This document shows, piece after piece, positions 1-64,000 of a DNA stretch of 64,000 nt (positions within the stretch are counted from its first letter, which is position 1; each line of letters begins with the position of its first letter). The notes beneath the pieces were generated by a model. That model saw nothing but the letters and a program-made list of their open reading frames with translations, had not been told where the DNA came from and made no database searches. The DNA is from Klebsiella aerogenes KCTC 2190 (GTDB taxonomy: Bacteria; Pseudomonadota; Gammaproteobacteria; Enterobacterales; Enterobacteriaceae). A program made the translations under genes and the position numbers. The stretch lies in assembly GCF_000215745.1 (NCBI RefSeq), contig NC_015663.1, positions 2,542,001-2,606,000 of the forward strand. The letters are read 5' to 3'.

Positions 1-118
1 GCTGAGACAAGGCGGCAAACGAAGCGATGGAAGGAGCATACTGAAGTATGTGACTGACATTCGCGAGAGCAGCCAACGCAGTATGAGCGCAAAAGACACA
101 GGACGAGCACAAAGAATT
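1..118 (+). other. 23S-5S rRNA internal transcribed spacer (distal part)
   Basis: This is the stretch immediately before the 5S gene. The known 3' end of enteric 23S rRNA is not visible, so the spacer runs past the left edge. It contains a small hairpin at 37-50 (CATAC, loop TGAA, GTATG). No open frame is credible. It should be part of the rRNA primary transcript and removed during maturation. Confidence 0.6.
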
Positions 119-238
119 TGCCTGGCGGCAATAGCGCGGTGGTCCCACCTGACCCCATGCCGAACTCAGAAGTGAAACGCCGTAGCGCCGATGGTAGTGT
201 GGGGTCTCCCCATGTGAGAGTAGGGAACTGCCAGGCAT
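119..238 (+). rRNA. rrfH: 5S ribosomal RNA
   Basis: The 120-nt sequence starts TGCCTGGCGG and ends CTGCCAGGCAT, so its two ends pair as helix I of 5S rRNA. It is nearly identical to E. coli 5S as I recall it, with differences near positions 130 and 215. It is followed by tRNA-Asp and dkgB, the arrangement of E. coli rrnH, so this is the distal end of that operon. Confidence 0.97.
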
Positions 239-292
239 CAAATTTGCAGTAAAACCGGGGCATTAAACCGGTAGATGTAGAAAAAATTCGGT

Positions 293-369
293 GGAGCGGT
301 AGTTCAGTCGGTTAGAATACCTGCCTGTCACGCAGGGGGTCGCGGGTTCGAGTCCCGTCCGTTCCGCCA
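293..369 (+). tRNA. aspU: tRNA-Asp (anticodon GTC)
   Basis: The 77-nt cloverleaf starts GGAGCGGTAG. It has the anticodon loop CCTGTCACG with anticodon GTC, the T-arm GGGTTCGAGTCCC and an encoded CCA at 367-369. It lies 54 nt after the 5S gene and is probably cotranscribed with the rRNA operon. An identical copy lies at 9743-9819. Confidence 0.98.
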
Positions 370-375
370 CTTATT

Positions 376-410
376 AAAAGCCCTGAGCATTTGCTCAGGG
401 CTTTTTTGTT
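376..410 (+). terminator. Rho-independent terminator of the rrn-aspU transcript
   Basis: A GC-rich stem, AAGCCCTGAGCA paired with TGCTCAGGGCTT, is followed by a run of T residues. It sits 7 nt after the tRNA, where an rrnH-type operon would end. Confidence 0.9.
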
Positions 411-536
411 TTCTCCATTCCAATTATTGCTAAATCAGCAAAAATCCTCTGCATTTATCGATCTTTTTCCCAACCCAACCTTCACCCATAATGGCCTCAG
501 TTAAGCGAAACGAATAATTAACGAGGAACATCAATC

Positions 537-1340
537 ATGACAATCCCTGCATTTGGTCTTGGCACTTTCCGTCTGCAAGACGACGTAGTCATCAACTCTG
601 TAAAAATGGCGCTGGAGCTGGGCTATCGTACTATCGATACCGCACAGATCTATGAAAACGAAGCCGCTGTTGGCCAGGCTATCGCGGAAAGCGGCGTGCC
701 GCGTGATGAACTGTTCATCACCACCAAAATCTGGATCGAAAACCTGAGTAAAGACAAGCTGATCGCCAGCCTGAAAGAGAGCCTGCAGAAGCTGCGCACC
801 GATTATGTTGATCTGACGCTGATTCACTGGCCGTCGCCGAACGATGCGGTTGCTGTTGAAGAGTTTATGGCTGCGCTGATGGAAGCGAAGAAGCTGGGTC
901 TGACCCGACAGATCGGTATCTCTAACTTCACTATTCCACTGATGGAACGTGCGATCGCTGCCGTTGGCGCTGAAAATATCGCGACCAACCAGGTTGAACT
1001 GTCTCCGTACCTGCAGAACCGTAAAGTGGTCGATTGGGCGCGTGAACACGGTATCCATATCACCTCTTACATGACGCTGGCCTACGGTAAGGCGCTGAAA
1101 GATGAAGTGATTGCCCGTATCGCGGCGAAACATAATGCGACCCCGGCACAGGTTATTCTGGCGTGGGCGATGGGAGAAGGTTATGCGGTTATTCCATCTT
1201 CCACCAAGCGTGAAAATCTGGCGAGCAACCTGAAAGCGCTGGATCTGAAGCTGGATGATGAAGATCGTAAAGCGATTACCGCGCTGGATTGCAACGACCG
1301 TCTGGTAAGCCCGGAAGGTCTGGCGCCGAAGTGGGATTAA
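537..1340 (+). CDS. dkgB: 2,5-diketo-D-gluconate reductase B / methylglyoxal reductase (AKR)
   Basis: This is a cytoplasmic NADPH-dependent aldo-keto reductase of 267 residues, the length of E. coli DkgB. Family members reduce 2,5-diketo-D-gluconate, methylglyoxal and other aldehydes. The catalytic tetrad is visible as Asp34, Tyr39, Lys64 and His97 (in LIHWP). The C-terminal IPSSTKREN segment is the usual cofactor-phosphate loop. The start has a purine-rich site (GAGGAA) about 10 nt upstream. It is the first gene after rrnH, as in E. coli, and ends at a hairpin shared with the convergent yafC. Confidence 0.95.
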
Positions 1341-1349
1341 TCCACCGAT

Positions 1350-1378
1350 TCCGGCAGGCGGTTGACGCCGCTGCCGGA
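1350..1378. terminator. Hairpin between convergent dkgB and yafC
   Basis: TCCGGCAG at 1350-1357 pairs with CTGCCGGA at 1371-1378 around a partly paired centre. It lies between two convergent stop codons. The following T tract is weak, so it may be a bidirectional terminator or a REP-like element. Confidence 0.55.
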
Positions 1379-1388
1379 CGATAGTTTC

Positions 1389-2291
1389 TTACAGCTCCTT
1401 CGGGAGCTGTTTGACGTGCTCACTCAGAAAGTCAATAAATGCCCTGATACGCGTGCTGACGGCTCTGTCGCTGTAATACACCGCACTGAAAGGCATCTCC
1501 ACCGGCAAGCGCTTGTCGGCAAGTAGCTCCACAAACTCCCCGCTGTCAATCTCTTTATCCACCATATAATCCGATAGACAGGCAATACCATTGCCGCCAA
1601 GACAGAGCTGTTTTAGCGTTTCGCCACTGTTAGAGGTAATTTCGCAACCGACTTCCAGTAATTGGCCATCGCTGGCGGCAATAGGCCAGGTATTTAACGA
1701 GACAGGCTCGGTGAACCCCAGGCAGAGATGATCCGCAAGATCTTCCGCATTCACCGGCGTGCCGTAGCGGGCGATATAATCAGGCGAGGCGATGATCTTG
1801 CGATAGCTGGTGAACAGCGGGCGGGCGCGCAGGCTGGAATCGGTTAGGGTACCCACGCGGATCGCGACGTCGACTTTACGTTCTATAAGATTAATGAAGG
1901 TTTCCGAGGAGACCAGCGAGAGCGTCATTTCTGGATAACGTTCGCGAAACGGTTTTACCAGCGGCATTAAAAAATGCAGCATCACCGGGGTGGCGGCATC
2001 AACGCGAAGCAATCCGCGAGGGGTGGTGCGCGTCTCCAGAAGCTCGTTCTCAGCAGCCGCCATCTCCTGCAACACCACCTGCATGCGGCGGAAATAACGC
2101 TCGCCTTCTTCTGTCAGGCTCAGCTGGCGCGTGGTCCGGTTTAACAAACTAACGCCTAGCTTTGATTCCAGCTTTTTGACTGCCCGGCTGACGGCAGAGT
2201 TTGCCTGCCCGAGCTGCTCGGCCGCCCGGCTAAAACTGCCGCTTTCCACTACGGCGACGAAGATAGCGATCTCTTCTGACGTGGCTCTCAT
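1389..2291 (-). CDS. yafC: LysR-family transcriptional regulator YafC
   Basis: The protein has 300 residues with the LysR layout: an N-terminal winged helix-turn-helix (about 1-65, with [20 protein letters not shown] as the recognition region), a linker helix, and a periplasmic-binding-protein-like effector domain from about residue 90. Gene order and sequence match E. coli YafC, whose effector is not well defined. It is divergent from the MFS gene at 2396, with 104 bp between the starts, so it may regulate that transporter. The last codons lie in a perfect CAGCTCC/GGAGCTG hairpin. Confidence 0.88.
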
Positions 2292-2395
2292 TGTTGCACC
2301 TATAGCAAAATTCTATTGAGATTTTGATTGTTTTTGTTATTTAAACATCCCTTCATACTACGTGTCATCTTAATCCTGATGCTACGGAGTAAATT

Positions 2396-3586
2396 ATGCC
2401 ACTGGCGCTACTTGCATTAACCATCGGTGCCTTTGCTATTGGCACTACCGAATTTGTGATCGTCGGCCTGGTACCGACCATCGCCGAACAACTGGCTATC
2501 TCGCTGCCGTCTGCGGGCCTGCTGGTTTCCATCTATGCGCTAGGCGTGGCGATTGGTGCCCCGGTGCTGACCGCGTTAACCGGGCGTATGCCGCGTAAAC
2601 AGCTCCTGCTGGCGTTAATGGTGTTGTTTACCGCCGGTAACCTGCTAGCGTGGCAGGCTCCGGGTTATGGCACTTTGATTATGGCCCGCCTGCTGACCGG
2701 CCTGGCGCATGGCGTATTCTTTTCTATCGGCTCGACGATTGCCACCAGCCTGGTGCCAAAAGAGAAAGCCGCCTCGGCCATTGCTATCATGTTCGGCGGC
2801 CTGACGGTCGCGCTGGTAACCGGGGTGCCTTTCGGGACGTTCATCGGTCAGCATTTTGGCTGGCGGGAAACGTTCCTCGCGGTATCGATTCTGGGCGTCA
2901 TTGCGCTTATCAGCAGCCTGATCCTGGTGCCGAATAATATTCCGGGCCGCGCCGGCACCAGCCTGCGCGATCAGATGAAAGTCTTGACCCATCCGCGCCT
3001 GTTGATGATCTACGCGATTACCGCGCTGGGCTATGGCGGCGTGTTTACCGCATTTACTTTCCTCGCGCCGATGATGCAGGAGCTGGCTGGCTTTAGCCCG
3101 TCTGCGGTCAGTTGGATCCTACTGGGTTACGGTATCTCTGTCGCTATCGGTAACGTGTGGGGCGGTAAGCTCGCCGATAAACATGGCGCTGTCGCCGCGT
3201 TGAAATTTATCTTCGCTGCGTTGGTGGTGCTGTTGCTGGTCTTCCAGTTCACGGCCAATCTGCACTACGCCGCTCTGGCAACGATACTGGTGATGGGCAT
3301 TTTCGCCTTCGGCAACGTTCCGGGTCTGCAGGTCTATGTGGTGCAAAAGGCTGAACAATACACGCCGGGCGCCGTTGATGTCGCCTCTGGTTTGAACATC
3401 GCTGCCTTCAATATTGGTATTGCCCTCGGTTCGGTCATCGGTGGACAGACGGTCGAGCTGTACGGTCTGGCGCAGACGCCGTGGATTGGCGCGCTGATTG
3501 TGCTGGTTGCTTTGCTACTGGTCGTACTGAGCGGTCGTTTAGATAAATCTCCACGCCGTTCGGCAGCCGTTTCTCTCGAAGGATAA
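2396..3586 (+). CDS. MFS transporter, DHA1 / YdhP-AraJ type
   Basis: This 396-residue integral membrane protein has about 12 predicted transmembrane segments. It carries the DHA1 antiporter signature near residues 12-20 (GTTEFVIVGL) and a motif-A-like loop GRMPRK between TM2 and TM3. The family exports drugs or sugars by proton antiport. The substrate cannot be read from the sequence; the closest remembered relatives are YdhP-like. GGAG lies 8 nt before the ATG. The gene stands between yafC and yafD, which adjoin in E. coli, and is divergent from yafC. Confidence 0.85.
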   Translation: MPLALLALTIGAFAIGTTEFVIVGLVPTIAEQLAISLPSAGLLVSIYALGVAIGAPVLTALTGRMPRKQLLLALMVLFTAGNLLAWQAPGYGTLIMARLLTGLAHGVFFSIGSTIATSLVPKEKAASAIAIMFGGLTVALVTGVPFGTFIGQHFGWRETFLAVSILGVIALISSLILVPNNIPGRAGTSLRDQMKVLTHPRLLMIYAITALGYGGVFTAFTFLAPMMQELAGFSPSAVSWILLGYGISVAIGNVWGGKLADKHGAVAALKFIFAALVVLLLVFQFTANLHYAALATILVMGIFAFGNVPGLQVYVVQKAEQYTPGAVDVASGLNIAAFNIGIALGSVIGGQTVELYGLAQTPWIGALIVLVALLLVVLSGRLDKSPRRSAAVSLEG

Positions 3587-3639
3587 GGCTTTCTCGCAAA
3601 TTGCATTGAAAGTGTATGGGAAAATCCCTATAACAGAAG

Positions 3640-3664
3640 AACCAGCCGCAGTCGGGCTGGTTTC
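3640..3664 (+). terminator. Possible terminator after the MFS gene
   Basis: ACCAGCC at 3641-3647 pairs with GGCTGGT at 3655-3661, followed by TTCCTGTT. The U tract is imperfect. It lies 54 nt after the transporter stop and before yafD. Confidence 0.45.
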
Positions 3665-3680
3665 CTGTTATCGAGGTTGA

Positions 3681-4487
3681 ATGCCCAAATTGCGAAAGAA
3701 TACCTATGCCATGCGCTATGTCGCCGGACAACCCGCGGAGAGAATCTTGCCTCCGGGGGCGTTTGCGGGCGTCAGTCCGGTTTATCCCGCCGGCGCGCCA
3801 TTAAGCAGCGATGAGAAAATTCGCGTGCTGGTGTGGAATATCTTTAAGCAGCAGCGTGCAGAATGGCAGTCAGTGCTCAAAAATTTCGGCAAAGACGCGC
3901 ATCTGGTCCTGTTGCAGGAGGCGCAAACCACCCCAGAACTGGTCAGGTTCGCGACTTCAAACTATCTGGCCGCCGATCAGGTGCCGGCGCTGGTATTGCC
4001 GCAGCATCCTTCCGGCGTGATGACGCTGGCCTCCGCTCACCCCATCTATTGCTGTCCCTTGCGCGAGCGCGAACCTATTTTACGTTTGCCTAAATCGGCG
4101 TTAGTGACCGTTTATCCGCTGCCCGATGCACGGCTGTTAATGGTGGTGAATATCCATGCGGTTAATTTTAGTCTTGGCGTCGATGTCTATAGTAAACAGC
4201 TGCTGCCAATTGGCGATCAGATTGCCCATCACAGCGGGCCGGTAATCATGGCTGGTGATTTCAACGCCTGGAGCCGCCCGCGGATGAACGCGCTGTACCG
4301 CTTTGCGCGTGAGATGTCGTTACGCGAAGTTCGTTTCTCTGACGATCAGCGCCGCCGCGCGTTTGGTCGCCCGCTCGATTTTGTGTTCTACCGCGGCTTA
4401 AGCGTGCACGATGCCTCCGTGCTGGTGACCCGCGCCTCCGATCACAACCCGCTACTAGTCGAATTCAGTCCCGGCAAGCCTGATTAA
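3681..4487 (+). CDS. yafD: Endonuclease/exonuclease/phosphatase-family protein YafD
   Basis: This 268-residue protein belongs to the EEP fold (DNase I-like, UPF0294). The metal and active-site segments are visible: VWNIFKQQ near residue 52, LLQEAQ with the catalytic Glu near residue 77, [10 protein letters not shown] near 190, and DFVFYR and SDHNPLL near the end. A Mg-dependent phosphodiesterase activity is expected, but the physiological substrate is not established. CGAGG lies just before the ATG. The adjacent order yafD-yafE-mltD is that of E. coli. Confidence 0.88.
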
Positions 4488-4573
4488 TTAAGGTATGTCA
4501 GGCCTGCCATCGGGCAGGTCTGCGTTCAGCACGATGCTGCCCTTTATTACTCAAACCACCGAAGGACAACACA

Positions 4574-5344
4574 ATGACAACACGCTCTCATCATGACAAC
4601 GTCGAAAAGCAGTTTGGCTCACAGGCAAGCGCCTATCTGACCAGCGCCGTACACGCCTCCGGGCGCGATCTGCAGCGTCTGGCGGAACGGCTGGCGGATT
4701 TCCCGCAGGCAACGTTGCTGGATATGGGATGCGGGGCAGGGCACGCCAGTTTTACCGCCGCAGGCCAGGTAGCGCAGGTTACCGCGTATGATTTATCGAG
4801 CCAGATGCTGGAGGTTGTCGCTCAGGCGGCAAAAGACAAAGGCTTTACCAACATCGTCACTCAGCAGGGATATGCTGAAATGCTGCCGTTTGCCGACGCC
4901 AGTTTTGATGTGGTGATTAGCCGCTACTCCGCTCACCATTGGCATGATGTCGGCCAGGCGCTGCGCGAGGTGAAACGCGTGTTGAAGCCGGGCGGGGTGA
5001 TGATCATCATGGACGTAATGTCTCCGGGGCATCCGGTACGTGATGTCTGGCTGCAAACCGTGGAAGCGCTGCGCGATACCTCGCACGTGCGTAATTACTC
5101 CAGCGGCGAGTGGCTGGCGCTGGCCAACGACGCAGGCCTGGCGATCAATCATTTATTGACCGATCGTCTGCCGCTGGAGTTTAGCTCCTGGGTCGCGCGG
5201 ATGCGCACGCCTGAAGCGCTGGCGGAGGCGATTCGCTTATATCAGCAGAGCGCATCGGCGGAGGTTAAAGCCTACTTCGAATTACAGCAGGATGGATCGT
5301 TTACCAGTGATACCATCATGTTTGAAGCGCATAAAGCAGTGTAA
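4574..5344 (+). CDS. yafE: SAM-dependent methyltransferase YafE
   Basis: This 256-residue class I methyltransferase carries the SAM-binding motif I LLDMGCGAG near residues 48-56 and the acidic post-I residue in AYDLS. The segment RVLKPGG near residue 137 is typical of the UbiE/type 11 group. E. coli K-12 carries a shorter form of this protein, so the N-terminal segment here is probably the ancestral full length. The substrate is unknown. AAGGA lies 8-9 nt before the ATG. Confidence 0.85.
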   Translation: MTTRSHHDNVEKQFGSQASAYLTSAVHASGRDLQRLAERLADFPQATLLDMGCGAGHASFTAAGQVAQVTAYDLSSQMLEVVAQAAKDKGFTNIVTQQGYAEMLPFADASFDVVISRYSAHHWHDVGQALREVKRVLKPGGVMIIMDVMSPGHPVRDVWLQTVEALRDTSHVRNYSSGEWLALANDAGLAINHLLTDRLPLEFSSWVARMRTPEALAEAIRLYQQSASAEVKAYFELQQDGSFTSDTIMFEAHKAV

Positions 5345-5354
5345 CGCTGGCAAT

Positions 5355-5388
5355 AAAAAAGGCACCGGGGAATCGGTGCCTTTCTCGT
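5355..5388. terminator. Bidirectional terminator between yafE and mltD
   Basis: AAAAAAGGCACCG pairs with CGGTGCCTTTCT around GGGAAT. There is an A tract on one side and a T tract on the other, between the convergent ends of yafE and mltD. Confidence 0.85.
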
Positions 5389-5398
5389 TATTCTGAAA

Positions 5399-6766
5399 TC
5401 AGGATTCAGGTCTGTCGTTGTTCTTCACAAACAGCGTTAGCTGATCCCCTGGCTTCAGGTTATCGGTATCGCTGTTCCAGCGCATAACGTCGCGGATATT
5501 GACGCCGTGGCGTTTTGCGATGCTCGATAGCGAGTCGCCCTTACGAACACGATAGGTGATGCTATCGCTGTTGTTCGCCAGACGTTGCGCGCTGCTGCCT
5601 GCGCCGACAACCAGATTCTGCCCGACTTTCAGCCCTGAACCGCGCAGGTTGTTCCACTGCTGCAGATCCCGGGTGGTGACGCCGAGACGCGAAGCAATTC
5701 CGGAAATCGTATCGCCAGAACGTACCTTGTAGCTATGGCTGGTCAGCGGCGTATTGTCAGCAAGCTGCGTCGGCTGTACGGCGGCAATGTCGCCAGAGGC
5801 CAGAGACTCACGCAGTTGAGCTGCGTGTTTCTGAGGCACCATAACGTACTTTGGCCCGCTAACGCCAAGCGTTGACCCCTTTACGCCGGCGTTGAAGGTT
5901 TTCAGCTTGCTGACCGGCATTCCTGCCATGTCCGCGAGCTGAGAAATCTCAACCGGACTATCGAGGCGAACGCGCGCCAGCGCACGGCTTTCATCAGCCG
6001 TTGGTAGCTTCACGCCGTAACGCTTGCTGTTTTTGAGAATATCGCTCAAAGCCAGCATTTTTGGCACGTAGACCTTGGTTTCACGCGGCAGCGAGAGCGA
6101 CCAAAAATCGGTGGGTTTACCACGCGAACGGTTCGCCTTCACGGCCTTCATTACTCGGCCTTCGCCGCTGTTATATGCCGCGACGGTCAGTAACCAGTCG
6201 CCGTCGAACATTTTGTTCAGACGTTGCATCATGTCCAGCGCCGCGGTAGTAGACGCGACGACATCACGACGCGCATCGTAACTGCGGGTCTGTTTTAAAC
6301 CATAATTGCGCCCTGTGCTCGGAATGATCTGCCAAATGCCTGCGGCATTGGCGCCAGACGTTGCGTGTGGGTCAAAAGCGCTCTCCACTATGGGTAGTAA
6401 TACCAGTTCCATTGGCATGTTACGTTTCTTAACTTGCCCGGCTATCCAGTACATATACGGTTCAGCCCGTAAAGTTACATCGTGGAGATAGCTCTTATTA
6501 CGTAAGTACTTCTGTTTCTGTTCGCGAATCCGGGGGTTTTCCGGAATTCCCATCTTTAGCTCGTCGCTTATGGAAGTCCACAGATCCTGGTCTTGCGCGT
6601 AGAGGGTTCCATCATCTAACCATCGCGCCTGACTTGTGAACTTGCCTGCTTCCCCTTGACCAGCTGCAGAAAGGCTCTGTGCTCGCTGTTCTACGGTGCC
6701 GTCGTGCTTCGACGCCTGGCACCCTACCAGCAGGACAGAGGCGAGTAATATCGCTCGTGCCTTCAT
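5399..6766 (-). CDS. mltD: Membrane-bound lytic murein transglycosylase D
   Basis: This 455-residue outer-membrane lipoprotein cleaves peptidoglycan glycan strands to 1,6-anhydromuropeptides. The lipobox is LLVGC with lipidated Cys16, and the next residue is Gln, which favours outer-membrane sorting. The SLT domain spans about 100-220, with catalytic Glu128 in LLPIVESAF followed by the SGANAAGIWQ motif. Two LysM peptidoglycan-binding repeats lie near 345-390 and 405-450 (each YxVRxGDxxxxIA). It lies 71 nt downstream of gloB on the same strand, as in E. coli. Confidence 0.95.
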   Translation of the reverse strand: MKARAILLASVLLVGCQASKHDGTVEQRAQSLSAAGQGEAGKFTSQARWLDDGTLYAQDQDLWTSISDELKMGIPENPRIREQKQKYLRNKSYLHDVTLRAEPYMYWIAGQVKKRNMPMELVLLPIVESAFDPHATSGANAAGIWQIIPSTGRNYGLKQTRSYDARRDVVASTTAALDMMQRLNKMFDGDWLLTVAAYNSGEGRVMKAVKANRSRGKPTDFWSLSLPRETKVYVPKMLALSDILKNSKRYGVKLPTADESRALARVRLDSPVEISQLADMAGMPVSKLKTFNAGVKGSTLGVSGPKYVMVPQKHAAQLRESLASGDIAAVQPTQLADNTPLTSHSYKVRSGDTISGIASRLGVTTRDLQQWNNLRGSGLKVGQNLVVGAGSSAQRLANNSDSITYRVRKGDSLSSIAKRHGVNIRDVMRWNSDTDNLKPGDQLTLFVKNNDRPES

Positions 6767-6837
6767 GTGTGTGTCAATAGTTGCTTAAAAGACGAGCAAG
6801 GATAACGGTGAAGGCCGAGGATGACAAGCGTTAAATC

Positions 6838-7593
6838 TCAGAAGTCATCTTTCTTTGACCTTAACCATGCAAATCTTTGCGCTGAGTGTTGCAAATTTGT
6901 TTCTTTGGATATTTCTTTAATTAAATCATTGTCATCCGTACGTAAAAATAAATTTATACGGCGTTCATTTTTCAGAGTAACGGGTAGTGTCTTTTGGTTT
7001 TTTGCGCGTAACTCCTTAACTTTATGGTAGTAATCCTTTATATCCATATCATCTGGCAGGATACTCAATGCAAACTTCATGTTTGCTAAAGTGTACTCAT
7101 GTGCGCAACAAATTAGGGTGTCAGCGGGAAGGGCATTTATTTTCATAAATGATTGATACATTTGATCTGCTGTACCTTCGAACAGCCTGCCGCAGCCGCC
7201 GGAAAACATTGTATCGCCACAAAATAGATAAGGTTTGCTGTAGAAACAGATATGTCCTAATGTGTGACCTGGCGTGGCGAAAATAGAAAATTCGTGACCC
7301 AAAAGAGTAATGCTATCGCCATCAGATACAATATCCGTGCTTCCCTTATCCTGGGTTTCTGCCGGCCCGTAAACCACAAGTTGCGGAAATTTTTGCCGCA
7401 GTTCTTTCACGCCGCCAACATGATCATGGTGGTGGTGGGTTAACAAAATCGCTTCTGGCTGCCAGTTGTTTTCTTCAATGGCCGCGAGCACCGGCGCGGC
7501 TTCACCGGGATCGACTATCACACAACGACGGCTATCGTCGCTAACAACCCAGATGTAGTTGTCCTGAAATGCAGGAATACTGATAAGATTCAT
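6838..7593 (-). CDS. gloB: Hydroxyacylglutathione hydrolase (glyoxalase II)
   Basis: This cytoplasmic enzyme hydrolyses S-D-lactoylglutathione to D-lactate and glutathione, the second step of methylglyoxal detoxification. The 251-residue protein has the metallo-beta-lactamase motif THHHHDH, giving ligands His53, His55, Asp57 and His58, plus His110, bridging Asp127 and His165. The C-terminal glutathione-binding segment [12 protein letters not shown] is present. The part of the gene encoding roughly residues 110-251 is markedly AT-rich (about 38% GC over 6841-7260), unlike its neighbours. It is divergent from yafS. Confidence 0.95.
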
Positions 7594-7626
7594 AAATTAC
7601 CTCTCAAAGCGTTGCGGAAGGTTGCG

Positions 7627-8349
7627 ATGAAGCCGGCAAGGATACCTCATACAATTACAGCTCCAGAGCATTGGTCCAGTATGCCGTGGGGTGAATACTA
7701 TCGCGAGTCGCTGGAACGGCATATGAAACCGTGGCTGGCTAAATTATATGGCTTTCATCTACTTAAGATTGGCAATCTGAGCGCGGAAATCAATACCGAA
7801 GCCTGCGCGATCTCCCATCAGGTGAACGTTTCGCTGGGGGGAAGTCCGATCCAGGTCAAAGCCGACCCGCTGTCTCTTCCTTTCGCCGCCAAATCGGTGG
7901 ATGCCTGTTTACTGGCGCATACTTTGCCATGGTGCAGCGATCCGCACCGGCTGTTGCGCGAAGCTGACCGCGTGCTGATTGACGATGGCTGGATGATTTT
8001 GACTGCTTTTAACCCGCTGAGCCTGATTGGATTGCGCAAAGTGACGCCGGTTCTGCGAAAAACTATCCCCTATAACAGCCGGATGTTTACCATGACTCGA
8101 CAGCTTGACTGGCTGGCGCTGCTCAATTTTGAGGTGCTGCACTACGGTCGCTATCAGGTGCTGCCCTGGTCGAAGCAGGGGGGAAAAATGCTAAGTACTC
8201 ATCTGCCTGCTTTGGGATGTTTGCAAATGATCGTCGCGCGGAAAAGAACCATTCCGCTGACGCTAAATCCGATGAAGTCCGGGAAGGCGAAGACGCAGCT
8301 GCGTCCGGCCGTTGGCGCCACCAGGCAGTGGCGCGACGGGGGAAATTAG
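7627..8349 (+). CDS. yafS: SAM-dependent methyltransferase-like protein YafS
   Basis: This 240-residue protein resembles type 11 methyltransferases and matches E. coli YafS in length and place. The start at 7627 was chosen over an in-frame TTG at 7612 because GGAAGG lies 5-6 nt before the ATG and the resulting length fits. The SAM site is not canonical: motif I is replaced by [10 protein letters not shown], while [17 protein letters not shown] and the post-II segment are recognisable. The substrate is unknown. Its stop overlaps the rnhA stop by 4 nt in convergent orientation. Confidence 0.82.
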
Positions 8350-8813
8350 CTTTCCGGCTGGTAGCCGACGTCGTCCAGCGTGGGGTTAGACGCAGCGGCG
8401 CGCGCAAGTTCGTCGCAGCGTTCGTTTTCCGGGTGTCCGGCATGGCCTTTGACCCATTCCCATTTAATCTGATGCTGGCCGAGAGCGGCATCAAGGCGTT
8501 TCCACAGATCGACATTTTTAACCGGCTTTTTGTCCGCCGTTTTCCAGCCGCGTTTCTTCCAGTTATGGATCCACTGGGTTATCCCCTGGCGGACGTACTG
8601 GCTATCGGTACTTAGCACCACTTCGCAGTGCTCTTTAAGCGCTTCGAGAGCGACGATGGCAGCCATCAGTTCCATGCGGTTGTTAGTCGTCAGGCGGTAG
8701 CCCGCGCTGTAGGTTTTTTCATGCTGGCGATAGCGCATAATAGCGCCGTAGCCGCCAGGCCCAGGATTCCCCAGGCAAGAACCATCGGTGAAAATTTCTA
8801 CCTGTTTGAGCAT
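8346..8813 (-). CDS. rnhA: Ribonuclease HI
   Basis: This 155-residue enzyme degrades the RNA strand of RNA-DNA hybrids in the cytoplasm, including R-loops and primer remnants. The catalytic carboxylates are Asp10 (IFTDGS), Glu48 (NRMELMAA), Asp70 (STDSQY) and Asp134 (ERCDELA). The basic handle [14 protein letters not shown] is present. The ATG at 8813 gives the E. coli length; the longer frame to 8924 would run into dnaQ. It is divergent from dnaQ with only 64 bp between starts, so the promoters overlap. Confidence 0.96.
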
Positions 8814-8877
8814 CTCTGGTAGACTTCCTGTAATTGAAATCGATATGTAAACGACAAGTCTGACATAAATGACCGCT

Positions 8878-9609
8878 ATGAGCACTGCAATTACACGACA
8901 GATTGTTCTCGATACCGAAACCACCGGTATGAACCAGATCGGCGCCCACTATGAAGGGCATAAGATCATCGAGATCGGCGCCGTAGAGGTGATCAACCGT
9001 CGCCTCACCGGTAATAACTTCCATGTTTACCTGAAGCCCGACCGGCTGGTGGACCCTGAAGCCTTCGGCGTTCACGGTATTGCCGATGAATTCCTCATGG
9101 ATAAGCCGACATTTGCCGACGTTGCCGATGAGTTCATGGAGTATATCCGCGGCGCGGAACTGGTCATCCATAACGCATCGTTCGATATCGGCTTTATGGA
9201 TTATGAATTCAAAAAGCTGAACCGCGGCATTGAGAAAACGGAAACCTTTTGTAAGGTCACCGATAGCCTGGCGCTGGCGCGTAAGATGTTCCCCGGCAAG
9301 CGTAACAGCCTCGATGCGCTCTGTTCACGTTATGAAATAGACAACAGCAAGCGTACGCTGCACGGCGCGTTGCTCGATGCCCAGATTCTGGCTGACGTCT
9401 ATCTGATGATGACCGGTGGGCAGACCAGCATGGCGTTTTCGATGGAAGGAGAAGGCCAACAGCAGGCCGGCGATATTGGAATACAGCGCGTTGTCCGCGC
9501 CGCCAGTAAATTACGCGTGGTTTATGCCTCTGATAGCGAGCTGGCGGACCATGAATCGCGTCTCGACCTGGTGCAAAAGAAGGGCGGAAGCTGCCTGTGG
9601 CGCGCCTGA
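8878..9609 (+). CDS. dnaQ: DNA polymerase III epsilon subunit, 3'-5' proofreading exonuclease
   Basis: This 243-residue DEDDh exonuclease proofreads for the replicative polymerase. The active-site residues are Asp12 and Glu14 (LDTETTG), Asp103 (NASFDIGF), His162 and Asp167 (LHGALLDAQ). The C-terminal tail from about residue 185 contains the clamp-binding QTSMAF segment and the polymerase-alpha-binding end. The start at 8878 matches the E. coli protein; an in-frame ATG three codons upstream (8869) is possible. Confidence 0.96.
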
Positions 9610-9684
9610 TTGCCGCTAATATGCGCTAAAAATAGGCGGGTGGGCTAATTTTGCAGCAAACGATTCAAAAGTGAAGAAAAAGCG

Positions 9685-9713
9685 TTGACGACGATGTAGG
9701 GAAACCGTAATAT
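9685..9713 (+). promoter_or_regulatory. Sigma-70 promoter of aspV
   Basis: TTGACG at 9685-9690 and TAATAT at 9708-9713 are separated by 17 bp and followed by a C/G-rich discriminator. This is the pattern of a strong, stringently controlled tRNA promoter. It lies 30 bp before the tRNA. Confidence 0.8.
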
Positions 9714-9742
9714 TCGCCTCGTTCCCAACGGAACAACAACGC

Positions 9743-9819
9743 GGAGCGGTAGTTCAGTCGGTTAGAATACCTGCCTGTCACGCAGGGGGTCGCGGGTTCG
9801 AGTCCCGTCCGTTCCGCCA
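9743..9819 (+). tRNA. aspV: tRNA-Asp (anticodon GTC), second copy
   Basis: The 77 bases are identical to the copy at 293-369, including anticodon GTC and the encoded CCA at 9817-9819. It has its own promoter and terminator. The position after dnaQ is that of E. coli aspV, a known integration site for accessory DNA in enteric bacteria. Confidence 0.98.
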
Positions 9820-9826
9820 CTATTCA

Positions 9827-9858
9827 GAAGGCCTGAATCAGAAATGATTCAGGCCTTC
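9827..9858 (+). terminator. Terminator of aspV
   Basis: A perfect 14-bp stem, GAAGGCCTGAATCA with TGATTCAGGCCTTC, closes a GAAA tetraloop. The trailing T tract is short. Confidence 0.85.
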
Positions 9859-9879
9859 GTCGTTTGGGGGAATTATCAT

Positions 9880-10761
9880 TTAATCCGCCCCTAACGCCTC
9901 TTCAACACACTGCATAAATACCCGCATTGCCGGGCTAACTACTTTACCGGCGTGATGAGCGCATATCGCGTTAATAGTGAGCGGAACAGCGCTAAACGGT
10001 AGCTCAACCAGCGTACCGCGCTTAAGCTCTTCCTCAACGGCGAAACGCGGCAGATAGCTGACGCCAAGATTGCTCGCCACGCACTGCTTAATACTTTCGA
10101 TACTCCAGAGCTCAATGGTATTTTCCAGGGTAATGGCGCGCTGGCGCAGCGTGCTTTCAAAAATTTGCCGAAATACGCACTGTGGCTCATTGATAACAAA
10201 GCTCAGCGGGATATGTTGCCCGCAGCGGGTAAAATCGACCGCCGGATGCTGCGGCGAGGCGACCAGCGTCAGCGGCTGCTGGCCAAAGCTTGTCATGGTT
10301 AACGCGTCATCGTTGCCAACCCGATAAAACACGCCCAAATCGGCGCTATCGTTGAGTAGCGCATCACGGATGACATAACAGTTAAGTGATTGCAATGATA
10401 AGCGTACCTGCGGCGCTCGTTGTTTAAAGCGCTGTAGCACCTGCGGCATTTTATAGGCCAGCAGGGTTTCCCCACAGGCAACGCGCAGCTCGCCAGCCGG
10501 TTCGCTATCCTCGCGAGCCGCCTCACGAATGGTTTCCATCACCCTCGCCAGTTCATGGACGTGCGGCAGCACCTTTTTACCGGATTCGGTCAGGCACATG
10601 CGGCGGCCTATTTTTTCAAACAGCTGAACGGCAAGTTCTTGCTCAAGCTGTTGAATATGAAAGGTCACGGTGGATTGCGTACAGCATAGTTTTTGCGCCG
10701 CGCGTAAAAACGAGCCTTCTTCCACTACCGTCTTGAGAGTAATAAAACGCCGCAGATCCAT
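9880..10761 (-). CDS. LysR-family transcriptional regulator
   Basis: This 293-residue regulator has the LysR winged HTH at about 1-62 (SFLRAAQKLCCTQSTVTFHI) and an effector domain from about residue 90. It is divergent from the EamB-like exporter, so it is the likely regulator of that gene and may sense an amino acid or its derivative. It does not correspond to an E. coli gene at this position. The pair forms a two-gene module directly downstream of aspV. Confidence 0.82.
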   Translation of the reverse strand: MDLRRFITLKTVVEEGSFLRAAQKLCCTQSTVTFHIQQLEQELAVQLFEKIGRRMCLTESGKKVLPHVHELARVMETIREAAREDSEPAGELRVACGETLLAYKMPQVLQRFKQRAPQVRLSLQSLNCYVIRDALLNDSADLGVFYRVGNDDALTMTSFGQQPLTLVASPQHPAVDFTRCGQHIPLSFVINEPQCVFRQIFESTLRQRAITLENTIELWSIESIKQCVASNLGVSYLPRFAVEEELKRGTLVELPFSAVPLTINAICAHHAGKVVSPAMRVFMQCVEEALGAD

Positions 10762-10864
10762 TTCGCCACCAACTATCGAAATTATCGAATTCAGAATCAG
10801 AAAACATTCATTTTTTTAAATGAATAGCTTCGGGTACTGTCTGCCAAAACGAAGGAGAAGACAA
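10762..10864. promoter_or_regulatory. Divergent control region, LysR regulator / exporter
   Basis: The 103-bp region is AT-rich. It holds the repeated motif ATCGAA (near 10776-10792) and a perfect dyad ATTCATTT-AAATGAAT around 10807-10825. LysR regulators usually bind such sites between divergent genes. No binding site was proven. Confidence 0.4.
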
Positions 10865-11455
10865 GTGACCCCAGCTTTGATTAGTGCTTTTTTGACTTAT
10901 ACCCTGATAACCGCGCTGACTCCCGGCCCCAATAATATTCTTGCCCTCAGCAGCGTCACCTCCCATGGCTTACGCCGCAGTCTGCGGGTGCTGGCAGGGA
11001 TGAGCATTGGTTTTATTATCACTATGCTGATTTGCGCGGCTTTAACCTTTTCGCTGGTGGAACTCGACTCACGCTTTACCCGGCTATTGGGATGGATTGG
11101 CGCGGCGTATATCCTGTGGCTGGCCTGGCAGATAGCCAAAAGTAAACCGGGAGCAGGCGCGCTGAGTACAGAGCCGGTGGGGTTCTGGGCGAGCCTGGGC
11201 CTGCAGTTCGTCAACGTAAAAATTATTCTGTACGGCATCACCGCGCTCTCTACCTTTGTCCTGCCCGTTACCCGCGAGCCGGTTTGGCTCATTAGCGTGA
11301 GTCTGCTGCTGGCGGCGATTGGCGCGCTGGGAAACCTGTGCTGGGCGCTGGCGGGGCATCTGTTTCAGCGCCTGTTTTTGCTGTACGGACGGCAACTGAA
11401 CTGGGTGTTGGCAGCGTTATTGGTCTACTGCGCTTTGCGGATCGTGGTGGAATAA
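10865..11455 (+). CDS. LysE/RhtB-family exporter, EamB (YfiK)-like
   Basis: This 196-residue inner-membrane protein has about six transmembrane segments and the LysE-family signature TPGPNNILALSS near residues 18-30. Sequence and length closely resemble E. coli EamB (YfiK), which exports O-acetylserine and cysteine; that substrate is inferred. The GTG at 10865 was chosen because AAGGAG ends 7 nt upstream, and the longer frame from 10820 would add a non-membrane leader unlike the family. The divergent LysR gene is its probable regulator. Confidence 0.83.
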   Translation: MTPALISAFLTYTLITALTPGPNNILALSSVTSHGLRRSLRVLAGMSIGFIITMLICAALTFSLVELDSRFTRLLGWIGAAYILWLAWQIAKSKPGAGALSTEPVGFWASLGLQFVNVKIILYGITALSTFVLPVTREPVWLISVSLLLAAIGALGNLCWALAGHLFQRLFLLYGRQLNWVLAALLVYCALRIVVE

Positions 11456-11476
11456 AAAGGGAGCGCAGCGGCTCCC
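11451..11476 (-). terminator. Terminator of yafV
   Basis: Read on the minus strand, GGGAGC and GCTCCC form a stem followed by TTTTTATT, 10 nt after the yafV stop. It overlaps the stop region of the convergent exporter gene. Confidence 0.75.
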
Positions 11477-11485
11477 GAAAAGTGT

Positions 11486-12256
11486 TTAGCCGATCGTGAA
11501 AGGATCGGCATCCTGCCAGGCCGGAAATTTCTCGCGATACTCCTGCAGCGCGGCCAACGACAGATCGGCATCGAGCCGCGTCGCCTGATGCGGTTCGGCG
11601 GTGGCGATAATCTCTCCCTGCGGGCTGATGATACGGCTATCGCCCCGATAGTGGTGGCCATTGCCATCGGTGCCGACGCGGTTGCAGCCGGCGACGTAGG
11701 CCTGGTTTTCAATAGCTCTGGCGACCAGCAGCGATTGCCAGTGCAGCGAACGCGGGGCTGGCCAGTTAGCGACATACAGCGCCAGGTCGTAATCGTTGTG
11801 GTTACGCGACCATACCGGGAAGCGCAGGTCATAGCACACCAGCGGCAGAATTCGCCAGCCGCGCCATTCAAAGACCACTCGTTCAGTACCTGCCTCGTAA
11901 TGGTGATGCTCATCCGCCATGCGGAACAGGTGACGCTTATCGTAAAAGTGCGTTTTACCGCCGGGTTCTACCAGCAGAAAGCGGTTCACCGGGCCGCGTT
12001 CGGTCTGCAAGGCTGCGCTACCGGCAATCAGTGCGTTAGTTTGCTCCGCTTTCGCCAGCATCCACTCAACGACCTCTCCCTGCGGCATCGACTGCTTCGC
12101 CGCTTCCATGGCAAATCCGGTAGTAAACATCTCAGGCAGCACAATGATGTCGCGCCCGCTCACTTCTTCCAGCTGACGATCGAAATGGCGCAGGTTGGCG
12201 GGACCATCCATCCACACCAGCGGTTGCTGCAACAGCGTAATTTTCAAGCCAGACAC
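11486..12256 (-). CDS. yafV: Omega-amidase YafV (nitrilase superfamily)
   Basis: This 256-residue carbon-nitrogen hydrolase converts 2-oxoglutaramate or 2-oxosuccinamate to the dicarboxylic 2-oxoacid plus ammonia, a metabolite-repair step linked to methionine salvage. The Glu-Lys-Cys triad is visible as Glu42 (LPEMF), Lys107 (YDKRHLF) and Cys141 (VCYDLRF). The GTG at 12256 was chosen: GGAG lies 9 nt upstream and the length then equals that of the E. coli protein. An ATG at 12271 is an alternative. The E. coli neighbour ivy is absent between this gene and fadE. Confidence 0.88.
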   Translation of the reverse strand: MSGLKITLLQQPLVWMDGPANLRHFDRQLEEVSGRDIIVLPEMFTTGFAMEAAKQSMPQGEVVEWMLAKAEQTNALIAGSAALQTERGPVNRFLLVEPGGKTHFYDKRHLFRMADEHHHYEAGTERVVFEWRGWRILPLVCYDLRFPVWSRNHNDYDLALYVANWPAPRSLHWQSLLVARAIENQAYVAGCNRVGTDGNGHHYRGDSRIISPQGEIIATAEPHQATRLDADLSLAALQEYREKFPAWQDADPFTIG

Positions 12257-12370
12257 AGTGGTGAACTCCATTATGAAGAGGGCATAAGCTAATTTTAATA
12301 CCATATCAGCAGCGGGAGGCGGCATGGAATATTTTGTTAAAAAAATGCTACTTTGGCGGGGGAGTAACAA

Positions 12371-12398
12371 AAGAAAAGGCGGGGAAATTCCCCGCCTT
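12371..12398 (-). terminator. Terminator of fadE
   Basis: AAGGCGGGG pairs with CCCCGCCTT. On the minus strand the stem is followed by TTTTCTTTTG, 26 nt after the fadE stop. Confidence 0.85.
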
Positions 12399-12424
12399 CG
12401 TCGTGATGTGTGGCAATGCTTTTA

Positions 12425-14869
12425 TTATGCCGCTTCAATCTTGCGGATTTTTTCCGGCAGCTTTACCGGTTTGGTCGCCAGTTCATCCGCCGCGAAATCA
12501 TCAACGTTAATACTGCGCAGACGGCTGGTTTCCGCACGGGTCAGAATCGAGGCTTCCTCCTGATTAATTAACCCTTTGGCCAGCGCATTAGTGGCCAGCT
12601 CATCCAGGCGGGTGAACGGCAGATTTTTACCCAGCTCTTTGCAGATGCGCTGGTGGATTGGGTCCGCCGCCATCACATCCAGCAGCGCCTCTTCCAGCAG
12701 GCCAACCGGGTTATGTTCGCTTGGCGTCAGGTACTGGCCGCGACCGATACGAGAGCGGGTCGCGCTCGGAACCTGCAGAATTTTCGCTACTTTATGATCC
12801 AGCTTGTCGGACGGCGCATCGTAGTGACGGCCGGTCGGGAAGATGGCGAGACGCAGCGCGCCGGCGACAAAGCGGTTCGGGAAATTCTTCAGCAGGTCAT
12901 CGATAGCCTGCTCTGCCTGATACAGCGCATCCTGCACGCCCCAATGGACCAGCGGCAGATCCGCTTCATTACGGCCTTCATCGTCATAACGTTTCAGCAC
13001 CGCCGATGCCAGGTAAAGCTGGCTCAGCACGTCGCCGAGACGCGCGGAGATACGTTCGCGACGCTTCAGGCTGCCGCCCAGTACCGCCATTGATACATCC
13101 GACAGCAGGGCCAGGTTGGCGCTCAGGCGGTTCATATGCTGATAGTAGCGGCGTGTAGTATCACGGGTCGGCGCGCTGCTGGTGCGGCCGCGAGTCAGGC
13201 CCAGCCAGAAGCTGCGTACTTTGTTGCTACCGACATGGCCGATATGTTTAAACAGCAGCTTATCGAAGGCGTTAACGTCATTGTTCTGCGCGGCGGCCAT
13301 CTCATCCAGTACATACGGATGGCAGCGAATCGCCCCCTGACCAAAGATCATCATGCTGCGGGTGAGGATATTCGCCCCTTCAACGGTAATGGCGATCGGC
13401 GCGCCCTGATAAGCGCGGGCAAGGAAGTTGCCTTCGCCCAGCATGATGCCTTTACCGCCGGTAATATCCATAGCGTCTATGATTGAACGCTGGCCGCGGT
13501 GGGTACAATGATATTTAACGATCGCCGACAGCACCGCCGGTTTCTCGCCAAGCATAATCCCGTAGGTAATCAGCGAAGCGGCGGCGTCCATTACGTAGGC
13601 GTTGCCTGCGATACGCGCCAGCGGCTCTTCGATCCCTTCCATTTTACCAATCGAGATTTTGAACTGACGGCGAATGTGGGCGTAGGCGCCGGTCGCCATA
13701 GCGACGGATTTCAGGCCGCCGGTGGCGTTGGACGGCAGAGTAATACCGCGACCCACGGACAGGCACTCAACCAGCATACGCCACCCCTGGCCGGCCATGC
13801 TCGGGCCGCCGATGATGTAATCGATCGGTACGAAAATATCTTTACCACGAGTGGGGCCGTTCTGGAACGGTACGTTCAGCGGGAAGTGACGACGGCCAAT
13901 TTCCACGCCCGGCGTTGAGGTAGGGATCAGCGCGCAGGTGATACCGAGTTCTTCCTCGCCGCCCAGCAGACGGTCCGGGTCTGAGAGTTTGAAAGCCAGG
14001 CCCAGTACGGTGGCGATTGGCGCGAGGGTGATATAGCGCTTGTTCCAGGTCAGGCGCATCCCCAGCACCTGCTGACCCTGCCAGTCGCCCATACAGACTA
14101 CGCCGGTATCCGGGATCGCGCCGGCGTCGGAGCCCGCTTCCGGGCTGGTCAACGCGAAGCATGGGATCTCCTGACCACGCGCCAGGCGCGGCAGGTAGTG
14201 ATTTTTCTGCTCTTCGGTACCGTAATGTTGCAGCAGTTCGCCCGGCCCTAAGGAGTTAGGCACGCCGACGGTGATCGCCAGGATCCCGGAAACGCCGGAC
14301 AGCTTTTGCAGTACGCGAGACTGGGCATAGGCGGAAAACTCCAGGCCGCCGTACTCTTTCTTAATGATCATCGCAAAGAAGCGATGCTCTTTCAGGTACG
14401 CCCACAGCTCCGGCGGCAGATCCGCCATTTCATGGGTAATTTCGAAGTCGTTCGCCATGCGGCAGGCTTCTTCTACCGGGCCGTCGATGAAAGCCTGCTC
14501 TTCGGCGGTGAGGCGCGGCTGCGGATAGTTATGCAGCTTGTGCCAGTCCGGGTTGCCGCGGAACAGATCGCCTTCCCACCAGGTGGTGCCGGCATCGATG
14601 GCTTCTTTTTCCGTACGCGACATCGGCGGCATTACTTTGCGGAAGGCGCGGAATGCCGGGGCGGAGAAAAGGGATTTACGCATCGGCGCAAAGTTGAACG
14701 GCAGCAGGATAATCGCCAGCGGCAACAGCAGCCAGATATTCCACAGCCCCGCCACGCTGAGCGCCGCGGTCCAGGCGAGCAAAATCACGCTGCTGAGAAG
14801 CAGGCTGACTCGGTGATAGAAGAGCACGCCGAGTAACACTACGGTTGCAACAATACTCAAAATCATCAT
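12425..14869 (-). CDS. fadE: Acyl-CoA dehydrogenase
   Basis: This 814-residue FAD enzyme, the length of E. coli FadE, catalyses the first step of beta-oxidation, the conversion of acyl-CoA to trans-2-enoyl-CoA. The N-terminus (about 1-55) has two hydrophobic segments that would hold it at the inner membrane. The acyl-CoA dehydrogenase core follows, with [14 protein letters not shown] near 245, [14 protein letters not shown] near 455 and [15 protein letters not shown] near 490. A DUF1974-type C-terminal extension fills the last 250 residues. A FadR-like operator lies upstream. Confidence 0.96.
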
Positions 14870-14892
14870 AGAGAAATGCTCCCTTATCTTGT

Positions 14893-14909
14893 AGGAGGTC
14901 TGACCACTT
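14893..14909. promoter_or_regulatory. Putative FadR operator upstream of fadE
   Basis: The sequence AGGAGGTCTGACCACTT contains the dyad core GGTCTGACC of the FadR site (consensus on the other strand approximately CTGGTCNGACC). It lies about 25 bp before the fadE start. FadR repression, relieved by long-chain acyl-CoA, is established for E. coli fadE; binding here is inferred. Confidence 0.65.
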
Positions 14910-15109
14910 GTGATGTATTGGTTGTAGTGGATGTAATTTGTTTTAGCAATGTGTTTACAAAATAATTACAACCTTGCTCACATTGTTGGCTGGAAAAGCG
15001 GCACGTAAAATCAAAAGGACGAGGGATAACGTTGCCTGCTGCTTCTCGCTTCGGCGGCTATCCGGTACACTGCCAGGGTTATTCCAACCAATACTGAAGG
15101 ATTATCCTC

Positions 15110-15691
15110 ATGTACCAGGATCTTATTCGTAACGAACTGAACGAAGCCGCGGAAACGCTGGCCAACTTTCTGCAGGACGAGGCCAACATTCACGCTATCC
15201 AGCGCGCGGCGGTACTGCTGGCGGATAGCTTCAAAGCTGGCGGTAAAGTACTTTCCTGTGGCAACGGCGGTTCTCATTGCGATGCGATGCATTTTGCGGA
15301 AGAGCTGACCGGGCGTTATCGCGAGAACCGCCCTGGTTATCCGGCGATCGCTATTTCTGACGTCAGCCATCTGTCCTGCGTGAGTAATGATTTTGGCTAT
15401 GAATATGTCTTCTCCCGCTATGTTGAATCTGTTGGCCGCGCAGGCGATGTTCTGCTGGGCATTTCCACCTCCGGCAACTCCGGCAACGTGATCAAAGCGA
15501 TTGAAGCCGCGCGCGCGCAGGGAATGAAAGTGATCACCCTGACCGGTAAAGACGGCGGCAAAATGGCGGGTTCCGCCGATGTGGAAATTCGCGTACCGCA
15601 TTTCGGTTACGCCGATCGCATTCAGGAGATTCACATTAAGGTGATTCATATTCTGATTATGTTGATCGAAAAAGAGATGGTTAAAGCTTAA
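15110..15691 (+). CDS. gmhA: Sedoheptulose-7-phosphate isomerase
   Basis: This 193-residue cytoplasmic enzyme makes D-glycero-D-manno-heptose 7-phosphate, the first step of ADP-heptose synthesis for the LPS inner core. The SIS-domain fold is evident from [21 protein letters not shown] at about 49-69 and [11 protein letters not shown] near 117-127. The catalytic Glu and metal-binding His lie in AEELTG and EIHIKVIH. It is divergent from fadE and followed by yafJ, as in E. coli (lpcA). Confidence 0.96.
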
Positions 15692-15787
15692 CTTGCCATG
15701 ATGACGGCGCCGTGGCTTCCATGTTGAGGAGCCGCGGCGACAAGGCTTTAGCGGCAGGATATTTTGTGCAGTGGTATGAGGTGATCT

Positions 15788-16555
15788 ATGTGCGAATTGC
15801 TCGGGATGAGCGCCAATGTGCCGACCGATATCTGTTTTAGCTTCTCCGGGCTGGTTCAGCGCGGGGGCGGCACCGGGCCGCATAAAGACGGCTGGGGTAT
15901 TACCTTTTACGAAGGGAAAGGGTGTCGCACATTTAAAGATCCGCAGCCGAGCTTTCAGTCGCCAATAGCCAAACTGGTACAGGATTATCCCATTAAATCC
16001 TGTTCCGTCATTGCCCATATCCGTCAGGCCAACCGTGGCGAAGTGGCGCTGGAGAACACCCATCCGTTCACCCGCGAACTGTGGGGCCGCCACTGGACCT
16101 ACGCCCATAACGGCCAGCTCAAGGGTTATAAATCGCTGAAGACGGGAAATTTCCGCCCGGTGGGCGAGACCGACAGCGAAACGGCTTTCTGCTGGCTGTT
16201 GCACCGTTTAACCGAGCGCTATCCGCGCACGCCTGGCAATATGGTCGGCGTGTTTAAATACATCGCGACGCTGGCGGGCGAAATGCGCGAGAAGGGCGTG
16301 TTTAATATGCTGTTATCGGACGGGCGCTATGTGATGGCGTACTGTTCAACCAACCTGTACTGGATCACCCGTCGGGCGCCGTTTGGCGTGGCGAAGCTAC
16401 TGGATCAGGATGTGGAAATTGATTTTCAACGTGAGACCACACCAAACGATGTGGTCTCCGTTATCGCCACTCAGCCGCTGACCGGCAATGAGGCCTGGAA
16501 TAAAATCATGCCAGGCGAGTGGGCGTTATTTTGCCTCGGGGAGCGTATAGTTTGA
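15788..16555 (+). CDS. yafJ: Class II glutamine amidotransferase-like protein YafJ
   Basis: This 255-residue Ntn-hydrolase begins [10 protein letters not shown], so Cys2 becomes the N-terminal nucleophile after Met removal. The glutamine-binding segments AHIRQANRG and ENTHPF, and the HNGQLKG segment, are present. It has no synthase domain, so it is a stand-alone amidase or transferase whose substrate is not established. AGGTGA lies just upstream of the ATG. It converges on yafK, and the two coding ends overlap by 30 nt. Confidence 0.88.
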
Positions 16556-17266
16556 GGCCAGCTGCGGCTGGATAACCTCGTGGCTGAGCGGCTTGCTGAC
16601 GATATAACGGCCATCCATCACCGAAACCACCGGCGGTTTGTGGGTCTGCTGGAAGTAGTCATAGCCTGGCTTCAACTGCTTCCAGAAATCCGCATAGTAC
16701 GAGAACTTATGTCGCGCCATGTTGGCGTCGGTCATGCGGAACGGGTAGATGCTGACCTGCACGCTTGGCTGGCCAAATACCAGCGCGCCGGTGACAAACT
16801 GGAAGATCTCGTCAATGCCGGTATCGGTCATCGCGTAGCAGCCGACGGAAACGCAGGCGCCGTGGATCATCAGGTATTTACCTTCATAGCCGTGCGCGCG
16901 ATCGTAGGCATTCGGGAAGCCGATATTGATCGCTTTATAAAAGCGGCTGTCTGGTTTTAGCTGACTGCGCGAGACGTTATAAAATCCTTCCGGACTTTTG
17001 AAATCGCCCTGGCGTTGCTTCGGCCCGAGGCCGCCGGAGTAGTTACAGATCCGGTAGCTATCGAGAAGCTGGTAGGTTTCGCCCATTTTGACGTAGAGAT
17101 CGAGCATCCGCTCTTCTTTGAAGATCTCGATATAAACGGGAGAGCCCATTAACTGCTGTTTATATTCTTTGCTAACCGGCGTTGTCGGGCTGTTACTGCT
17201 GAGTAACCCAGCAAATGACACGCACGGCAACAGAAGCATCGCAATAAAGAATGCGATTTTGCGCAT
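16526..17266 (-). CDS. yafK: L,D-transpeptidase-fold protein YafK (DpaA/LdtF)
   Basis: This 246-residue exported protein has a signal peptide ending near residue 19 (CVSFA). The YkuD-type domain has His135 and catalytic Cys143 in [15 protein letters not shown]. The E. coli homologue DpaA (LdtF) acts as an amidase that releases Braun lipoprotein from peptidoglycan rather than as a typical transpeptidase. The start at 17266 has AAGGAA 8 nt upstream and gives the E. coli length; the frame runs on to 17290 without support. Confidence 0.88.
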
Positions 17267-17675
17267 ACTGCTTGTTCCTTGATAAAACAAAAAACCACAT
17301 GCCAGGACGGCAAGAGATACCCGAAATCAGAGTTTTCTGGATTTAGAGCGCTCACATTAGCATCACGGCAGTTTTTCGCAAGCACGGTGTGGCTGCGTTT
17401 ACAATTTAATGTTCCTTTATAGCGAATATTGCCGCAAAGCGCAGTGAGAACTTTGCGCAATAGCTCGCATTTTAGAAGCACTTATTGGCGCTTTTCCTAC
17501 TTCTGCTACTCACAAAATGTTACACTCCCGCCGTTTATGACCAGGGTAAGAAAGGATGCTTCTCTCCCGTCTTGTGCCCCCGTGGCACCGCTATTCCTTT
17601 CTTATTCTGATATTCCATCAATAATGCTGGCCTCGGCTTGAGCCGGGGTTTAGGTTACGGATACCTGCTAACGAT
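17267..17675. other. Intergenic region between yafK and nqrA
   Basis: This 409-bp divergent control region shows no credible small gene. It holds an extended -10 element, TG-T-TACACT, at 17518-17526, a candidate nqr promoter without a good -35 box. Near 17630-17650 a short CGGCTTGAGCCG dyad occurs just before nqrA. The nqrA start itself has no strong Shine-Dalgarno sequence. Confidence 0.4.
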
Positions 17676-19022
17676 ATGATTAAAATCACGAAAGGGCTGG
17701 ATTTGCCCATAGCTGGCATGCCATTACAGCAGATCTCGCCCCGGCCTGCGGTGAAACGCGTCGCGCTGCTCGGCGAGGAGTACGTCGGCATGCGCCCCTC
17801 GATGGCCGTGAGCGAAGGCGATCGGGTGCAAAAAGGCCAGGTGCTGTTCGAAGATAAAAAGAACGCCGGGGTACGTTTTACCGCGCCAGCCAGTGGGGTG
17901 GTCAGCGCCATTCATCGCGGCGAGCGCCGGGTGCTGCAATCGGTGGTGATTGATATCGACGGCAGCAATGAGGCGGTGTCGTTTACCCGCTATGCATTAG
18001 AAGATCTTAACGATTTGCCACGGGAAGCGGTGCAGCAACAGCTGCTGGAATCCGGGCAGTGGACGGCGTTTCGTACCCGTCCTTTCAGCAAAATTCCCGC
18101 GCCGGGTAGCGTTCCGGCGGCTATTTTCGTCACTGCTATCGATACCAACCCGCTGGCGGCTGAACCGCAGCCGATTATCCTGGCCCAGCGTGAAGCCTTT
18201 GATGCCGGTCTGACGGTGCTGACGCGCCTGACGGACGGTAAAGTCCACGTCTGTCAGGCCAGCGGCGGCAAGCTGGGCGGCCATCCCGCCGGGCAGGTGA
18301 CATTCAACCAGTTTAGTGGCCCGCATCCGGCAGGGCTTGCCGGTACGCACATTCACTTCCTTGAGCCGGTCAGCCTGACCAAACAGGTCTGGCATCTCAA
18401 CTATCAGGAGGTCATCGCCATCGGCAGACTGTTCCTCGACGGCGAGCTGTACAGCGAACGCGTCATTGCCCTTGGCGGCCCGCAGGTAAAACAGCCTCGG
18501 CTGCTGCAAACCTGTCTTGGCGCCAGCCTCGATGAACTGCTGGCGGGCGAGCTGGTGGATGATGAAAACCGGGTAATTTCCGGTTCAGTCTTGAGCGGCA
18601 CTCACGCCTGCGGCCCTCACGCCTTCCTCGGGCGCTACCATTTGCAGGTCAGCGTGGTACGAGAAGGCCGCGAAAAAGAGCTATTTGGCTGGGTGATGCC
18701 GGGCAAAGAGAAGTTCTCGATTACCCGTACCACCCTTGGTCATTTCTTTAAGCGCAAGCGCTTTAATTTCTCCACTGATACTAACGGCGGCGAGCGGGCG
18801 ATGGTGCCGATCGGCAACTATGAGCGGGTGATGCCGCTGGATATTCTGCCCACCATATTGCTGCGCGATCTGCTCGCCGGCGATAGCGATAGCGCCCAGG
18901 CGCTGGGCTGTCTGGAGCTGGATGAAGAAGATCTGGCGCTCTGCACCTACGTTTGTCCGGGCAAATATGAATACGGCCCGGCGCTGCGCAGCGTGTTAAC
19001 CCAGATTGAGCAGGAAGGATAA
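17676..19022 (+). CDS. nqrA: Na+-translocating NADH:quinone reductase subunit A
   Basis: This 448-residue protein is the first subunit of Na+-NQR, the respiratory pump that couples NADH oxidation and ubiquinone reduction to sodium export. NqrA is the peripheral cytoplasmic subunit and contributes to the quinone site. The N-terminal lipoyl/barrel-sandwich-like domain (about 1-100) and the C-terminal segment [12 protein letters not shown] are recognisable. It starts the six-gene operon and ends 3 nt before nqrB. E. coli lacks this complex. Confidence 0.96.
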
Positions 19023-19025
19023 GAG

Positions 19026-20264
19026 ATGGGCTTAAAGCACCTGATTGAGAAACTTGAGCCGCATTTCACGCACGGCGGCAAGTTAGCAAAATATTACCCG
19101 CTGTATGAAGCGGCGGCGACGATCTTCTACACCCCTGGTTTAGTCACCCGCGGCGCGGCGCACGTACGTGACGCCATCGACCTCAAGCGGATGATGATCC
19201 TCGTCTGGTTTGCGGTGTTCCCGGCGATGTTCTGGGGCATGTATAACGTCGGCTTGCAGACAATTCCGGCGCTGCACAAGCTATACGGCGCCGAACAGTT
19301 ACAGCAGGTAATAGCCAACAACTGGCACTATAGCGTTGCCCAGTGGTTAGGGGTGAGCTTCAGCGCCGATGCCGGGTGGCTCAGCATGATGACGCTGGGG
19401 GCGGTATTTTTCCTGCCTATCTACCTGACCGTATTCATCGTCGGCGGTTTTTGGGAAGTGCTGTTCGCGATTGTGCGCAAACATGAGATCAACGAAGGCT
19501 TTTTCGTTACCTCGATTCTCTTCGCGCTGATTGTGCCGCCAACGATGCCGCTATGGCAGGCGGCGCTGGGGATCTCCTTTGGCGTGGTGATTGCCAAAGA
19601 GATTTTCGGCGGCACCGGGCGCAACTTCCTCAACCCGGCGCTGGCGGGGCGCGCGTTTCTGTTCTTTGCCTACCCGGCGCAGATTTCCGGCGACCTGGTA
19701 TGGACGGCGGCGGACGGTTTTTCCGGCGCGACGCCGCTCTCCCAGTGGGCCAGCGGCGGCGGTGAAGCGCTGGTTAACGTCGCCACCGGCATCCCGGTGA
19801 GCTGGATGGACGCCTTCCTTGGCAATATTCCCGGCTCGATTGGCGAAGTGTCGACGCTGATGATCCTCATCGGCGGCGCGTTCATTATCTTTGCCCGTAT
19901 CGCCTCCTGGCGCATCGTCGCCGGGGTGATGGTCGGTATGATCGCCACCGCCACGCTGTTTAATTTCATCGGTTCCGATACCAACCCCATGTTCTCGATG
20001 CCGTGGTACTGGCATCTGGTGCTCGGCGGTTTCGCCTTCGGCATGATGTTTATGGCGACAGACCCGGTATCGGCTTCCTTTACCGATAAAGGTAAATGGA
20101 GCTACGGCCTGCTGATTGGCGTGATGTGCGTGCTGATTCGCGTCGTCAACCCGGCCTATCCGGAAGGGATGATGCTGGCGATTCTGTTCGCCAACCTCTT
20201 TGCGCCGCTGTTCGATTACCTGGTGGTGCAGGCCAATATCAAGCGGAGGAAGTCGCGTGGCTGA
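19026..20264 (+). CDS. nqrB: Na+-translocating NADH:quinone reductase subunit B
   Basis: This 412-residue integral membrane subunit carries riboflavin and a covalently bound FMN. The flavinylation motif SGAT is present with Thr236, the position known from Vibrio cholerae. About ten transmembrane helices are predicted. Attachment of FMN through phosphothreonine requires ApbE, whose gene is not in this operon. The coding end overlaps nqrC by 8 nt (GTGGCTGA), indicating translational coupling. Confidence 0.96.
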
Positions 20265-21051
20265 GAAGAAAAGTAACGATAGCATCGGCAAAACGCTGCT
20301 GGTGGTGCTGGTGCTTTGTCTGGTGTGCTCCATTGTGGTCGCCGGTTCCGCCGTGGGCCTCAAGTCGCGTCAGCAGGAACAACGCGCGCTGGATAAACAG
20401 CGCAATATCCTGGCGGTCGCCGGCCTGATGCAGCAGGGGATGGATGCTGACGCGGTGGCAGAAACCTTCGCCGCGCGTATTACCCCTCGGCTGGTTAATC
20501 TGGCGACCGGCGAACTGCTGGATAAAGACCCGGGTAAATTTAATCAGGCCCAGGCGCTGAAAGATCCGCAGCAGAGCATCGCGCTCGACGCCAGCCAGGA
20601 TCCGGCCGGGATTAAACGCCGCAGCAACCTGGCGGAAATTTACCTGGTGCGTGACGCGCAGCAGCAGATTCAGGAAGTCGTGCTGCCTATCTATGGCAAT
20701 GGCCTGTGGTCAATGATGTACGCCTTCGTGGCGCTGGATGTCGATGGGCGCACGGTGAAAGGCATTACTTACTACGATCAGGGCGAAACGCCGGGGCTGG
20801 GCGGCGAGGTGGAAAACCCGAACTGGCGTCAGCAGTTTGTCGGTAAGCAGGTGCTGGATGACAACGGCATGCCGTCGTTGAAGGTGGTAAAAGGCGGCGC
20901 GCGCGCAGGCGATCTCCACGCGGTTGATGGTTTATCCGGCGCCACGCTGACGTCAAACGGCGTGCAGCATAGCTTTGATTTCTGGATGGGCGAACTGGGC
21001 TTTGGTCCGTTCCTGAAAAAGGTTCGTGAGGGAGAGCTGAATAATGGCTGA
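20257..21051 (+). CDS. nqrC: Na+-translocating NADH:quinone reductase subunit C
   Basis: This 264-residue subunit has one N-terminal transmembrane helix (about 13-35) and a large periplasmic FMN-binding domain. The flavinylation motif SGATLTS places the FMN on Thr230. The GTG at 20257 was chosen because GCGGAGGA lies 6-7 nt upstream and the family begins MAxKK; the open frame extends further up inside nqrB. Its stop overlaps the nqrD start by 8 nt. Confidence 0.95.
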
Positions 21052-21682
21052 ACAGAGCGATATGAAAGAGGTGAAGCGCGTGCTGGTGGGGCCGCTTATC
21101 GCCAATAACCCCATCGCCCTGCAGGTGCTCGGCGTCTGCTCCGCGCTGGCGGTGACCACCAAACTGGAAACCGCCTTCGTGATGACCATTGCGGTGACGC
21201 TGGTAACGGCGTTTTCCAGCATGTTTATCTCTATGATTCGCCACCATATTCCCAATAGCGTGCGCATCATCGTACAGATGGCGATCATCGCCTCGTTGGT
21301 TATCGTGGTGGATCAGCTGCTGCGGGCTTTCGCCTATGAGACCTCTAAGCAGCTGTCGGTGTTCGTCGGACTTATCATCACGAACTGTATCGTGATGGGG
21401 CGTGCCGAAGCTTATGCCATGAAATCGCCGCCGCTGGCCAGCTTTATGGATGGTATCGGTAACGGTCTCGGTTACGGCGCGATCCTGATTATCGTCGGTT
21501 TCCTGCGCGAGCTTATCGGCAGCGGGAAGCTGTTCGGTATCACCGTACTGGAAACGGTGCAGAACGGCGGCTGGTATCAGCCGAACGGCCTGTTCCTGCT
21601 GGCGCCGAGCGCGTTCTTCATTATCGGTTTGCTGATTTGGGCCCTGCGTAGCTGGAAGCCTGAACAGCAGGAAAAGGAGTAA
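21044..21682 (+). CDS. nqrD: Na+-translocating NADH:quinone reductase subunit D
   Basis: This 212-residue membrane subunit has six predicted transmembrane helices. NqrD and NqrE form a pseudo-symmetric pair that houses an intramembrane 2Fe-2S centre; the [12 protein letters not shown] segment near residue 113 carries one conserved cysteine. The start overlaps nqrC (ATGGCTGA). Confidence 0.95.
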
Positions 21683-21688
21683 CCGATC

Positions 21689-22285
21689 ATGGCTCATTAC
21701 ATTAGCCTGTTTGTCCGCGCGGTGTTTGTTGAGAACATGGCGCTGGCGTTCTTCCTCGGGATGTGTACCTTCCTCGCGGTGTCGAAAAAGGTCTCCACCG
21801 CGTTTGGCCTCGGCGTTGCGGTCACGGTGGTGCTGGGTCTTGCTGTACCGATCAACAACCTGGTCTATAACCTGGTACTGCGCGACGGCGCATTGATGGA
21901 AGGCGTAGATCTCAGCTTCCTTAACTTCATCACCTTTATCGGGGTAATTGCGGCGCTGGTGCAAATTCTTGAGATGATCCTCGATAAGTACTTCCCGGCA
22001 CTCTATAACGCGTTAGGGATCTTCCTGCCGCTTATCGCCGTTAACTGCGCTATTTTCGGCGGCGTGTCGTTTATGGTGCAGCGCGATTACAACTTCCCGG
22101 AATCGATTGTTTACGGCTTTGGTTCCGGCATCGGCTGGATGCTGGCGATTGTCGCGATGGCGGGAATCCGCGAAAAAATGAAGTACGCCAACGTGCCCGC
22201 CGGTCTGCGCGGGTTAGGGATCACCTTTATCACCACCGGACTGATGGCGCTGGGCTTTATGTCATTCTCCGGTGTGCAGCTATAA
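21689..22285 (+). CDS. nqrE: Na+-translocating NADH:quinone reductase subunit E
   Basis: This 198-residue membrane subunit is the partner of NqrD in binding the intramembrane iron-sulfur centre. Conserved cysteines are visible in [11 protein letters not shown] near residue 26 and in [11 protein letters not shown] near 120. GGAG lies 9 nt before the ATG and 6 nt separate it from nqrD. Confidence 0.95.
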
Positions 22286-22297
22286 GGGCGGAAAAGT

Positions 22298-23521
22298 ATG
22301 GAAATTATTCTTGGCGTGGTGATGTTCACGCTGATCGTGCTGGTCCTGTCGGGGCTTATCCTGGTGGCGCGCTCGAAGCTGGTGAACGCGGGCGACGTGG
22401 TTATTGAAATCAATAACGAAGCGGATAAACAGATCCGCACGCCGGCGGGCGACAAACTGCTGAACACGCTCTCCAGCAACGGTATCTTCGTCTCTTCCGC
22501 CTGCGGCGGCGGCGGCTCCTGCGGCCAGTGCCGGGTGACCATCAAAGAAGGCGGCGGCGATATTCTGCCGACAGAGCTTTCGCATATCACCAAACGCGAA
22601 GCCAAAGAAGGGTGCCGCCTGGCCTGCCAGGTGGCGGTGAAGCAGAATATGAAAATTGAGCTGCCGGAAGAGATTTTCGGCGTGAAAAAATGGGAGTGCG
22701 AGGTTATCTCTAATGATAACAAAGCGACCTTCATTAAAGAGCTCAAATTACGGGTGCCGGATGGTGAAGCGGTGCCGTTCCGCGCCGGCGGTTATATTCA
22801 GATCGAATGCCCGTCGCATAAAGTGGCCTATGCAGACTTTGATATTCCCGATGAATATCGCTCAGACTGGGACAAGTTCAACCTGTTCCGCTATGTCTCT
22901 GAGGTGAAAGAGCCGACCCTGCGCGCCTACTCGATGGCTAACTATCCGGAAGAGGAGGGCATCATTATGCTCAACGTGCGTATCGCCACGCCGCCGCCGA
23001 AGGTTCCGGATGCGCCGCCGGGGATAATGTCGTCCTATATCTGGTCGCTGAAGCCTGGCGATAAGGTGACGATTTCCGGGCCGTTTGGCGAGTTCTTTGC
23101 CAAAGAGACCGATGCCGAGATGGTGTTTATCGGCGGCGGCGCGGGCATGGCGCCGATGCGTTCGCACATCTTTGACCAGCTTAAGCGCCTGCACAGCACG
23201 CGTAAAATCAGCTTCTGGTACGGCGCGCGTTCGCTGCGCGAAATGTTCTATGACGATGAGTTTGAACAGCTGGCGCGCGAAAACCCCAATTTTACCTTCC
23301 ACGTCGCGCTCTCCGATCCGCTGCCGGAAGATAACTGGACCGGGCATACGGGCTTTATCCATAATGTTCTGTATGAAAACTATCTGCGCGACCATCCGGC
23401 GCCGGAAGATTGCGAGTTCTATATGTGCGGGCCGCCGGTGATGAACGCCGCGGTGATTAAAATGCTCAAAGACCTGGGCGTCGAAGATGAGAACATCATG
23501 CTCGACGACTTTGGAGGCTGA
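22298..23521 (+). CDS. nqrF: Na+-translocating NADH:quinone reductase subunit F
   Basis: This 407-residue subunit takes electrons from NADH. An N-terminal membrane anchor (about 3-24) is followed by a plant-type 2Fe-2S ferredoxin domain with Cys69, Cys75, Cys78 and Cys110. An FAD domain follows (RAYSMANY near 210) and then an NADH-binding domain ([13 protein letters not shown] near 275, MCGPPVM near 375). Its TGA overlaps the nqrM start. Confidence 0.96.
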
Positions 23522-23739
23522 TGATGTGGACGGTATTTGTCGCGACCTTTGTGATTTTTGCGCTGGTGATCCTCGGCATGTCCCTGGGCTACCTGGTGAA
23601 GCGTAAGAGTATTCAAGGCAGCTGCGGCGGGATCTCCTCGCTGGGGCTGGAGAAAGTCTGCGACTGTCCGGAACCGTGCGATGCGCGTAAGAAACGTCTC
23701 GCCCGCGAGGCGCAGCGCCAGCAGCAGCGCATTCTCTAA
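23521..23739 (+). CDS. nqrM: Na+-NQR maturation protein NqrM (DUF539)
   Basis: This 72-residue protein has one N-terminal transmembrane helix (about 4-26) and a four-cysteine cluster, Cys35, Cys47, Cys49 and Cys53, in a GSCGG...VCDCPEPCD arrangement. NqrM is known to be required for Na+-NQR assembly, probably by supplying iron for the NqrD/E centre. Two ATG codons stand in tandem; the one at 23524 has the better spacing (6 nt) to GGAGG at 23513-23517 and would give 71 residues. The C-terminal tail is rich in Arg and Gln. Confidence 0.92.
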   Translation: MMWTVFVATFVIFALVILGMSLGYLVKRKSIQGSCGGISSLGLEKVCDCPEPCDARKKRLAREAQRQQQRIL

Positions 23740-23768
23740 TGCGCCGACGGTGCTACGCTTGCGTTTTT

Positions 23769-23792
23769 CAGGCCGCTTTCGCGGCCTTTTTT
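23769..23792 (+). terminator. Terminator of the nqr operon
   Basis: GGCCGC and GCGGCC form a 6-bp stem around TTTC, followed by six T residues. It lies 31 nt after nqrM. Confidence 0.85.
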
Positions 23793-23795
23793 ATC

Positions 23796-24656
23796 TTACT
23801 GCCAGTTTTTCGCCTGCGCCGGAGAATCCACCATCACGCCGTCGGCGCCTAATTCTTTCGCCGTTCGATAATCTTCCGCGCTATTGATGCCGAAGAAAAT
23901 GATGTGGGCCTGGCCCTGCGAGCGGAAGCAATCCATCGCCTCTTTATCCCAGGTGAGCGTCGCCGGAGAAACGCCTTCACCAAGGGTAAACTTCTCGACT
24001 ACCTCCACCTTGCGCTTTAGTTCCAGCCCGTACCACTTATCGCCATCGCGCTGGCTGTCTTGCTGGCACTGGTGGCTGAGCGAAACGTTTGCAAGCCTGG
24101 TTCGGGTTTCGCTGCGGCTAACAAAGCGGGGGATCGGTTGCGGCAGAGCGGCGATATAGCGGTCTTCGGTGGAATAAACCCGTACCCGGTCGAGGCTATG
24201 GGTATTTTTTAACACCTCCAGCAGGCGTTCGCCCATCACCGCCGGATCGGCATCCGGTGATTTTATATCGATGTAGAAGAAGGTCTGCGGCCACTGCTGC
24301 AGCACGCTTTGTAAGGTCGGGATCGTGGCCTGCTTGCCGCGCCACGGATGGCTGTCATCGCCCCATTTCCAGCCGGCATCGACTTTTGCCAGCTCGGCGG
24401 CGGTTAAGCTTGAGACCTTGCCCTCGGCGTTGGTCAGGGCGGAGAGATCGCTTGAGCGATAGAGCACCGGTACGCCATCGCGGCTTAGCTGTACCGTGAC
24501 CCAGATGGCCTGCGCGTGGTTTTCCAGCGCCAGTTTGATGGCCGGTAGGGTGTTTTCCGGCGCATCGCCGGTACCGCCGCGGTGGGCAATCAGCTGCGGA
24601 TTGGCGAAAACGCTGCCGGTCGCCAGCAGACAGAGTACCGTGAGTATTTTCTTCAT
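23796..24656 (-). CDS. GDPD-fold exported protein with degenerate metal site
   Basis: This 286-residue protein has a signal peptide (cleavage near residue 19, SVFA). It belongs to the glycerophosphodiester phosphodiesterase family: HRGGTGDAPENTLPA at 25-39 keeps the first histidine, His25, and Glu34. The next motif, normally ELDV with two metal-binding carboxylates, reads WVTV at 52-55, and the following His-Asp reads Arg67-Ser68. Catalysis of the usual kind is therefore unlikely. The start at 24656 has AGGAAG 8 nt upstream; a longer frame begins at 24677. The role is unknown and may be binding rather than hydrolysis. Confidence 0.8.
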   Translation of the reverse strand: MKKILTVLCLLATGSVFANPQLIAHRGGTGDAPENTLPAIKLALENHAQAIWVTVQLSRDGVPVLYRSSDLSALTNAEGKVSSLTAAELAKVDAGWKWGDDSHPWRGKQATIPTLQSVLQQWPQTFFYIDIKSPDADPAVMGERLLEVLKNTHSLDRVRVYSTEDRYIAALPQPIPRFVSRSETRTRLANVSLSHQCQQDSQRDGDKWYGLELKRKVEVVEKFTLGEGVSPATLTWDKEAMDCFRSQGQAHIIFFGINSAEDYRTAKELGADGVMVDSPAQAKNWQ

Positions 24657-24784
24657 GATTGTATCTTCCTGATTCATTATTTAAATGTATGAAAATAAAG
24701 GTGATTTGTTTCACTTTTATGTTGTAACAGCTTTTTTGGCGGTTGAATTAAAAAAGAATAAAATTTGCGTGTAGTTTTGCTATG

Positions 24785-24800
24785 CTGTATGGGTATACAG
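24785..24800 (+). promoter_or_regulatory. LexA box of dinB
   Basis: CTGTATGGGTATACAG matches the SOS box CTGT-N8-ACAG. It lies 15 bp before the dinB start. LexA control of dinB is established in E. coli. Confidence 0.9.
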
Positions 24801-24814
24801 TGTTGGGCAAGGCG

Positions 24815-25870
24815 ATGCGTAAAATTATCCATGTCGATATGGACTGCTTCTTCGCAGCGGTGGAAATGCGTGACAACCCGGCGTTGCGCGATATCCCCAT
24901 TGCAATCGGCGGCAGTCGGGTACAACGTGGCGTGATTAGTACCGCGAACTATCCTGCGCGTAAGTTTGGCGTGCGCAGCGCGATGCCGACGGCGACGGCG
25001 CTTAAACTGTGTCCGCACCTCACGCTGCTGCCGGGGCGCTTTGATGCCTACAAAGAAGCCTCGAACCACATCCGCGAAATTTTCTCCCGCTATACCTCGT
25101 TAATCGAGCCGCTGTCGCTGGATGAAGCCTACCTTGACGTGAGCGACAGCGTACACTGCCACGGCTCTGCCACGCTGATGGCCCAGGAGATCCGCCAGAC
25201 CATCGAGCGTGAACTGAATCTCACCGCTTCAGCGGGCGTGGCGCCGGTAAAATTCCTCGCTAAAATTGCCTCAGATATGAACAAGCCGAATGGCCAGTTC
25301 GTCATTGCCCCGCATCAGGTGGCGGAGTTTGTGCGGTCTCTGCCGCTGGCGAAAATTCCCGGCGTCGGGAAGGTGTCGGCGGCGAAGCTGGAAAATATGG
25401 GGCTGCGTACCTGTGGCGACGTGCAAAACAGCGATCTGGCGATGCTGCTTAAACGTTTTGGTAAGTTTGGCCGTATCCTGTGGGAGCGCAGCCACGGCAT
25501 TGACGAGCGCGAAATCCATAACGATCGTCAGCGTAAATCGGTCGGCGTCGAGCGCACTCTGGCGGAAGATATTCATGAGTGGTCAGACTGCGAAGCGATT
25601 ATCGAAAATCTCTATCCCGAGCTGGAACGCCGTCTGGCGAAGGTAAAACCGGATCTACTGATCGCGCGTCAGGGCATTAAACTGAAGTTTAACGATTTCC
25701 AGCTCACTACTCAGGAGCACGTCTGGCCGCGGTTAAACAAAGAGGATTTAATCGCGACCGCGCGCAACGCCTGGCTTGAGCGTCGGGGCAGCCGCGGCGT
25801 GCGGCTGGTGGGGTTACACGTGACGCTGCTCGACCCACAGCTCGAACGACAACTGGTACTTGGACTATAA
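24815..25870 (+). CDS. dinB: DNA polymerase IV (Y family)
   Basis: This 351-residue translesion polymerase, the length of E. coli DinB, is SOS-induced. The catalytic carboxylates are Asp8 (HVDMDCFF), Asp103 and Glu104 (SLDEAYLD). Phe13 is the steric-gate residue that excludes ribonucleotides. Helix-hairpin-helix (KIPGVGKVSAAKL), little-finger and C-terminal clamp-binding (QLVLGL) segments are present. The ATG at 24815 fits the family; the frame open from 24782 overlaps the LexA box. yafP follows after 2 nt. Confidence 0.96.
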   Translation: MRKIIHVDMDCFFAAVEMRDNPALRDIPIAIGGSRVQRGVISTANYPARKFGVRSAMPTATALKLCPHLTLLPGRFDAYKEASNHIREIFSRYTSLIEPLSLDEAYLDVSDSVHCHGSATLMAQEIRQTIERELNLTASAGVAPVKFLAKIASDMNKPNGQFVIAPHQVAEFVRSLPLAKIPGVGKVSAAKLENMGLRTCGDVQNSDLAMLLKRFGKFGRILWERSHGIDEREIHNDRQRKSVGVERTLAEDIHEWSDCEAIIENLYPELERRLAKVKPDLLIARQGIKLKFNDFQLTTQEHVWPRLNKEDLIATARNAWLERRGSRGVRLVGLHVTLLDPQLERQLVLGL

Positions 25871-25872
25871 CG

Positions 25873-26334
25873 ATGTTAACGATCAGGGCGTATGTAGAAG
25901 ATGATTTTCCGGCGCTGTGCGCCATTTTTTTGCGTGCGGTTAAAGAGACCGCCAGCCGGGATTATTCTCCCGCGCAAATTGCCGCCTGGGCGCAGGTTGA
26001 TGAATCCCGCTGGCGGCAGAAATTTGCGCATTCGCAAGTGCTGGTGGCGGTTATTAATAATCAGCCGGTTGGATTTATCACTGTCGTTAATGATTATATC
26101 GACCTCTTTTTCGTCTCGCCGGATTATACCCGTCGTGGAATCGGTCATGCGCTCATCGGGGCGGTCTGCGCCAGCCTTCCGGGAAAGATATTGTCGGTTG
26201 ATGCGAGCATAACGGCACGATCCAGTTTTCTTCGCCAGGGATTTCGTGTCGTCGCTGAGCAGCGAGTAGAATCGCGTGGAGAGTGGTTCACTAACTATCG
26301 AATGGAAAAACGCGGTTCGGGTAAGGCTGAATAG
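25873..26334 (+). CDS. yafP: GNAT-family N-acetyltransferase YafP
   Basis: This 153-residue acetyltransferase has the acetyl-CoA-binding motif VSPDYTRRGIGHALI at about 81-95. It is nearly contiguous with dinB and so belongs to the same SOS operon. In E. coli, dinB and yafP are separated by the yafN-yafO antitoxin-toxin pair, which is absent here. E. coli YafP has been linked to responses to genotoxic nitro compounds; the substrate here is inferred to be similar but is not shown. Confidence 0.88.
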   Translation: MLTIRAYVEDDFPALCAIFLRAVKETASRDYSPAQIAAWAQVDESRWRQKFAHSQVLVAVINNQPVGFITVVNDYIDLFFVSPDYTRRGIGHALIGAVCASLPGKILSVDASITARSSFLRQGFRVVAEQRVESRGEWFTNYRMEKRGSGKAE

Positions 26335-26701
26335 ATACAGTTATCGGTTTGCGACTTTTTTGGTCCGGGAAAAACACGTGTTTTGTGTTAATTCAGAGCA
26401 CATTGCGCTCCCGATATTTCTTCTGCGTTATGGCTTTCCTGGCGCAGGGAGCGCACAGGGGGCGGCCAGTCGCCGCCGCCCCCTGTACCCCCGGGCTCTG
26501 GCCGCCAAAATCGCCACTTCGTGGTACCTTCGACTTATCCCTGCAGGCTTCGGGTCGGGCCGAGGCAGCGTCCGTGCAAAACACGGCCCTCAGCCCGCAT
26601 CCATGCGGGCTGCCCCGGCCTGCCGGGAACGTCTCAGCGATTTTGAGGCCACCAACACCGGCAGTTTCAGTAGCCACGGGTACAGGGTAGAGGCCACGAA
26701 C

Positions 26702-26735
26702 CGTAGGCCGGATAAGGCGTAGCCGCCATCCGGCG
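26702..26735. repeat. REP element 1
   Basis: The sequence GCCGGATAAGGCGTAGCCGCCATCCGGCG is the classic enterobacterial REP palindrome with its internal GCGTAGCCGC spacer. Confidence 0.85.
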
Positions 26736-26763
26736 CGAAAGTGGCTCTTTACCCGCGGTTATT

Positions 26764-26796
26764 GCCCGGCGGCGCGTTGCGCCTTATCCGGGCTAC
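26764..26796. repeat. REP element 2, inverted
   Basis: GCCCGGCGGCGCGTTGCGCCTTATCCGGGC is a REP unit in the opposite orientation to its neighbours, which is the BIME arrangement. Confidence 0.82.
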
Positions 26797-26812
26797 CAAA
26801 CTGCACATTACT

Positions 26813-26854
26813 GTAGCCGGCGTAGGTCGGGTAAGGCGTTAGCCGCCACCCGAC
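26813..26854. repeat. REP element 3
   Basis: GTCGGGTAAGGCGTTAGCCGCCACCCGAC is a third REP palindrome with the spacer GGCGTTAGCCGC. Together the three units form a BIME cluster about 150 bp long downstream of pepD. Confidence 0.82.
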
Positions 26855-26885
26855 AAAACAGGTCATCACCGGGGCCGGAGGCACA

Positions 26886-26908
26886 ACCGGCGGCATAGCG
26901 CCGCCGGT
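26886..26908 (-). terminator. Hairpin after pepD
   Basis: ACCGGCGGC at 26886-26894 pairs with GCCGCCGGT at 26900-26908, 8 nt past the pepD stop. No U tract follows on the minus strand, so termination may be weak or the stem may protect the mRNA 3' end. Confidence 0.5.
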
Positions 26909-26915
26909 ATAGGGC

Positions 26916-28373
26916 TTACTTAGCCGGAATAGCTTTCAGCAGTTCGGTCAGCAGCGTCCAGTACTGGCCGACGCTCTCGATATGAACCTGCTCATCCGGG
27001 GAGTGCGGGCCGGTAATGGTCGGGCCGATGGAAACCATGTCCATGTCCGGATACGGTTTTTTGAACAGACCGCATTCCAGGCCAGCGTGGATAATTTGAA
27101 TGTTCGGCGTCTTGTTGAACAGACGCTGATAGGTCTCGCGCACCAGGTGCATAACCGGAGAGTTGGCATCCGGCTGCCAGCCTGGGTAAGCGCCTTTGGC
27201 TTCGGTTTTCGCCCCGGCCAGTTTGCCCAGCGAATCCAGCATGCTGACGACATAGTCTTTACCGCTGTCGATCAGCGAGCGAATCAGGCAGTGGATCTGT
27301 ACGTTGTCGTCGGTCATGGTGACGACGCCGACGTTCAGCGAAGTTTCAACCACGCCTTTGGCGACGTCGGAGTTGCGGATCACGCCGTTCGGCGTCGCGT
27401 TCAGCAGGCGCACGAAACCGTCGCGGGAAGCCTGAGTCAGCGCCGCTTTATCGTTCGCGACCGCTTCCAGCAGGACGACCAGATTCTTCTCTTTGGCCGC
27501 CAGTTCGTTTTTCAGGATATCCTGGTAAGTATTCACCAGCGCTTTCAGCGCATCCGCTTTGTCCGCGGCGACGGCGACGGTCGCGAAGGCTTCACGCGGG
27601 ATAGCGTTACGCAGCGTACCGCCGTTGAAATCGACCAGACGCAGATCCAGTTTATCGGCATGGCCCGCCAGGAAGCGCGCCAGCAGCTTGTTAGCGTTGC
27701 CCAGGCCGACGTGGATTTCACCGCCGGAGTGGCCGCCTTTTAAGCCTTTCAGGGTCAGTTTAAAGCTCTGGAAACCGGCTGGAATCGCTTCGCGAGTCAG
27801 CGCCAGGTTAGAGGTGAAATCGATACCGCCGGCGCAACCCATGTAGATTTCGCCTTCTTCTTCCGAATCGGTATTGATCAGGATATCCGCCTGCAGCCAG
27901 TTGGCCTGTAGACCGAACGCGCCATCCATACCGGCTTCTTCGGTCATGGTCAGCAGCACTTCCAGCGGGCCGTGGGCAACGCTATCGTCGGCCAGCACCG
28001 CCAGCGCGGAGGCCATACCAATGCCGTTATCCGCGCCCAGGGTGGTGCCGCGCGCTTTGACCCATTCGCCGTCGATGTACGGCTGGATCGGGTCTTTAGT
28101 GAAGTCGTGGACGGTATCGTTATTTTTCTGCGGCACCATATCGAGGTGCGCCTGCAGAACTACCGGCTTGCGGTTTTCCATACCGGCAGTCGCGCCTTTA
28201 CGAATCAGAATGTTGCCAACCTGGTCGCGTTCCGCGTGTAAGCCTTTCTCTTTTGCCCAACCCATGATGTGCTCGGCGAGCTGTTCTTCGTGATAGGACG
28301 GGTGTGGGATGGAGCAAATTTTGGCAAAAATATCCCAAAGCGGTTGCGGGGATAATTGAGACAATTCAGACAC
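26916..28373 (-). CDS. pepD: Aminoacyl-histidine dipeptidase (peptidase D, carnosinase)
   Basis: This 485-residue cytosolic dipeptidase of family M20 hydrolyses Xaa-His and other dipeptides using a dinuclear zinc site. Metal-site segments are QAHLDMVPQK near 80, LGADNGIGMA near 119, TMTEEAGMDG near 149 and NTDSEEEGE near 173. The C-terminal HAGLECGLF segment carries the last ligand. The GTG at 28373 was chosen: AAGGAG lies 7 nt upstream and the length equals the E. coli protein. It is divergent from gpt. Confidence 0.95.
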   Translation of the reverse strand: MSELSQLSPQPLWDIFAKICSIPHPSYHEEQLAEHIMGWAKEKGLHAERDQVGNILIRKGATAGMENRKPVVLQAHLDMVPQKNNDTVHDFTKDPIQPYIDGEWVKARGTTLGADNGIGMASALAVLADDSVAHGPLEVLLTMTEEAGMDGAFGLQANWLQADILINTDSEEEGEIYMGCAGGIDFTSNLALTREAIPAGFQSFKLTLKGLKGGHSGGEIHVGLGNANKLLARFLAGHADKLDLRLVDFNGGTLRNAIPREAFATVAVAADKADALKALVNTYQDILKNELAAKEKNLVVLLEAVANDKAALTQASRDGFVRLLNATPNGVIRNSDVAKGVVETSLNVGVVTMTDDNVQIHCLIRSLIDSGKDYVVSMLDSLGKLAGAKTEAKGAYPGWQPDANSPVMHLVRETYQRLFNKTPNIQIIHAGLECGLFKKPYPDMDMVSIGPTITGPHSPDEQVHIESVGQYWTLLTELLKAIPAK

Positions 28374-28630
28374 GATGAGTCTCCTTACAGTCACCTGCAA
28401 AAGTCGTTTACAGGTCGAGGGTTAGCAATAAGATTCACTACAAGCTCGGGCTTGCGCGATGTGGTTGAGAATACCACTTTCCGCGCGCTCTGCTAGTGTA
28501 AAGCACGCAAAAAGCGTTGCCGGAGGCGCTTAATACTGGTTTTTAGCGCGTCAGGTCTCTATAATCTCGCGCAACCATTTTCCCCCTCGAACAATATTTA
28601 AGCCGTTATACACAGGCTGGGACAATTCAC

Positions 28631-29089
28631 ATGAGCGAAAAATACGTCGTCACCTGGGACATGTTGCAGATTCACGCCCGCAAACTGGCAAGCCGTCTGC
28701 TGCCGGTTGAACAATGGAAAGGCATCATTGCCGTTAGCCGTGGCGGTCTGGTACCGGGAGCTTTACTGGCGCGTGAACTGGGTATTCGTCATGTTGATAC
28801 CGTATGTATCTCTAGCTACGATCACGACAACCAGCGCGAACTGAAAGTACTGAAGCGCGCTGAAGGCGATGGCGAAGGTTTCATCGTTATTGATGACCTG
28901 GTCGATACCGGCGGCACCGCCGTCGCTATTCGCGAAATGTATCCTAAAGCACACTTTGTCACCATTTTCGCTAAGCCGGCGGGCCGTCCGCTGGTTGATG
29001 ATTATGTGGTTGATATCCCGCAGGATACCTGGATTGAACAGCCGTGGGATATGGGCGTCGTCTTCGTCCCGCCAATCGCTGGCCGTTAA
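28631..29089 (+). CDS. gpt: Xanthine-guanine phosphoribosyltransferase
   Basis: This 152-residue purine salvage enzyme transfers ribose 5-phosphate from PRPP to guanine, xanthine or hypoxanthine at the membrane periphery. The PRPP loop is [14 protein letters not shown] at about 84-97. The pyrophosphate loop [15 protein letters not shown] lies near 36-50, and the purine-binding WIEQPWDMG segment near the end. Gene length and order match E. coli. A strong terminator follows. Confidence 0.96.
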
Positions 29090-29111
29090 TTCCCGCCAAT
29101 CGTGAATAATT

Positions 29112-29145
29112 ACCACGCCCGGTTATGCCGGGCGTGGTTTTTTTT
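29112..29145 (+). terminator. Terminator of gpt
   Basis: ACCACGCCCGG pairs with CCGGGCGTGGT around TTATG and runs into a T tract of eight or more. Confidence 0.93.
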
Positions 29146-29196
29146 ACCCTGACGCGGGTTACAATAGCGAAAGCAGCAACATGATGGAGGCGGCAC

Positions 29197-30441
29197 ATGT
29201 CACAGGCTAACCTTAGCGAAACGTTGTTTAAACCCCGATTCAAATACCCGGAAACCTCAACGCTGGTCCGTCGGTTTTCATCCGGCCAGCATCAGGGCAT
29301 GCAGACCGCGCTGAGCGGTAATCACGTCGATCACTGGTATCGCTTAATCAATCGCCTGATGTGGATCTGGCGCGGCGTCTCGCCGCAGGAGATATGGGAT
29401 GTCCAGGCGCGCATCGTGATGAGCGATGCCGAGCGCTCTGACCCGGAGCTCTACGATACGGTGATTGGCTATCGCGGCGGCAACTGGGTGTATGAGTGGA
29501 CTAAACAAGCGATGATGTGGCAGCAAAAAGCGACTCAGGAAGCCGATCCTTTGCAGAGCGGTCGCCACTGGTTGCACGCCTCCAACCTCTATAGCATCGC
29601 CGCCTACCCGCATATCAAGGGCGATGGGCTGGCCGATCAGGCGCAGACGCTGGCCAATCGCGCCTATGAAGAGGCGGCGCAACGTCTGCCGGGCGAGCTG
29701 CGGGAACTGGAATTCGCTATCCCCGGCGGCGCCCCGGTGACGGGCTTCCTGCATATGCCGAAAGGCGAAGGCCCGTTTCCGACGGTGCTGATGTGCGGCG
29801 GTCTGGATTCGCTGCAAACCGATTATTACAGCCTGTATGAGAAGTATTTTGCTCCGCTGGGGATCGCCATGCTGACGCTGGACATGCCGTCCATCGGTTT
29901 CTCAACCAAGTGGACGTTGAGCCAGGACACCAGCATGCTGCATCAGTACGTGCTACAGCATCTGCAGAATGTCCCCTGGGTTGACCATACCCGGGTGGCG
30001 GCATTTGGTTTCCGCTTCGGCGCCAATATTGCGGTTCGTCTGGGGTATCTGGAGTCGCAGCGGCTGAAGGCGGTGGCCTGTCTGGGGCCGGTGGTGCACA
30101 ACCTGCTGGTGGATCCGCAGCTGATGGCGCGGGTGCCGGAGATGTTCCTCGATGTGCTGGCATCGCGTCTTGGCATGCACGATGCTTCCGACGAAGCGCT
30201 GCGCGTCGAACTTAACCGTTATTCATTAAAAACTCAGGGCTTGCTGGGCCGCCGTTGCCCTACGCCGATGCTCTCCGGCTACTGGAAAGACGATCCCTTT
30301 AGCCCCGAAGAGGAGTCGCGGTTAATCACCTCCTCCTCGGCGGATGGCAAGCTGCTGGAGATACCGTTTAAGCCGGTTTACCGTAATTTCGATCACGCAT
30401 TGCGTCAGATTGCCCGCTGGATCAACCATAGATTTGGTTAA
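29197..30441 (+). CDS. frsA: Fermentation-respiration switch protein FrsA
   Basis: This 414-residue alpha/beta-hydrolase-fold protein matches E. coli FrsA (YafA). In Vibrio and E. coli, FrsA has been linked to the balance between fermentation and respiration through unphosphorylated EIIA-Glc and to pyruvate metabolism; its catalytic role is disputed. The fold is visible from [20 protein letters not shown] near 200, [11 protein letters not shown] near 235 and the C-terminal FDHALRQI. The nucleophile-elbow position reads FGFRFGAN, without the usual serine. GGAGG lies before the ATG. Confidence 0.9.
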
Positions 30442-30498
30442 TATATTGCTAAATTTTATTGGTTTGGTAAAACAGTTGCATCACTAAAGGAGATCGCA

Positions 30499-30897
30499 AT
30501 GACGTTACCGAGTGGACACCTGAAAAGTAAGCTGATTAAAAAATTCACGGCGCTAGGCCCCTATATCCGTGAAGGGCAGTGTGAAGAGAACCGCTTTTTT
30601 TTCGACTGCCTGGCAGTTTGCGTCAACGTTAAACCAGCGCCGGAGAAGCGGGAATTCTGGGGCTGGTGGATGGAAATGGAAGCACAGGAATCTCGTTTCA
30701 CTTATAGCTACCAGTTCGGCCTGTTCGATAAAGAGGGTGACTGGCAAGCGGTCGACATCGACGATCCCGAGGTTCGTGAAAGACTCGAAAAAACGCTGCG
30801 TGAGTTCCACGAGCGCGCTGCGGCGCTGCTGGCAACGTTCAATCTGAAACTCGAACCGGCTGACGATTTCAGCGAACCGGTTCGCCTGCGCGCGTAA
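30499..30897 (+). CDS. crl: Sigma factor-binding protein Crl
   Basis: This 132-residue cytoplasmic protein binds sigma-S and promotes its assembly with core RNA polymerase, raising expression of stationary-phase genes such as curli. The Crl-family segments [21 protein letters not shown] and [14 protein letters not shown] are present. AAAGGAG lies 8 nt before the ATG. The csiD operon later in this window is a sigma-S-type target in E. coli. In E. coli crl is followed by phoE and proBA; here the exopolysaccharide operon follows. Confidence 0.95.
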
Positions 30898-30910
30898 ACC
30901 CGGCTTTTGG

Positions 30911-30939
30911 CATCCGCTTCCTGCCGCGGGAAGCGGATG
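30911..30939. terminator. Hairpin between crl and the exopolysaccharide operon
   Basis: CATCCGCTTCC pairs with GGAAGCGGATG around TGCCGCG. It lies between two convergent gene ends. T tracts are absent, so it is called as a weak bidirectional terminator. Confidence 0.55.
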
Positions 30940-30984
30940 ACCGCCAACGATGATACTTGACATCAGGTCACGGCGCTTCAGCCG

Positions 30985-31506
30985 TTATTCCTGCACTTCG
31001 CGATGAGTTGACAACACCCGGAATGGCTGGCCGACCACTACCTGCCCGGCGGCCAGATCTTTCGTCACCACGGTACCCGCGCCAATTTTGACATTATCAC
31101 CCAACGTCACCGGGCCGATGACCACCACGTGGGCGCCGAATTCGACGTTATTGCCAATCATCGGGCTTGCCCCTTCGCGGCCTTCGCTATCCGTCAGGCT
31201 GCCGATGGTGGCTCCCTGACGCAGGATACAGTTTTCACCGATGACGGTGCCGCGGTTGAGGACGATGCAGTGTGGATGGTACAGCCTCAACCCGTAGCCG
31301 ATCCGCGTTTGCCACGGTAGTTCGACGCAAAACAGACACTCGTTAATCAGTTTATTGAGAATAACGAATGGAATGCCGAGCAGCTTGTAAAACGGGTTGC
31401 GGCTGCGATACATCGTCGCGAGGCGATAGAGCAGAATCGCGATTTTCGCCTTCATACTGCCGGTATGTTTGATCTCGCGGCGGACCTGGCTGATGGCATT
31501 AGGCAT
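30985..31506 (-). CDS. Serine acetyltransferase-like hexapeptide acyltransferase (EPS)
   Basis: This 173-residue protein has left-handed beta-helix hexapeptide repeats from about residue 80 to 150 (GTVIGENCILRQGATIG, then NVKIGAGTVVTKD). An N-terminal helical region of about 65 residues resembles CysE/WcaB-type acetyltransferases. As the last gene of the operon it probably O-acetylates a sugar of the exopolysaccharide. GGAG lies 6 nt before the ATG, and 11 nt separate it from the preceding gene. Confidence 0.8.
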   Translation of the reverse strand: MPNAISQVRREIKHTGSMKAKIAILLYRLATMYRSRNPFYKLLGIPFVILNKLINECLFCVELPWQTRIGYGLRLYHPHCIVLNRGTVIGENCILRQGATIGSLTDSEGREGASPMIGNNVEFGAHVVVIGPVTLGDNVKIGAGTVVTKDLAAGQVVVGQPFRVLSTHREVQE

Positions 31507-31517
31507 GAATTCTCCGT

Positions 31518-32933
31518 TTACTTAAGGGAAAAGGTGGTCAGTTGATACCAGCCGTCGGCGGTTTTACCCTGGTTGGCCAGCAGCAGCCGCGGCTTACCCT
31601 GGGCATCGGTGATGGCGGTCTGCAACGCGTAATCGCCGGCGGGCAGCGAGGCGGGTAGCGTGAGAGTGACAGTGCTTTGCATCTCCCCCGGCAGCCAGCG
31701 GCGCACGTCATCCTGGGTTTTTACCTGGGTAACCGTGGCGCCGGCGGCGTTGACCACGCGCCATTGTACCGGGTAGAACAGGTAGGCCGGGGCGACGCCA
31801 TCATTACGCCAGGTAACACTGACCGCTAACGGCTTACCAGCCTTAACCGGCGTTTCGAAGGCGAGTTTGTTGACCCGGAAACGGTAGCCGATTCGCAGTA
31901 AGGCTTTATCGACAATATCGCGGTATTCCGGCGGAATCGGTCGTGATTTCAGGTTCAGGCTGCTGGCGTGTTGCTGTAGCGCCCAGTCGAAGGTGGCCTG
32001 CACCTCTTCACGCGTGTAGTGCTGTACGCTCTGCCATTCGCTCATATAGCCGCAGATCTCAAGGCTGACGGGCGCCCGTTTCCAGCTATCGACAAACCCC
32101 GGCGCCGCGGCCTGAGCGGCGGCCAGACGCTGCGGATAATCATCGCGCATATGGCTCCATTCGCTGGAGAAGTTATGCCAGTCGCCCCAGCAGTCCGCCC
32201 GCCAGCCCGCGCCGCGGCGGCTGGCCCAGGCCAGCGAATCGCCGCCGCTAATCAGCATGACTTTCGGCGTTTTCGGGAAGCTATCGAAATGCATATCAAC
32301 ATAGCGATTGAGCTGCTCCGGCGTGTACTTCTCCATTAACGGCGGAATCTCGCTAAAGTTGGAGTTGTGCCATTCGCCCCAGGAGCCGACCATGCCGATA
32401 TCGATAAAGGCCAGTTCCGGGTTGCCGTCATAGCGCTGACCGAGGGCATTCAGCAGTTTCTGCGCATAGGCGATAAAAGTTGGATCGCTGAGATCCGGCA
32501 CGAAGGTTTTACCGTCGGCGACCCACTGTCCTTTGATCCCTTTGGCGATCAGCCAGTCGGGAATTTTCGATCCCGTTTGCGGCTCGTCGAGCGCCATTAC
32601 CCGCAGGCCGACGTTCATGGCTGGCTGATGGCTGGCGGCGACGCTAAAAGCATTATCGATCGGCGCGAAATTGTAGACCCCTTCCTGTGGCTCCAGCTCG
32701 CTCCAGTAGAAGCGATCGTATTCAAAACCGGTATCGGGATACTCGGCGCGGGTCGGTTTTTCACCATAGCCATCATGAAAGCTGGCGACGCCGATGCCCG
32801 GATTGGTGAGCAGGCCATCGAAAGGAGGCGGGGTGATGACCGTGGTTTGCGCGCCAACGGATGCTGACGCCAGCGCGCTGGCCAGTAGCAGGGCGCGAAA
32901 CAGAGGAGCGCTATGCAGAGATAATATCGCCAT
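31518..32933 (-). CDS. Secreted DUF4832-like protein (putative glycoside-hydrolase fold)
   Basis: This 471-residue exported protein has a signal peptide ending near residue 28 (SASVGA). Residues 30-330 look like a TIM-barrel glycosidase-type domain with acidic clusters (YWSELEPQEGVYNF; FIDIGMVGSWGEWH; SLEICGYMSEWQS). A beta-sandwich DUF4832-type domain covers about 340-470. The ATG at 32933 replaces a TTG two codons earlier. Inside an exopolysaccharide operon it is a candidate periplasmic hydrolase or polysaccharide-modifying enzyme. Family membership is from memory and the catalytic residues are not proven. Confidence 0.65.
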   Translation of the reverse strand: MAILSLHSAPLFRALLLASALASASVGAQTTVITPPPFDGLLTNPGIGVASFHDGYGEKPTRAEYPDTGFEYDRFYWSELEPQEGVYNFAPIDNAFSVAASHQPAMNVGLRVMALDEPQTGSKIPDWLIAKGIKGQWVADGKTFVPDLSDPTFIAYAQKLLNALGQRYDGNPELAFIDIGMVGSWGEWHNSNFSEIPPLMEKYTPEQLNRYVDMHFDSFPKTPKVMLISGGDSLAWASRRGAGWRADCWGDWHNFSSEWSHMRDDYPQRLAAAQAAAPGFVDSWKRAPVSLEICGYMSEWQSVQHYTREEVQATFDWALQQHASSLNLKSRPIPPEYRDIVDKALLRIGYRFRVNKLAFETPVKAGKPLAVSVTWRNDGVAPAYLFYPVQWRVVNAAGATVTQVKTQDDVRRWLPGEMQSTVTLTLPASLPAGDYALQTAITDAQGKPRLLLANQGKTADGWYQLTTFSLK

Positions 32934-32940
32934 ACTCAAT

Positions 32941-33354
32941 TCACTTTGTCATGTGGTCATGAAGATTAACAAACCACGTCCAGATACCGACGTGGAAATT
33001 TTTAAATACATCAATGCCTAACGCTGATTTCAACATATAGAGCGCCAGTAGGATCGACAGCAGGGCGAACACCACGCCAAGCGTAATCAGCAGCGTCGCG
33101 AAGATGCGTCCGAACAGAGTGCTTTCGCGCGAAACTTTGCGCAGATCCCGACCAAAAAGAAATACCACGAAATAGCGGCGATGCAGGAAGGGAAAGCTGT
33201 GGCGAAAATCGATGCGATGGCGTGACGCCAGGTTGGCGCGCACCAACGCCTGCTCGATTCCCCGTTTCTGCTCCGCGGTTAATGAGGTTTCAACCTCCTG
33301 GTCAAGCGCGGCATAGAAGCGCTCGACCACCAGTTCTGCTGTAGATTTCGGCAC
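32941..33354 (-). CDS. Small membrane protein of unknown function (EPS operon)
   Basis: This 137-residue protein is not recognised. It has a soluble N-terminal part of about 80 residues (acidic, then basic: RHRIDFRHSFPFLHRRYFV), one long hydrophobic segment at about 83-112, and a short tail. The GTG at 33354 was chosen because AGCAGG lies 7 nt upstream and 11 nt separate it from the preceding gene; the open frame to 33582 overlaps the glycosyltransferase. Its place between glycosyltransferases and the secreted protein suggests a role in assembly or modification. Confidence 0.6.
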   Translation of the reverse strand: MPKSTAELVVERFYAALDQEVETSLTAEQKRGIEQALVRANLASRHRIDFRHSFPFLHRRYFVVFLFGRDLRKVSRESTLFGRIFATLLITLGVVFALLSILLALYMLKSALGIDVFKNFHVGIWTWFVNLHDHMTK

Positions 33355-33365
33355 GAGTAACCTGC

Positions 33366-34466
33366 TTACGTTAAGCGCTGATAGACTTGCGCGGTTTGCG
33401 CGGCGATTTCCGGCCAGCGGTACTTCGGCATAAACTGGCTGTAATCCGCTTTTTCTCCTGCGACCCATTGTTGCAGTTTCTGCGTCAGACCCGGAACGTT
33501 GCCGACGGGAAAGTAGTCCGCTGGCGGCAGGCCAATTTCTAGGTTGGCCGGAATGTCGCTGACCACCACCGGCAGTGACCACGACATGGCCTCCAGCAGC
33601 GCGATCGGCAATCCTTCATGATAAGAGGGCAGCACGAATAGCCCGGCCTGCGAGAACAGCGTATGCAGCGGCGCGCCGCTGATAAAGCCTGTGAGGATGA
33701 CGTTTGGCGTGGCGGTCGCCTGTTGCTTCAGGCGCTCGCTATATTCATCGGCGTGGTCGGCATCGCCAATGAGCACCAGCGGTACCGAACACCCGGCGGC
33801 GGCATAGGCGGCAACGAGATCGTGCAGTCCTTTCTCTTCGACAAAACGGGCCACGGCAACGATATACTGGCCCGGTTTTAGACCGTATTTATCGAGGATC
33901 TCTGCCTGCCGATCCGCAGGAGGCAGGTCGGCCTGACGCACGCCGTTGTAGATAACATGGGCGTTATGGCGGCCATGCTTGTGCTTAATCAGATTATTGA
34001 TGACCTCGGAAATGACGATCACTTCATTGGCGTATTTCACCGCCCATTTTTCGCCAAGGCGCAGCATCTCTTTGGCCATCCGGCCCCATTTCTGCCGATC
34101 GTAATCCGGGCCATGATGGGTAAAGACGACGCGTTTTCCCAGCAGACGCAGCAACGGCACCACCAGGCCGGGGCCGACGGCGTGAACGTGAACCACGTTG
34201 GAGCCGTCGAATAAGGTACTGAACGCCGCCAGCGCCGAGTGAATAATAGCCTCGAATTTACGGCTTTTCGGCGCCCACAGACTCTTGAGTTTAACGCCCT
34301 GATATTCGCTGCGTCGGTAGTTCACATAGGGCGAGCGGGCGATCACGCAGACTTCCGCGCTGCCCTGGCGATAGATTTCCGGGTATAAATTCTGGCAGTG
34401 AGTTTCGACGCCGCCCTGCACATCGGGGATCCCGCGCGTGCCTAATACCGTGACGTTGATGGTCAT
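33366..34466 (-). CDS. Glycosyltransferase family 4 (EPS)
   Basis: This 366-residue GT-B glycosyltransferase shows the N-terminal GTRGIPDVQGGVETHC segment (residues 9-24) common in rhamnosyl- and related transferases. The GT4 donor-site motif PSYHEGLPIALLEAM lies near residues 278-292. It probably adds one sugar to the lipid-linked repeat unit on the cytoplasmic face. The start overlaps the previous gene by 4 nt (ATGA), consistent with coupled translation. Confidence 0.85.
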   Translation of the reverse strand: MTINVTVLGTRGIPDVQGGVETHCQNLYPEIYRQGSAEVCVIARSPYVNYRRSEYQGVKLKSLWAPKSRKFEAIIHSALAAFSTLFDGSNVVHVHAVGPGLVVPLLRLLGKRVVFTHHGPDYDRQKWGRMAKEMLRLGEKWAVKYANEVIVISEVINNLIKHKHGRHNAHVIYNGVRQADLPPADRQAEILDKYGLKPGQYIVAVARFVEEKGLHDLVAAYAAAGCSVPLVLIGDADHADEYSERLKQQATATPNVILTGFISGAPLHTLFSQAGLFVLPSYHEGLPIALLEAMSWSLPVVVSDIPANLEIGLPPADYFPVGNVPGLTQKLQQWVAGEKADYSQFMPKYRWPEIAAQTAQVYQRLT

Positions 34467-35677
34467 TTTTTCTCCCCGACAAGTTGTTCATAAAGCGCCT
34501 GCAGCACCTGCATGTGGCGGGCGAGATCGTATTTTTCTTCCAGCCGCTGGCGGGCGTTAATTCCCATATTGCGGGCCAGCTCAGGGTCTGCAGCCAGTTT
34601 GTCCATCAGTTGCGCCAGCGCGTCGCTATTGCCGGGTTCAACCAGATAGCCGTCGACGCCGTCACGGATCTGTTCCGGGATACCGCCAATATTGCCGCCG
34701 ATCACCGGGCGGCCAAAAGCCATGGCTTCGAGCACCGACATGGAGCAGTTTTCATAATATTCAGAGGGGACGACTACCGCTCGGGCCCCGCGAATAAGGT
34801 TATTCAGCTCCTCGCCGTGTTTCATATAGCCGAGGAACTGCGGGCCGTTGAAGCGCGCGCGTAGGTCTGCGCCCAATGGGCCATCGCCGACAATCTTAAG
34901 CGGCATCGCCTCCTGCATTTTTTGCTGCGCCTGCGCCAGAGTCGGTACGCCTTTTTCCCGGCTCAGACGGCCAATATAGAGAAAATAGTCGCCCGCAGTT
35001 TCGCCGGGGACGGTGCTATTGGCATCAATACCGTTGACGATCACTTCAATGCGGGCGTCGGGCAGCTTACGCAGCAGGGTCTGGCGCATAAACTCGCTTG
35101 GGGCGATGATACAGTCGAGCATGGCGTAATTTTTGGCGAACTTCTGCCAGTAGGCCTCCAACGATAGCAGCAGACTTTTGAAAGTATCGCCCTGCTGGCA
35201 GCGGTGACGAAAAGCGTTGATCACTGACCCGGTCAGACACTCTTCGCAGACATGACCATCGCGCAGCATGGTGTACGAAGGACAGACGATTTTGTAATCG
35301 TGGGCGGTGAGTACCGTTTTGCAGCCAAAGCGTTTCGCCACGCCGATAACGGCAGGCGTAAGCTGATGATAGATATTATGAAAATGAACAATATCCGGCC
35401 GCTCGCGCAACAAAAGCGTGTTGAGCTTCGCGCAGGCCTCGGCATTATAAATAAAGTCCACCCCAGCTTTGATTTTGCTCATCAGGCCGTGGCTGTCGTG
35501 GTAATCGACGTTATGGACGAAAAATTCCTCCCACGGCGACGGTTTATTTTCCGCGTGCAGCATGCTGAAGTCGACCACCTGGTAGCCGGCTTGCAGCATC
35601 GCGTCGCGTTCCTGAAAATAAACGGTTTCCGCGCCGCCTTTGATAAAGAAGAATTTGTTAACGAAGAGAATTTTCAT
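34463..35677 (-). CDS. Glycosyltransferase family 4 (EPS)
   Basis: This 404-residue GT-B enzyme starts MKILFVNKFFFIKGGAET, an N-terminal acceptor-side motif. The donor-site signature PSEYYENCSMSVLEAMAFGRPVI lies near 310-332. A CxxC-rich segment (VCEECLTGS near 140) is typical of one GT4 subgroup. The ATG at 35677 was chosen over 35689 by homology to family N-termini. It overlaps the preceding GT2 gene by 20 nt. The sugar specificity is unknown. Confidence 0.83.
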   Translation of the reverse strand: MKILFVNKFFFIKGGAETVYFQERDAMLQAGYQVVDFSMLHAENKPSPWEEFFVHNVDYHDSHGLMSKIKAGVDFIYNAEACAKLNTLLLRERPDIVHFHNIYHQLTPAVIGVAKRFGCKTVLTAHDYKIVCPSYTMLRDGHVCEECLTGSVINAFRHRCQQGDTFKSLLLSLEAYWQKFAKNYAMLDCIIAPSEFMRQTLLRKLPDARIEVIVNGIDANSTVPGETAGDYFLYIGRLSREKGVPTLAQAQQKMQEAMPLKIVGDGPLGADLRARFNGPQFLGYMKHGEELNNLIRGARAVVVPSEYYENCSMSVLEAMAFGRPVIGGNIGGIPEQIRDGVDGYLVEPGNSDALAQLMDKLAADPELARNMGINARQRLEEKYDLARHMQVLQALYEQLVGEKK

Positions 35678-36683
35678 TTTCAGTATCAATATGCTGTGGA
35701 TTCGAGACGGTCACCGCCGGGCGTTTCATCGGATCGCGCACTGAATTAATCACCCCGCGCAGCAGCCCCGCTGAAAATAGCGATAAGTTAATCGCGCTCT
35801 GCACGCCATCGCGCAGCGATTTATTTTTAATGGCCTTCAGAGCGATAAACGCCAGCAGCGGCAGCAGGGCAATGGCGATAACCTTGCCATTGAAGGTCAG
35901 TAGACAAATCAGTAAAACCAGCAGATAGAGGGTGAAGAGCAGCTCATTACGTACAATCCGCAGCGCCGCCGGGAAATGGGCTTTACCCCAGCAGTTTCGG
36001 AGCAACTCGCCCGGCGCCCACAGAAAGCCGTTCTTCCAACGGTAGGCCAGCATTTTAAAGGTTGGCATGGTGTAAGAAGCGTGGCTAAAGTAGGGTGCCG
36101 CCAGGCGATGCAGTTTGTAACCTGCTGCTTGTAAACGAATGCCCAGCTCCGCTTCTTCGTAGCCGTGCAGGTTGAGGTTGGTCAGATAGCCGATTTTCGC
36201 GATCGCTTCACGACGATACAGGCCGCCGCCGCCCAGATGATCGGTGTCGCCCTGTGGATAGATCAGATGCAGGCGCTGCTTGCGCGATTTGAACTCATAG
36301 TTAGAGGCATCATCCATCTCGACGCTGCCGGCGACTCCCGCGTACTCCGGATGCGTTTCCAGGAATTCGACCGCGGTATCCAGAAAGCCCGGCTCCAGCT
36401 CCATATCGCCATCCAGCAGCAGCAGATAATCGCCTTCGCTATACAGCCAGCCCAGCTGGTGGCCGATACCGCAGCAGCGGTCGGCGGCGTTATCCAGACA
36501 CACCACCATCGCGCCTTTCGCGATAGCCAGTTCGCGGGTGTTATCCGTTGATAAGCTGTCGGCGACGATGATTTGATGCGGGTACGGTTGCAGCTGTTTG
36601 CGCACGCTATCGATCGTTTTCTCGATGCCCTGCGCTTCGTTCAGGGTCTTGATGCTGACGGTAATGGATGGCGTTTTATTCAT
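35658..36683 (-). CDS. Glycosyltransferase family 2 (EPS)
   Basis: This 341-residue GT-A enzyme shows the nucleotide-binding start VSIKTLNEAQGIEKTIDSV and the metal motif LLLLDGDMELEPG near residues 88-100. HGYEEAELGIRL is the ED-type catalytic segment. One or two membrane segments at about 255-290 anchor it. The ATG at 36683 overlaps the end of the polymerase gene by 8 nt (ATGAATAA); a longer frame begins at 36725 inside that gene. Confidence 0.84.
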   Translation of the reverse strand: MNKTPSITVSIKTLNEAQGIEKTIDSVRKQLQPYPHQIIVADSLSTDNTRELAIAKGAMVVCLDNAADRCCGIGHQLGWLYSEGDYLLLLDGDMELEPGFLDTAVEFLETHPEYAGVAGSVEMDDASNYEFKSRKQRLHLIYPQGDTDHLGGGGLYRREAIAKIGYLTNLNLHGYEEAELGIRLQAAGYKLHRLAAPYFSHASYTMPTFKMLAYRWKNGFLWAPGELLRNCWGKAHFPAALRIVRNELLFTLYLLVLLICLLTFNGKVIAIALLPLLAFIALKAIKNKSLRDGVQSAINLSLFSAGLLRGVINSVRDPMKRPAVTVSNPQHIDTENENSLR

Positions 36684-38058
36684 AGTGGGTACCGGAGTTA
36701 AGACGGACAGCGCGGTGGATGACAATCAGCGCCCCAAGGGATAACCATAATAAAAACTGTAGCATGGGAATGATCATCAGGATCTGGCTGTAGGGCAGGC
36801 TGAGCAGACAGCCGATAACAAAAACGTAGAACGCCGGCGCCGCGCTAAGGAGTTGCAGATCCTCAAGCTTGAGATCGTGGCGCGAAAAGGTCTCTTTCGG
36901 CCGCATGGCGACCAGGATTGAGGCGATGGTGCCAATGAACAGAATGATGCCGATAATCCCCACTTCCCACAGCAGCATGCTTAAGGCGGTGGAATCGAGG
37001 ATCAGGTGATACCAGACGCCGATATAGCCCGGCGAGACGGTACTGCCGCTGTTGGTGGCGTTAAGGCCGTAACCAAACAGCATGCCGCCAGGACCAAATA
37101 GTTCGTTATGCTGCAGCCAGAAGAAGAGGGTGGTAAAACGCCCCAATTCGCCGCTGGGCATAATGTAGTTAGTATCAAAAATATAGCCCAGCGAATCGAT
37201 AAACACCGACAGCGCGCTTTTGGTCGGGTCGCCGCCGAAGGCCGAGGAATAGTTGGAGGCCAACACGGTAATGGCGACAAAAATTAATAGCGCCATGCCG
37301 GCGGCGATGATCAGCAGCGATCGCAGGCTAACTTTACTCACGCCGCTTACGTAGCCGGGCAGGATCCATAGCAGGGCCAGCAGGAACGGCGATAGAAGAA
37401 TGACGAATTTTACTTCCCCCACTACGCAGAGGAAGAAACCCAGCGCGATGTGGATCACCAGCGATTTAAATGAGCAGATGCCGTGCTTAAACTCTGACAC
37501 TTTCATAAGCATGATCAGCAGACAGAACATCCCCATAGCCGCGGTGTTGCCGCCGCCCATCGGGTCGCCGCCGAAAGTGCCGACCACCGAGTCCCATTTC
37601 TCATCTTCGCCGCGAAATGCCACCCGTTTAGGCACCACGAAAATCACCTGATAGATAGCGACCGGGATCTGCGCATAGTAGATCCAGTAGAAAAGCCGCG
37701 TCAGACGGTACAGCTGTGATTCACTAAACATGCCCAACAGCATGCAGAACATCAGCAGCGAGAGCGCCAGCTCGTTTTTAAAGCCGACGATGGCGGTGAC
37801 GACCCCTGACTGTAGTACCGTTGAGACCAGCCCGAGTACGATAAAGGTCAGATACAGCGCCAGTATTAGCTTTTCCCGCCCGGTGAGCGCCAGCGGCTGC
37901 GGGCGGCTCTGCATCAGGAGCAGCACCGCCATCACCAGCACCAGAAAAAATGGCAGCCACAGCACGGCCGCGATACCGGTGAAATACTGGACCGTACCGC
38001 AGAACACCAGCGTCATCAGGGCATAGGCTTCGAGATAGCGGCCGGTGTTTAGCTGCAT
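36676..38058 (-). CDS. Wzy-like polysaccharide polymerase
   Basis: This 460-residue integral membrane protein has about 11 predicted transmembrane segments and one large periplasmic loop at about 265-360, the layout of O-antigen polymerases and ligases. In a Wzx/Wzy pathway it joins lipid-linked repeats at the periplasmic face. Sequence conservation is always low in this family, so the call rests on topology and on its place next to a flippase and a co-polymerase. It overlaps the flippase gene by 10 nt. Confidence 0.78.
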   Translation of the reverse strand: MQLNTGRYLEAYALMTLVFCGTVQYFTGIAAVLWLPFFLVLVMAVLLLMQSRPQPLALTGREKLILALYLTFIVLGLVSTVLQSGVVTAIVGFKNELALSLLMFCMLLGMFSESQLYRLTRLFYWIYYAQIPVAIYQVIFVVPKRVAFRGEDEKWDSVVGTFGGDPMGGGNTAAMGMFCLLIMLMKVSEFKHGICSFKSLVIHIALGFFLCVVGEVKFVILLSPFLLALLWILPGYVSGVSKVSLRSLLIIAAGMALLIFVAITVLASNYSSAFGGDPTKSALSVFIDSLGYIFDTNYIMPSGELGRFTTLFFWLQHNELFGPGGMLFGYGLNATNSGSTVSPGYIGVWYHLILDSTALSMLLWEVGIIGIILFIGTIASILVAMRPKETFSRHDLKLEDLQLLSAAPAFYVFVIGCLLSLPYSQILMIIPMLQFLLWLSLGALIVIHRAVRLNSGTHYE

Positions 38059-39266
38059 ATTTTCTGCTCCTGCAGCGAAAGCGTTTTCGCCCGCTGATTC
38101 ATTTTGAGCAAAATGAACAAGTAACGCGCGAAGGTCAGAAACGAGAAGGCCAGCAGGGCGATTTCATAACTGACGCCAAAGTACGGCAAGGCGATGAAGG
38201 CGATGACGATAATCAGCAACTGCTCAATCTGAATACGCAAAAAGTAGCGTCGGGAGCCGAAGATCAGTTCGATCACCGTCAGCGGGCTGACCGCCAGCGC
38301 GGCGAACAGATAAGGCAGCATGTAGCGCGAGGTGGGGATCGAATTCAGCCACTCCTCGCTAAAGCCCAGGCGCATCACCAGCGGATAGAAAATCCAGATA
38401 CCAAGGATGCACACCGCGGCGGCGCCCAGCAGCAGCAGGCGAACTTTTTTATATTCCGGATAGTTAAAGGTGCGGTTACGAAAATCCATCGACCATTTAG
38501 AAAAGATGGAGTTGCGCACGGCGTTACCGATAATCATCACCGGCGACAGGCAGAAACGGCTGACCACCGAAAAGTAGCCGGCGACCAGCGGCGAGAACCA
38601 GATGTTAATCAGCATCGTCGGCAGGTTATTACTGGCCATCGCCAGTACCTCGGCGCTGCCGACGCGGCTGATATGCTGCCAGTGCTCGCGTAAAAAACGT
38701 ACATTCGTCGCAATCGAAAAGTGGCGCAACGTTAAGCTTTTGAAGTTAAACAGGCGAATCAGGCAGGCGACCAGCAGCAGCAGGATGCCGACCATCCACG
38801 CCAGATAAAACAGCGTTGGGTTGGGCATCACCAGCAGCGCAATAGCGACCACCAGCGACACCGCAATGCGCTGGAAGGTCAGGAAAGGATAGTTACCGCC
38901 GCGCAGGGAAAGGTTTTCCGCCACCAGCACCAGCGCATAGCCAAAGGTCAGCAAATAGAGAAACGCAATGTTAAGTTCGAAGATAAGCCCGGTGATGACC
39001 GCCCAAGGGAGGGCCATCAGCAGACTCTGCAGTAGGCAGAACACTACGTTTTGCCCAAGCTCGTGATCCTCCTGACGGGGGATTAGCAACTGCGAGGCAA
39101 AGGTACAGACCTGCGCGCCGATCAGTACATTGCTGTAGATCATCGCGTAATGGCCGACCTCCGCCATCCCATAGCGATGAGAGATAAGCCAGACCGAAAA
39201 GGCGCCGATCAGCTGCGAAAGCACCGATGAACTGGCGATGGATGAAATACTCTTAATCAGATTCAT
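38049..39266 (-). CDS. Wzx-like oligosaccharide flippase
   Basis: This 405-residue membrane protein has about 12 transmembrane segments and the N-terminal SSIASSSVLSQLIGAFSVWLIS segment typical of the MATE/MOP-type polysaccharide transporters. It would flip the undecaprenyl-linked repeat unit across the inner membrane. It lies between the co-polymerase and polymerase genes and is separated from the former by 5 nt. Confidence 0.82.
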   Translation of the reverse strand: MNLIKSISSIASSSVLSQLIGAFSVWLISHRYGMAEVGHYAMIYSNVLIGAQVCTFASQLLIPRQEDHELGQNVVFCLLQSLLMALPWAVITGLIFELNIAFLYLLTFGYALVLVAENLSLRGGNYPFLTFQRIAVSLVVAIALLVMPNPTLFYLAWMVGILLLLVACLIRLFNFKSLTLRHFSIATNVRFLREHWQHISRVGSAEVLAMASNNLPTMLINIWFSPLVAGYFSVVSRFCLSPVMIIGNAVRNSIFSKWSMDFRNRTFNYPEYKKVRLLLLGAAAVCILGIWIFYPLVMRLGFSEEWLNSIPTSRYMLPYLFAALAVSPLTVIELIFGSRRYFLRIQIEQLLIIVIAFIALPYFGVSYEIALLAFSFLTFARYLFILLKMNQRAKTLSLQEQKICS

Positions 39267-39271
39267 AGGCG

Positions 39272-41359
39272 CTATTTCGGAGCAATGAGTTCGTGCATCT
39301 GGCGCTCAAGCAGGCGTTTACCTTCCTGCGTTTCCAGGTGTTCTTCGCGCACCTGGTTAAGCACGCTCGCCACCCGGCTACTACCCGCGCTCTGCAGACG
39401 TTGTTCCGCTTTGCGGATCTGCGGAGCCTGCTCGCCGGCCTTCACCACCAGCAGAGTCATATCGCTTTGTGCCGCCAACAGCAGGCTATCCTGAGCCTGG
39501 TTCAGCGCCGGGGCGTCGATGATTAGCGTATCGTAAGTTTGATGCAACGTTGCCAGCAGCGCCGGCAGGCGTTCAGAGGTGAGCAACAGCAGCGAAGAGT
39601 CGTTGAGCTTGCCGCGGGGTATAAAGTCCAGTTGATCATCCAGTTTGACGACGGACTGCTCCGGCATGCACTCGCCGTTCAGCAATTGACTGAAGCCCTG
39701 TTTATGTTGAGGAAATTTCGCCGATAACCCCTGAGTCGCCAGGTAGTCGAGGTCAATCAGCAGCGTTTTACGCGATTTGCTGGCTGAGCAGGCCAGCAGT
39801 TCGGCAATATACGAACTGCCGGAGCGGGATTGTACCGAAGTCACCAGGATGGTGGCGGGTTTATCGCGCTTATTGAGCAACGCCAGCCGCAGGCTGTGGA
39901 TCATATCGGCGTAGAGCACGTTATGGAAAATCTGCTGCGCGTTTTCCAGATGCGCCAGTAGCGGAAATTCGCCGCTGGCCTCGAGGGCGGTTTTCGCTTT
40001 GAGCTCGCTGAGGCTATTCACCGTTTTATCCAGCGCGGTACTGACTATCAGGTACATGATATACAGCGCCAGCGCCATCAGGGTAATCATCACGATCAAC
40101 AGGCCGCGCTGGGGTTTAGATGGACGATCCGGCGGTACGGCGGCGTCGTAAATGACTTCATCCGGTACCGAGAAGGTCTCTGACAATTTCTGCTCGTTAG
40201 CGCGCTGGTACAGTGATTTATAAAGCTCTTCGGTTTTATTCAGCGCGGTGGTCATGGTGTTGTACTGGTCGCGCTTGGCGCCGAGCGCCTGGAAATCGGC
40301 CTTCTGATCGTTGAGCATTTTTTGGTAGTGCTGCTCATCGTCGAGGGCGATTTGATACTGCTGGCGCAGGCCGTTAAACAGCTCGCCCAATACCTGGCCG
40401 AGCTGGGCATTCACCGCCTGCAGCTGCGCCTGGGCCTGCAGATATTTCGGATGCTGCGGGCCGTAGTGTTTGGCCGCTTCGGAAAGATTGCGCCGGGTCT
40501 GGATGAGGGCAATGCGTAAATCCTGCACCTGCGGATGGCCGGAGATTTCCGGCAGCGAGATAATCTGCTCTACCGGTTTACCCTGCTGGCGGCGGACCTT
40601 GTCCCATACCGTCTGCGCTTTCAGACGACGCTGGGTGGCGTCGGCCAGATGGTTAATCACAATCCCCAGCCGCTCGGTCTCATAACCATCCATGCTGCGG
40701 AAGGTTAGTAATCCGTTCTGCTTGAGGAAGTTATCGATGTCCGCCTTCTGCTGATCCATTTTGGTTTTCAGGTCATCCATCATTTTTTCGTTCCAGCCCT
40801 GCGCCTGAAGCAAGGTGTTTTGCTTCTGCTGCAGGCTGTAATCGATGAAGGCCTGGGCGACGCCGTTGGCGATATCGGCGGCTTTCTGCGGTGATTTCGC
40901 TTCCATCGATACGGCAACCAGTTGGGTGGTGCGTACGCCGGAAATGGTCAGGCTTTTTTGCAGCGCCTGAATAGCATTATTAATACGCGCGGTTTCGTCG
41001 AGATTATCGCCGCCGTTAAATTCGCTATCCTGCTCCAGCTTTAATTTACGCACCGCGGCATCGAGCACTACTCGTGACCCCATTAACGCGTACTTGGTCT
41101 CGTAGTAATCGCTGCGCGTGGAATCGTAGTTTTCCAGTCGCGGCAGAGGAGAGACGTCCTGCGACTGCGCTTTGAACAGTACGGTAGCGGTCGCCGTGTA
41201 GCTGGAAGACATAAAGCGCGTCAGAATAAATGACGCCACGGCGGCGACAATCACCACCGCCAGGCACCAGATAAGCTTGTGCTTAATTTTGTTGAAATAA
41301 GGCGTGAAGTCGATAAAGCCTTCTTTCTTTTTCGCGTTTTCGACCAGTGAAATTGCCAT
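39272..41359 (-). CDS. Wzc-like polysaccharide co-polymerase with degenerate kinase domain
   Basis: This 695-residue inner-membrane protein has the Wzz/PCP domain between two transmembrane helices (about 29-48 and 420-440), with long coiled-coil segments near 180-390. The cytoplasmic part resembles a BY-kinase, but the Walker A region (about 507-517) reads TSVQSRSGSSY, with Ser in place of the essential lysine. Walker A' is reduced (IDLDY) and Walker B is kept (IIDAPA). The C-terminus contains no tyrosine cluster. It should set polymer length without autophosphorylation. No Wzb-type phosphatase gene is present nearby. Confidence 0.85.
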   Translation of the reverse strand: MAISLVENAKKKEGFIDFTPYFNKIKHKLIWCLAVVIVAAVASFILTRFMSSSYTATATVLFKAQSQDVSPLPRLENYDSTRSDYYETKYALMGSRVVLDAAVRKLKLEQDSEFNGGDNLDETARINNAIQALQKSLTISGVRTTQLVAVSMEAKSPQKAADIANGVAQAFIDYSLQQKQNTLLQAQGWNEKMMDDLKTKMDQQKADIDNFLKQNGLLTFRSMDGYETERLGIVINHLADATQRRLKAQTVWDKVRRQQGKPVEQIISLPEISGHPQVQDLRIALIQTRRNLSEAAKHYGPQHPKYLQAQAQLQAVNAQLGQVLGELFNGLRQQYQIALDDEQHYQKMLNDQKADFQALGAKRDQYNTMTTALNKTEELYKSLYQRANEQKLSETFSVPDEVIYDAAVPPDRPSKPQRGLLIVMITLMALALYIMYLIVSTALDKTVNSLSELKAKTALEASGEFPLLAHLENAQQIFHNVLYADMIHSLRLALLNKRDKPATILVTSVQSRSGSSYIAELLACSASKSRKTLLIDLDYLATQGLSAKFPQHKQGFSQLLNGECMPEQSVVKLDDQLDFIPRGKLNDSSLLLLTSERLPALLATLHQTYDTLIIDAPALNQAQDSLLLAAQSDMTLLVVKAGEQAPQIRKAEQRLQSAGSSRVASVLNQVREEHLETQEGKRLLERQMHELIAPK

Positions 41360-41360
41360 A

Positions 41361-41915
41361 TCAGAAGAAACTCATGCCAATAATGATGGTATCTCCTGCC
41401 TGCACGGCGGAGTCGGCGGCGACATTTTCCAGCAGCCTTCCGCCGCGGGCCTGTCGAATTTGAATATCATGACGATCGGCGCGGTCGGTGAAACCGCCGG
41501 CCAGGGCGATGGCTTTTTCCGCCGTTAAACCCGGCTCCCAGGCATAACCATCCGGTTTTTTCACTTCGCCGAGCAGATAAACTTTGCGGTATTCGGCGAT
41601 GCTCACCGTGACCATCGGCGCCTGTAGGTAGTTACCGCGCAGTTTATCGGCGATTTCATTACTCACCTGTTCAGGCGTTTTGCCTTTTAACAGCAGCGAT
41701 CCGATATAGGGGTAATCAATGCTGCCGCTATTATCGATTTTTACCCGCATCGTCAGATCCTGCTCCCCGGAGACCGCAATATTGACTTCATCGCCCTGGT
41801 CCAAAAGGTAGACGGCGTCCGGCGGCGTTTTAATGGTCTGCGGCGGCGTCGAACAGCCCGCCAGCAGTAGCGCCAGCAGCGGAAGCATCACCAGTGTCCT
41901 GTTTAAAAAGGTCAT
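41361..41915 (-). CDS. Short OPX (Wza/GumB-type) polysaccharide export lipoprotein
   Basis: This 184-residue lipoprotein has the lipobox LLLAGC with Cys21. It contains the Poly_export domain (LDQGDEVNIAVSGEQDL near 38-54) and one SLBB domain (VYLLGEVKKPDGY near 113-125). It is about half the length of Wza and lacks the C-terminal helix that forms the outer-membrane pore. It must therefore work with another pore, most plausibly the beta-barrel encoded just upstream. It overlaps that gene by 4 nt (ATGA). Confidence 0.87.
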   Translation of the reverse strand: MTFLNRTLVMLPLLALLLAGCSTPPQTIKTPPDAVYLLDQGDEVNIAVSGEQDLTMRVKIDNSGSIDYPYIGSLLLKGKTPEQVSNEIADKLRGNYLQAPMVTVSIAEYRKVYLLGEVKKPDGYAWEPGLTAEKAIALAGGFTDRADRHDIQIRQARGGRLLENVAADSAVQAGDTIIIGMSFF

Positions 41916-43198
41916 AGTTGTACCTGCGTCATAAAAATAATGGCCGAATCGTCGTAGCCCAGGGTGCGGTCAACCGCATGCGAGTAGTCCGGGCCAATAT
42001 AAAAAGTGTCCGTATCTTTATTTGAGTGCATGGTGTTCCATTGCAGCTTCAGCTTAAAGTTAACCGATGGTCGGAAATCATAGTTAAAGGTCAGCGACAG
42101 CAGATTAGACTTATCTTTGCGCTTATTACTCTGATGCTTATAGTCTTCAGTGATATATGAATAATCGACCAGAGTTGAGAAACGATCCACCAGCCAGTGA
42201 TGTTCATAGCCGACGCCGAAATTCGACACCAGGATATAGCCGCCGGAGTCGGTGGGGTCCTTGATGCGCTGGGAGCTGTGTAGGTTAACTTTCATTTGTT
42301 CCAGCGGTTTCCAGTCGGCGTTGATATCCCAGTTCAGGCCGTTAAAACCCTGTGAGTCCGGGTTATGGATAAAGTCTTTGTAGAGCCAGGCGACGTTACC
42401 GTTAATCTCCGTTTTACCCGACAGGCGATTCTTCATGCCGACCAGTAGATAATACTCATTGCTGTCTTTTAACGGATTCAGCTCGTAGCGGCGCTGGTTG
42501 GTGATAAAGCTATAGCGGTAGCGCAGCGTTTTGGCTTTCTGGTCAAACACTTCGGCCACCAGGCTGTTTTCATGCCACTCCTGATCGTGCATGTAATAGT
42601 TAAAGTCATCGCTGGCGTCTTTGATGCTGTCGAGGTCGCGAAAGCGCAATTGTTTATGCAGTAGCGCGACTTCAACTTTACCGCGCCCTTCCGGCGCGCC
42701 GTAGCTGTAACGCAGCTCGCTGTTAAAGAAGCGGGTGCCGATCGGCTTGTTGATGCCAAACTCTTTAAACTGCTCGGGCAAAAAGCCTTCGGTGGTGTCG
42801 CGGCCGCGCTCTTCATGACCCAGCGTCTCATCGAGATCCAGCGACAGCCCGTGCATGCTGCCAAATCGCCACTTGCCGTTAAACATAAAAAAATGGTTGT
42901 TGCGATTATCTGCGCTATCGTTGCCATAGTTGCGGTAATCGCCGGAATACATCAACAGGTAGCGGTCTTCATAACGTTCGCCGATAGCTTTGACGACAGG
43001 CTTAATATTCTGGTAGCTGGAGCCGATTTTATTTTGGTCGTAACGCTGCCAGGTCACGTTGTCATCGTAACCGATGTCATAACCCAACTGGCTCTCGAAA
43101 TCGATGCCGGCAACCCCGGTATGCGGTTTTGCCTGCAGGTCTGCGTGTGCATAAGGCACAGACAGCAAACCGGCCAGAACGGCGAACCTAGAACGCAT
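41912..43198 (-). CDS. Outer-membrane beta-barrel protein, BBP2-like (EPS export)
   Basis: This 428-residue protein has a signal peptide ending at AHA (about residue 19) and many alternating amphipathic strands rich in Tyr and Trp. It ends in a hydrophobic strand (MTQVQL). It resembles the putative beta-barrel porin family found with capsule and exopolysaccharide genes. It likely provides the outer-membrane pore for the short OPX protein. The ATG at 43198 was preferred to a TTG at 43210. It overlaps the preceding gene by 11 nt. Confidence 0.75.
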   Translation of the reverse strand: MRSRFAVLAGLLSVPYAHADLQAKPHTGVAGIDFESQLGYDIGYDDNVTWQRYDQNKIGSSYQNIKPVVKAIGERYEDRYLLMYSGDYRNYGNDSADNRNNHFFMFNGKWRFGSMHGLSLDLDETLGHEERGRDTTEGFLPEQFKEFGINKPIGTRFFNSELRYSYGAPEGRGKVEVALLHKQLRFRDLDSIKDASDDFNYYMHDQEWHENSLVAEVFDQKAKTLRYRYSFITNQRRYELNPLKDSNEYYLLVGMKNRLSGKTEINGNVAWLYKDFIHNPDSQGFNGLNWDINADWKPLEQMKVNLHSSQRIKDPTDSGGYILVSNFGVGYEHHWLVDRFSTLVDYSYITEDYKHQSNKRKDKSNLLSLTFNYDFRPSVNFKLKLQWNTMHSNKDTDTFYIGPDYSHAVDRTLGYDDSAIIFMTQVQL

Positions 43199-44591
43199 TT
43201 TTGCCAACAAAGCCCCGGAAGAAAGTCAAAAAGACGATTTTGAGATCGAGGAACAGCGACCACGACTGGATGTAGGCCAGGTCGTACTGAATTCGCTTCT
43301 CCATTTTGTCCAGTGTGTCGGTCTCACCGCGGAAGCCGTTAATCTGCGCAAGTCCGGTGATACCTGGTTTAACCTTATGGCGAATCATGTAGTTCTCCAC
43401 CAGCACGCGATACTGCTCGTTATGCGCCACCGCGTGCGGGCGGGGACCGACGATCGACATCCGCCCCTGTAGCACGTTGAAAAACTGCGGCAGTTCATCC
43501 AGTGAGGTTTTACGCAAAAACGCGCCGAATTTGGTAATTCGCGGATCGTTGCGTGTCGCCTGAGTGACCACGGCGCTATTTTCCATGACCCGCATGGTTC
43601 TGAATTTCCAGACTTCTATTTGTTTACCGTTGAGGCCATAACGATTCTGTTTAAATAAAATCGGCCCCGGAGAGGTGAGCTTGATACCAATCGCCACAAA
43701 CAACATCGCCGGCAGGCTAATTAAGGTAAAGAAAGAACCGAGAATGATATCTTCAATACGCTTGATGATTGCCCCTTCGCCATCAAAAGGCGAAGTGAAG
43801 ATACTGATAGTTTGCAGATTGCCGAACATGCGCAGCTGGGAAATATGTGAGCTGTAAGAGAACAGGTCCGGTACCAGGAATACATCGACGGTTGTGTCAG
43901 AGAATTCATTGAGAAATTGCTTAATGCGCTGCTGTGCAACCATGGGGAGCGCGATATAAATTTCATCAACGTCGCCTGTCTTCGCCAGAGCCAGCAGATC
44001 GCGCGAGTTGCCTTTTCTTTCAATACTCATCAGCCGGCTATCTCGCTGGTTGTTGCGGTCTTCAAAATAGCTGATGATGATACCGCGTTGTGAGTACTCT
44101 TTTTGTAAAGCCTGCTCGATGGCCAGGCCCGCGGGCGTAATACCGAGAATCGCGACCCGTAACACCGAGTTAAACAGATAATGGGCAGTGATTGCCCGCA
44201 CCACGAAGACAATGAGAAATATAAATATTGAGCATTTCGCCAGACTGGCGGCCAGCGGAATAAAATTAACGACTGATTGCGTATTAATTAACCACTCGGC
44301 GACGACGAAAAATAAGAATGAAACAATACTGCTAAGGCATACGCTTAAAATAAGCGCTGCTGATTTTGTGAAATAGTGCCCTTTAAATTGTCCTGAATAC
44401 AAATGAAAATACTCATTAATTCTTATAAATACTAATGAATAGATAATTCCAACGAGCGCGGAAGCGGTTGTGGGTTCAGTATAAAAATATTTTAAATAGA
44501 TAAAAATCAAAACGTTGACGGTGAGAAAGTCCAGTAGTTTTATCAACTTGCTATAACGGGAATGATAAATTTTTATATTGTTATCTGCCAT
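43188..44591 (-). CDS. Undecaprenyl-phosphate sugar-phosphotransferase (WcaJ type)
   Basis: This 467-residue polyprenyl sugar-phosphotransferase starts repeat-unit synthesis by moving a sugar 1-phosphate to undecaprenyl phosphate. Four N-terminal transmembrane helices (about 15-135) and a CoA-binding-like domain precede a hydrophobic segment at about 280-300 and the catalytic domain (KFRTMRV; LRKTSLDELPQFFNVLQG; SIVGPRPHAV; KPGITGLAQINGF). Glucose is the usual substrate of WcaJ-like members, but this is inferred. It is the first gene of the operon. Its 5' half is clearly more AT-rich than the rest. Confidence 0.9.
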   Translation of the reverse strand: MADNNIKIYHSRYSKLIKLLDFLTVNVLIFIYLKYFYTEPTTASALVGIIYSLVFIRINEYFHLYSGQFKGHYFTKSAALILSVCLSSIVSFLFFVVAEWLINTQSVVNFIPLAASLAKCSIFIFLIVFVVRAITAHYLFNSVLRVAILGITPAGLAIEQALQKEYSQRGIIISYFEDRNNQRDSRLMSIERKGNSRDLLALAKTGDVDEIYIALPMVAQQRIKQFLNEFSDTTVDVFLVPDLFSYSSHISQLRMFGNLQTISIFTSPFDGEGAIIKRIEDIILGSFFTLISLPAMLFVAIGIKLTSPGPILFKQNRYGLNGKQIEVWKFRTMRVMENSAVVTQATRNDPRITKFGAFLRKTSLDELPQFFNVLQGRMSIVGPRPHAVAHNEQYRVLVENYMIRHKVKPGITGLAQINGFRGETDTLDKMEKRIQYDLAYIQSWSLFLDLKIVFLTFFRGFVGKNAF

Positions 44592-44961
44592 TTTTTGCTC
44601 GTTTAAAATGAGTTATTTAAACATCGTTATGCTATTTTTTAAACTAACTGGAAAGCCTGATAATCATTCACATTTGCAATAAATGGTTATCAATCATCAT
44701 TGTAGACTATGAGTTGAGTAGTGTCGACCAATCTCAGTTTAAAAATAAAACTGCTTTTTAATGTTCTTTATGAGACTTATTTAAGCGGTATAGAGGGGGA
44801 TTAATACCGAAGTATTATTTGTTGATGAGCGTAAACGCAGAGAGGAATGCAAGGGACAGGGTTAATTGCAAGTGAAACAATCGGCGGCTGGAGAGTGAGA
44901 ATTCTTAGCCCCCGGCCAACTCAAGATGCTGAGTCGCCGGGGCTCTGAAGGGGACCCGACT
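44592..44961. promoter_or_regulatory. AT-rich leader of the exopolysaccharide operon
   Basis: The 370 bp between the operon and the small DUF1471 gene are about 30% GC over 44581-44820. That is the type of DNA bound by H-NS. It should contain the operon promoter reading leftward. A short dyad TAATAC-GTATTA occurs at 44802-44817. No JUMPstart/ops element was found on the minus strand. No gene is supported. Confidence 0.5.
44907..44944 (-). terminator. Hairpin after the DUF1471 gene
   Basis: AGCCCCCGGC-ACTCA pairs with TGAGT-GCCGGGGCT in an interrupted long stem 17 nt past the stop at 44962. The trailing sequence is U-poor on the minus strand. Confidence 0.55.
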
Positions 44962-45174
44962 TTACTTGTACAGTTCCGCGCTCATCGTCATCTTATTCCC
45001 CATATGGGCGCTGGTGATTTTATAATCAGTCGCATTCAGCTCTTTCGCTTTTTTGGCAATCACCGCTTCAGCGGAGTCAAGGGTATTACCGGTTGCAGTC
45101 ACGCTATGCGCGGAAGCGGTAAAGGCAAAAAGTGAAAGTGCGGCTGCGGAAAAAATAGTCGATACGGTTTTCAT
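44962..45174 (-). CDS. Small periplasmic DUF1471 (YdgH/BhsA/McbA-like) protein
   Basis: This 70-residue protein has a signal peptide of about 22 residues (AFTASA) and a mature domain VTATGNTLDSAEAVIAKKAKE...YKITSA typical of the BhsA/McbA/YhcN family. Members are induced by stress and influence biofilm formation and envelope permeability in E. coli; the exact role here is unknown. The ATG at 45174 was chosen because AGGA lies 8 nt upstream; the ATG at 45180 would be only 2 nt from it. It is a single-gene unit next to the exopolysaccharide promoter region. Confidence 0.85.
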   Translation of the reverse strand: MKTVSTIFSAAALSLFAFTASAHSVTATGNTLDSAEAVIAKKAKELNATDYKITSAHMGNKMTMSAELYK

Positions 45175-45296
45175 GTTCATAATCCTGTTAAGTTGTTTCG
45201 TTAACGTTGCCCGTTGCAACGTGATGGCGTAAAGGATAGGTCCCGCCCGTTGTCTGAAAAAGAGGGCAACGGGCAATAGACTTTTCTTCTTTTGTT

Positions 45297-45323
45297 CATA
45301 AAAGGAATGGCCTGGCCATTCCT
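45297..45323 (-). terminator. Terminator of the AKR-SDR-SRPBCC operon
   Basis: On the minus strand AGGAATGG and CCATTCCT form a stem followed by TTTATG, 9 nt after the SRPBCC stop. A second GCCCGTTG/CAACGGGC dyad lies further on at 45245-45274. Confidence 0.7.
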
Positions 45324-45331
45324 GGCAACAA

Positions 45332-45748
45332 TCAGGCGCTAAAGTTATTTTTCAACGCCTGCAGGCCGTCGCGATAAATACCGCTAAACAGCGCTTCGGC
45401 ATCCGCGTCGCTGACGTTAACCGGCGTGAAGCTGCCGGACCACTCAACGCGGGTGATATTGCTGTCGGCAGTTGCCACTACCGCGATAGTGGAGAGGTAA
45501 TCCACGACCGGGAACGGCGCCAGGATTATCGAGTAGCTATAGCTGCGCTGGCGGTTATCAAACGCTTCCAGACGTTCAATGACCGTGCCGCCATCGGATG
45601 TGGTCAGCGTACGCACGCGTCCCCCTTCGCTCACCACGCTTTTCGGGATGAACGGCAGCCAGTCGGGCAGCGAGTCAAAGCCGCCCATCAGTTGCCAAAC
45701 CTGGTCGACAGAAGCCGGGATTTCGATAGATACAGTGGTAGTAGCCAT
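45332..45748 (-). CDS. SRPBCC-fold (polyketide cyclase/START-like) protein
   Basis: This 138-residue protein has the SRPBCC helix-grip start VSIEIPASVDQVWQLMGGFDSLPDWLP and the C-terminal helix DGLQALKNNFSA, enclosing a hydrophobic cavity. Such proteins bind or cyclise small lipophilic ligands. It is the third gene of an operon with an aldo-keto reductase and a short-chain dehydrogenase, so a shared small-molecule pathway is likely, but the substrate is not evident. Confidence 0.83.
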   Translation of the reverse strand: MATTTVSIEIPASVDQVWQLMGGFDSLPDWLPFIPKSVVSEGGRVRTLTTSDGGTVIERLEAFDNRQRSYSYSIILAPFPVVDYLSTIAVVATADSNITRVEWSGSFTPVNVSDADAEALFSGIYRDGLQALKNNFSA

Positions 45749-45780
45749 TTTATTTCTCTCTTTATTTCAGATAATTAGAA

Positions 45781-46578
45781 TTACATTGCCAGGGTGTCGA
45801 CGACGCCGCCATCGACGCGCAGCGCCGCGCCAGTGGTGGCCGACGAGAGCGGCGAGGCGAGATATACCGCCAGGTTCGCCACTTCGTCGACGTCCGCCGC
45901 CCGCTGGATAATCGAGCTTGGGCGTGCGGTCTTCACAAATTCATCAGCCTGCTCACGCGGGCTGCGGCCAGATTGCGTAGCGGCTTCCGCCAGCATCTCC
46001 TGCAAACCTTCAGTGAAGGTGGGGCCAGGTAGAATGGCGTTAACGGTGACGCCGGTACCGGCGAGCCGTTTCGCCAGTCCGTGGGAGACCGCGAGGTTGG
46101 CGCTTTTGGTCACGCCGTAGTTGATCATGTCGGCAGGAATCGCGACGCCGGATTCCGAGGAGACGAAAATAATGCGTCCCCAGCCGTTATCGATCATCCC
46201 CTGCGCGTAGTGGCGCGACAGGCGCACGCCGGAAAGCACGTTGACGTTATAAAAGTGCAGCCACTCGCTATCCGGCACGCTAAAGAAATCTTTATCGTTA
46301 AAGATGCCGAGGTTGTTAACCACCACATCAGCATGCGGCTCGGCGGCGAGCAGCGCGCTGACGCCTTCTTCAGTGCTAAGGTCGGCGACCACCCCGCGCA
46401 GCTGCGCATCGGGGTATTCGGCATTAATCGCCGCTATGGCGGTATCAACACCGCGCCGTTGACGGCCGACGATGACCACGGTCGCGCCCGCCCTGGCAAG
46501 GCCTTTAGCGATGCCCAGTCCGATGCCGGAAGTGGAGCCGCTCACCACGGCGACTTTATGGGTTAGATCCAGTTTCAT
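45781..46578 (-). CDS. Short-chain dehydrogenase/reductase (SDR)
   Basis: This 265-residue classical SDR has the cofactor motif SGSTSGIGLG at 13-22 and NNLG near 88-91. The catalytic Ser lies in VSSESG (140-143), with Tyr154 and Lys158 in YGVTK. The C-terminal GAALRVDGGVVDTLA closes the Rossmann domain. The Arg pair after the second strand (GRQRRG) suggests NADP preference. The substrate is unknown. It is 44 nt downstream of the aldo-keto reductase and 32 nt upstream of the SRPBCC gene. Confidence 0.87.
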   Translation of the reverse strand: MKLDLTHKVAVVSGSTSGIGLGIAKGLARAGATVVIVGRQRRGVDTAIAAINAEYPDAQLRGVVADLSTEEGVSALLAAEPHADVVVNNLGIFNDKDFFSVPDSEWLHFYNVNVLSGVRLSRHYAQGMIDNGWGRIIFVSSESGVAIPADMINYGVTKSANLAVSHGLAKRLAGTGVTVNAILPGPTFTEGLQEMLAEAATQSGRSPREQADEFVKTARPSSIIQRAADVDEVANLAVYLASPLSSATTGAALRVDGGVVDTLAM

Positions 46579-46622
46579 GTTGTCTCTCTTGTTTTAAGAG
46601 GGGCCCTGCGGCCCCGCTACAA

Positions 46623-47633
46623 TTAACGAATCGGCAGCGGCGCGTTATCAGCCACCAGATTCTGGCTGCGCATCTCATCCCAGAAAGCGGCTGGGATGGT
46701 CGCTTTCAGCGCGGCCAGATCTTCCGCCATACGGCCCGGACGGCTGGAGCCTGGGATTACGGCGGCCACCGCCGGATGAGCCAGGGCAAACTGCAGCGCA
46801 GCGGCTTTCACATCCACCTGATGACGGGCGGCAATGGCCTTGATCTGCGCCACCTGCTGGTGGATCGCCGCAGAGGCTTTCTGGTATTCGAAGTGTTCAC
46901 CGCCGGCGAGAACGCCCGAGCTGTAAGGGCCGCCGACGACAATATCGACATTCTGTTCCAGCGCTTCCGGCATCAGGCGCTGCAGGGCGCGTTTGTGGTC
47001 CAGCAGCGAGTAGCGGCCAGCCAGCAGGAACGCATCCGGCTTCGGCTCGTCGAGCGCTAAGGTCAATTCGCAAGGTTCGACGCGGTTCACGCCCAGCCCC
47101 CATGCCTTTATTACGCCTTCTTCACGCAGGCGGGTCAGCGCGCGGAAGGCGCCGGTACGGGCGATGTTGAACTGCTCCAGCCAGCTGTCGCCGTAGAAAT
47201 CTTGCGCCGGATCGTGGATCCATACGATGTCGAGATGGTCGGTTTTCAGCCGTTTTAAACTGTCTTCAATAGAACGCAGGGTGGCGTCGGCCGAGTAGTC
47301 GTTGAGGATTTTGTTCTTCAGGCCGTATTCGAAAAGACCGCCTTTCTCACCAAAATCACGCGTCGCCGGGTCTTCCATTTCATCAAGCATGATGCGGCCG
47401 ACTTTGCTGCTCAGAACGAACTGGTCGCGAGGGTATTGCGAGAGCGCTTCGCCCATCCGGATTTCAGAAAGACCGGATCCGTACAGCGGTGCGGTATCGA
47501 AGTAACGAACGCCCAGATCCCAGGCGGCGGCGACGGTGGCGTGCGCCTCGTCTTCCGGGATGTTACGGAACATGTTACCCAGCGGCGCGCCGCCTAAACC
47601 AATGTTGCCTGGCAGAATATGTTTGATGCTCAT
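46623..47633 (-). CDS. Aldo/keto reductase (aldose/pyridoxal dehydrogenase-like)
   Basis: This 336-residue enzyme has the AKR tetrad Asp46, Tyr51 (FDTAPLYGSGLSE), Lys77 and His140 (WIHDP). The HDP form and the length are typical of the group that includes D-threo-aldose/L-fucose 1-dehydrogenase and pyridoxal 4-dehydrogenase, which oxidise rather than reduce. The exact substrate is not determined. It is the first gene of an AKR-SDR-SRPBCC operon and is divergent from a LysR regulator 149 bp away. Confidence 0.85.
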   Translation of the reverse strand: MSIKHILPGNIGLGGAPLGNMFRNIPEDEAHATVAAAWDLGVRYFDTAPLYGSGLSEIRMGEALSQYPRDQFVLSSKVGRIMLDEMEDPATRDFGEKGGLFEYGLKNKILNDYSADATLRSIEDSLKRLKTDHLDIVWIHDPAQDFYGDSWLEQFNIARTGAFRALTRLREEGVIKAWGLGVNRVEPCELTLALDEPKPDAFLLAGRYSLLDHKRALQRLMPEALEQNVDIVVGGPYSSGVLAGGEHFEYQKASAAIHQQVAQIKAIAARHQVDVKAAALQFALAHPAVAAVIPGSSRPGRMAEDLAALKATIPAAFWDEMRSQNLVADNAPLPIR

Positions 47634-47782
47634 CTAAGATGTCCTCGATATTGGGTTCCCGTCTGGGAAGGGTTCTGTGCGGGCGATTTGTGCTGTCGCC
47701 CTGTGACGGAGATCACAATACCTTGCGGTGTTATGACTTGATAGGACATAATTCGTCTGACTTAAGTCCTTTGAGGTCTCAC
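47634..47782. promoter_or_regulatory. Divergent control region AKR operon / LysR regulator
   Basis: This 149-bp region separates two divergent genes. It holds short imperfect dyads, such as ATAGGACATAATTCGTCTGACTT near 47740-47765, that could serve a LysR regulator. No promoter can be assigned with confidence. Confidence 0.35.
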
Positions 47783-48676
47783 ATGATTGATTTACGCCAG
47801 TTGAAGTACTTTGTGGTGGTAGCGGAAGAGGAGCATGTTGGCCGTGCCGCCGAACGCTTACATATTTCACAGTCGCCGCTCAGCCGCCAGATAGCCCAGC
47901 TGGAGGAGCGCCTAGGGCTGATGCTGTTTGAACGTAACCAGCAGCGTATTCGCCTGACGGCGGACGGGCAGACGTTTCTGGCTGAAACGCGCTCGTTGCT
48001 GACCCATGCCAACCGTCTCGAATCATTAGGTAAACGACTGGGGCGCGGCGAAGATGGCGGGTTGTGTATCGGTTATATCGAAAACGCCATGCACTCCGGC
48101 GTGCTTTCTACCGCGCTGCGCACCCTGCGAACGTCGCGCCCGGACGTGCATATTGCGCTGTATAGCCAGCCGCCCGCCACGCAGATTGAGGGCCTGCGCC
48201 AGCGCAGCCTGGACTTCTCGCTGGTGGACATGCCGCCTTCGGCGGGCGAACAGGATCTGGAGTATACCCAGGTGCTTGATGACCGGATGCTGCTGGCTTT
48301 GCCGCAGAATCATCCGCTGGCCGCGGCGGAAAACTTGCAGCCGGCGCAGCTGGCCGATCAGCAGTGGATCGCGGTTATCCATAACGACGATGCCCATTCG
48401 CGCGATGATTTTGTCGCCGCCTGTGTGCGTGCGGGCTTTAATCCGGATATTCGTCTGGAAGCCGGAGAGCCATTAACGGCCCTGGGGCTGGTGGCGGCGG
48501 GACTGGGCGTGGCGCTGATCCAGCACAGCCTGCGGCATAACGCCCCTGAGGGGGTCGTGCTGCGGGAAATTCCGTGGATGAGCTATTCGACCCAGCTGTG
48601 GGCGGTATGGCACAAAGCCAACCAGCGACCGCTGGTGATGCACTTCCGCGAGGTGCTACGCGGCGATAATAATTAG
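47783..48676 (+). CDS. LysR-family transcriptional regulator
   Basis: This 297-residue regulator has the HTH at about 1-60 (LRQLKYFVVVAEEEHVGRAAERL, then ISQSPLSRQI), a form common in BenM/CatM/HcaR-like regulators of aromatic and small-molecule catabolism. The ATG at 47783 was chosen because TTGAGG lies 7 nt upstream and family members begin M-x-LRQL; the frame open from 47639 runs over the promoter. It is the probable regulator of the divergent AKR-SDR-SRPBCC operon. Confidence 0.85.
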   Translation: MIDLRQLKYFVVVAEEEHVGRAAERLHISQSPLSRQIAQLEERLGLMLFERNQQRIRLTADGQTFLAETRSLLTHANRLESLGKRLGRGEDGGLCIGYIENAMHSGVLSTALRTLRTSRPDVHIALYSQPPATQIEGLRQRSLDFSLVDMPPSAGEQDLEYTQVLDDRMLLALPQNHPLAAAENLQPAQLADQQWIAVIHNDDAHSRDDFVAACVRAGFNPDIRLEAGEPLTALGLVAAGLGVALIQHSLRHNAPEGVVLREIPWMSYSTQLWAVWHKANQRPLVMHFREVLRGDNN

Positions 48677-48695
48677 GAATATTCCTGGAATAGGG

Positions 48696-48720
48696 CGCGG
48701 CGGCAAGAAAATCCGCCGCG
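48696..48720 (+). terminator. Hairpin after the LysR gene
   Basis: CGCGGCGG pairs with CCGCCGCG around CAAGAAAAT, 19 nt after the stop codon. No T tract follows. Confidence 0.45.
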
Positions 48721-48784
48721 ATCCCTGTCTGCGCAGGAAAATCATGTTACCGTCAAATATTGACCCTAAAATTATAAGACCTTC

Positions 48785-49153
48785 ATGAAATTTCTATTAT
48801 CTATCAGTTTATTAAGCTTCTTCCTTTCTCCGGCTTTCGCCGGCACAGCGGTAAAATTGTCCTGCTCTTTACGCAAAAATGTGACCATCTCGCGTTTCCA
48901 TTACCAGCTATCGACCATGAAGTGGGGCGACCATTTCCAGGTGGCTTCCGGCATGCGTCAGGCGCAGACCAAAAATCATATTCCCTATCGGATAACCAGC
49001 TTTCGCAACGGCGACGATCTGGTCTTTTTCCCGGACAGTCAGGAGTATTTTTTCTTCTACTCGGGAATGGCGACGCCGGACCGCTGCGTGGTGGAGGAAC
49101 ACTACGAGTATCCGGTCACGCAGCTGCCGTATTATAAAAAGCCCGCTGCCTGA
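48785..49153 (+). CDS. Small secreted protein of unknown function
   Basis: This 122-residue protein is not recognised. A signal peptide is clear (MKFLLSISLLSFFLSPAFA, cleavage near residue 19). The mature part has two cysteines, Cys27 and Cys101, that could form a disulfide, and many aromatic residues in its second half (EYFFFYSG, EEHYEYP, LPYYKK). The start has only a weak ribosome-binding site. It converges on csiR with 1 nt between the stop codons. Confidence 0.65.
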   Translation: MKFLLSISLLSFFLSPAFAGTAVKLSCSLRKNVTISRFHYQLSTMKWGDHFQVASGMRQAQTKNHIPYRITSFRNGDDLVFFPDSQEYFFFYSGMATPDRCVVEEHYEYPVTQLPYYKKPAA

Positions 49154-49154
49154 A

Positions 49155-49847
49155 TCAGGATTGCTGCGACAGCAGTTTGCCGGCCATCGCCTGCTGGATA
49201 ATCGGGATAGGGGTAAGTAAGTGCTCGCGCATGAGCGCGCTGGCTCGCTCGGCATCGCGCGCCAGAATGGCTTCCAGCAGCGTCTGGTGCTGGACATGTT
49301 TATCTTCCAGCATTTCTACCGACAGCACGGTAGTGCGCAGCCAGATGAAGCGGTAGCGTGCCGCCAGATCGAACAGCCGCTCGCGCATCTGCAGTAAATA
49401 CTGCGAACCACAGCCGGCGACAATGGCGGTATGAAACGCCTGATGGCGCTGATCCCATTCATCGAGTAAGCGCTCACTTGCTTCGCTGGATTCCAGCTTA
49501 TTAAGCAGATGCGCGCGAGCCAGCAGTTCGGCTTCCCACTCATCGCCGCCGCGCTCAATGGCGAGGCGCACCAGCATGGCTTCCATATTGGCGCGGGCAT
49601 CGAAGATATCGAGGAGTTCCGCCTCGGACATCGAGGCGACGCGATAGCCTTTTTGATTGACCACCGTCACCAGCCGCTCGGCCACCAGCTGCGAGAGCGC
49701 TTCCCGCAGCGGACCGACGCCAAGCTCATAGCGCGACGTCAGCAGGCTCATACGCAGTTTTTCATCAGGCTGATAAACGCCGCGGATGATGTCGTTCTTC
49801 AACCAGCGGTATCCATCAATGGCCGTCGCTTGGGGAATGGCGGTCAT
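49155..49847 (-). CDS. csiR: GntR/FadR-family repressor CsiR (GlaR)
   Basis: This 230-residue regulator has an N-terminal winged HTH (about 10-78, with LGVGPLREALSQLVAERLV) and an FCD-type all-helical effector domain (about 85-220) with His residues for metal and ligand binding. It closes the csiD-lhgO-gabDTP-csiR operon. The E. coli protein represses csiD and is released by glutarate; that role is inferred from the conserved context. Confidence 0.9.
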   Translation of the reverse strand: MTAIPQATAIDGYRWLKNDIIRGVYQPDEKLRMSLLTSRYELGVGPLREALSQLVAERLVTVVNQKGYRVASMSEAELLDIFDARANMEAMLVRLAIERGGDEWEAELLARAHLLNKLESSEASERLLDEWDQRHQAFHTAIVAGCGSQYLLQMRERLFDLAARYRFIWLRTTVLSVEMLEDKHVQHQTLLEAILARDAERASALMREHLLTPIPIIQQAMAGKLLSQQS

Positions 49848-49892
49848 AGTCTTGCTCCTGAATACATTTCCCGGCCTGCGCCGGAAACAGGG

Positions 49893-51296
49893 TTAACGCG
49901 TATTTTGTAGCGGCAGTTTTTGCCACAATAGCAGCTTTTTCCAGCGCGACATAATCGGCACCGTACAGATGATAGCGATCGCCAGCGCGCCGGTGGAAAT
50001 GACCTCCAGCTGCTGCGCCGGACGGAACAGCATCACCACCAGTACGAAGGTGATAAAGGCGATAACCAGCCAGGTGAGCCACGGATAGAGCCACATCTTA
50101 AGGCGAATTTCACCGCCTTTCGCCAGCAGGATTTTGCGCATCCGCAACTGAGATACGGCAATGACCAGATAGACCAGCAGGGCGATGGCGCCGGAGCTAT
50201 CGATGAGGAATTTAAAGACCTTCGCCGGGGCATAGTAGTTCACCACTACGGTTAAGAAGGCCGCGCCGGTGGAGAGCAGCACCGCCACATACGGCGTTTT
50301 ACTGCGGTTGGTTTTGCCCATTATGGCTGGCGCATCGCCGCGGCGGCTCAGGGAATAGAGCATTCGCGAAGCGGTATACAGCGCCGAGTTCAGGCAGCTG
50401 GTCACCGACAGCAGGATCACGCCGTCCATAATCAGTTTGGCGTAGGGGATATGCAGTAACTCCAGTACCGAACGGTATGAACCGACGTTCTTCAGCCCCG
50501 GCATGTTCCACGGAATCAACGAGACGACCACGAAAATGGAGCACAGATAGAAGATAGAGATGCGCCAGATTACGGAATTTGTGGCGCGAACGATATGTTT
50601 ATCCGGGGTATCCGATTCGGCGGCGGCAATGGTGACGATCTCCGCGCCCATAAATGAGAACATGGTAATAAGCATCGCGCTGAGCACCGCGCCGAAGCCG
50701 TTAGGCATAAAGCCGCCGTGATCCCACAGGCGCGAAATCCCGCTCACTTCGGCATACGGATAGAAGCCGGTGATGGCCACCGCGCCCAGCACGATAAAGG
50801 CCAGAATGGCGATAACTTTGCAGATAGCCAGCCAGAACTCGAATTCGCCGTAGTTTTTGACGCTCAGCAGATTACTGCCGGTGAGGGCAAGGGTGATGAC
50901 CAGCGAGAATAGCCATACCGGTACGCCGGGGATCCACGAGTTGAGAATGATGGCGGCGATATTGGCTTCCAGGGGAATCACCAGGACCCAGAACCACCAG
51001 TATAGCCAGCCGATGGTATAACCCGCCCAGCGGCCGATCGCTTTGTCGGCGTAGGTCGAAAAGGAGCCCGTATCCGGGGTGGCGACGGCCATTTCGGCCA
51101 GCATACGCATAATCATCACCACCAATAACCCGGCGAACAGGTAGGAGAGCAGCACTGCCGGGCCCGCTTCGGCAATGGCGACGCTGGAACCGACAAATAA
51201 ACTTGCGCCGATAACGCCGGCAATAGATAACATGGTGACGTGGCGTGATTTCAGCCCGCCCCCTAAATCATGTGATTGCGACAGTTGCCCCATCAT
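49893..51296 (-). CDS. gabP: GABA permease
   Basis: This 467-residue amino acid permease of the APC superfamily has 12 predicted transmembrane helices. It imports 4-aminobutyrate with protons. The first helix segment VTMLSIAGVIGASLFVGSS and the consensus amphipathic region SRRGDAPAIMGKTNRSKTPY are characteristic. It is followed by csiR and preceded by gabT, with an inverted repeat in the latter gap. Confidence 0.92.
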   Translation of the reverse strand: MMGQLSQSHDLGGGLKSRHVTMLSIAGVIGASLFVGSSVAIAEAGPAVLLSYLFAGLLVVMIMRMLAEMAVATPDTGSFSTYADKAIGRWAGYTIGWLYWWFWVLVIPLEANIAAIILNSWIPGVPVWLFSLVITLALTGSNLLSVKNYGEFEFWLAICKVIAILAFIVLGAVAITGFYPYAEVSGISRLWDHGGFMPNGFGAVLSAMLITMFSFMGAEIVTIAAAESDTPDKHIVRATNSVIWRISIFYLCSIFVVVSLIPWNMPGLKNVGSYRSVLELLHIPYAKLIMDGVILLSVTSCLNSALYTASRMLYSLSRRGDAPAIMGKTNRSKTPYVAVLLSTGAAFLTVVVNYYAPAKVFKFLIDSSGAIALLVYLVIAVSQLRMRKILLAKGGEIRLKMWLYPWLTWLVIAFITFVLVVMLFRPAQQLEVISTGALAIAIICTVPIMSRWKKLLLWQKLPLQNTR

Positions 51297-51328
51297 TAAC
51301 CCCTTTTATTGTTTTTTGGCACCGTTTG

Positions 51329-51396
51329 CCGGATGGCGATTGCGCCCAATCCGACCGACAGGCAACCGGACGGGGCGCGTGAGCGTCGCCATCCGG
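51329..51396. repeat. REP-like inverted repeat between gabT and gabP
   Basis: CCGGATGGCGA at 51329-51339 is the exact reverse complement of TCGCCATCCGG at 51386-51396. The arms resemble REP half-sites and fall inside the gab transcript. They could protect or end part of the mRNA and so change gabT to gabP stoichiometry. Confidence 0.6.
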
Positions 51397-51406
51397 TGCA
51401 GGAGTG

Positions 51407-52690
51407 TTAGCCTTGTTTAGCTTCGTTAAAACAGTCGGCGATAATCTTCAGTCCCTGCGCGATCTGCGCATCTTCGATAGTCAGCGGCACCAGAATACGC
51501 AGCACGTTGTAGTACGGCCCGCAGGAGAGCAGGATCAGGCCTTTATCCCGCGCGCGGGCGACGATATCCGCCGTCAGTTTGGCGTTGGGTTTGCTGTGAT
51601 CGCCCTCTTCAAAGAGTTCAATGGCGATCATCGCCCCCAGGCCGCGGACGTCGCCGATTTCGCGATGTGTTTCGGCGATATTGAGCAGGCCTTTACGCAG
51701 CTTGTCGCCGAGCTGATTGGCTTTTTCCAACAGGTTTTCCTGTTCGAAAACCTTGAGTACCGCCAGCGCGGCGGCGCAGGCAATCGGGTTGCCGGCATAG
51801 GTGCCGCCCAATCCGCCCGGCGCGATGGCGTCCATGACTTCCGCCCGTCCGGTGACGCCCGCCAGCGGGAAACCGCCGGCGATGGATTTGGCAAAGGTGG
51901 TGATATCCGGCGCCACGCCCATCTGCTCCATCGCGAATAGCGTGCCGGTACGGCCAGCGCCGCTCTGGACTTCATCGGCGATCAGCATGATGCCGTGCTC
52001 GTCACACAGCGCGCGCAGGCGCTGCATAAAGGCCGGGGAGGCGGCGTAGAAACCGCCTTCGCCCTGGACGGGTTCGATGACGATAGCGGCGATATCTTCC
52101 GGCGCGGCGTCATTTTTGAAGATGCGATGGATGCTGGCGATCGCGTCATCATCGCTGATACCGTGCAGCGCGCACGGGTAGAGCGCGCGATAAACGTGGC
52201 CCGGCATTAACCCCATGCCCGCGGAGTAAGGGTTCACTTTACCGGTTAACGAGAGGGTGTAATGGGTACGGCCATGATAGGCGCCGGTAAAGGCGATGGT
52301 GCCGCTACGCCCGGTCGCCGCGCGGGCGATTTTGACCGCGTTTTCCACCGCTTCCGAACCGGTGGTCACCAGCAGGGTTTTCTTGGCGAAATCGCCGGGC
52401 ACTTTCTGGTTCATCATTTCGCACAGCTGCAGGTAGGGCTCGTAGGCCAGCACCTGGAAGCAGGTGTGGGTCAGCTTCTTCAACTGGCCTTCCACCGCGG
52501 CGATCACCTCAGGGTGCAGGTGGCCGGTGTTCAGCACCGCGATACCGCCGGCGAAATCGAGATATTCACGGCCTTCAACGTCCCATACCCGGCAGTTCTC
52601 CGCACGGTCGGCAAAGATAGGGTGAATTTGTCCGACGCCGCGCGGCACCGCGTCGCTACGGCGCTGCATTAACGCTTTATTGCTGGTCAT
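51407..52690 (-). CDS. gabT: 4-aminobutyrate aminotransferase
   Basis: This 427-residue PLP enzyme of fold type I (class III) converts GABA and 2-oxoglutarate to succinate semialdehyde and glutamate. The PLP lysine lies in TTFAKSIAGGFPLAG. The phosphate-binding VTTGSEAVENA and the Asp of LIADEVQSGAGRTG are present. The ATG at 52690 gives the family length; the open frame extends ten codons further. gabD lies 14 nt upstream. Confidence 0.95.
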   Translation of the reverse strand: MTSNKALMQRRSDAVPRGVGQIHPIFADRAENCRVWDVEGREYLDFAGGIAVLNTGHLHPEVIAAVEGQLKKLTHTCFQVLAYEPYLQLCEMMNQKVPGDFAKKTLLVTTGSEAVENAVKIARAATGRSGTIAFTGAYHGRTHYTLSLTGKVNPYSAGMGLMPGHVYRALYPCALHGISDDDAIASIHRIFKNDAAPEDIAAIVIEPVQGEGGFYAASPAFMQRLRALCDEHGIMLIADEVQSGAGRTGTLFAMEQMGVAPDITTFAKSIAGGFPLAGVTGRAEVMDAIAPGGLGGTYAGNPIACAAALAVLKVFEQENLLEKANQLGDKLRKGLLNIAETHREIGDVRGLGAMIAIELFEEGDHSKPNAKLTADIVARARDKGLILLSCGPYYNVLRILVPLTIEDAQIAQGLKIIADCFNEAKQG

Positions 52691-52704
52691 GTCCTGCTCT
52701 CCTG

Positions 52705-54153
52705 TTAAAGGCCGATACACATATATTTGATTTCTAAATAATCTTCGATGCCGTACTTCGAACCTTCGCGGCCCAGACCGGAGGCTTTAATGCCGCCGAA
52801 TGGCGCGACTTCGTTGGAAATAATGCCGGTATTGATGCCAACGATGCCGTACTCCAGCGCTTCGCCGACACGGAAGACGCGGCTCAGGTCGCGGGCGTAG
52901 AAATAGGCGGCGAGGCCGAATTCGGTATCGTTGGCCTGGGCAATGACATCGGCTTCATCTTTAAAGCGGAACAGCGGCGCCAGCGGGCCGAAGGTCTCTT
53001 CTTTCGCCACTTTGGCGCTGCTCGGGACGTTGACCAGGATGGTGGGCTGGAAGAAGTTGCCGCCCAGCGCGTGCGGTTTGCCGCCGGTGACGATGCGCGC
53101 GCCTTTCGCAAGGGCGTCGGCAATATGTTCTTCGACCTTAGCTACCGCTTTATCATCGATCAGCGGGCCGGTGGTGACCCCGTCCTGCAGGCCGTCGCCG
53201 ATGCGCAGCTTTTCCACCGCCTGCTGCAGTTTCTCGGCGAAACGGTCATAGACGCCGTCCTGTACATACAGACGGTTGGCGCAGACGCAGGTCTGCCCGG
53301 CGTTGCGGAATTTCGACGCCAGCGCCCCTTCGACGGCTTTATCGAGGTCGGCGTCGTCAAAGACGATAAACGGCGCGTTGCCGCCGAGTTCTAACGACAC
53401 TTTTTTGATGTCTTTCGCACACTGCTCCATCAGCTGGCGGCCAATTTCGGTGGAGCCGGTGAAGGAGAGCTTGCGTACCAGCGGGTTGCTGGTCAGTTCG
53501 TTGCCGACAGCCCCGGCAGAGCCGGTGACCACGTTAAATACCCCGGCGGGAATACCGGCGCGATTCGCCAGTTCGGCCAGCGCCAGCGCGGAAAACGGCG
53601 TCTGGCTCGCGGGTTTCAGAACCATGGTGCAGCCGGCGGCCAGCGCCGGGCCCGCTTTACGGGTGATCATCGCCGCCGGGAAGTTCCACGGGGTGATGGC
53701 GGCGGTAACGCCGATGGGCTGCTTGATGACGATCAGGCGCTTGTCGGCCTGATGGCCGGGAATGGTATCGCCGTAAATGCGCTTACCTTCTTCGGCGAAC
53801 CACTCAATAAAGGAGGCGGCGTAGCTGATTTCGCCTTTGGCTTCCGCTAGCGGTTTCCCCTGTTCGAGGGTCATCAGACGGGCGAGATCGTCCTGGTTCT
53901 CCATCATAAGATCGAACCAGCGGCGCAGAAGCGTAGCGCGCTCTTTGGCGGTCAGGGCACGCCAGGCTGGCAGGGCGCGGTTGGCGGCTTCAATCGCTTC
54001 GCGGGTTTCGTCGGCGCCCATTTTCGGCACGCTACCCAGCTGCTGGCCGTTGGCGGGGTTGGTCACCGCAATCACGTCGCCGTTTTGCGCATCGCGCCAC
54101 TGGCCATCAATTAGCGCCTGCTGGCGAAACAGAGTTGCATCTTTAAGTTGCAT
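52705..54153 (-). CDS. gabD: Succinate-semialdehyde dehydrogenase (NADP+)
   Basis: This 482-residue aldehyde dehydrogenase oxidises succinate semialdehyde, and glutarate semialdehyde from lysine breakdown, to the dicarboxylic acid. The catalytic Glu is in LELGGNAPF and the catalytic Cys in GQTCVCANR. The cofactor-fold segment FTGSTEIGRQL is present. The ATG at 54153 gives exactly the E. coli length, although the frame is open to 54360 inside lhgO. Confidence 0.96.
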   Translation of the reverse strand: MQLKDATLFRQQALIDGQWRDAQNGDVIAVTNPANGQQLGSVPKMGADETREAIEAANRALPAWRALTAKERATLLRRWFDLMMENQDDLARLMTLEQGKPLAEAKGEISYAASFIEWFAEEGKRIYGDTIPGHQADKRLIVIKQPIGVTAAITPWNFPAAMITRKAGPALAAGCTMVLKPASQTPFSALALAELANRAGIPAGVFNVVTGSAGAVGNELTSNPLVRKLSFTGSTEIGRQLMEQCAKDIKKVSLELGGNAPFIVFDDADLDKAVEGALASKFRNAGQTCVCANRLYVQDGVYDRFAEKLQQAVEKLRIGDGLQDGVTTGPLIDDKAVAKVEEHIADALAKGARIVTGGKPHALGGNFFQPTILVNVPSSAKVAKEETFGPLAPLFRFKDEADVIAQANDTEFGLAAYFYARDLSRVFRVGEALEYGIVGINTGIISNEVAPFGGIKASGLGREGSKYGIEDYLEIKYMCIGL

Positions 54154-54175
54154 AATCGCTTCCTGTCTTAAGGGG

Positions 54176-55444
54176 TTAACGAGTAAAAGCGGCGTGTAGT
54201 GTCTCCACGCTACGTGCCGCACGCAGCGTGCGTCCGGGATTGCTCTGGCTTGCCAGCAGGGTTTGCACCTTGCTGACGATGTGCGCGCCGATCGGGATAG
54301 CCGACGTGGCCGCCGGCGACGGCGCGTTACAGGTGTGGATGGAACGCGCGGTAGTAACAAAAAGGAAATCGTCGATCAGCTTGCCCTGCGGCGATACCGC
54401 CTGTGCCCGCACGCCGGCAGGCCACGGGCGCAAATCGCTTAATGTCAGGCTCGGGCAGTATTTCTGCACCAGCCGCAGATAGCCGCTTCTGCACAGCGAA
54501 TTCTTCATTTCGCCAAGCCCGGAGCGCAGGTTGTTTTGCAGTACCCGGCGAATGCCGGGCGAGGTCAGGATCTCAAGGGTATCGGTCAGCGAGATATCGC
54601 GCTTGCGATAGCCTTCGCGCTTCAGCGCCAGCACCGCGTTAGGGCCGACGGTGACGCTACCGTCGATCATGCGGGTCAGGTGGACGCCGAGGAACGGCAT
54701 TGCCGGATCGGGGATCGGATAGATCAGATGATTAACGATCTGGTTGTGCTGCGGCGCCAGTTGGAAATATTCGCCGCGGAACGGGCAGATGATAAAGCCG
54801 GGATCGACGCCGATCATTTTCACCAGCCGGTCGGCCATCAGCCCGGAGCAGGTTATCAGCGTCGATGCCTCATATTCGCCGCCCTGGCGGGTGTGGACGA
54901 CCACGCCGCTGGCGTGCTCTTTCAGGGCGCTAACTTCGGCATCGTAAACGATCGTTCCGCCTTTGGATTCGAAGATCTTCGCCATTGCCGCCGCTACTTC
55001 ACGATAGCTGACAATGCCGCTCGAAGGAACGAAGATCCCGCCCAGTCCGCTGATGTTCGGCTCGCGTTCGCGCAGCTCGCTCGCGCTCAGCCATTCGCGT
55101 TGCAGGCCGTTAGCGGCGGTGCGATCCCACAGCGCGCGCATCCGCTCCATCTCCAGCGGCGAGGTGGCAACCAGCATCTTGCCGCAGACGTCGTAGCGAA
55201 TCGCATTCTGCTCGCAAAAGGCTTTAGTGGCGCGGTTGCCGGCGAGGCAAAACTGCGCCTTGAGGCTGCCGGGAGTATAGTAAACGCCGGCGTGGATCAC
55301 TCCGCTGTTGTGACCGGTCTGATGGCAGGCCGGACCGGACTCTTTTTCCAGCAGGGCAATGCGGGCATCCGGGTAAATCTCAATTAACTGCATGGCGGTC
55401 GACATGCCGATAATGCCGCCGCCGATAATCACGAAATCATACAT
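54176..55444 (-). CDS. lhgO: L-2-hydroxyglutarate dehydrogenase/oxidase
   Basis: This 422-residue FAD-dependent oxidoreductase of the DAO fold converts L-2-hydroxyglutarate to 2-oxoglutarate and passes electrons to the membrane quinone pool. The dinucleotide-binding motif FVIIGGGIIGMSTA lies at 4-17. ACHQTGHNSGVIHAG near 40-54 is family-specific. It acts directly after CsiD, which makes its substrate. It lies 27 nt after csiD and 22 nt before gabD. Confidence 0.95.
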   Translation of the reverse strand: MYDFVIIGGGIIGMSTAMQLIEIYPDARIALLEKESGPACHQTGHNSGVIHAGVYYTPGSLKAQFCLAGNRATKAFCEQNAIRYDVCGKMLVATSPLEMERMRALWDRTAANGLQREWLSASELREREPNISGLGGIFVPSSGIVSYREVAAAMAKIFESKGGTIVYDAEVSALKEHASGVVVHTRQGGEYEASTLITCSGLMADRLVKMIGVDPGFIICPFRGEYFQLAPQHNQIVNHLIYPIPDPAMPFLGVHLTRMIDGSVTVGPNAVLALKREGYRKRDISLTDTLEILTSPGIRRVLQNNLRSGLGEMKNSLCRSGYLRLVQKYCPSLTLSDLRPWPAGVRAQAVSPQGKLIDDFLFVTTARSIHTCNAPSPAATSAIPIGAHIVSKVQTLLASQSNPGRTLRAARSVETLHAAFTR

Positions 55445-55471
55445 CCGCTCAATTCCTTCGCCTGAGAATCT

Positions 55472-56449
55472 TTATTGATGAGTCTGGTAATGATTCGTGG
55501 AATACGCAAAGTAGCCGCGCTGGCGCATCAGTTCGCGACGTAAATCCGGATGCGGTGTAAAGCGGTCGCGACCGTGCAGCCAGAACAGGTTGTTTATCAA
55601 CAGGAATTTCCCCACCGGCACCGGTACGGAAAGAATGTTTTTACTGGTTTCCAGCGCATCGGAGAGGCGGCTCAGCCAGGTGCCTTCTTCGAAATCTTTC
55701 GGCTGCACAAACTGGTCGATATAGCGCATTACCGGGCGGCCCTGCTGGTCGACGTCGAAAACCGGATGATAGACATCTTTGCTGACGTTTTTGCTCGGCG
55801 GCGCGGCCCAGCGCATCGGACGGTGGGCCAGCGGATCGCGGAAGAATTCGTCGAGATGTTCCCAGTCATCGAGATGCAGCAGCAGTGAATTGCCGCCCTG
55901 CATGTTCTGTTCATCGATCTTCATCATCAGCACGTAGTCGGTAATTTCTTCGACATAGGTACCGTCATTGTGCAGCTCCATCACGCGGTGCGGCTGACGC
56001 AGATAGCTGTCTGAGTTATCGACGTTTTTCACCACGAAGCGGGCGTAATACTGGCCGCTCATGGCATCAAAGTTGGAGCGTCCGATCAAATGCGCCACGG
56101 CGGTCGCCAGTTTGACCATCTCATCGGCCTGAGCGACGTTGTCAATGCCGATACCGTTGATCAGCAGCGCGCCCTCCGCGCGATTGAGCAGCGTCTTGAT
56201 CAGCAGCGGCTGCAGCTGGTTGCCGCACAGATCGTCGAGGATCTTGCCGACCTGAAAGCGCAAGAAAGATTTGTATTCCAGCGCCTGTACCGGCCACTGT
56301 GCGACTTGTTGAAGAAATTGCGCGGTCGTTTCGGCGGTGAAGGTCAGCTCCAGCAGACGCGGCGATTGCGCAGAGGGAGCGAAGGAAAAACCGGTGTAGC
56401 TGTGGGCCAAATCATCAGCATGAGGTTTTACGGCGGTCAGTGCATTCAT
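55472..56449 (-). CDS. csiD: Glutarate 2-hydroxylase (CsiD/GlaH)
   Basis: This 325-residue non-heme Fe(II)/2-oxoglutarate dioxygenase hydroxylates glutarate to L-2-hydroxyglutarate, releasing succinate. The iron ligands His160 and Asp162 are in [11 protein letters not shown], and the distal His lies in [10 protein letters not shown] near residue 290. The C-terminal segment [14 protein letters not shown] carries the Arg for 2-oxoglutarate. The ATG at 56449 fits the family; the frame is open three codons further. It starts the operon, which in E. coli is induced on carbon starvation by sigma-S and CRP. Confidence 0.95.
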
Positions 56450-56566
56450 CAGAATCATTCCTCGGGTAGAGTCAGAGAGTCGGGGTGATGCTCATTTCGT
56501 AGCCATAAATTAAAAATATCTACATTTTTGAAAAATGCGTATGAAATAGCCATATTGTTTAATTTT

Positions 56567-56583
56567 TGTGATCACTAGCAACA
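56567..56583 (-). promoter_or_regulatory. Possible CRP site upstream of csiD
   Basis: TGTGATCACTAGCAACA keeps one good CRP half-site (TGTGA) and a poor second half. It lies about 118 bp before the csiD start, where the E. coli gene also needs CRP. The match is partial. Confidence 0.35.
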
Positions 56584-56710
56584 ATAAGTTAACAATATGA
56601 GTGGCGAGGACAGACGAGGTGGGAAAGGAAAAATGCCAGAAAATGAATAAGTTGAAGAGAGGACGGACAGCCCGGATAGCGGGGGAGTGGATATCCGGGG
56701 AAAAGCGGGG

Positions 56711-57415
56711 TTATTTCTCGACGCTGGCCACCAGGGCTTCAATGGTTTGTTCCCGCCAGAGGAGCCCCTGCAGGGCAAACCACGGCATGTTTTCCAGCCA
56801 CTGAAGATGGGCTTCGGTTTCAATACCTTCGACGATCACCTGATACTGATTCGCCTGAAAATAGTGCAGCAGCGAGTCCATCAGTTGCTGGCCGTTTTTC
56901 TTTTCCAGCAGGCTCCATAACAGGTTCTTGTCGGTCTTGATAAAACGAAAGGGTTGCGCCGTCAGGGCGGCGAACCCGGCGTAACCGGCGCCAAAATCAT
57001 CCAGCCAGAAGGAGTATTTGTCCGTCAGGGCGTCGATGGTCGGGGTGCGTTTCACCAGCGTGTTGGAAAATTCATTAACCTCAAAATGCAGGCAGCCGAT
57101 GGTTTTCACACACTCGGCGATAAAATCATCATGTAGCATATGCAACGTCGACTCGTCGACGTTGAGCGTGACCATGACGTCGTTCTGGCGGAACCACTGC
57201 TGATGCTGCCTGACCAGCTCAATTTGTTCGAGCAGGATGCGGGCGCGCAGTGATTCCGATGCCTCACTGAAAAACCGTTCTATATCTTGCGGACTAGCAG
57301 GCTCGTGATGAGCAAACCGGGTCAAACATTCAACCGCGATCATTTTGCCTTCGCGGTTGAACATCGGCTGAAATACATAGCGTAACCCGGTCGGTTCGGT
57401 GTTGGTCAGCGGCAT
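56711..57415 (-). CDS. Stand-alone EAL-domain cyclic-di-GMP phosphodiesterase
   Basis: This 234-residue protein consists of an EAL domain only. The residues needed for catalysis appear complete: Glu29 (ECL in place of EAL), Asn85, Glu112/115 (FEVNE), Asp139-Asp140 (DDFGAG), Lys160 (IKTDK), Glu196 (VEGIE) and Gln216. It should hydrolyse c-di-GMP. It is the last gene of the fimbrial operon, 9 nt after the adhesin. The arrangement recalls MrkJ of type 3 fimbriae in Klebsiella, but the fimbriae here are a different type. Confidence 0.85.
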   Translation of the reverse strand: MPLTNTEPTGLRYVFQPMFNREGKMIAVECLTRFAHHEPASPQDIERFFSEASESLRARILLEQIELVRQHQQWFRQNDVMVTLNVDESTLHMLHDDFIAECVKTIGCLHFEVNEFSNTLVKRTPTIDALTDKYSFWLDDFGAGYAGFAALTAQPFRFIKTDKNLLWSLLEKKNGQQLMDSLLHYFQANQYQVIVEGIETEAHLQWLENMPWFALQGLLWREQTIEALVASVEK

Positions 57416-57424
57416 TTTGCTTCA

Positions 57425-58465
57425 CTATTTAAAGGTAACGTCGATATTGGCCGTCGCATTAAAGGTGCCGATTTTGGGCTTAACGCTTAGCCATTTCAGG
57501 CTGGCCAGGAAGTTGCTTTCTACCACGCTGCCGTTAATCATGCCCAACTGCGTCGGGGTATTCATGGAAAGCCAGGTCGTCGGCGCATCGGCGCGCGAGA
57601 GCAGGATGCCAAAACCGCTATCGTTGGATGGCAGAATGGTGTTGGTGTCCTGAGTCGGCTGCTGGGTACTGAAGCTGGCCATTAAGGTCTGACCCTGGCA
57701 ATCCTGGCCGGCGCCGGTCAGGTCGGCGCGGACGCTGAACGGAACTTGTTTCTCAATGGCGCCGACGACGGCATTGCGCGCCGGGATGCTGCCGAAGTTG
57801 ACCGTTGAACCATTGTTCGCCGAGACGGTGATTTTCGGGTTGCAGGCGATAAAGCGAATATTACCAAGCCCGGTGACCCACGCGCGGAAGTTACTATTCG
57901 GGCGGCTGTTGAGGCCGCCAACACCGTCAACCTGGAAGATAGCGTAGCGGTTGGTGTCGTTAATCACGCCGTTTGACGGCGGCGGATTACCGGTGGCTTT
58001 AATATAAACCGAGTAGGTCACCGTGACGGTCTGCGGGGTCGCCGGAGACTGGCATGCACCGCCGGGACGGTTGCGGCGGCAGAGCGTACCTGGCCCGATA
58101 TCCGTTTTCTGACCTTTTACCGGTTTAATATCGGTGCTGAGATAGGTAACGCCGACTTCCAGCGAGTTGTGGATATTATGCATCCGGGTTTCCGGATCCC
58201 AGTACAGATACGCATCTTCACCATTGGGCATGTGATCCGTATCGGTACAGGTAAAGGTGGAGGTAAACGTCGGCGAACGCCACAGCAGGGTACCCGGCTT
58301 AAGGTTAGCGGTCGAAACGTTAATCTGATCGGTGAGCGCGATGGTTTGCGATACTTCGGTACCGTTCTTCTTACAGCTCAGCGCGAAGCTGCTGGTGGAG
58401 AACAGCGCGCTTGAGAGTACCAGCAGCGTCAGCCCGGTGCGGGGTAAGAGGTTAAACTTCGACAT
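57425..58465 (-). CDS. Fimbrial tip adhesin (two-domain)
   Basis: This 346-residue secreted protein has a signal peptide ending near residue 28 (TSSFA). An N-terminal receptor-binding domain covers about 30-215 and contains four or more cysteines (CTDTD, LCRRNRPGGACQS). A C-terminal pilin domain (about 215-346) ends DVTFK with the aromatic residue recognised by the usher and chaperone. The ligand is unknown. The ATG at 58465 was chosen because AAGGAC lies 8 nt upstream; the frame is open to 58483. Confidence 0.82.
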   Translation of the reverse strand: MSKFNLLPRTGLTLLVLSSALFSTSSFALSCKKNGTEVSQTIALTDQINVSTANLKPGTLLWRSPTFTSTFTCTDTDHMPNGEDAYLYWDPETRMHNIHNSLEVGVTYLSTDIKPVKGQKTDIGPGTLCRRNRPGGACQSPATPQTVTVTYSVYIKATGNPPPSNGVINDTNRYAIFQVDGVGGLNSRPNSNFRAWVTGLGNIRFIACNPKITVSANNGSTVNFGSIPARNAVVGAIEKQVPFSVRADLTGAGQDCQGQTLMASFSTQQPTQDTNTILPSNDSGFGILLSRADAPTTWLSMNTPTQLGMINGSVVESNFLASLKWLSVKPKIGTFNATANIDVTFK

Positions 58466-58484
58466 AACTAATTGTCCTTTCATG

Positions 58485-61088
58485 TTATTTACAGGTCAGG
58501 GAGACGACCTGATAACCACCGGGTTGATCGGCTTGAATAGCAGGTAACTCTGGCACCGTCAGGCTGCAGGAGGCGTCGGCATCGTCGCCCCATTTCATCT
58601 GCAGGCGGTCGCCGCTCTGAACGCCGGAAACGTAGGCTTCGCCGCGGGTACCGACCACGCCGACATGTTCGCCGTTCTGGCCGAAGATATTGGCGCCAAT
58701 CACCGGCACGCTGCCGTCCGCCAGTTTGGCGTGGATAAGCAGGCTCTGGCCGAGATGCGTTTCAAAGGTCACGCGGCCGATGGCGCGCTCGGTCGGCACG
58801 ATATCTTTCGCCGCCAGCGGAATTTCCAGGCCGTTGCCGATATCCGAAGTACGCAGCGCGACGCGGTTGTGGCGATACGGCATCGCAGAAGTGAGCACCG
58901 CGTAGCCGAAGCGGTCAATCGCGACCCCTGGCTGGTTTTCCAGACGCACACCCTGCGCCCCTTTCGCTTTCACCACCACAAAGGTGTTCTGCAGCGGCTG
59001 CGACAGGGTGACGCCGCCGGAGTGCGCGACCACGCCGCCGGAGACGTTCAGCGAAGTCTGCTGATAGTTGTTGTTGTAGCTGTAGCCCAGATCGACGTTA
59101 CCCATGCTGCCCAGATAACCCAGGTTGACCAGGCTGGTATCGCCGCCGTGCTGGGTGTGGCCGCTCTGTACGAAGTAATTCATACGGTTGTCATCAAGCA
59201 GTGTGCCGCTCATCCCGGCGCTGTAGCCGCTACCGCTCTGCTTGCTGTTAGAGGCGTTAAAGTTAACCGTGCTTTCGTGGTCCGGGCCAAAGATGTTGAT
59301 TGGCACCGAGACGTTGAGGTTAACGCTGTTGTCGCTATAGCCGTAGTTACTGCGGCTGTTCTGGTAAAACACGCCGACGCTGACGCGATTCCAGGTGGTG
59401 TTGAAACCGGTCTGGATGGTGCGGTCGTATGCGGAGGTGTTCCAGTAGTTCTGACGGATAAAGGTCGCGTACAGCGAAGCGCCGGCGATGTGCTGGTTGA
59501 CCGTCATCTCGACGCGCTGGCGTTTGTTGTTGTACTGCTGCGAGTCGTAGTAACGACGGCGCTGGTTTTGCGTCGCCCAATCCGGCGCGCCGGTTTTATC
59601 GTCGCTCTGATCGTAATACTGGGTGTGGTAGAAACCGTTCTGCCAGTTGTTACGTTCAGCTACCGCGTCGGAGAAGTCATAGAAGCCCGACGTCGAATAA
59701 CGGTAGCCGGCGATCTGCACGTCGGTACCGAGGGTGTTGAGCGATTTGGAATAGAGGAAGCGTACGCTGGCGCCGCGTTTGTTCTCGCCGGAAGCCAGAT
59801 CGGTATCAGACCATGAGGCGTCAACGGAGGCCGCCCCGTATTCGCCCATGTTTTTACCCAGCCCGACCACGCCGGAGCGATAGTGCTCGGCCATGATAAT
59901 CCCGCCGTATGGCGTATAGTCGGAGCCGGCGCCGTGGGCCACGGTGCCCTGGATAAATTGCGGCTGATAATTATTGGTGCCGTCGTGGTATTTACCCGCG
60001 GTCACCTGATACTCCCAGATCCCGTCGCGCAGCATATTCGGCACGGAGGAGTAAGGCAGGGTGAAGCTATGGCGTGAGCCATCCGCCTCTATAACCGTCA
60101 CGGCTAAGTCGCCGCTGAGGGTGCTTGGCGAAATATCGGTCAGCGCGAACGGTCCCGGCGGCACCACGGTGCTGTAGACGGTATAGCCGTTCTGGCGCAC
60201 TTCGACGCGGGCGTTGGTATTGGCGACGCCGCGTACGACCGGCGCGTAGCCGCGACGGCTGTCCGGCAGCATTTCCGGGACGCTGGAAATCTGCGCGCCG
60301 CGGAACTGGAAGCTATCGAACACGTTATTATTGGTGTTGCTCTGGCCAATCTGAATACGGCTGCGCCACGAGGCGATGTCGGTTTCCGCCCAGGTGGAAA
60401 TCGGGTTCCACTGCTCTTTTTGCCCGGTCTGTTTTGACAGGGAAGAGTTGTTGCGAAAACGCCACGCGCCGACGTTAAGGCCGTTATTGAGGGTCAGGAA
60501 GTAGTAGTCGCTGTCCTGTTTGCTGCTGCCGCTGGAGAAACGGGAGTGGCTGCCGCTGAAAGCGTAGTTAACGAAACCGGCGTTGATGCCGTCGTCATAG
60601 ACCAGCGGCGAAATCTCGCCCTGTGGTCGCGCTTCGAGTTCGGTTTGCGGTACGGAAATGTTCAGCTCCTGCAGCGCGGCGTTCCAGCTCACGCTACTGC
60701 CTGGAATATTTTTTACCAGATCGTAGCAGGCGCTGCTGCCGGCGGTGTCCGGTACCAGAACGCCGTATGAACGGTAACTGTCGGCATCTAAACAGAAATA
60801 ACCCGGGGTGTTAAGCGTATCTTTTTTAAATTCGATTTCCCGGTGATCGACGCGATTTTTATTCAGGTAAATATCGAAGGCATATTTACCCGGTAAAATA
60901 TCGTCGCCGGTAGAGAGGTTTTGCACCAGCGAGGCGTTATTCGCCCCGCGGATGAAAGAGGTATTGAATTGCTCTTCGGCATTGACAAATGGTGTCGCCA
61001 GTAATGACATTGTCGAGGCGTAAACAGCAAAGCGAACGTGCTGCGCCAGACATCCAGGGATCGTCCTTATTTTATTATGGCTAGCCAT
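58485..61088 (-). CDS. Fimbrial outer-membrane usher (FimD/PapC family)
   Basis: This 867-residue usher forms the outer-membrane pore for pilus assembly. A signal peptide of about 37 residues (FVNA) is followed by the N-terminal chaperone-binding domain (FNTSFIRG; YAFDIYLNKN), a 24-strand barrel with plug domain (PSTLSGDLAVTVIEADGS near 325), and C-terminal domains ending in the disulfide-forming segment CSLTVPELP...VSLTCK. The start overlaps the chaperone stop by 8 nt (ATGGCTAG). It is complete. Confidence 0.94.
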   Translation of the reverse strand: MASHNKIRTIPGCLAQHVRFAVYASTMSLLATPFVNAEEQFNTSFIRGANNASLVQNLSTGDDILPGKYAFDIYLNKNRVDHREIEFKKDTLNTPGYFCLDADSYRSYGVLVPDTAGSSACYDLVKNIPGSSVSWNAALQELNISVPQTELEARPQGEISPLVYDDGINAGFVNYAFSGSHSRFSSGSSKQDSDYYFLTLNNGLNVGAWRFRNNSSLSKQTGQKEQWNPISTWAETDIASWRSRIQIGQSNTNNNVFDSFQFRGAQISSVPEMLPDSRRGYAPVVRGVANTNARVEVRQNGYTVYSTVVPPGPFALTDISPSTLSGDLAVTVIEADGSRHSFTLPYSSVPNMLRDGIWEYQVTAGKYHDGTNNYQPQFIQGTVAHGAGSDYTPYGGIIMAEHYRSGVVGLGKNMGEYGAASVDASWSDTDLASGENKRGASVRFLYSKSLNTLGTDVQIAGYRYSTSGFYDFSDAVAERNNWQNGFYHTQYYDQSDDKTGAPDWATQNQRRRYYDSQQYNNKRQRVEMTVNQHIAGASLYATFIRQNYWNTSAYDRTIQTGFNTTWNRVSVGVFYQNSRSNYGYSDNSVNLNVSVPINIFGPDHESTVNFNASNSKQSGSGYSAGMSGTLLDDNRMNYFVQSGHTQHGGDTSLVNLGYLGSMGNVDLGYSYNNNYQQTSLNVSGGVVAHSGGVTLSQPLQNTFVVVKAKGAQGVRLENQPGVAIDRFGYAVLTSAMPYRHNRVALRTSDIGNGLEIPLAAKDIVPTERAIGRVTFETHLGQSLLIHAKLADGSVPVIGANIFGQNGEHVGVVGTRGEAYVSGVQSGDRLQMKWGDDADASCSLTVPELPAIQADQPGGYQVVSLTCK

Positions 61089-61785
61089 TGTATTGCTCTC
61101 TTAACTGAATGCGGATATCTTTAATTTCCGTATGTCCGCCAAAATCATTGATAAAAGTGAATGACATCTGATCCGCTGCCGCCGCGCCGGCTGGCAATTT
61201 GATGTTCAGAGAGTCCATGGGTTTAACCATGTCAGCATTCACTTTCCAGGTCTTCGCGCCGCTCTTCAGCGTCAGTACGCCGAAAGTCACGTGCAGCGGA
61301 CCTTTGTTAGTCACGACCAGATCGTTACCTTGCTTACGCCAGGTCAGGGCCTGCGCTTCCTTTTGCAAGGTGGTTTTCAGCGTGGTAGGGCGGTAGAACA
61401 GCTTCACGCGGGTACGGATCGCAATCTGCAGTACGTTTTCTTGTTTCGCCGAAGGCGGAATTTCCTGCACGTTAATCCAGTACACGGTTTCGCGGTCGGT
61501 CGGTAATCCGCTGCCGGAATAAACAAAGCGCAAAATAGCGTCTTTATTGCCCGCCAGTTTTAAAATCGGCGGAATAGCCTGCATCGGTAAATTGGTTGGC
61601 GTTGCGGTGGCGTCACCGGTATCAAGCCAGGTCTGAACCATCCATGTTTCATCGGTATCATTGTGAATGGATAACGCCGCAGATTTTTCCCCGCCGTTAT
61701 AAATAACCCGAGTCTGATCGACCTGAATACCCGCAAAAGTATCCAGCGAGACAAATAACAATAAAGCGGTTAATAACTTTTTCAT
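61081..61785 (-). CDS. Periplasmic fimbrial chaperone (PapD/FimC family)
   Basis: This 234-residue chaperone has a signal peptide ending at about residue 18 (DTFA) and two Ig-like domains. The G1-strand and signature region is RETVYWINVQEIPPS, and TRVIYNGGEKSAAL carries the conserved pilin C-terminus-binding Arg. It donates a strand to fold the pilus subunits. The ATG at 61785 fits the signal peptide; an upstream frame to 61830 would place extra residues before it. Confidence 0.92.
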   Translation of the reverse strand: MKKLLTALLLFVSLDTFAGIQVDQTRVIYNGGEKSAALSIHNDTDETWMVQTWLDTGDATATPTNLPMQAIPPILKLAGNKDAILRFVYSGSGLPTDRETVYWINVQEIPPSAKQENVLQIAIRTRVKLFYRPTTLKTTLQKEAQALTWRKQGNDLVVTNKGPLHVTFGVLTLKSGAKTWKVNADMVKPMDSLNIKLPAGAAAADQMSFTFINDFGGHTEIKDIRIQLREQYNG

Positions 61786-61808
61786 TTCACGTTCCAAATA
61801 ATGGTACC

Positions 61809-61822
61809 GGCCATCCATGGCC
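61809..61822 (-). other. Intercistronic dyad between pilin and chaperone genes
   Basis: GGCCATCCATGGCC forms a compact stem 19 nt past the pilin stop. A stem here could stabilise or partly end the pilin mRNA, so that the major subunit is made in excess. The stem is short. Confidence 0.35.
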
Positions 61823-61840
61823 AAAAACATTTATCCGTAA

Positions 61841-62368
61841 TTATTTGTACTCGATGGTAAAGGTGGCGTTTGCGTTAGCAGAGCCAGCTTCCACGGTTTT
61901 CAGGAAAGATTTGTAGCGAGCTTTCAGATTGAATACCGCAGTGCCGCTGTTGTCGTCAGACGCTGCAACGTTAACCCACGGGGAGTTGTCGTCTGCGCTC
62001 TGGTTGATCGGGACGATTTTTTCGTCGTTGGTCAGGATTTCGATACCTACGCCTTTCGCGTTATCAACGGACAGCAGGTTCGGGTTACCAGCAACGGTCG
62101 CACCGTCGAAGCGCAGGGAGTAATCACCGGCTTCACATTTTTCCAGGTTGATGGTGAACGCTTTAGAAGCGGTAACATCGCCAACAGCGTTGAACGCGGT
62201 AGTCGGGTATTTACCGATGAAAACGTCTTTGTTCTGGTCGGTAGAAGTCACAGTACAGGTTGACTGGATGATTTCACCGGTGAAGTTGACCTTGCCGTTA
62301 ACTGCGTAAGCACTGGTGGCGGACGCGGACAGGATCAGTGCTACAACAGGCAGTAATTTCTTATTCAT
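61841..62368 (-). CDS. Major fimbrial subunit (type 1-like pilin)
   Basis: This 175-residue pilin has a signal peptide of 22 residues (SAYA, then VNGKVNFTG). The mature Ig-like domain has the conserved disulfide Cys38-Cys78 and ends FTIEYK with the penultimate Tyr used in chaperone recognition. GGAG lies 5 nt before the ATG. It is the first gene of a pilin-chaperone-usher-adhesin-EAL operon and is probably the most highly expressed gene. Confidence 0.92.
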   Translation of the reverse strand: MNKKLLPVVALILSASATSAYAVNGKVNFTGEIIQSTCTVTSTDQNKDVFIGKYPTTAFNAVGDVTASKAFTINLEKCEAGDYSLRFDGATVAGNPNLLSVDNAKGVGIEILTNDEKIVPINQSADDNSPWVNVAASDDNSGTAVFNLKARYKSFLKTVEAGSANANATFTIEYK

Positions 62369-62825
62369 TTTAACTCCATGTACTTAAGGGGATAACCATA
62401 GTGGTAATCAAACACGGCAAGCGAATACCGTGCAGATGGGTATCCAGATAACCTATGTTGGCGTGTTGATCGCGATGAAATATACAGCAACAGTTTTCGC
62501 GTTTTGATTGCTTCGGTGACTTAATTACAGAGAATTAATAGACATAAACGATGCACTTGATCGGACTTATCTGATATTGGCAACCATAATAATTTTATGG
62601 TCAGCGGGTGGCTGGAGAGGATGTCATGGGGACGGGTAATTAATTAAAATGTTGTTTTTAAAGTTTTTTATTGTTTTTGTTTATCAGGGGGAAAACGTTT
62701 CTGCGCAGGCAAGGGCAAATTAAAAACGCTGCATAATCCAGCGCTATGCATAATGTGTAAGCGTTATTTCCAAATGTTTCCTATTTCCTTCGGGAGCTCT
62801 TCTGATGGCGCATTACTCCGCCGAA
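62369..62825. promoter_or_regulatory. Fimbrial operon upstream region
   Basis: These 457 bp separate the pilin start from the ampR stop. The region is AT-rich between about 62480 and 62740 and should hold the fimbrial promoter reading leftward. No fimS-like pair of inverted repeats and no recombinase gene were seen, so phase variation by inversion is not supported. No small gene is convincing. Confidence 0.45.
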
Positions 62826-63704
62826 TTAACCCCCTTTTAAGGCCTCCGCCAGCCAGCGGGAAAAATGCAACATTGCCGGCGTTTCCGGACGCGATTGCAA
62901 ACGTGTCAGCCAGTAGTTGCCGAGATCGATATGAATCTTAAACGGCTGCACAATGCGTTTTTCTTCCAGCAGATGGCTGAACATTTTTACCGGGGCAATA
63001 GCCACGCCTAAGCCTGCCTGCGCCGCTTCCAGCATGGTCACGGATGAGTCGAAGACAATAACCCGATGGGTTGGCGAAGGCGGCAATTCTCCCGCTGCCT
63101 GCATCCACGCCGACCATTCGTCTCGGCGATAAGAACGCAGCAGCGTGAACTGCAAAATATCCTTCGGTGTATTTAGCCGGGCAGCTAACGACGGGGCGCA
63201 CAGAGCGGAGAGTGGGGCGGCGCACAGATACTGCGCGGCGGTATCATGCCAGGCGCCGCCGCCAAAGCGAATCACATAATCCAGCCCCTCGGCGGCGGGG
63301 TCGACGCGATTATTATGGGTGGATATCTGCAAATCGATATGCGGACACTCGCGCCAGAAGGCTGGCAGCAGCGGGAACAGCACACCCGTGGCGAAAGTGC
63401 CGACTACGCCGATCTTGAGCTTCTCCTGCGCCTGGTGACCGGTGAAACGGTCTAGCATCCCGGCAATCCTTTCAAACGACTCATTGAGTACCGGTAACAG
63501 GCCTTCTCCTTCGGTGGTGAGCTTGAGGCCGCGCGACACGCGAACGAACAGCTGACAGTTAAGATGTTCCTCCAGCGTCTTCACATGCTGGCTGATGGCG
63601 GAGTGGGTGACGTTGAGCTCAATCGCCGCGCGGGTAAAACTGAGATGCCGGGCGGCCGCTTCAAAGGCCCGTAGTGAATTGAGAGGAAGATAGCTGCGTG
63701 TCAT
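62826..63704 (-). CDS. ampR: LysR-type regulator of ampC
   Basis: This 292-residue regulator has the HTH at about 1-65 (LSFTRAAIELNVTHSAISQH) and a muropeptide-sensing effector domain. AmpR represses ampC with UDP-MurNAc-pentapeptide bound and activates it with anhydro-muropeptides during beta-lactam exposure. The regions LKIGVVGTFATGVLFPLLPAF and SYRRDEWSAWM are characteristic. It is divergent from ampC with 142 bp between the starts. Confidence 0.95.
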   Translation of the reverse strand: MTRSYLPLNSLRAFEAAARHLSFTRAAIELNVTHSAISQHVKTLEEHLNCQLFVRVSRGLKLTTEGEGLLPVLNESFERIAGMLDRFTGHQAQEKLKIGVVGTFATGVLFPLLPAFWRECPHIDLQISTHNNRVDPAAEGLDYVIRFGGGAWHDTAAQYLCAAPLSALCAPSLAARLNTPKDILQFTLLRSYRRDEWSAWMQAAGELPPSPTHRVIVFDSSVTMLEAAQAGLGVAIAPVKMFSHLLEEKRIVQPFKIHIDLGNYWLTRLQSRPETPAMLHFSRWLAEALKGG

Positions 63705-63730
63705 AACATTATCCGTTAGAAAAATTAAAG

Positions 63731-63757
63731 CCTGCTGCTAAATTTAACAGTTTGTCA
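63731..63757. promoter_or_regulatory. AmpR operator overlapping the ampC -35 region
   Basis: The segment CTGCTGCTAAATTT followed by AACAGTTTGTCA closely matches the AmpR site known from Citrobacter freundii and Enterobacter cloacae. TTGTCA at 63752-63757 is the ampC -35 element. At 17 bp spacing the -10 hexamer is GACACT (63775-63780), a weak match. Confidence 0.82.
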
Positions 63758-63846
63758 GCGCAGTGCAAAACACCGACACTGAGCGCGTCTGAAGGGCCCG
63801 GACGAGAGTGGATATTGAGCGAGAACCGATAATGGAAAAATACTTC

Positions 63847-64000
63847 ATGATGAAAACATCCCTTACAGGCGTACTGCTGCTGGGCGCCTCATTTTCGACT
63901 TTTGCCGCGCCGCAAACGGCGGAACAGCTGCGCGAACTGGTCAATCAGACCATCACCCCGTTAATGAAAGAACAGGCGATACCGGGCATGGCGGTGGCGG
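63847..64000 (+). CDS. ampC: Class C beta-lactamase AmpC (5' end only)
   Basis: Only the first 51 codons are in the window. The product begins with tandem Met and a signal peptide (cleavage after ASFSTFA, about residue 20). The mature start is APQTAEQLRELVNQTITPLMKE, followed by IPGMAVA, as in chromosomal AmpC enzymes. It is a serine cephalosporinase of the periplasm, inducible through AmpR. The active-site SVSK motif lies outside the window. In-frame ATG codons at 63832 and 63850 are alternatives. Confidence 0.93.
   Translation, partial: MMKTSLTGVLLLGASFSTFAAPQTAEQLRELVNQTITPLMKEQAIPGMAVA

Follow-up and report, generated by a model that had tools for sequence, protein, structure and literature searches.

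A Probable Wzx/Wzy-Dependent Exopolysaccharide Operon of the Composite OPX/β-Barrel Export Type, with a Pseudokinase-Type Co-polymerase, in Klebsiella aerogenes KCTC 2190

Results and Discussion

Gene Content and Layout of the Operon

The window considered in this work is a stretch of 64,000 nucleotides from a genome that is a single contig of 5.28 Mb. Between positions 30985 and 44591 of this window, the minus strand carries twelve genes that run from a start at 44591 to an end at 30985, and every frame is open on checking of the ORFs and their translations. The distances between neighboring genes, taken from the longest frames, lie between −50 and +11 bases, with most neighbors overlapping, as had been described in an earlier reading of the letters (hereafter, the sequence-only reading), which noted twelve genes in one direction that mostly overlap or lie a few bases apart. 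In 5′ to 3′ order, the predicted products are a WcaJ-type phosphoglycosyl transferase (PGT), an outer-membrane β-barrel, an OPX lipoprotein, a co-polymerase, Wzx, a putative Wzy, a GT2 and two GT4 glycosyltransferases, a small membrane protein, a DUF4832 protein, and an acetyltransferase.

The first gene (43188–44591) encodes a predicted initiating PGT of the Und-P glucose-1-phosphate transferase type, which scores 497.6 bits against TIGR03023 (cut-off 410.75) and matches PF02397 with an E-value of 4.9e-67, whereas its score against PRK10124, a narrower WcaJ model, stays under the cut-off (431 vs 684). The initiating enzyme expected of a Wzx/Wzy pathway is thus present. The three glycosyltransferases comprise a GT2 enzyme of 341 aa (35658–36683; PF00535, E 1.1e-16), a first GT4 enzyme of 404 aa (34463–35677; PF00534, E 1.3e-31), and a second GT4 enzyme (33366–34466; PF00534, E 5e-22), and the operon closes with a predicted hexapeptide O-acetyltransferase (30985–31506; Hexapep, E 1.4e-13) that resembles WcaB and EpsC, its WcaB match (E 2.6e-27) lying under the cut-off of that model. 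The starts of the GT2 and first GT4 genes are more likely 36683 and 35677, respectively, than the TTG codons at 36725 and 35689 that the longest ORFs reach, and we moved both downstream because the start positions are conserved in relatives; the corrected lengths equal those of the corresponding genes of a published cluster, cps2 (1026 and 1215 bases). The barrel gene starts at either a TTG at 43210 or an ATG at 43198.

Conservation and Genomic Setting

Using the OPX protein as a query, we collected 20 loci in named genomes, 15 of which hold eleven of the genes in the order of the window, with the twelfth at or past the ends of the stretches. These 15 loci come from Klebsiella grimontii, K. 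michiganensis, and K. oxytoca (whose proteins are 77–91% identical to those of the window), Raoultella planticola, Enterobacter soli, Pluralibacter, two Pectobacterium, six Buttiauxella, and Enterobacteriaceae bacterium B14, and because several genera share this gene order, the operon is not a chance arrangement. The other five are Yersinia rohdei with ten genes, one Buttiauxella locus that runs off its contig, the rearranged locus of Enterobacteriaceae bacterium RIT691 (L009), a Shewanella locus with the export parts only, and a Pseudoalteromonas locus with less. RIT691 has its Wzy and GT2 genes downstream of the rest and in the reverse orientation.

Seven longer operon regions were also compared, four of which (L096, L097, L098, and L100) are already among the 20 named loci. 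All twelve genes are found in order in five of the seven; in L100 there are eleven, the acetyltransferase gene not being found in that region, and in L102 there are seven. The latter (G216 contig 1, 533500–553400) retains the PGT, barrel, OPX, co-polymerase, Wzy, and GT2 genes and one GT4 gene, and Wzx, the second GT4, the small gene, DUF4832, and the acetyltransferase were not found there. At E ≤ 1e-30, the OPX protein occurs in 19 of the 295 genomes of the family sample, and the co-polymerase occurs in five of 20 genus members (the present genome being counted in both cases); the operon is absent from the other 15.

The gene crl is present in all 20 genus members. The operon adjoins it in the window, in G664 and G668 and, by spacing, in G670; in G672, operon and crl both lie at contig ends. 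In the sister genome G001, about 120 bases separate the counterparts of window positions 30938 and 49158, and the same edges are juxtaposed in four of the 15 operon-free genus genomes, G001 among these; the operon is thus part of a present/absent block. This block, which reaches from crl to a GntR gene (30939–49157, 18.2 kb), holds five genes besides the operon, namely YdgH/BhsA-like, Polyketide_cyc2, SDR, aldo/keto reductase, and LysR genes. In G676, the YdgH-like, Polyketide_cyc2, and SDR genes directly follow crl.

Elsewhere in the window, the interval 49155–56458 contains a CsiD-family gene and a GntR regulator (Pfam), and the neighbors of CsiD are presumably counterparts of lhgO, gabD, gabT, and gabP. 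An EAL-domain protein (56711–57415) adjoins a fimbrial gene set with its usher at 58485–61088, and a LysR regulator near the window end (62826–63704), for which Pfam gives LysR only, is one we take to resemble AmpR. Two genes for tRNA-Asp that share an anticodon (293–369 and 9743–9819) lie about 9.4 kb apart.

Flippase and Putative Polymerase

Two polytopic proteins, each with about 10 predicted TM helices, follow the co-polymerase: one of 405 aa (38049–39266), for which scans of Pfam and NCBIfam gave no flippase family, and one of 460 aa (36676–38058), which matched no polymerase family in the Pfam scan. In profile–profile comparison, a profile of 11 sequences of the former aligned to 17 proteins of Polysacc_synt loci at 98.0% in hhalign (E 2.2e-13, 364 columns), against controls of 0.1–0.9% (Wzx profile against the Wzy_C set, 0.8%; Wzy profile against the Wzx set, 0.9%; barrel against either, 0.1%). 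Its assignment as a Wzx flippase of the MOP superfamily is thus well supported by profile homology. The other protein, kept in place in most relatives, reached 10.6% against the Wzy_C set, and we therefore name it a putative Wzy by topology and elimination. The full Wzx/Wzy pathway put forward by the sequence-only reading accordingly holds in its flippase, and its polymerase stays putative.

Export Parts: A Short OPX Protein and a Separate Barrel

At 184 aa, against 379 aa in the genome's Wza, the OPX protein (41361–41915) is short, and it begins with a lipobox-like N terminus (...LLAGC). A Poly_export domain at residues 32–106 (PF02563, E 1.3e-20) is followed by an SLBB domain at 111–159 (E 6.4e-11) and then by 25 residues, such that, judging from this domain layout, the protein appears to be of the D1D2 type, carrying the D1 and D2 domains alone and probably no C-terminal helix that spans the outer membrane.

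The gene immediately upstream (41912–43210) encodes a predicted outer-membrane β-barrel of the VpsM/Wzp/EpsX-like porin type, which matches PF10082 above its cut-off (E 2.5e-12) and EpsL TIGR03014 far under its cut-off (E 2.2e-8, 33.5 of 275 bits). Its AlphaFold2 model shows 18 strands of at least 10 residues, counted from the DSSP string, at a mean pLDDT of 75.3; this is the best of five models, the worst having 44.8, and the last strands lie near 50–70. TonB-dependent receptors are the best fold matches, with AlgE 42nd among the 50 matches listed. In the available text of the literature, composite export systems are delimited by an OPX protein of at most 280 aa and a coupled outer-membrane barrel gene within five genes of it; here, the OPX protein is well inside that length and the adjacent gene encodes a barrel whose predicted strand number falls within the 16–18 expected. 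The pairing of a short OPX protein with an 18-strand barrel is the published third export system (PMC9601211, PMC9603273).

A Co-polymerase without Kinase Motifs

The fourth gene (39272–41359) encodes a PCP-2 co-polymerase of 695 aa, with matches to Wzz (PF02706, E 1.5e-7) and to EpsF (TIGR03017, E 9.1e-38, yet under the cut-off), fused to a kinase-like domain that matches the Wzc, VpsO, CapB, and Etk kinase chains in a PDB sequence search. A canonical Wzc combines the Walker-A lysine with a tyrosine-rich tail, and the genome's own Wzc has both: its Walker-A motif is GKT, and seven tyrosines lie in its tail. The co-polymerase has neither: its Walker A reads GSS and its C-terminal tail contains no tyrosine, and it is, on these motifs, a predicted bacterial tyrosine (BY) pseudokinase of the PCP-2 type.

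To place this lesion among relatives, we counted the 20 named loci minus one without a co-polymerase and one without a kinase domain, leaving out rows L034–L037, which have the same length and identity as L003–L006. The Walker-A lysine is kept in none of the resulting 18 relatives, which are not independent because seven are Buttiauxella; the variants are GSS or GST in seven and GRS or GRT in eleven, and the tail lacks tyrosine in 17 and has one in the remaining relative. The lysine is likewise absent in L099 and L102. To judge from these alignments, the kinase loss is a trait common across genera and not strain damage. No low-molecular-weight (LMW) phosphatase was found among the twelve operon products in Pfam scans; the sole one found in the genome adjoins the canonical wza/wzc genes at 5.0 Mb, where the one canonical wza-wzb-wzc set of the genome lies, outside the operon.

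The sequence-only reading had singled out three points at which the operon differs from the E. coli group 1 capsule/colanic acid scheme, namely a half-length OPX lipoprotein, a separate outer-membrane barrel, and a co-polymerase with a broken kinase site, and had added that wzb is missing from the operon. The three departures are real, and the phosphatase search agrees with the fourth statement.

The DUF4832 Protein and the Small Membrane Protein

The sequence-only reading left the products of 31518–32933 and 32941–33354 without a role. The former has a signal-like N terminus, matches PF16116 (E 1e-19) and PF02449 (E 2.8e-6), and is 96% identical to a protein labeled Klebsiella variicola. Its predicted model (pLDDT 93.9) is a TIM barrel with a C-terminal β-rich domain and has fold matches to glycoside hydrolase (GH) enzymes, and conserved acidic residues are placed after strands 4 and 7, with E187 present in all 44 alignment rows and E292 in 43 of 44. 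The protein is thus modeled as a glycosidase-like TIM barrel, the likely enzyme class being glycoside hydrolase, although it could also be a binding protein that has lost activity. A predicted glycosidase-like fold and two conserved glutamates are now attached to this product.

The small bitopic protein, with one predicted TM helix at residues 87–105, matched no family in Pfam or NCBIfam scans, in keeping with its unassigned status; it nevertheless belongs to a large family, as 1531 proteins at E ≤ 1e-3 were obtained among 7998 candidates scored with its profile.

Proposed Mechanism and Alternatives

Taking these data together, we consider it highly probable that the twelve genes form an exopolysaccharide operon that works by the Wzx/Wzy route and whose export belongs to the third (composite OPX/β-barrel) type. 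The WcaJ-type enzyme would place glucose-1-phosphate onto Und-P, the three glycosyltransferases would build an approximate tetrasaccharide from housekeeping sugar nucleotides, and Wzx would flip this repeat unit for polymerization by the putative Wzy. The co-polymerase would steer the chain to a periplasmic short OPX ring, with the kinase-dead cytoplasmic domain as a scaffold, and the chain would exit via the separate 18-strand barrel, with the acetyltransferase decorating the polymer. PslG-type hydrolases trim or clear polymer in the periplasm, and the DUF4832 protein would probably act on periplasmic polymer in a similar fashion.

A more speculative extension, which we think improbable, would see in the operon an enterobacterial branch of EPS machines that run independently of phosphorylation: the fused, long-lived pseudokinase would be cycled by a partner such as the small bitopic protein rather than by a kinase/phosphatase pair, and the periplasmic hydrolase would clear stalled polymer. 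As an analogy, the small protein RmpD reportedly acts on Wzc in Klebsiella. In L102, however, the kinase lesion occurs without a small gene, which counts against a small-protein partner.

The presence in the genome of a canonical wza-wzb-wzc set with an intact Wzc would allow the co-polymerase to be phosphorylated or regulated in trans, and thus to depend on a kinase after all. We regard this as quite improbable, as the tail that would be the target is devoid of tyrosine both in the co-polymerase of the operon and in nearly all relatives counted, and the EcpK paper argues that pseudokinases act without active BY-kinases (PMC12004946). Loss of the kinase motifs could also be a sign of lost function in a decaying remnant, and the absence of the operon from most genus members, together with the family genome L102 that retains just seven of the twelve genes, would fit such decay. 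Against this, all twelve frames are intact, column identity averages 78% and 79% in the 11-sequence alignments of Wzx and Wzy, respectively, and the lysine loss is shared by every relative counted across several genera and is therefore old and compatible with selection; we find decay very improbable.

Finally, the published annotation of the counterpart operon names it "cps2" (PMC6258164), which raises the question of a dedicated capsule locus with a surface-held polymer rather than a released exopolysaccharide. Pfam scans found no Wzi family among the twelve products, and a canonical capsule-type region lies separately, elsewhere in the genome; neither point is decisive, and we consider a capsule locus unlikely, though less so than the alternatives above.

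If the composite export assignment is correct, the operon provides a tractable enterobacterial example of this export type, with the canonical Wza route in the same genome allowing side-by-side comparison. The analysis also suggests the class of enzyme to which a DUF4832 protein likely belongs, and it points to Klebsiella having, apart from the product of the classical capsule locus, a second extracellular polymer. The operon would be missed by a large Enterobacteriales survey, because the cps loci of that survey were defined by galF, gnd, and ugd.

Comparison with Known Systems

The operon shares PGT, Wzx, PCP, and OPX functions with the E. coli group 1 capsule/colanic acid (Wza-Wzb-Wzc) system. 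The latter differs in its long Wza with its own helix pore, active Wzc, and Wzb; the present genome has such a set elsewhere. In its export pair, it instead resembles EpsY/EpsX of Myxococcus xanthus and VpsN/VpsM of Vibrio cholerae, which combine a short OPX protein without an outer-membrane helix, as is predicted for the operon's OPX protein from its domain layout, with a coupled barrel in a Wzx/Wzy setting (PMC9601211, PMC9603273); this likeness is drawn from description rather than direct sequence comparison. The co-polymerase resembles EcpK/EpsV, HfsB/HfsA, and V. vulnificus VV1_2305, where a kinase-like domain is described without the Walker-A lysine or tyrosine tail (PMC12004946). EcpK and HfsB are stand-alone proteins, whereas the pseudokinase of the operon is fused, as in forms such as VV1_2305; because that paper discusses stand-alone forms and, citing Cuthbertson et al., fused ones, a fused pseudokinase co-polymerase is known in kind.

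By annotation only, the Vibrio vulnificus brp locus has the same cassette order of PGT, barrel, OPX, and co-polymerase, but differs in gene content past the cassette, and its co-polymerase is annotated as an autokinase; within brpABCD, brpA and brpD mutants appear from the accessible text to be without EPS (PMC9888727, PMC4094392).

The closest counterpart is cps2 of Klebsiella oxytoca DSM 29614 (BI322_RS19465–RS19520; PMC6258164, Table 3), with the same twelve-gene order and lengths equal or at most 15 bases apart. Its genes are annotated, in order, as WcaJ, CpsB, CpsC, co-polymerase, capsular polysaccharide protein, hypothetical, GT2, GT, GT, hypothetical, DUF4832, and WcaB-like, with the capsular polysaccharide protein at the place of Wzx, the comparison being one of order, annotation, and length only. 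An EPS made up of rhamnose, glucuronic acid, and galactose is described in the same source, which lists two clusters and, in the part available, does not tie the polymer to cps2. The sequence-only reading held that a gene-for-gene match to a characterized cluster would overturn it; cps2 supplies the match, but only half of that case is made, because cps2 is annotated rather than characterized and no polymer is assigned to it in the available text. The novelty that this reading implied does not stand, with the gene set already tabulated as cps2 and the export pair and fused pseudokinases in print. The export scheme and gene set are thus known in kind from the published text available, and the present analysis adds the shared kinase lesion, the predicted DUF4832 fold, the small-protein family, and the distribution within the genus.
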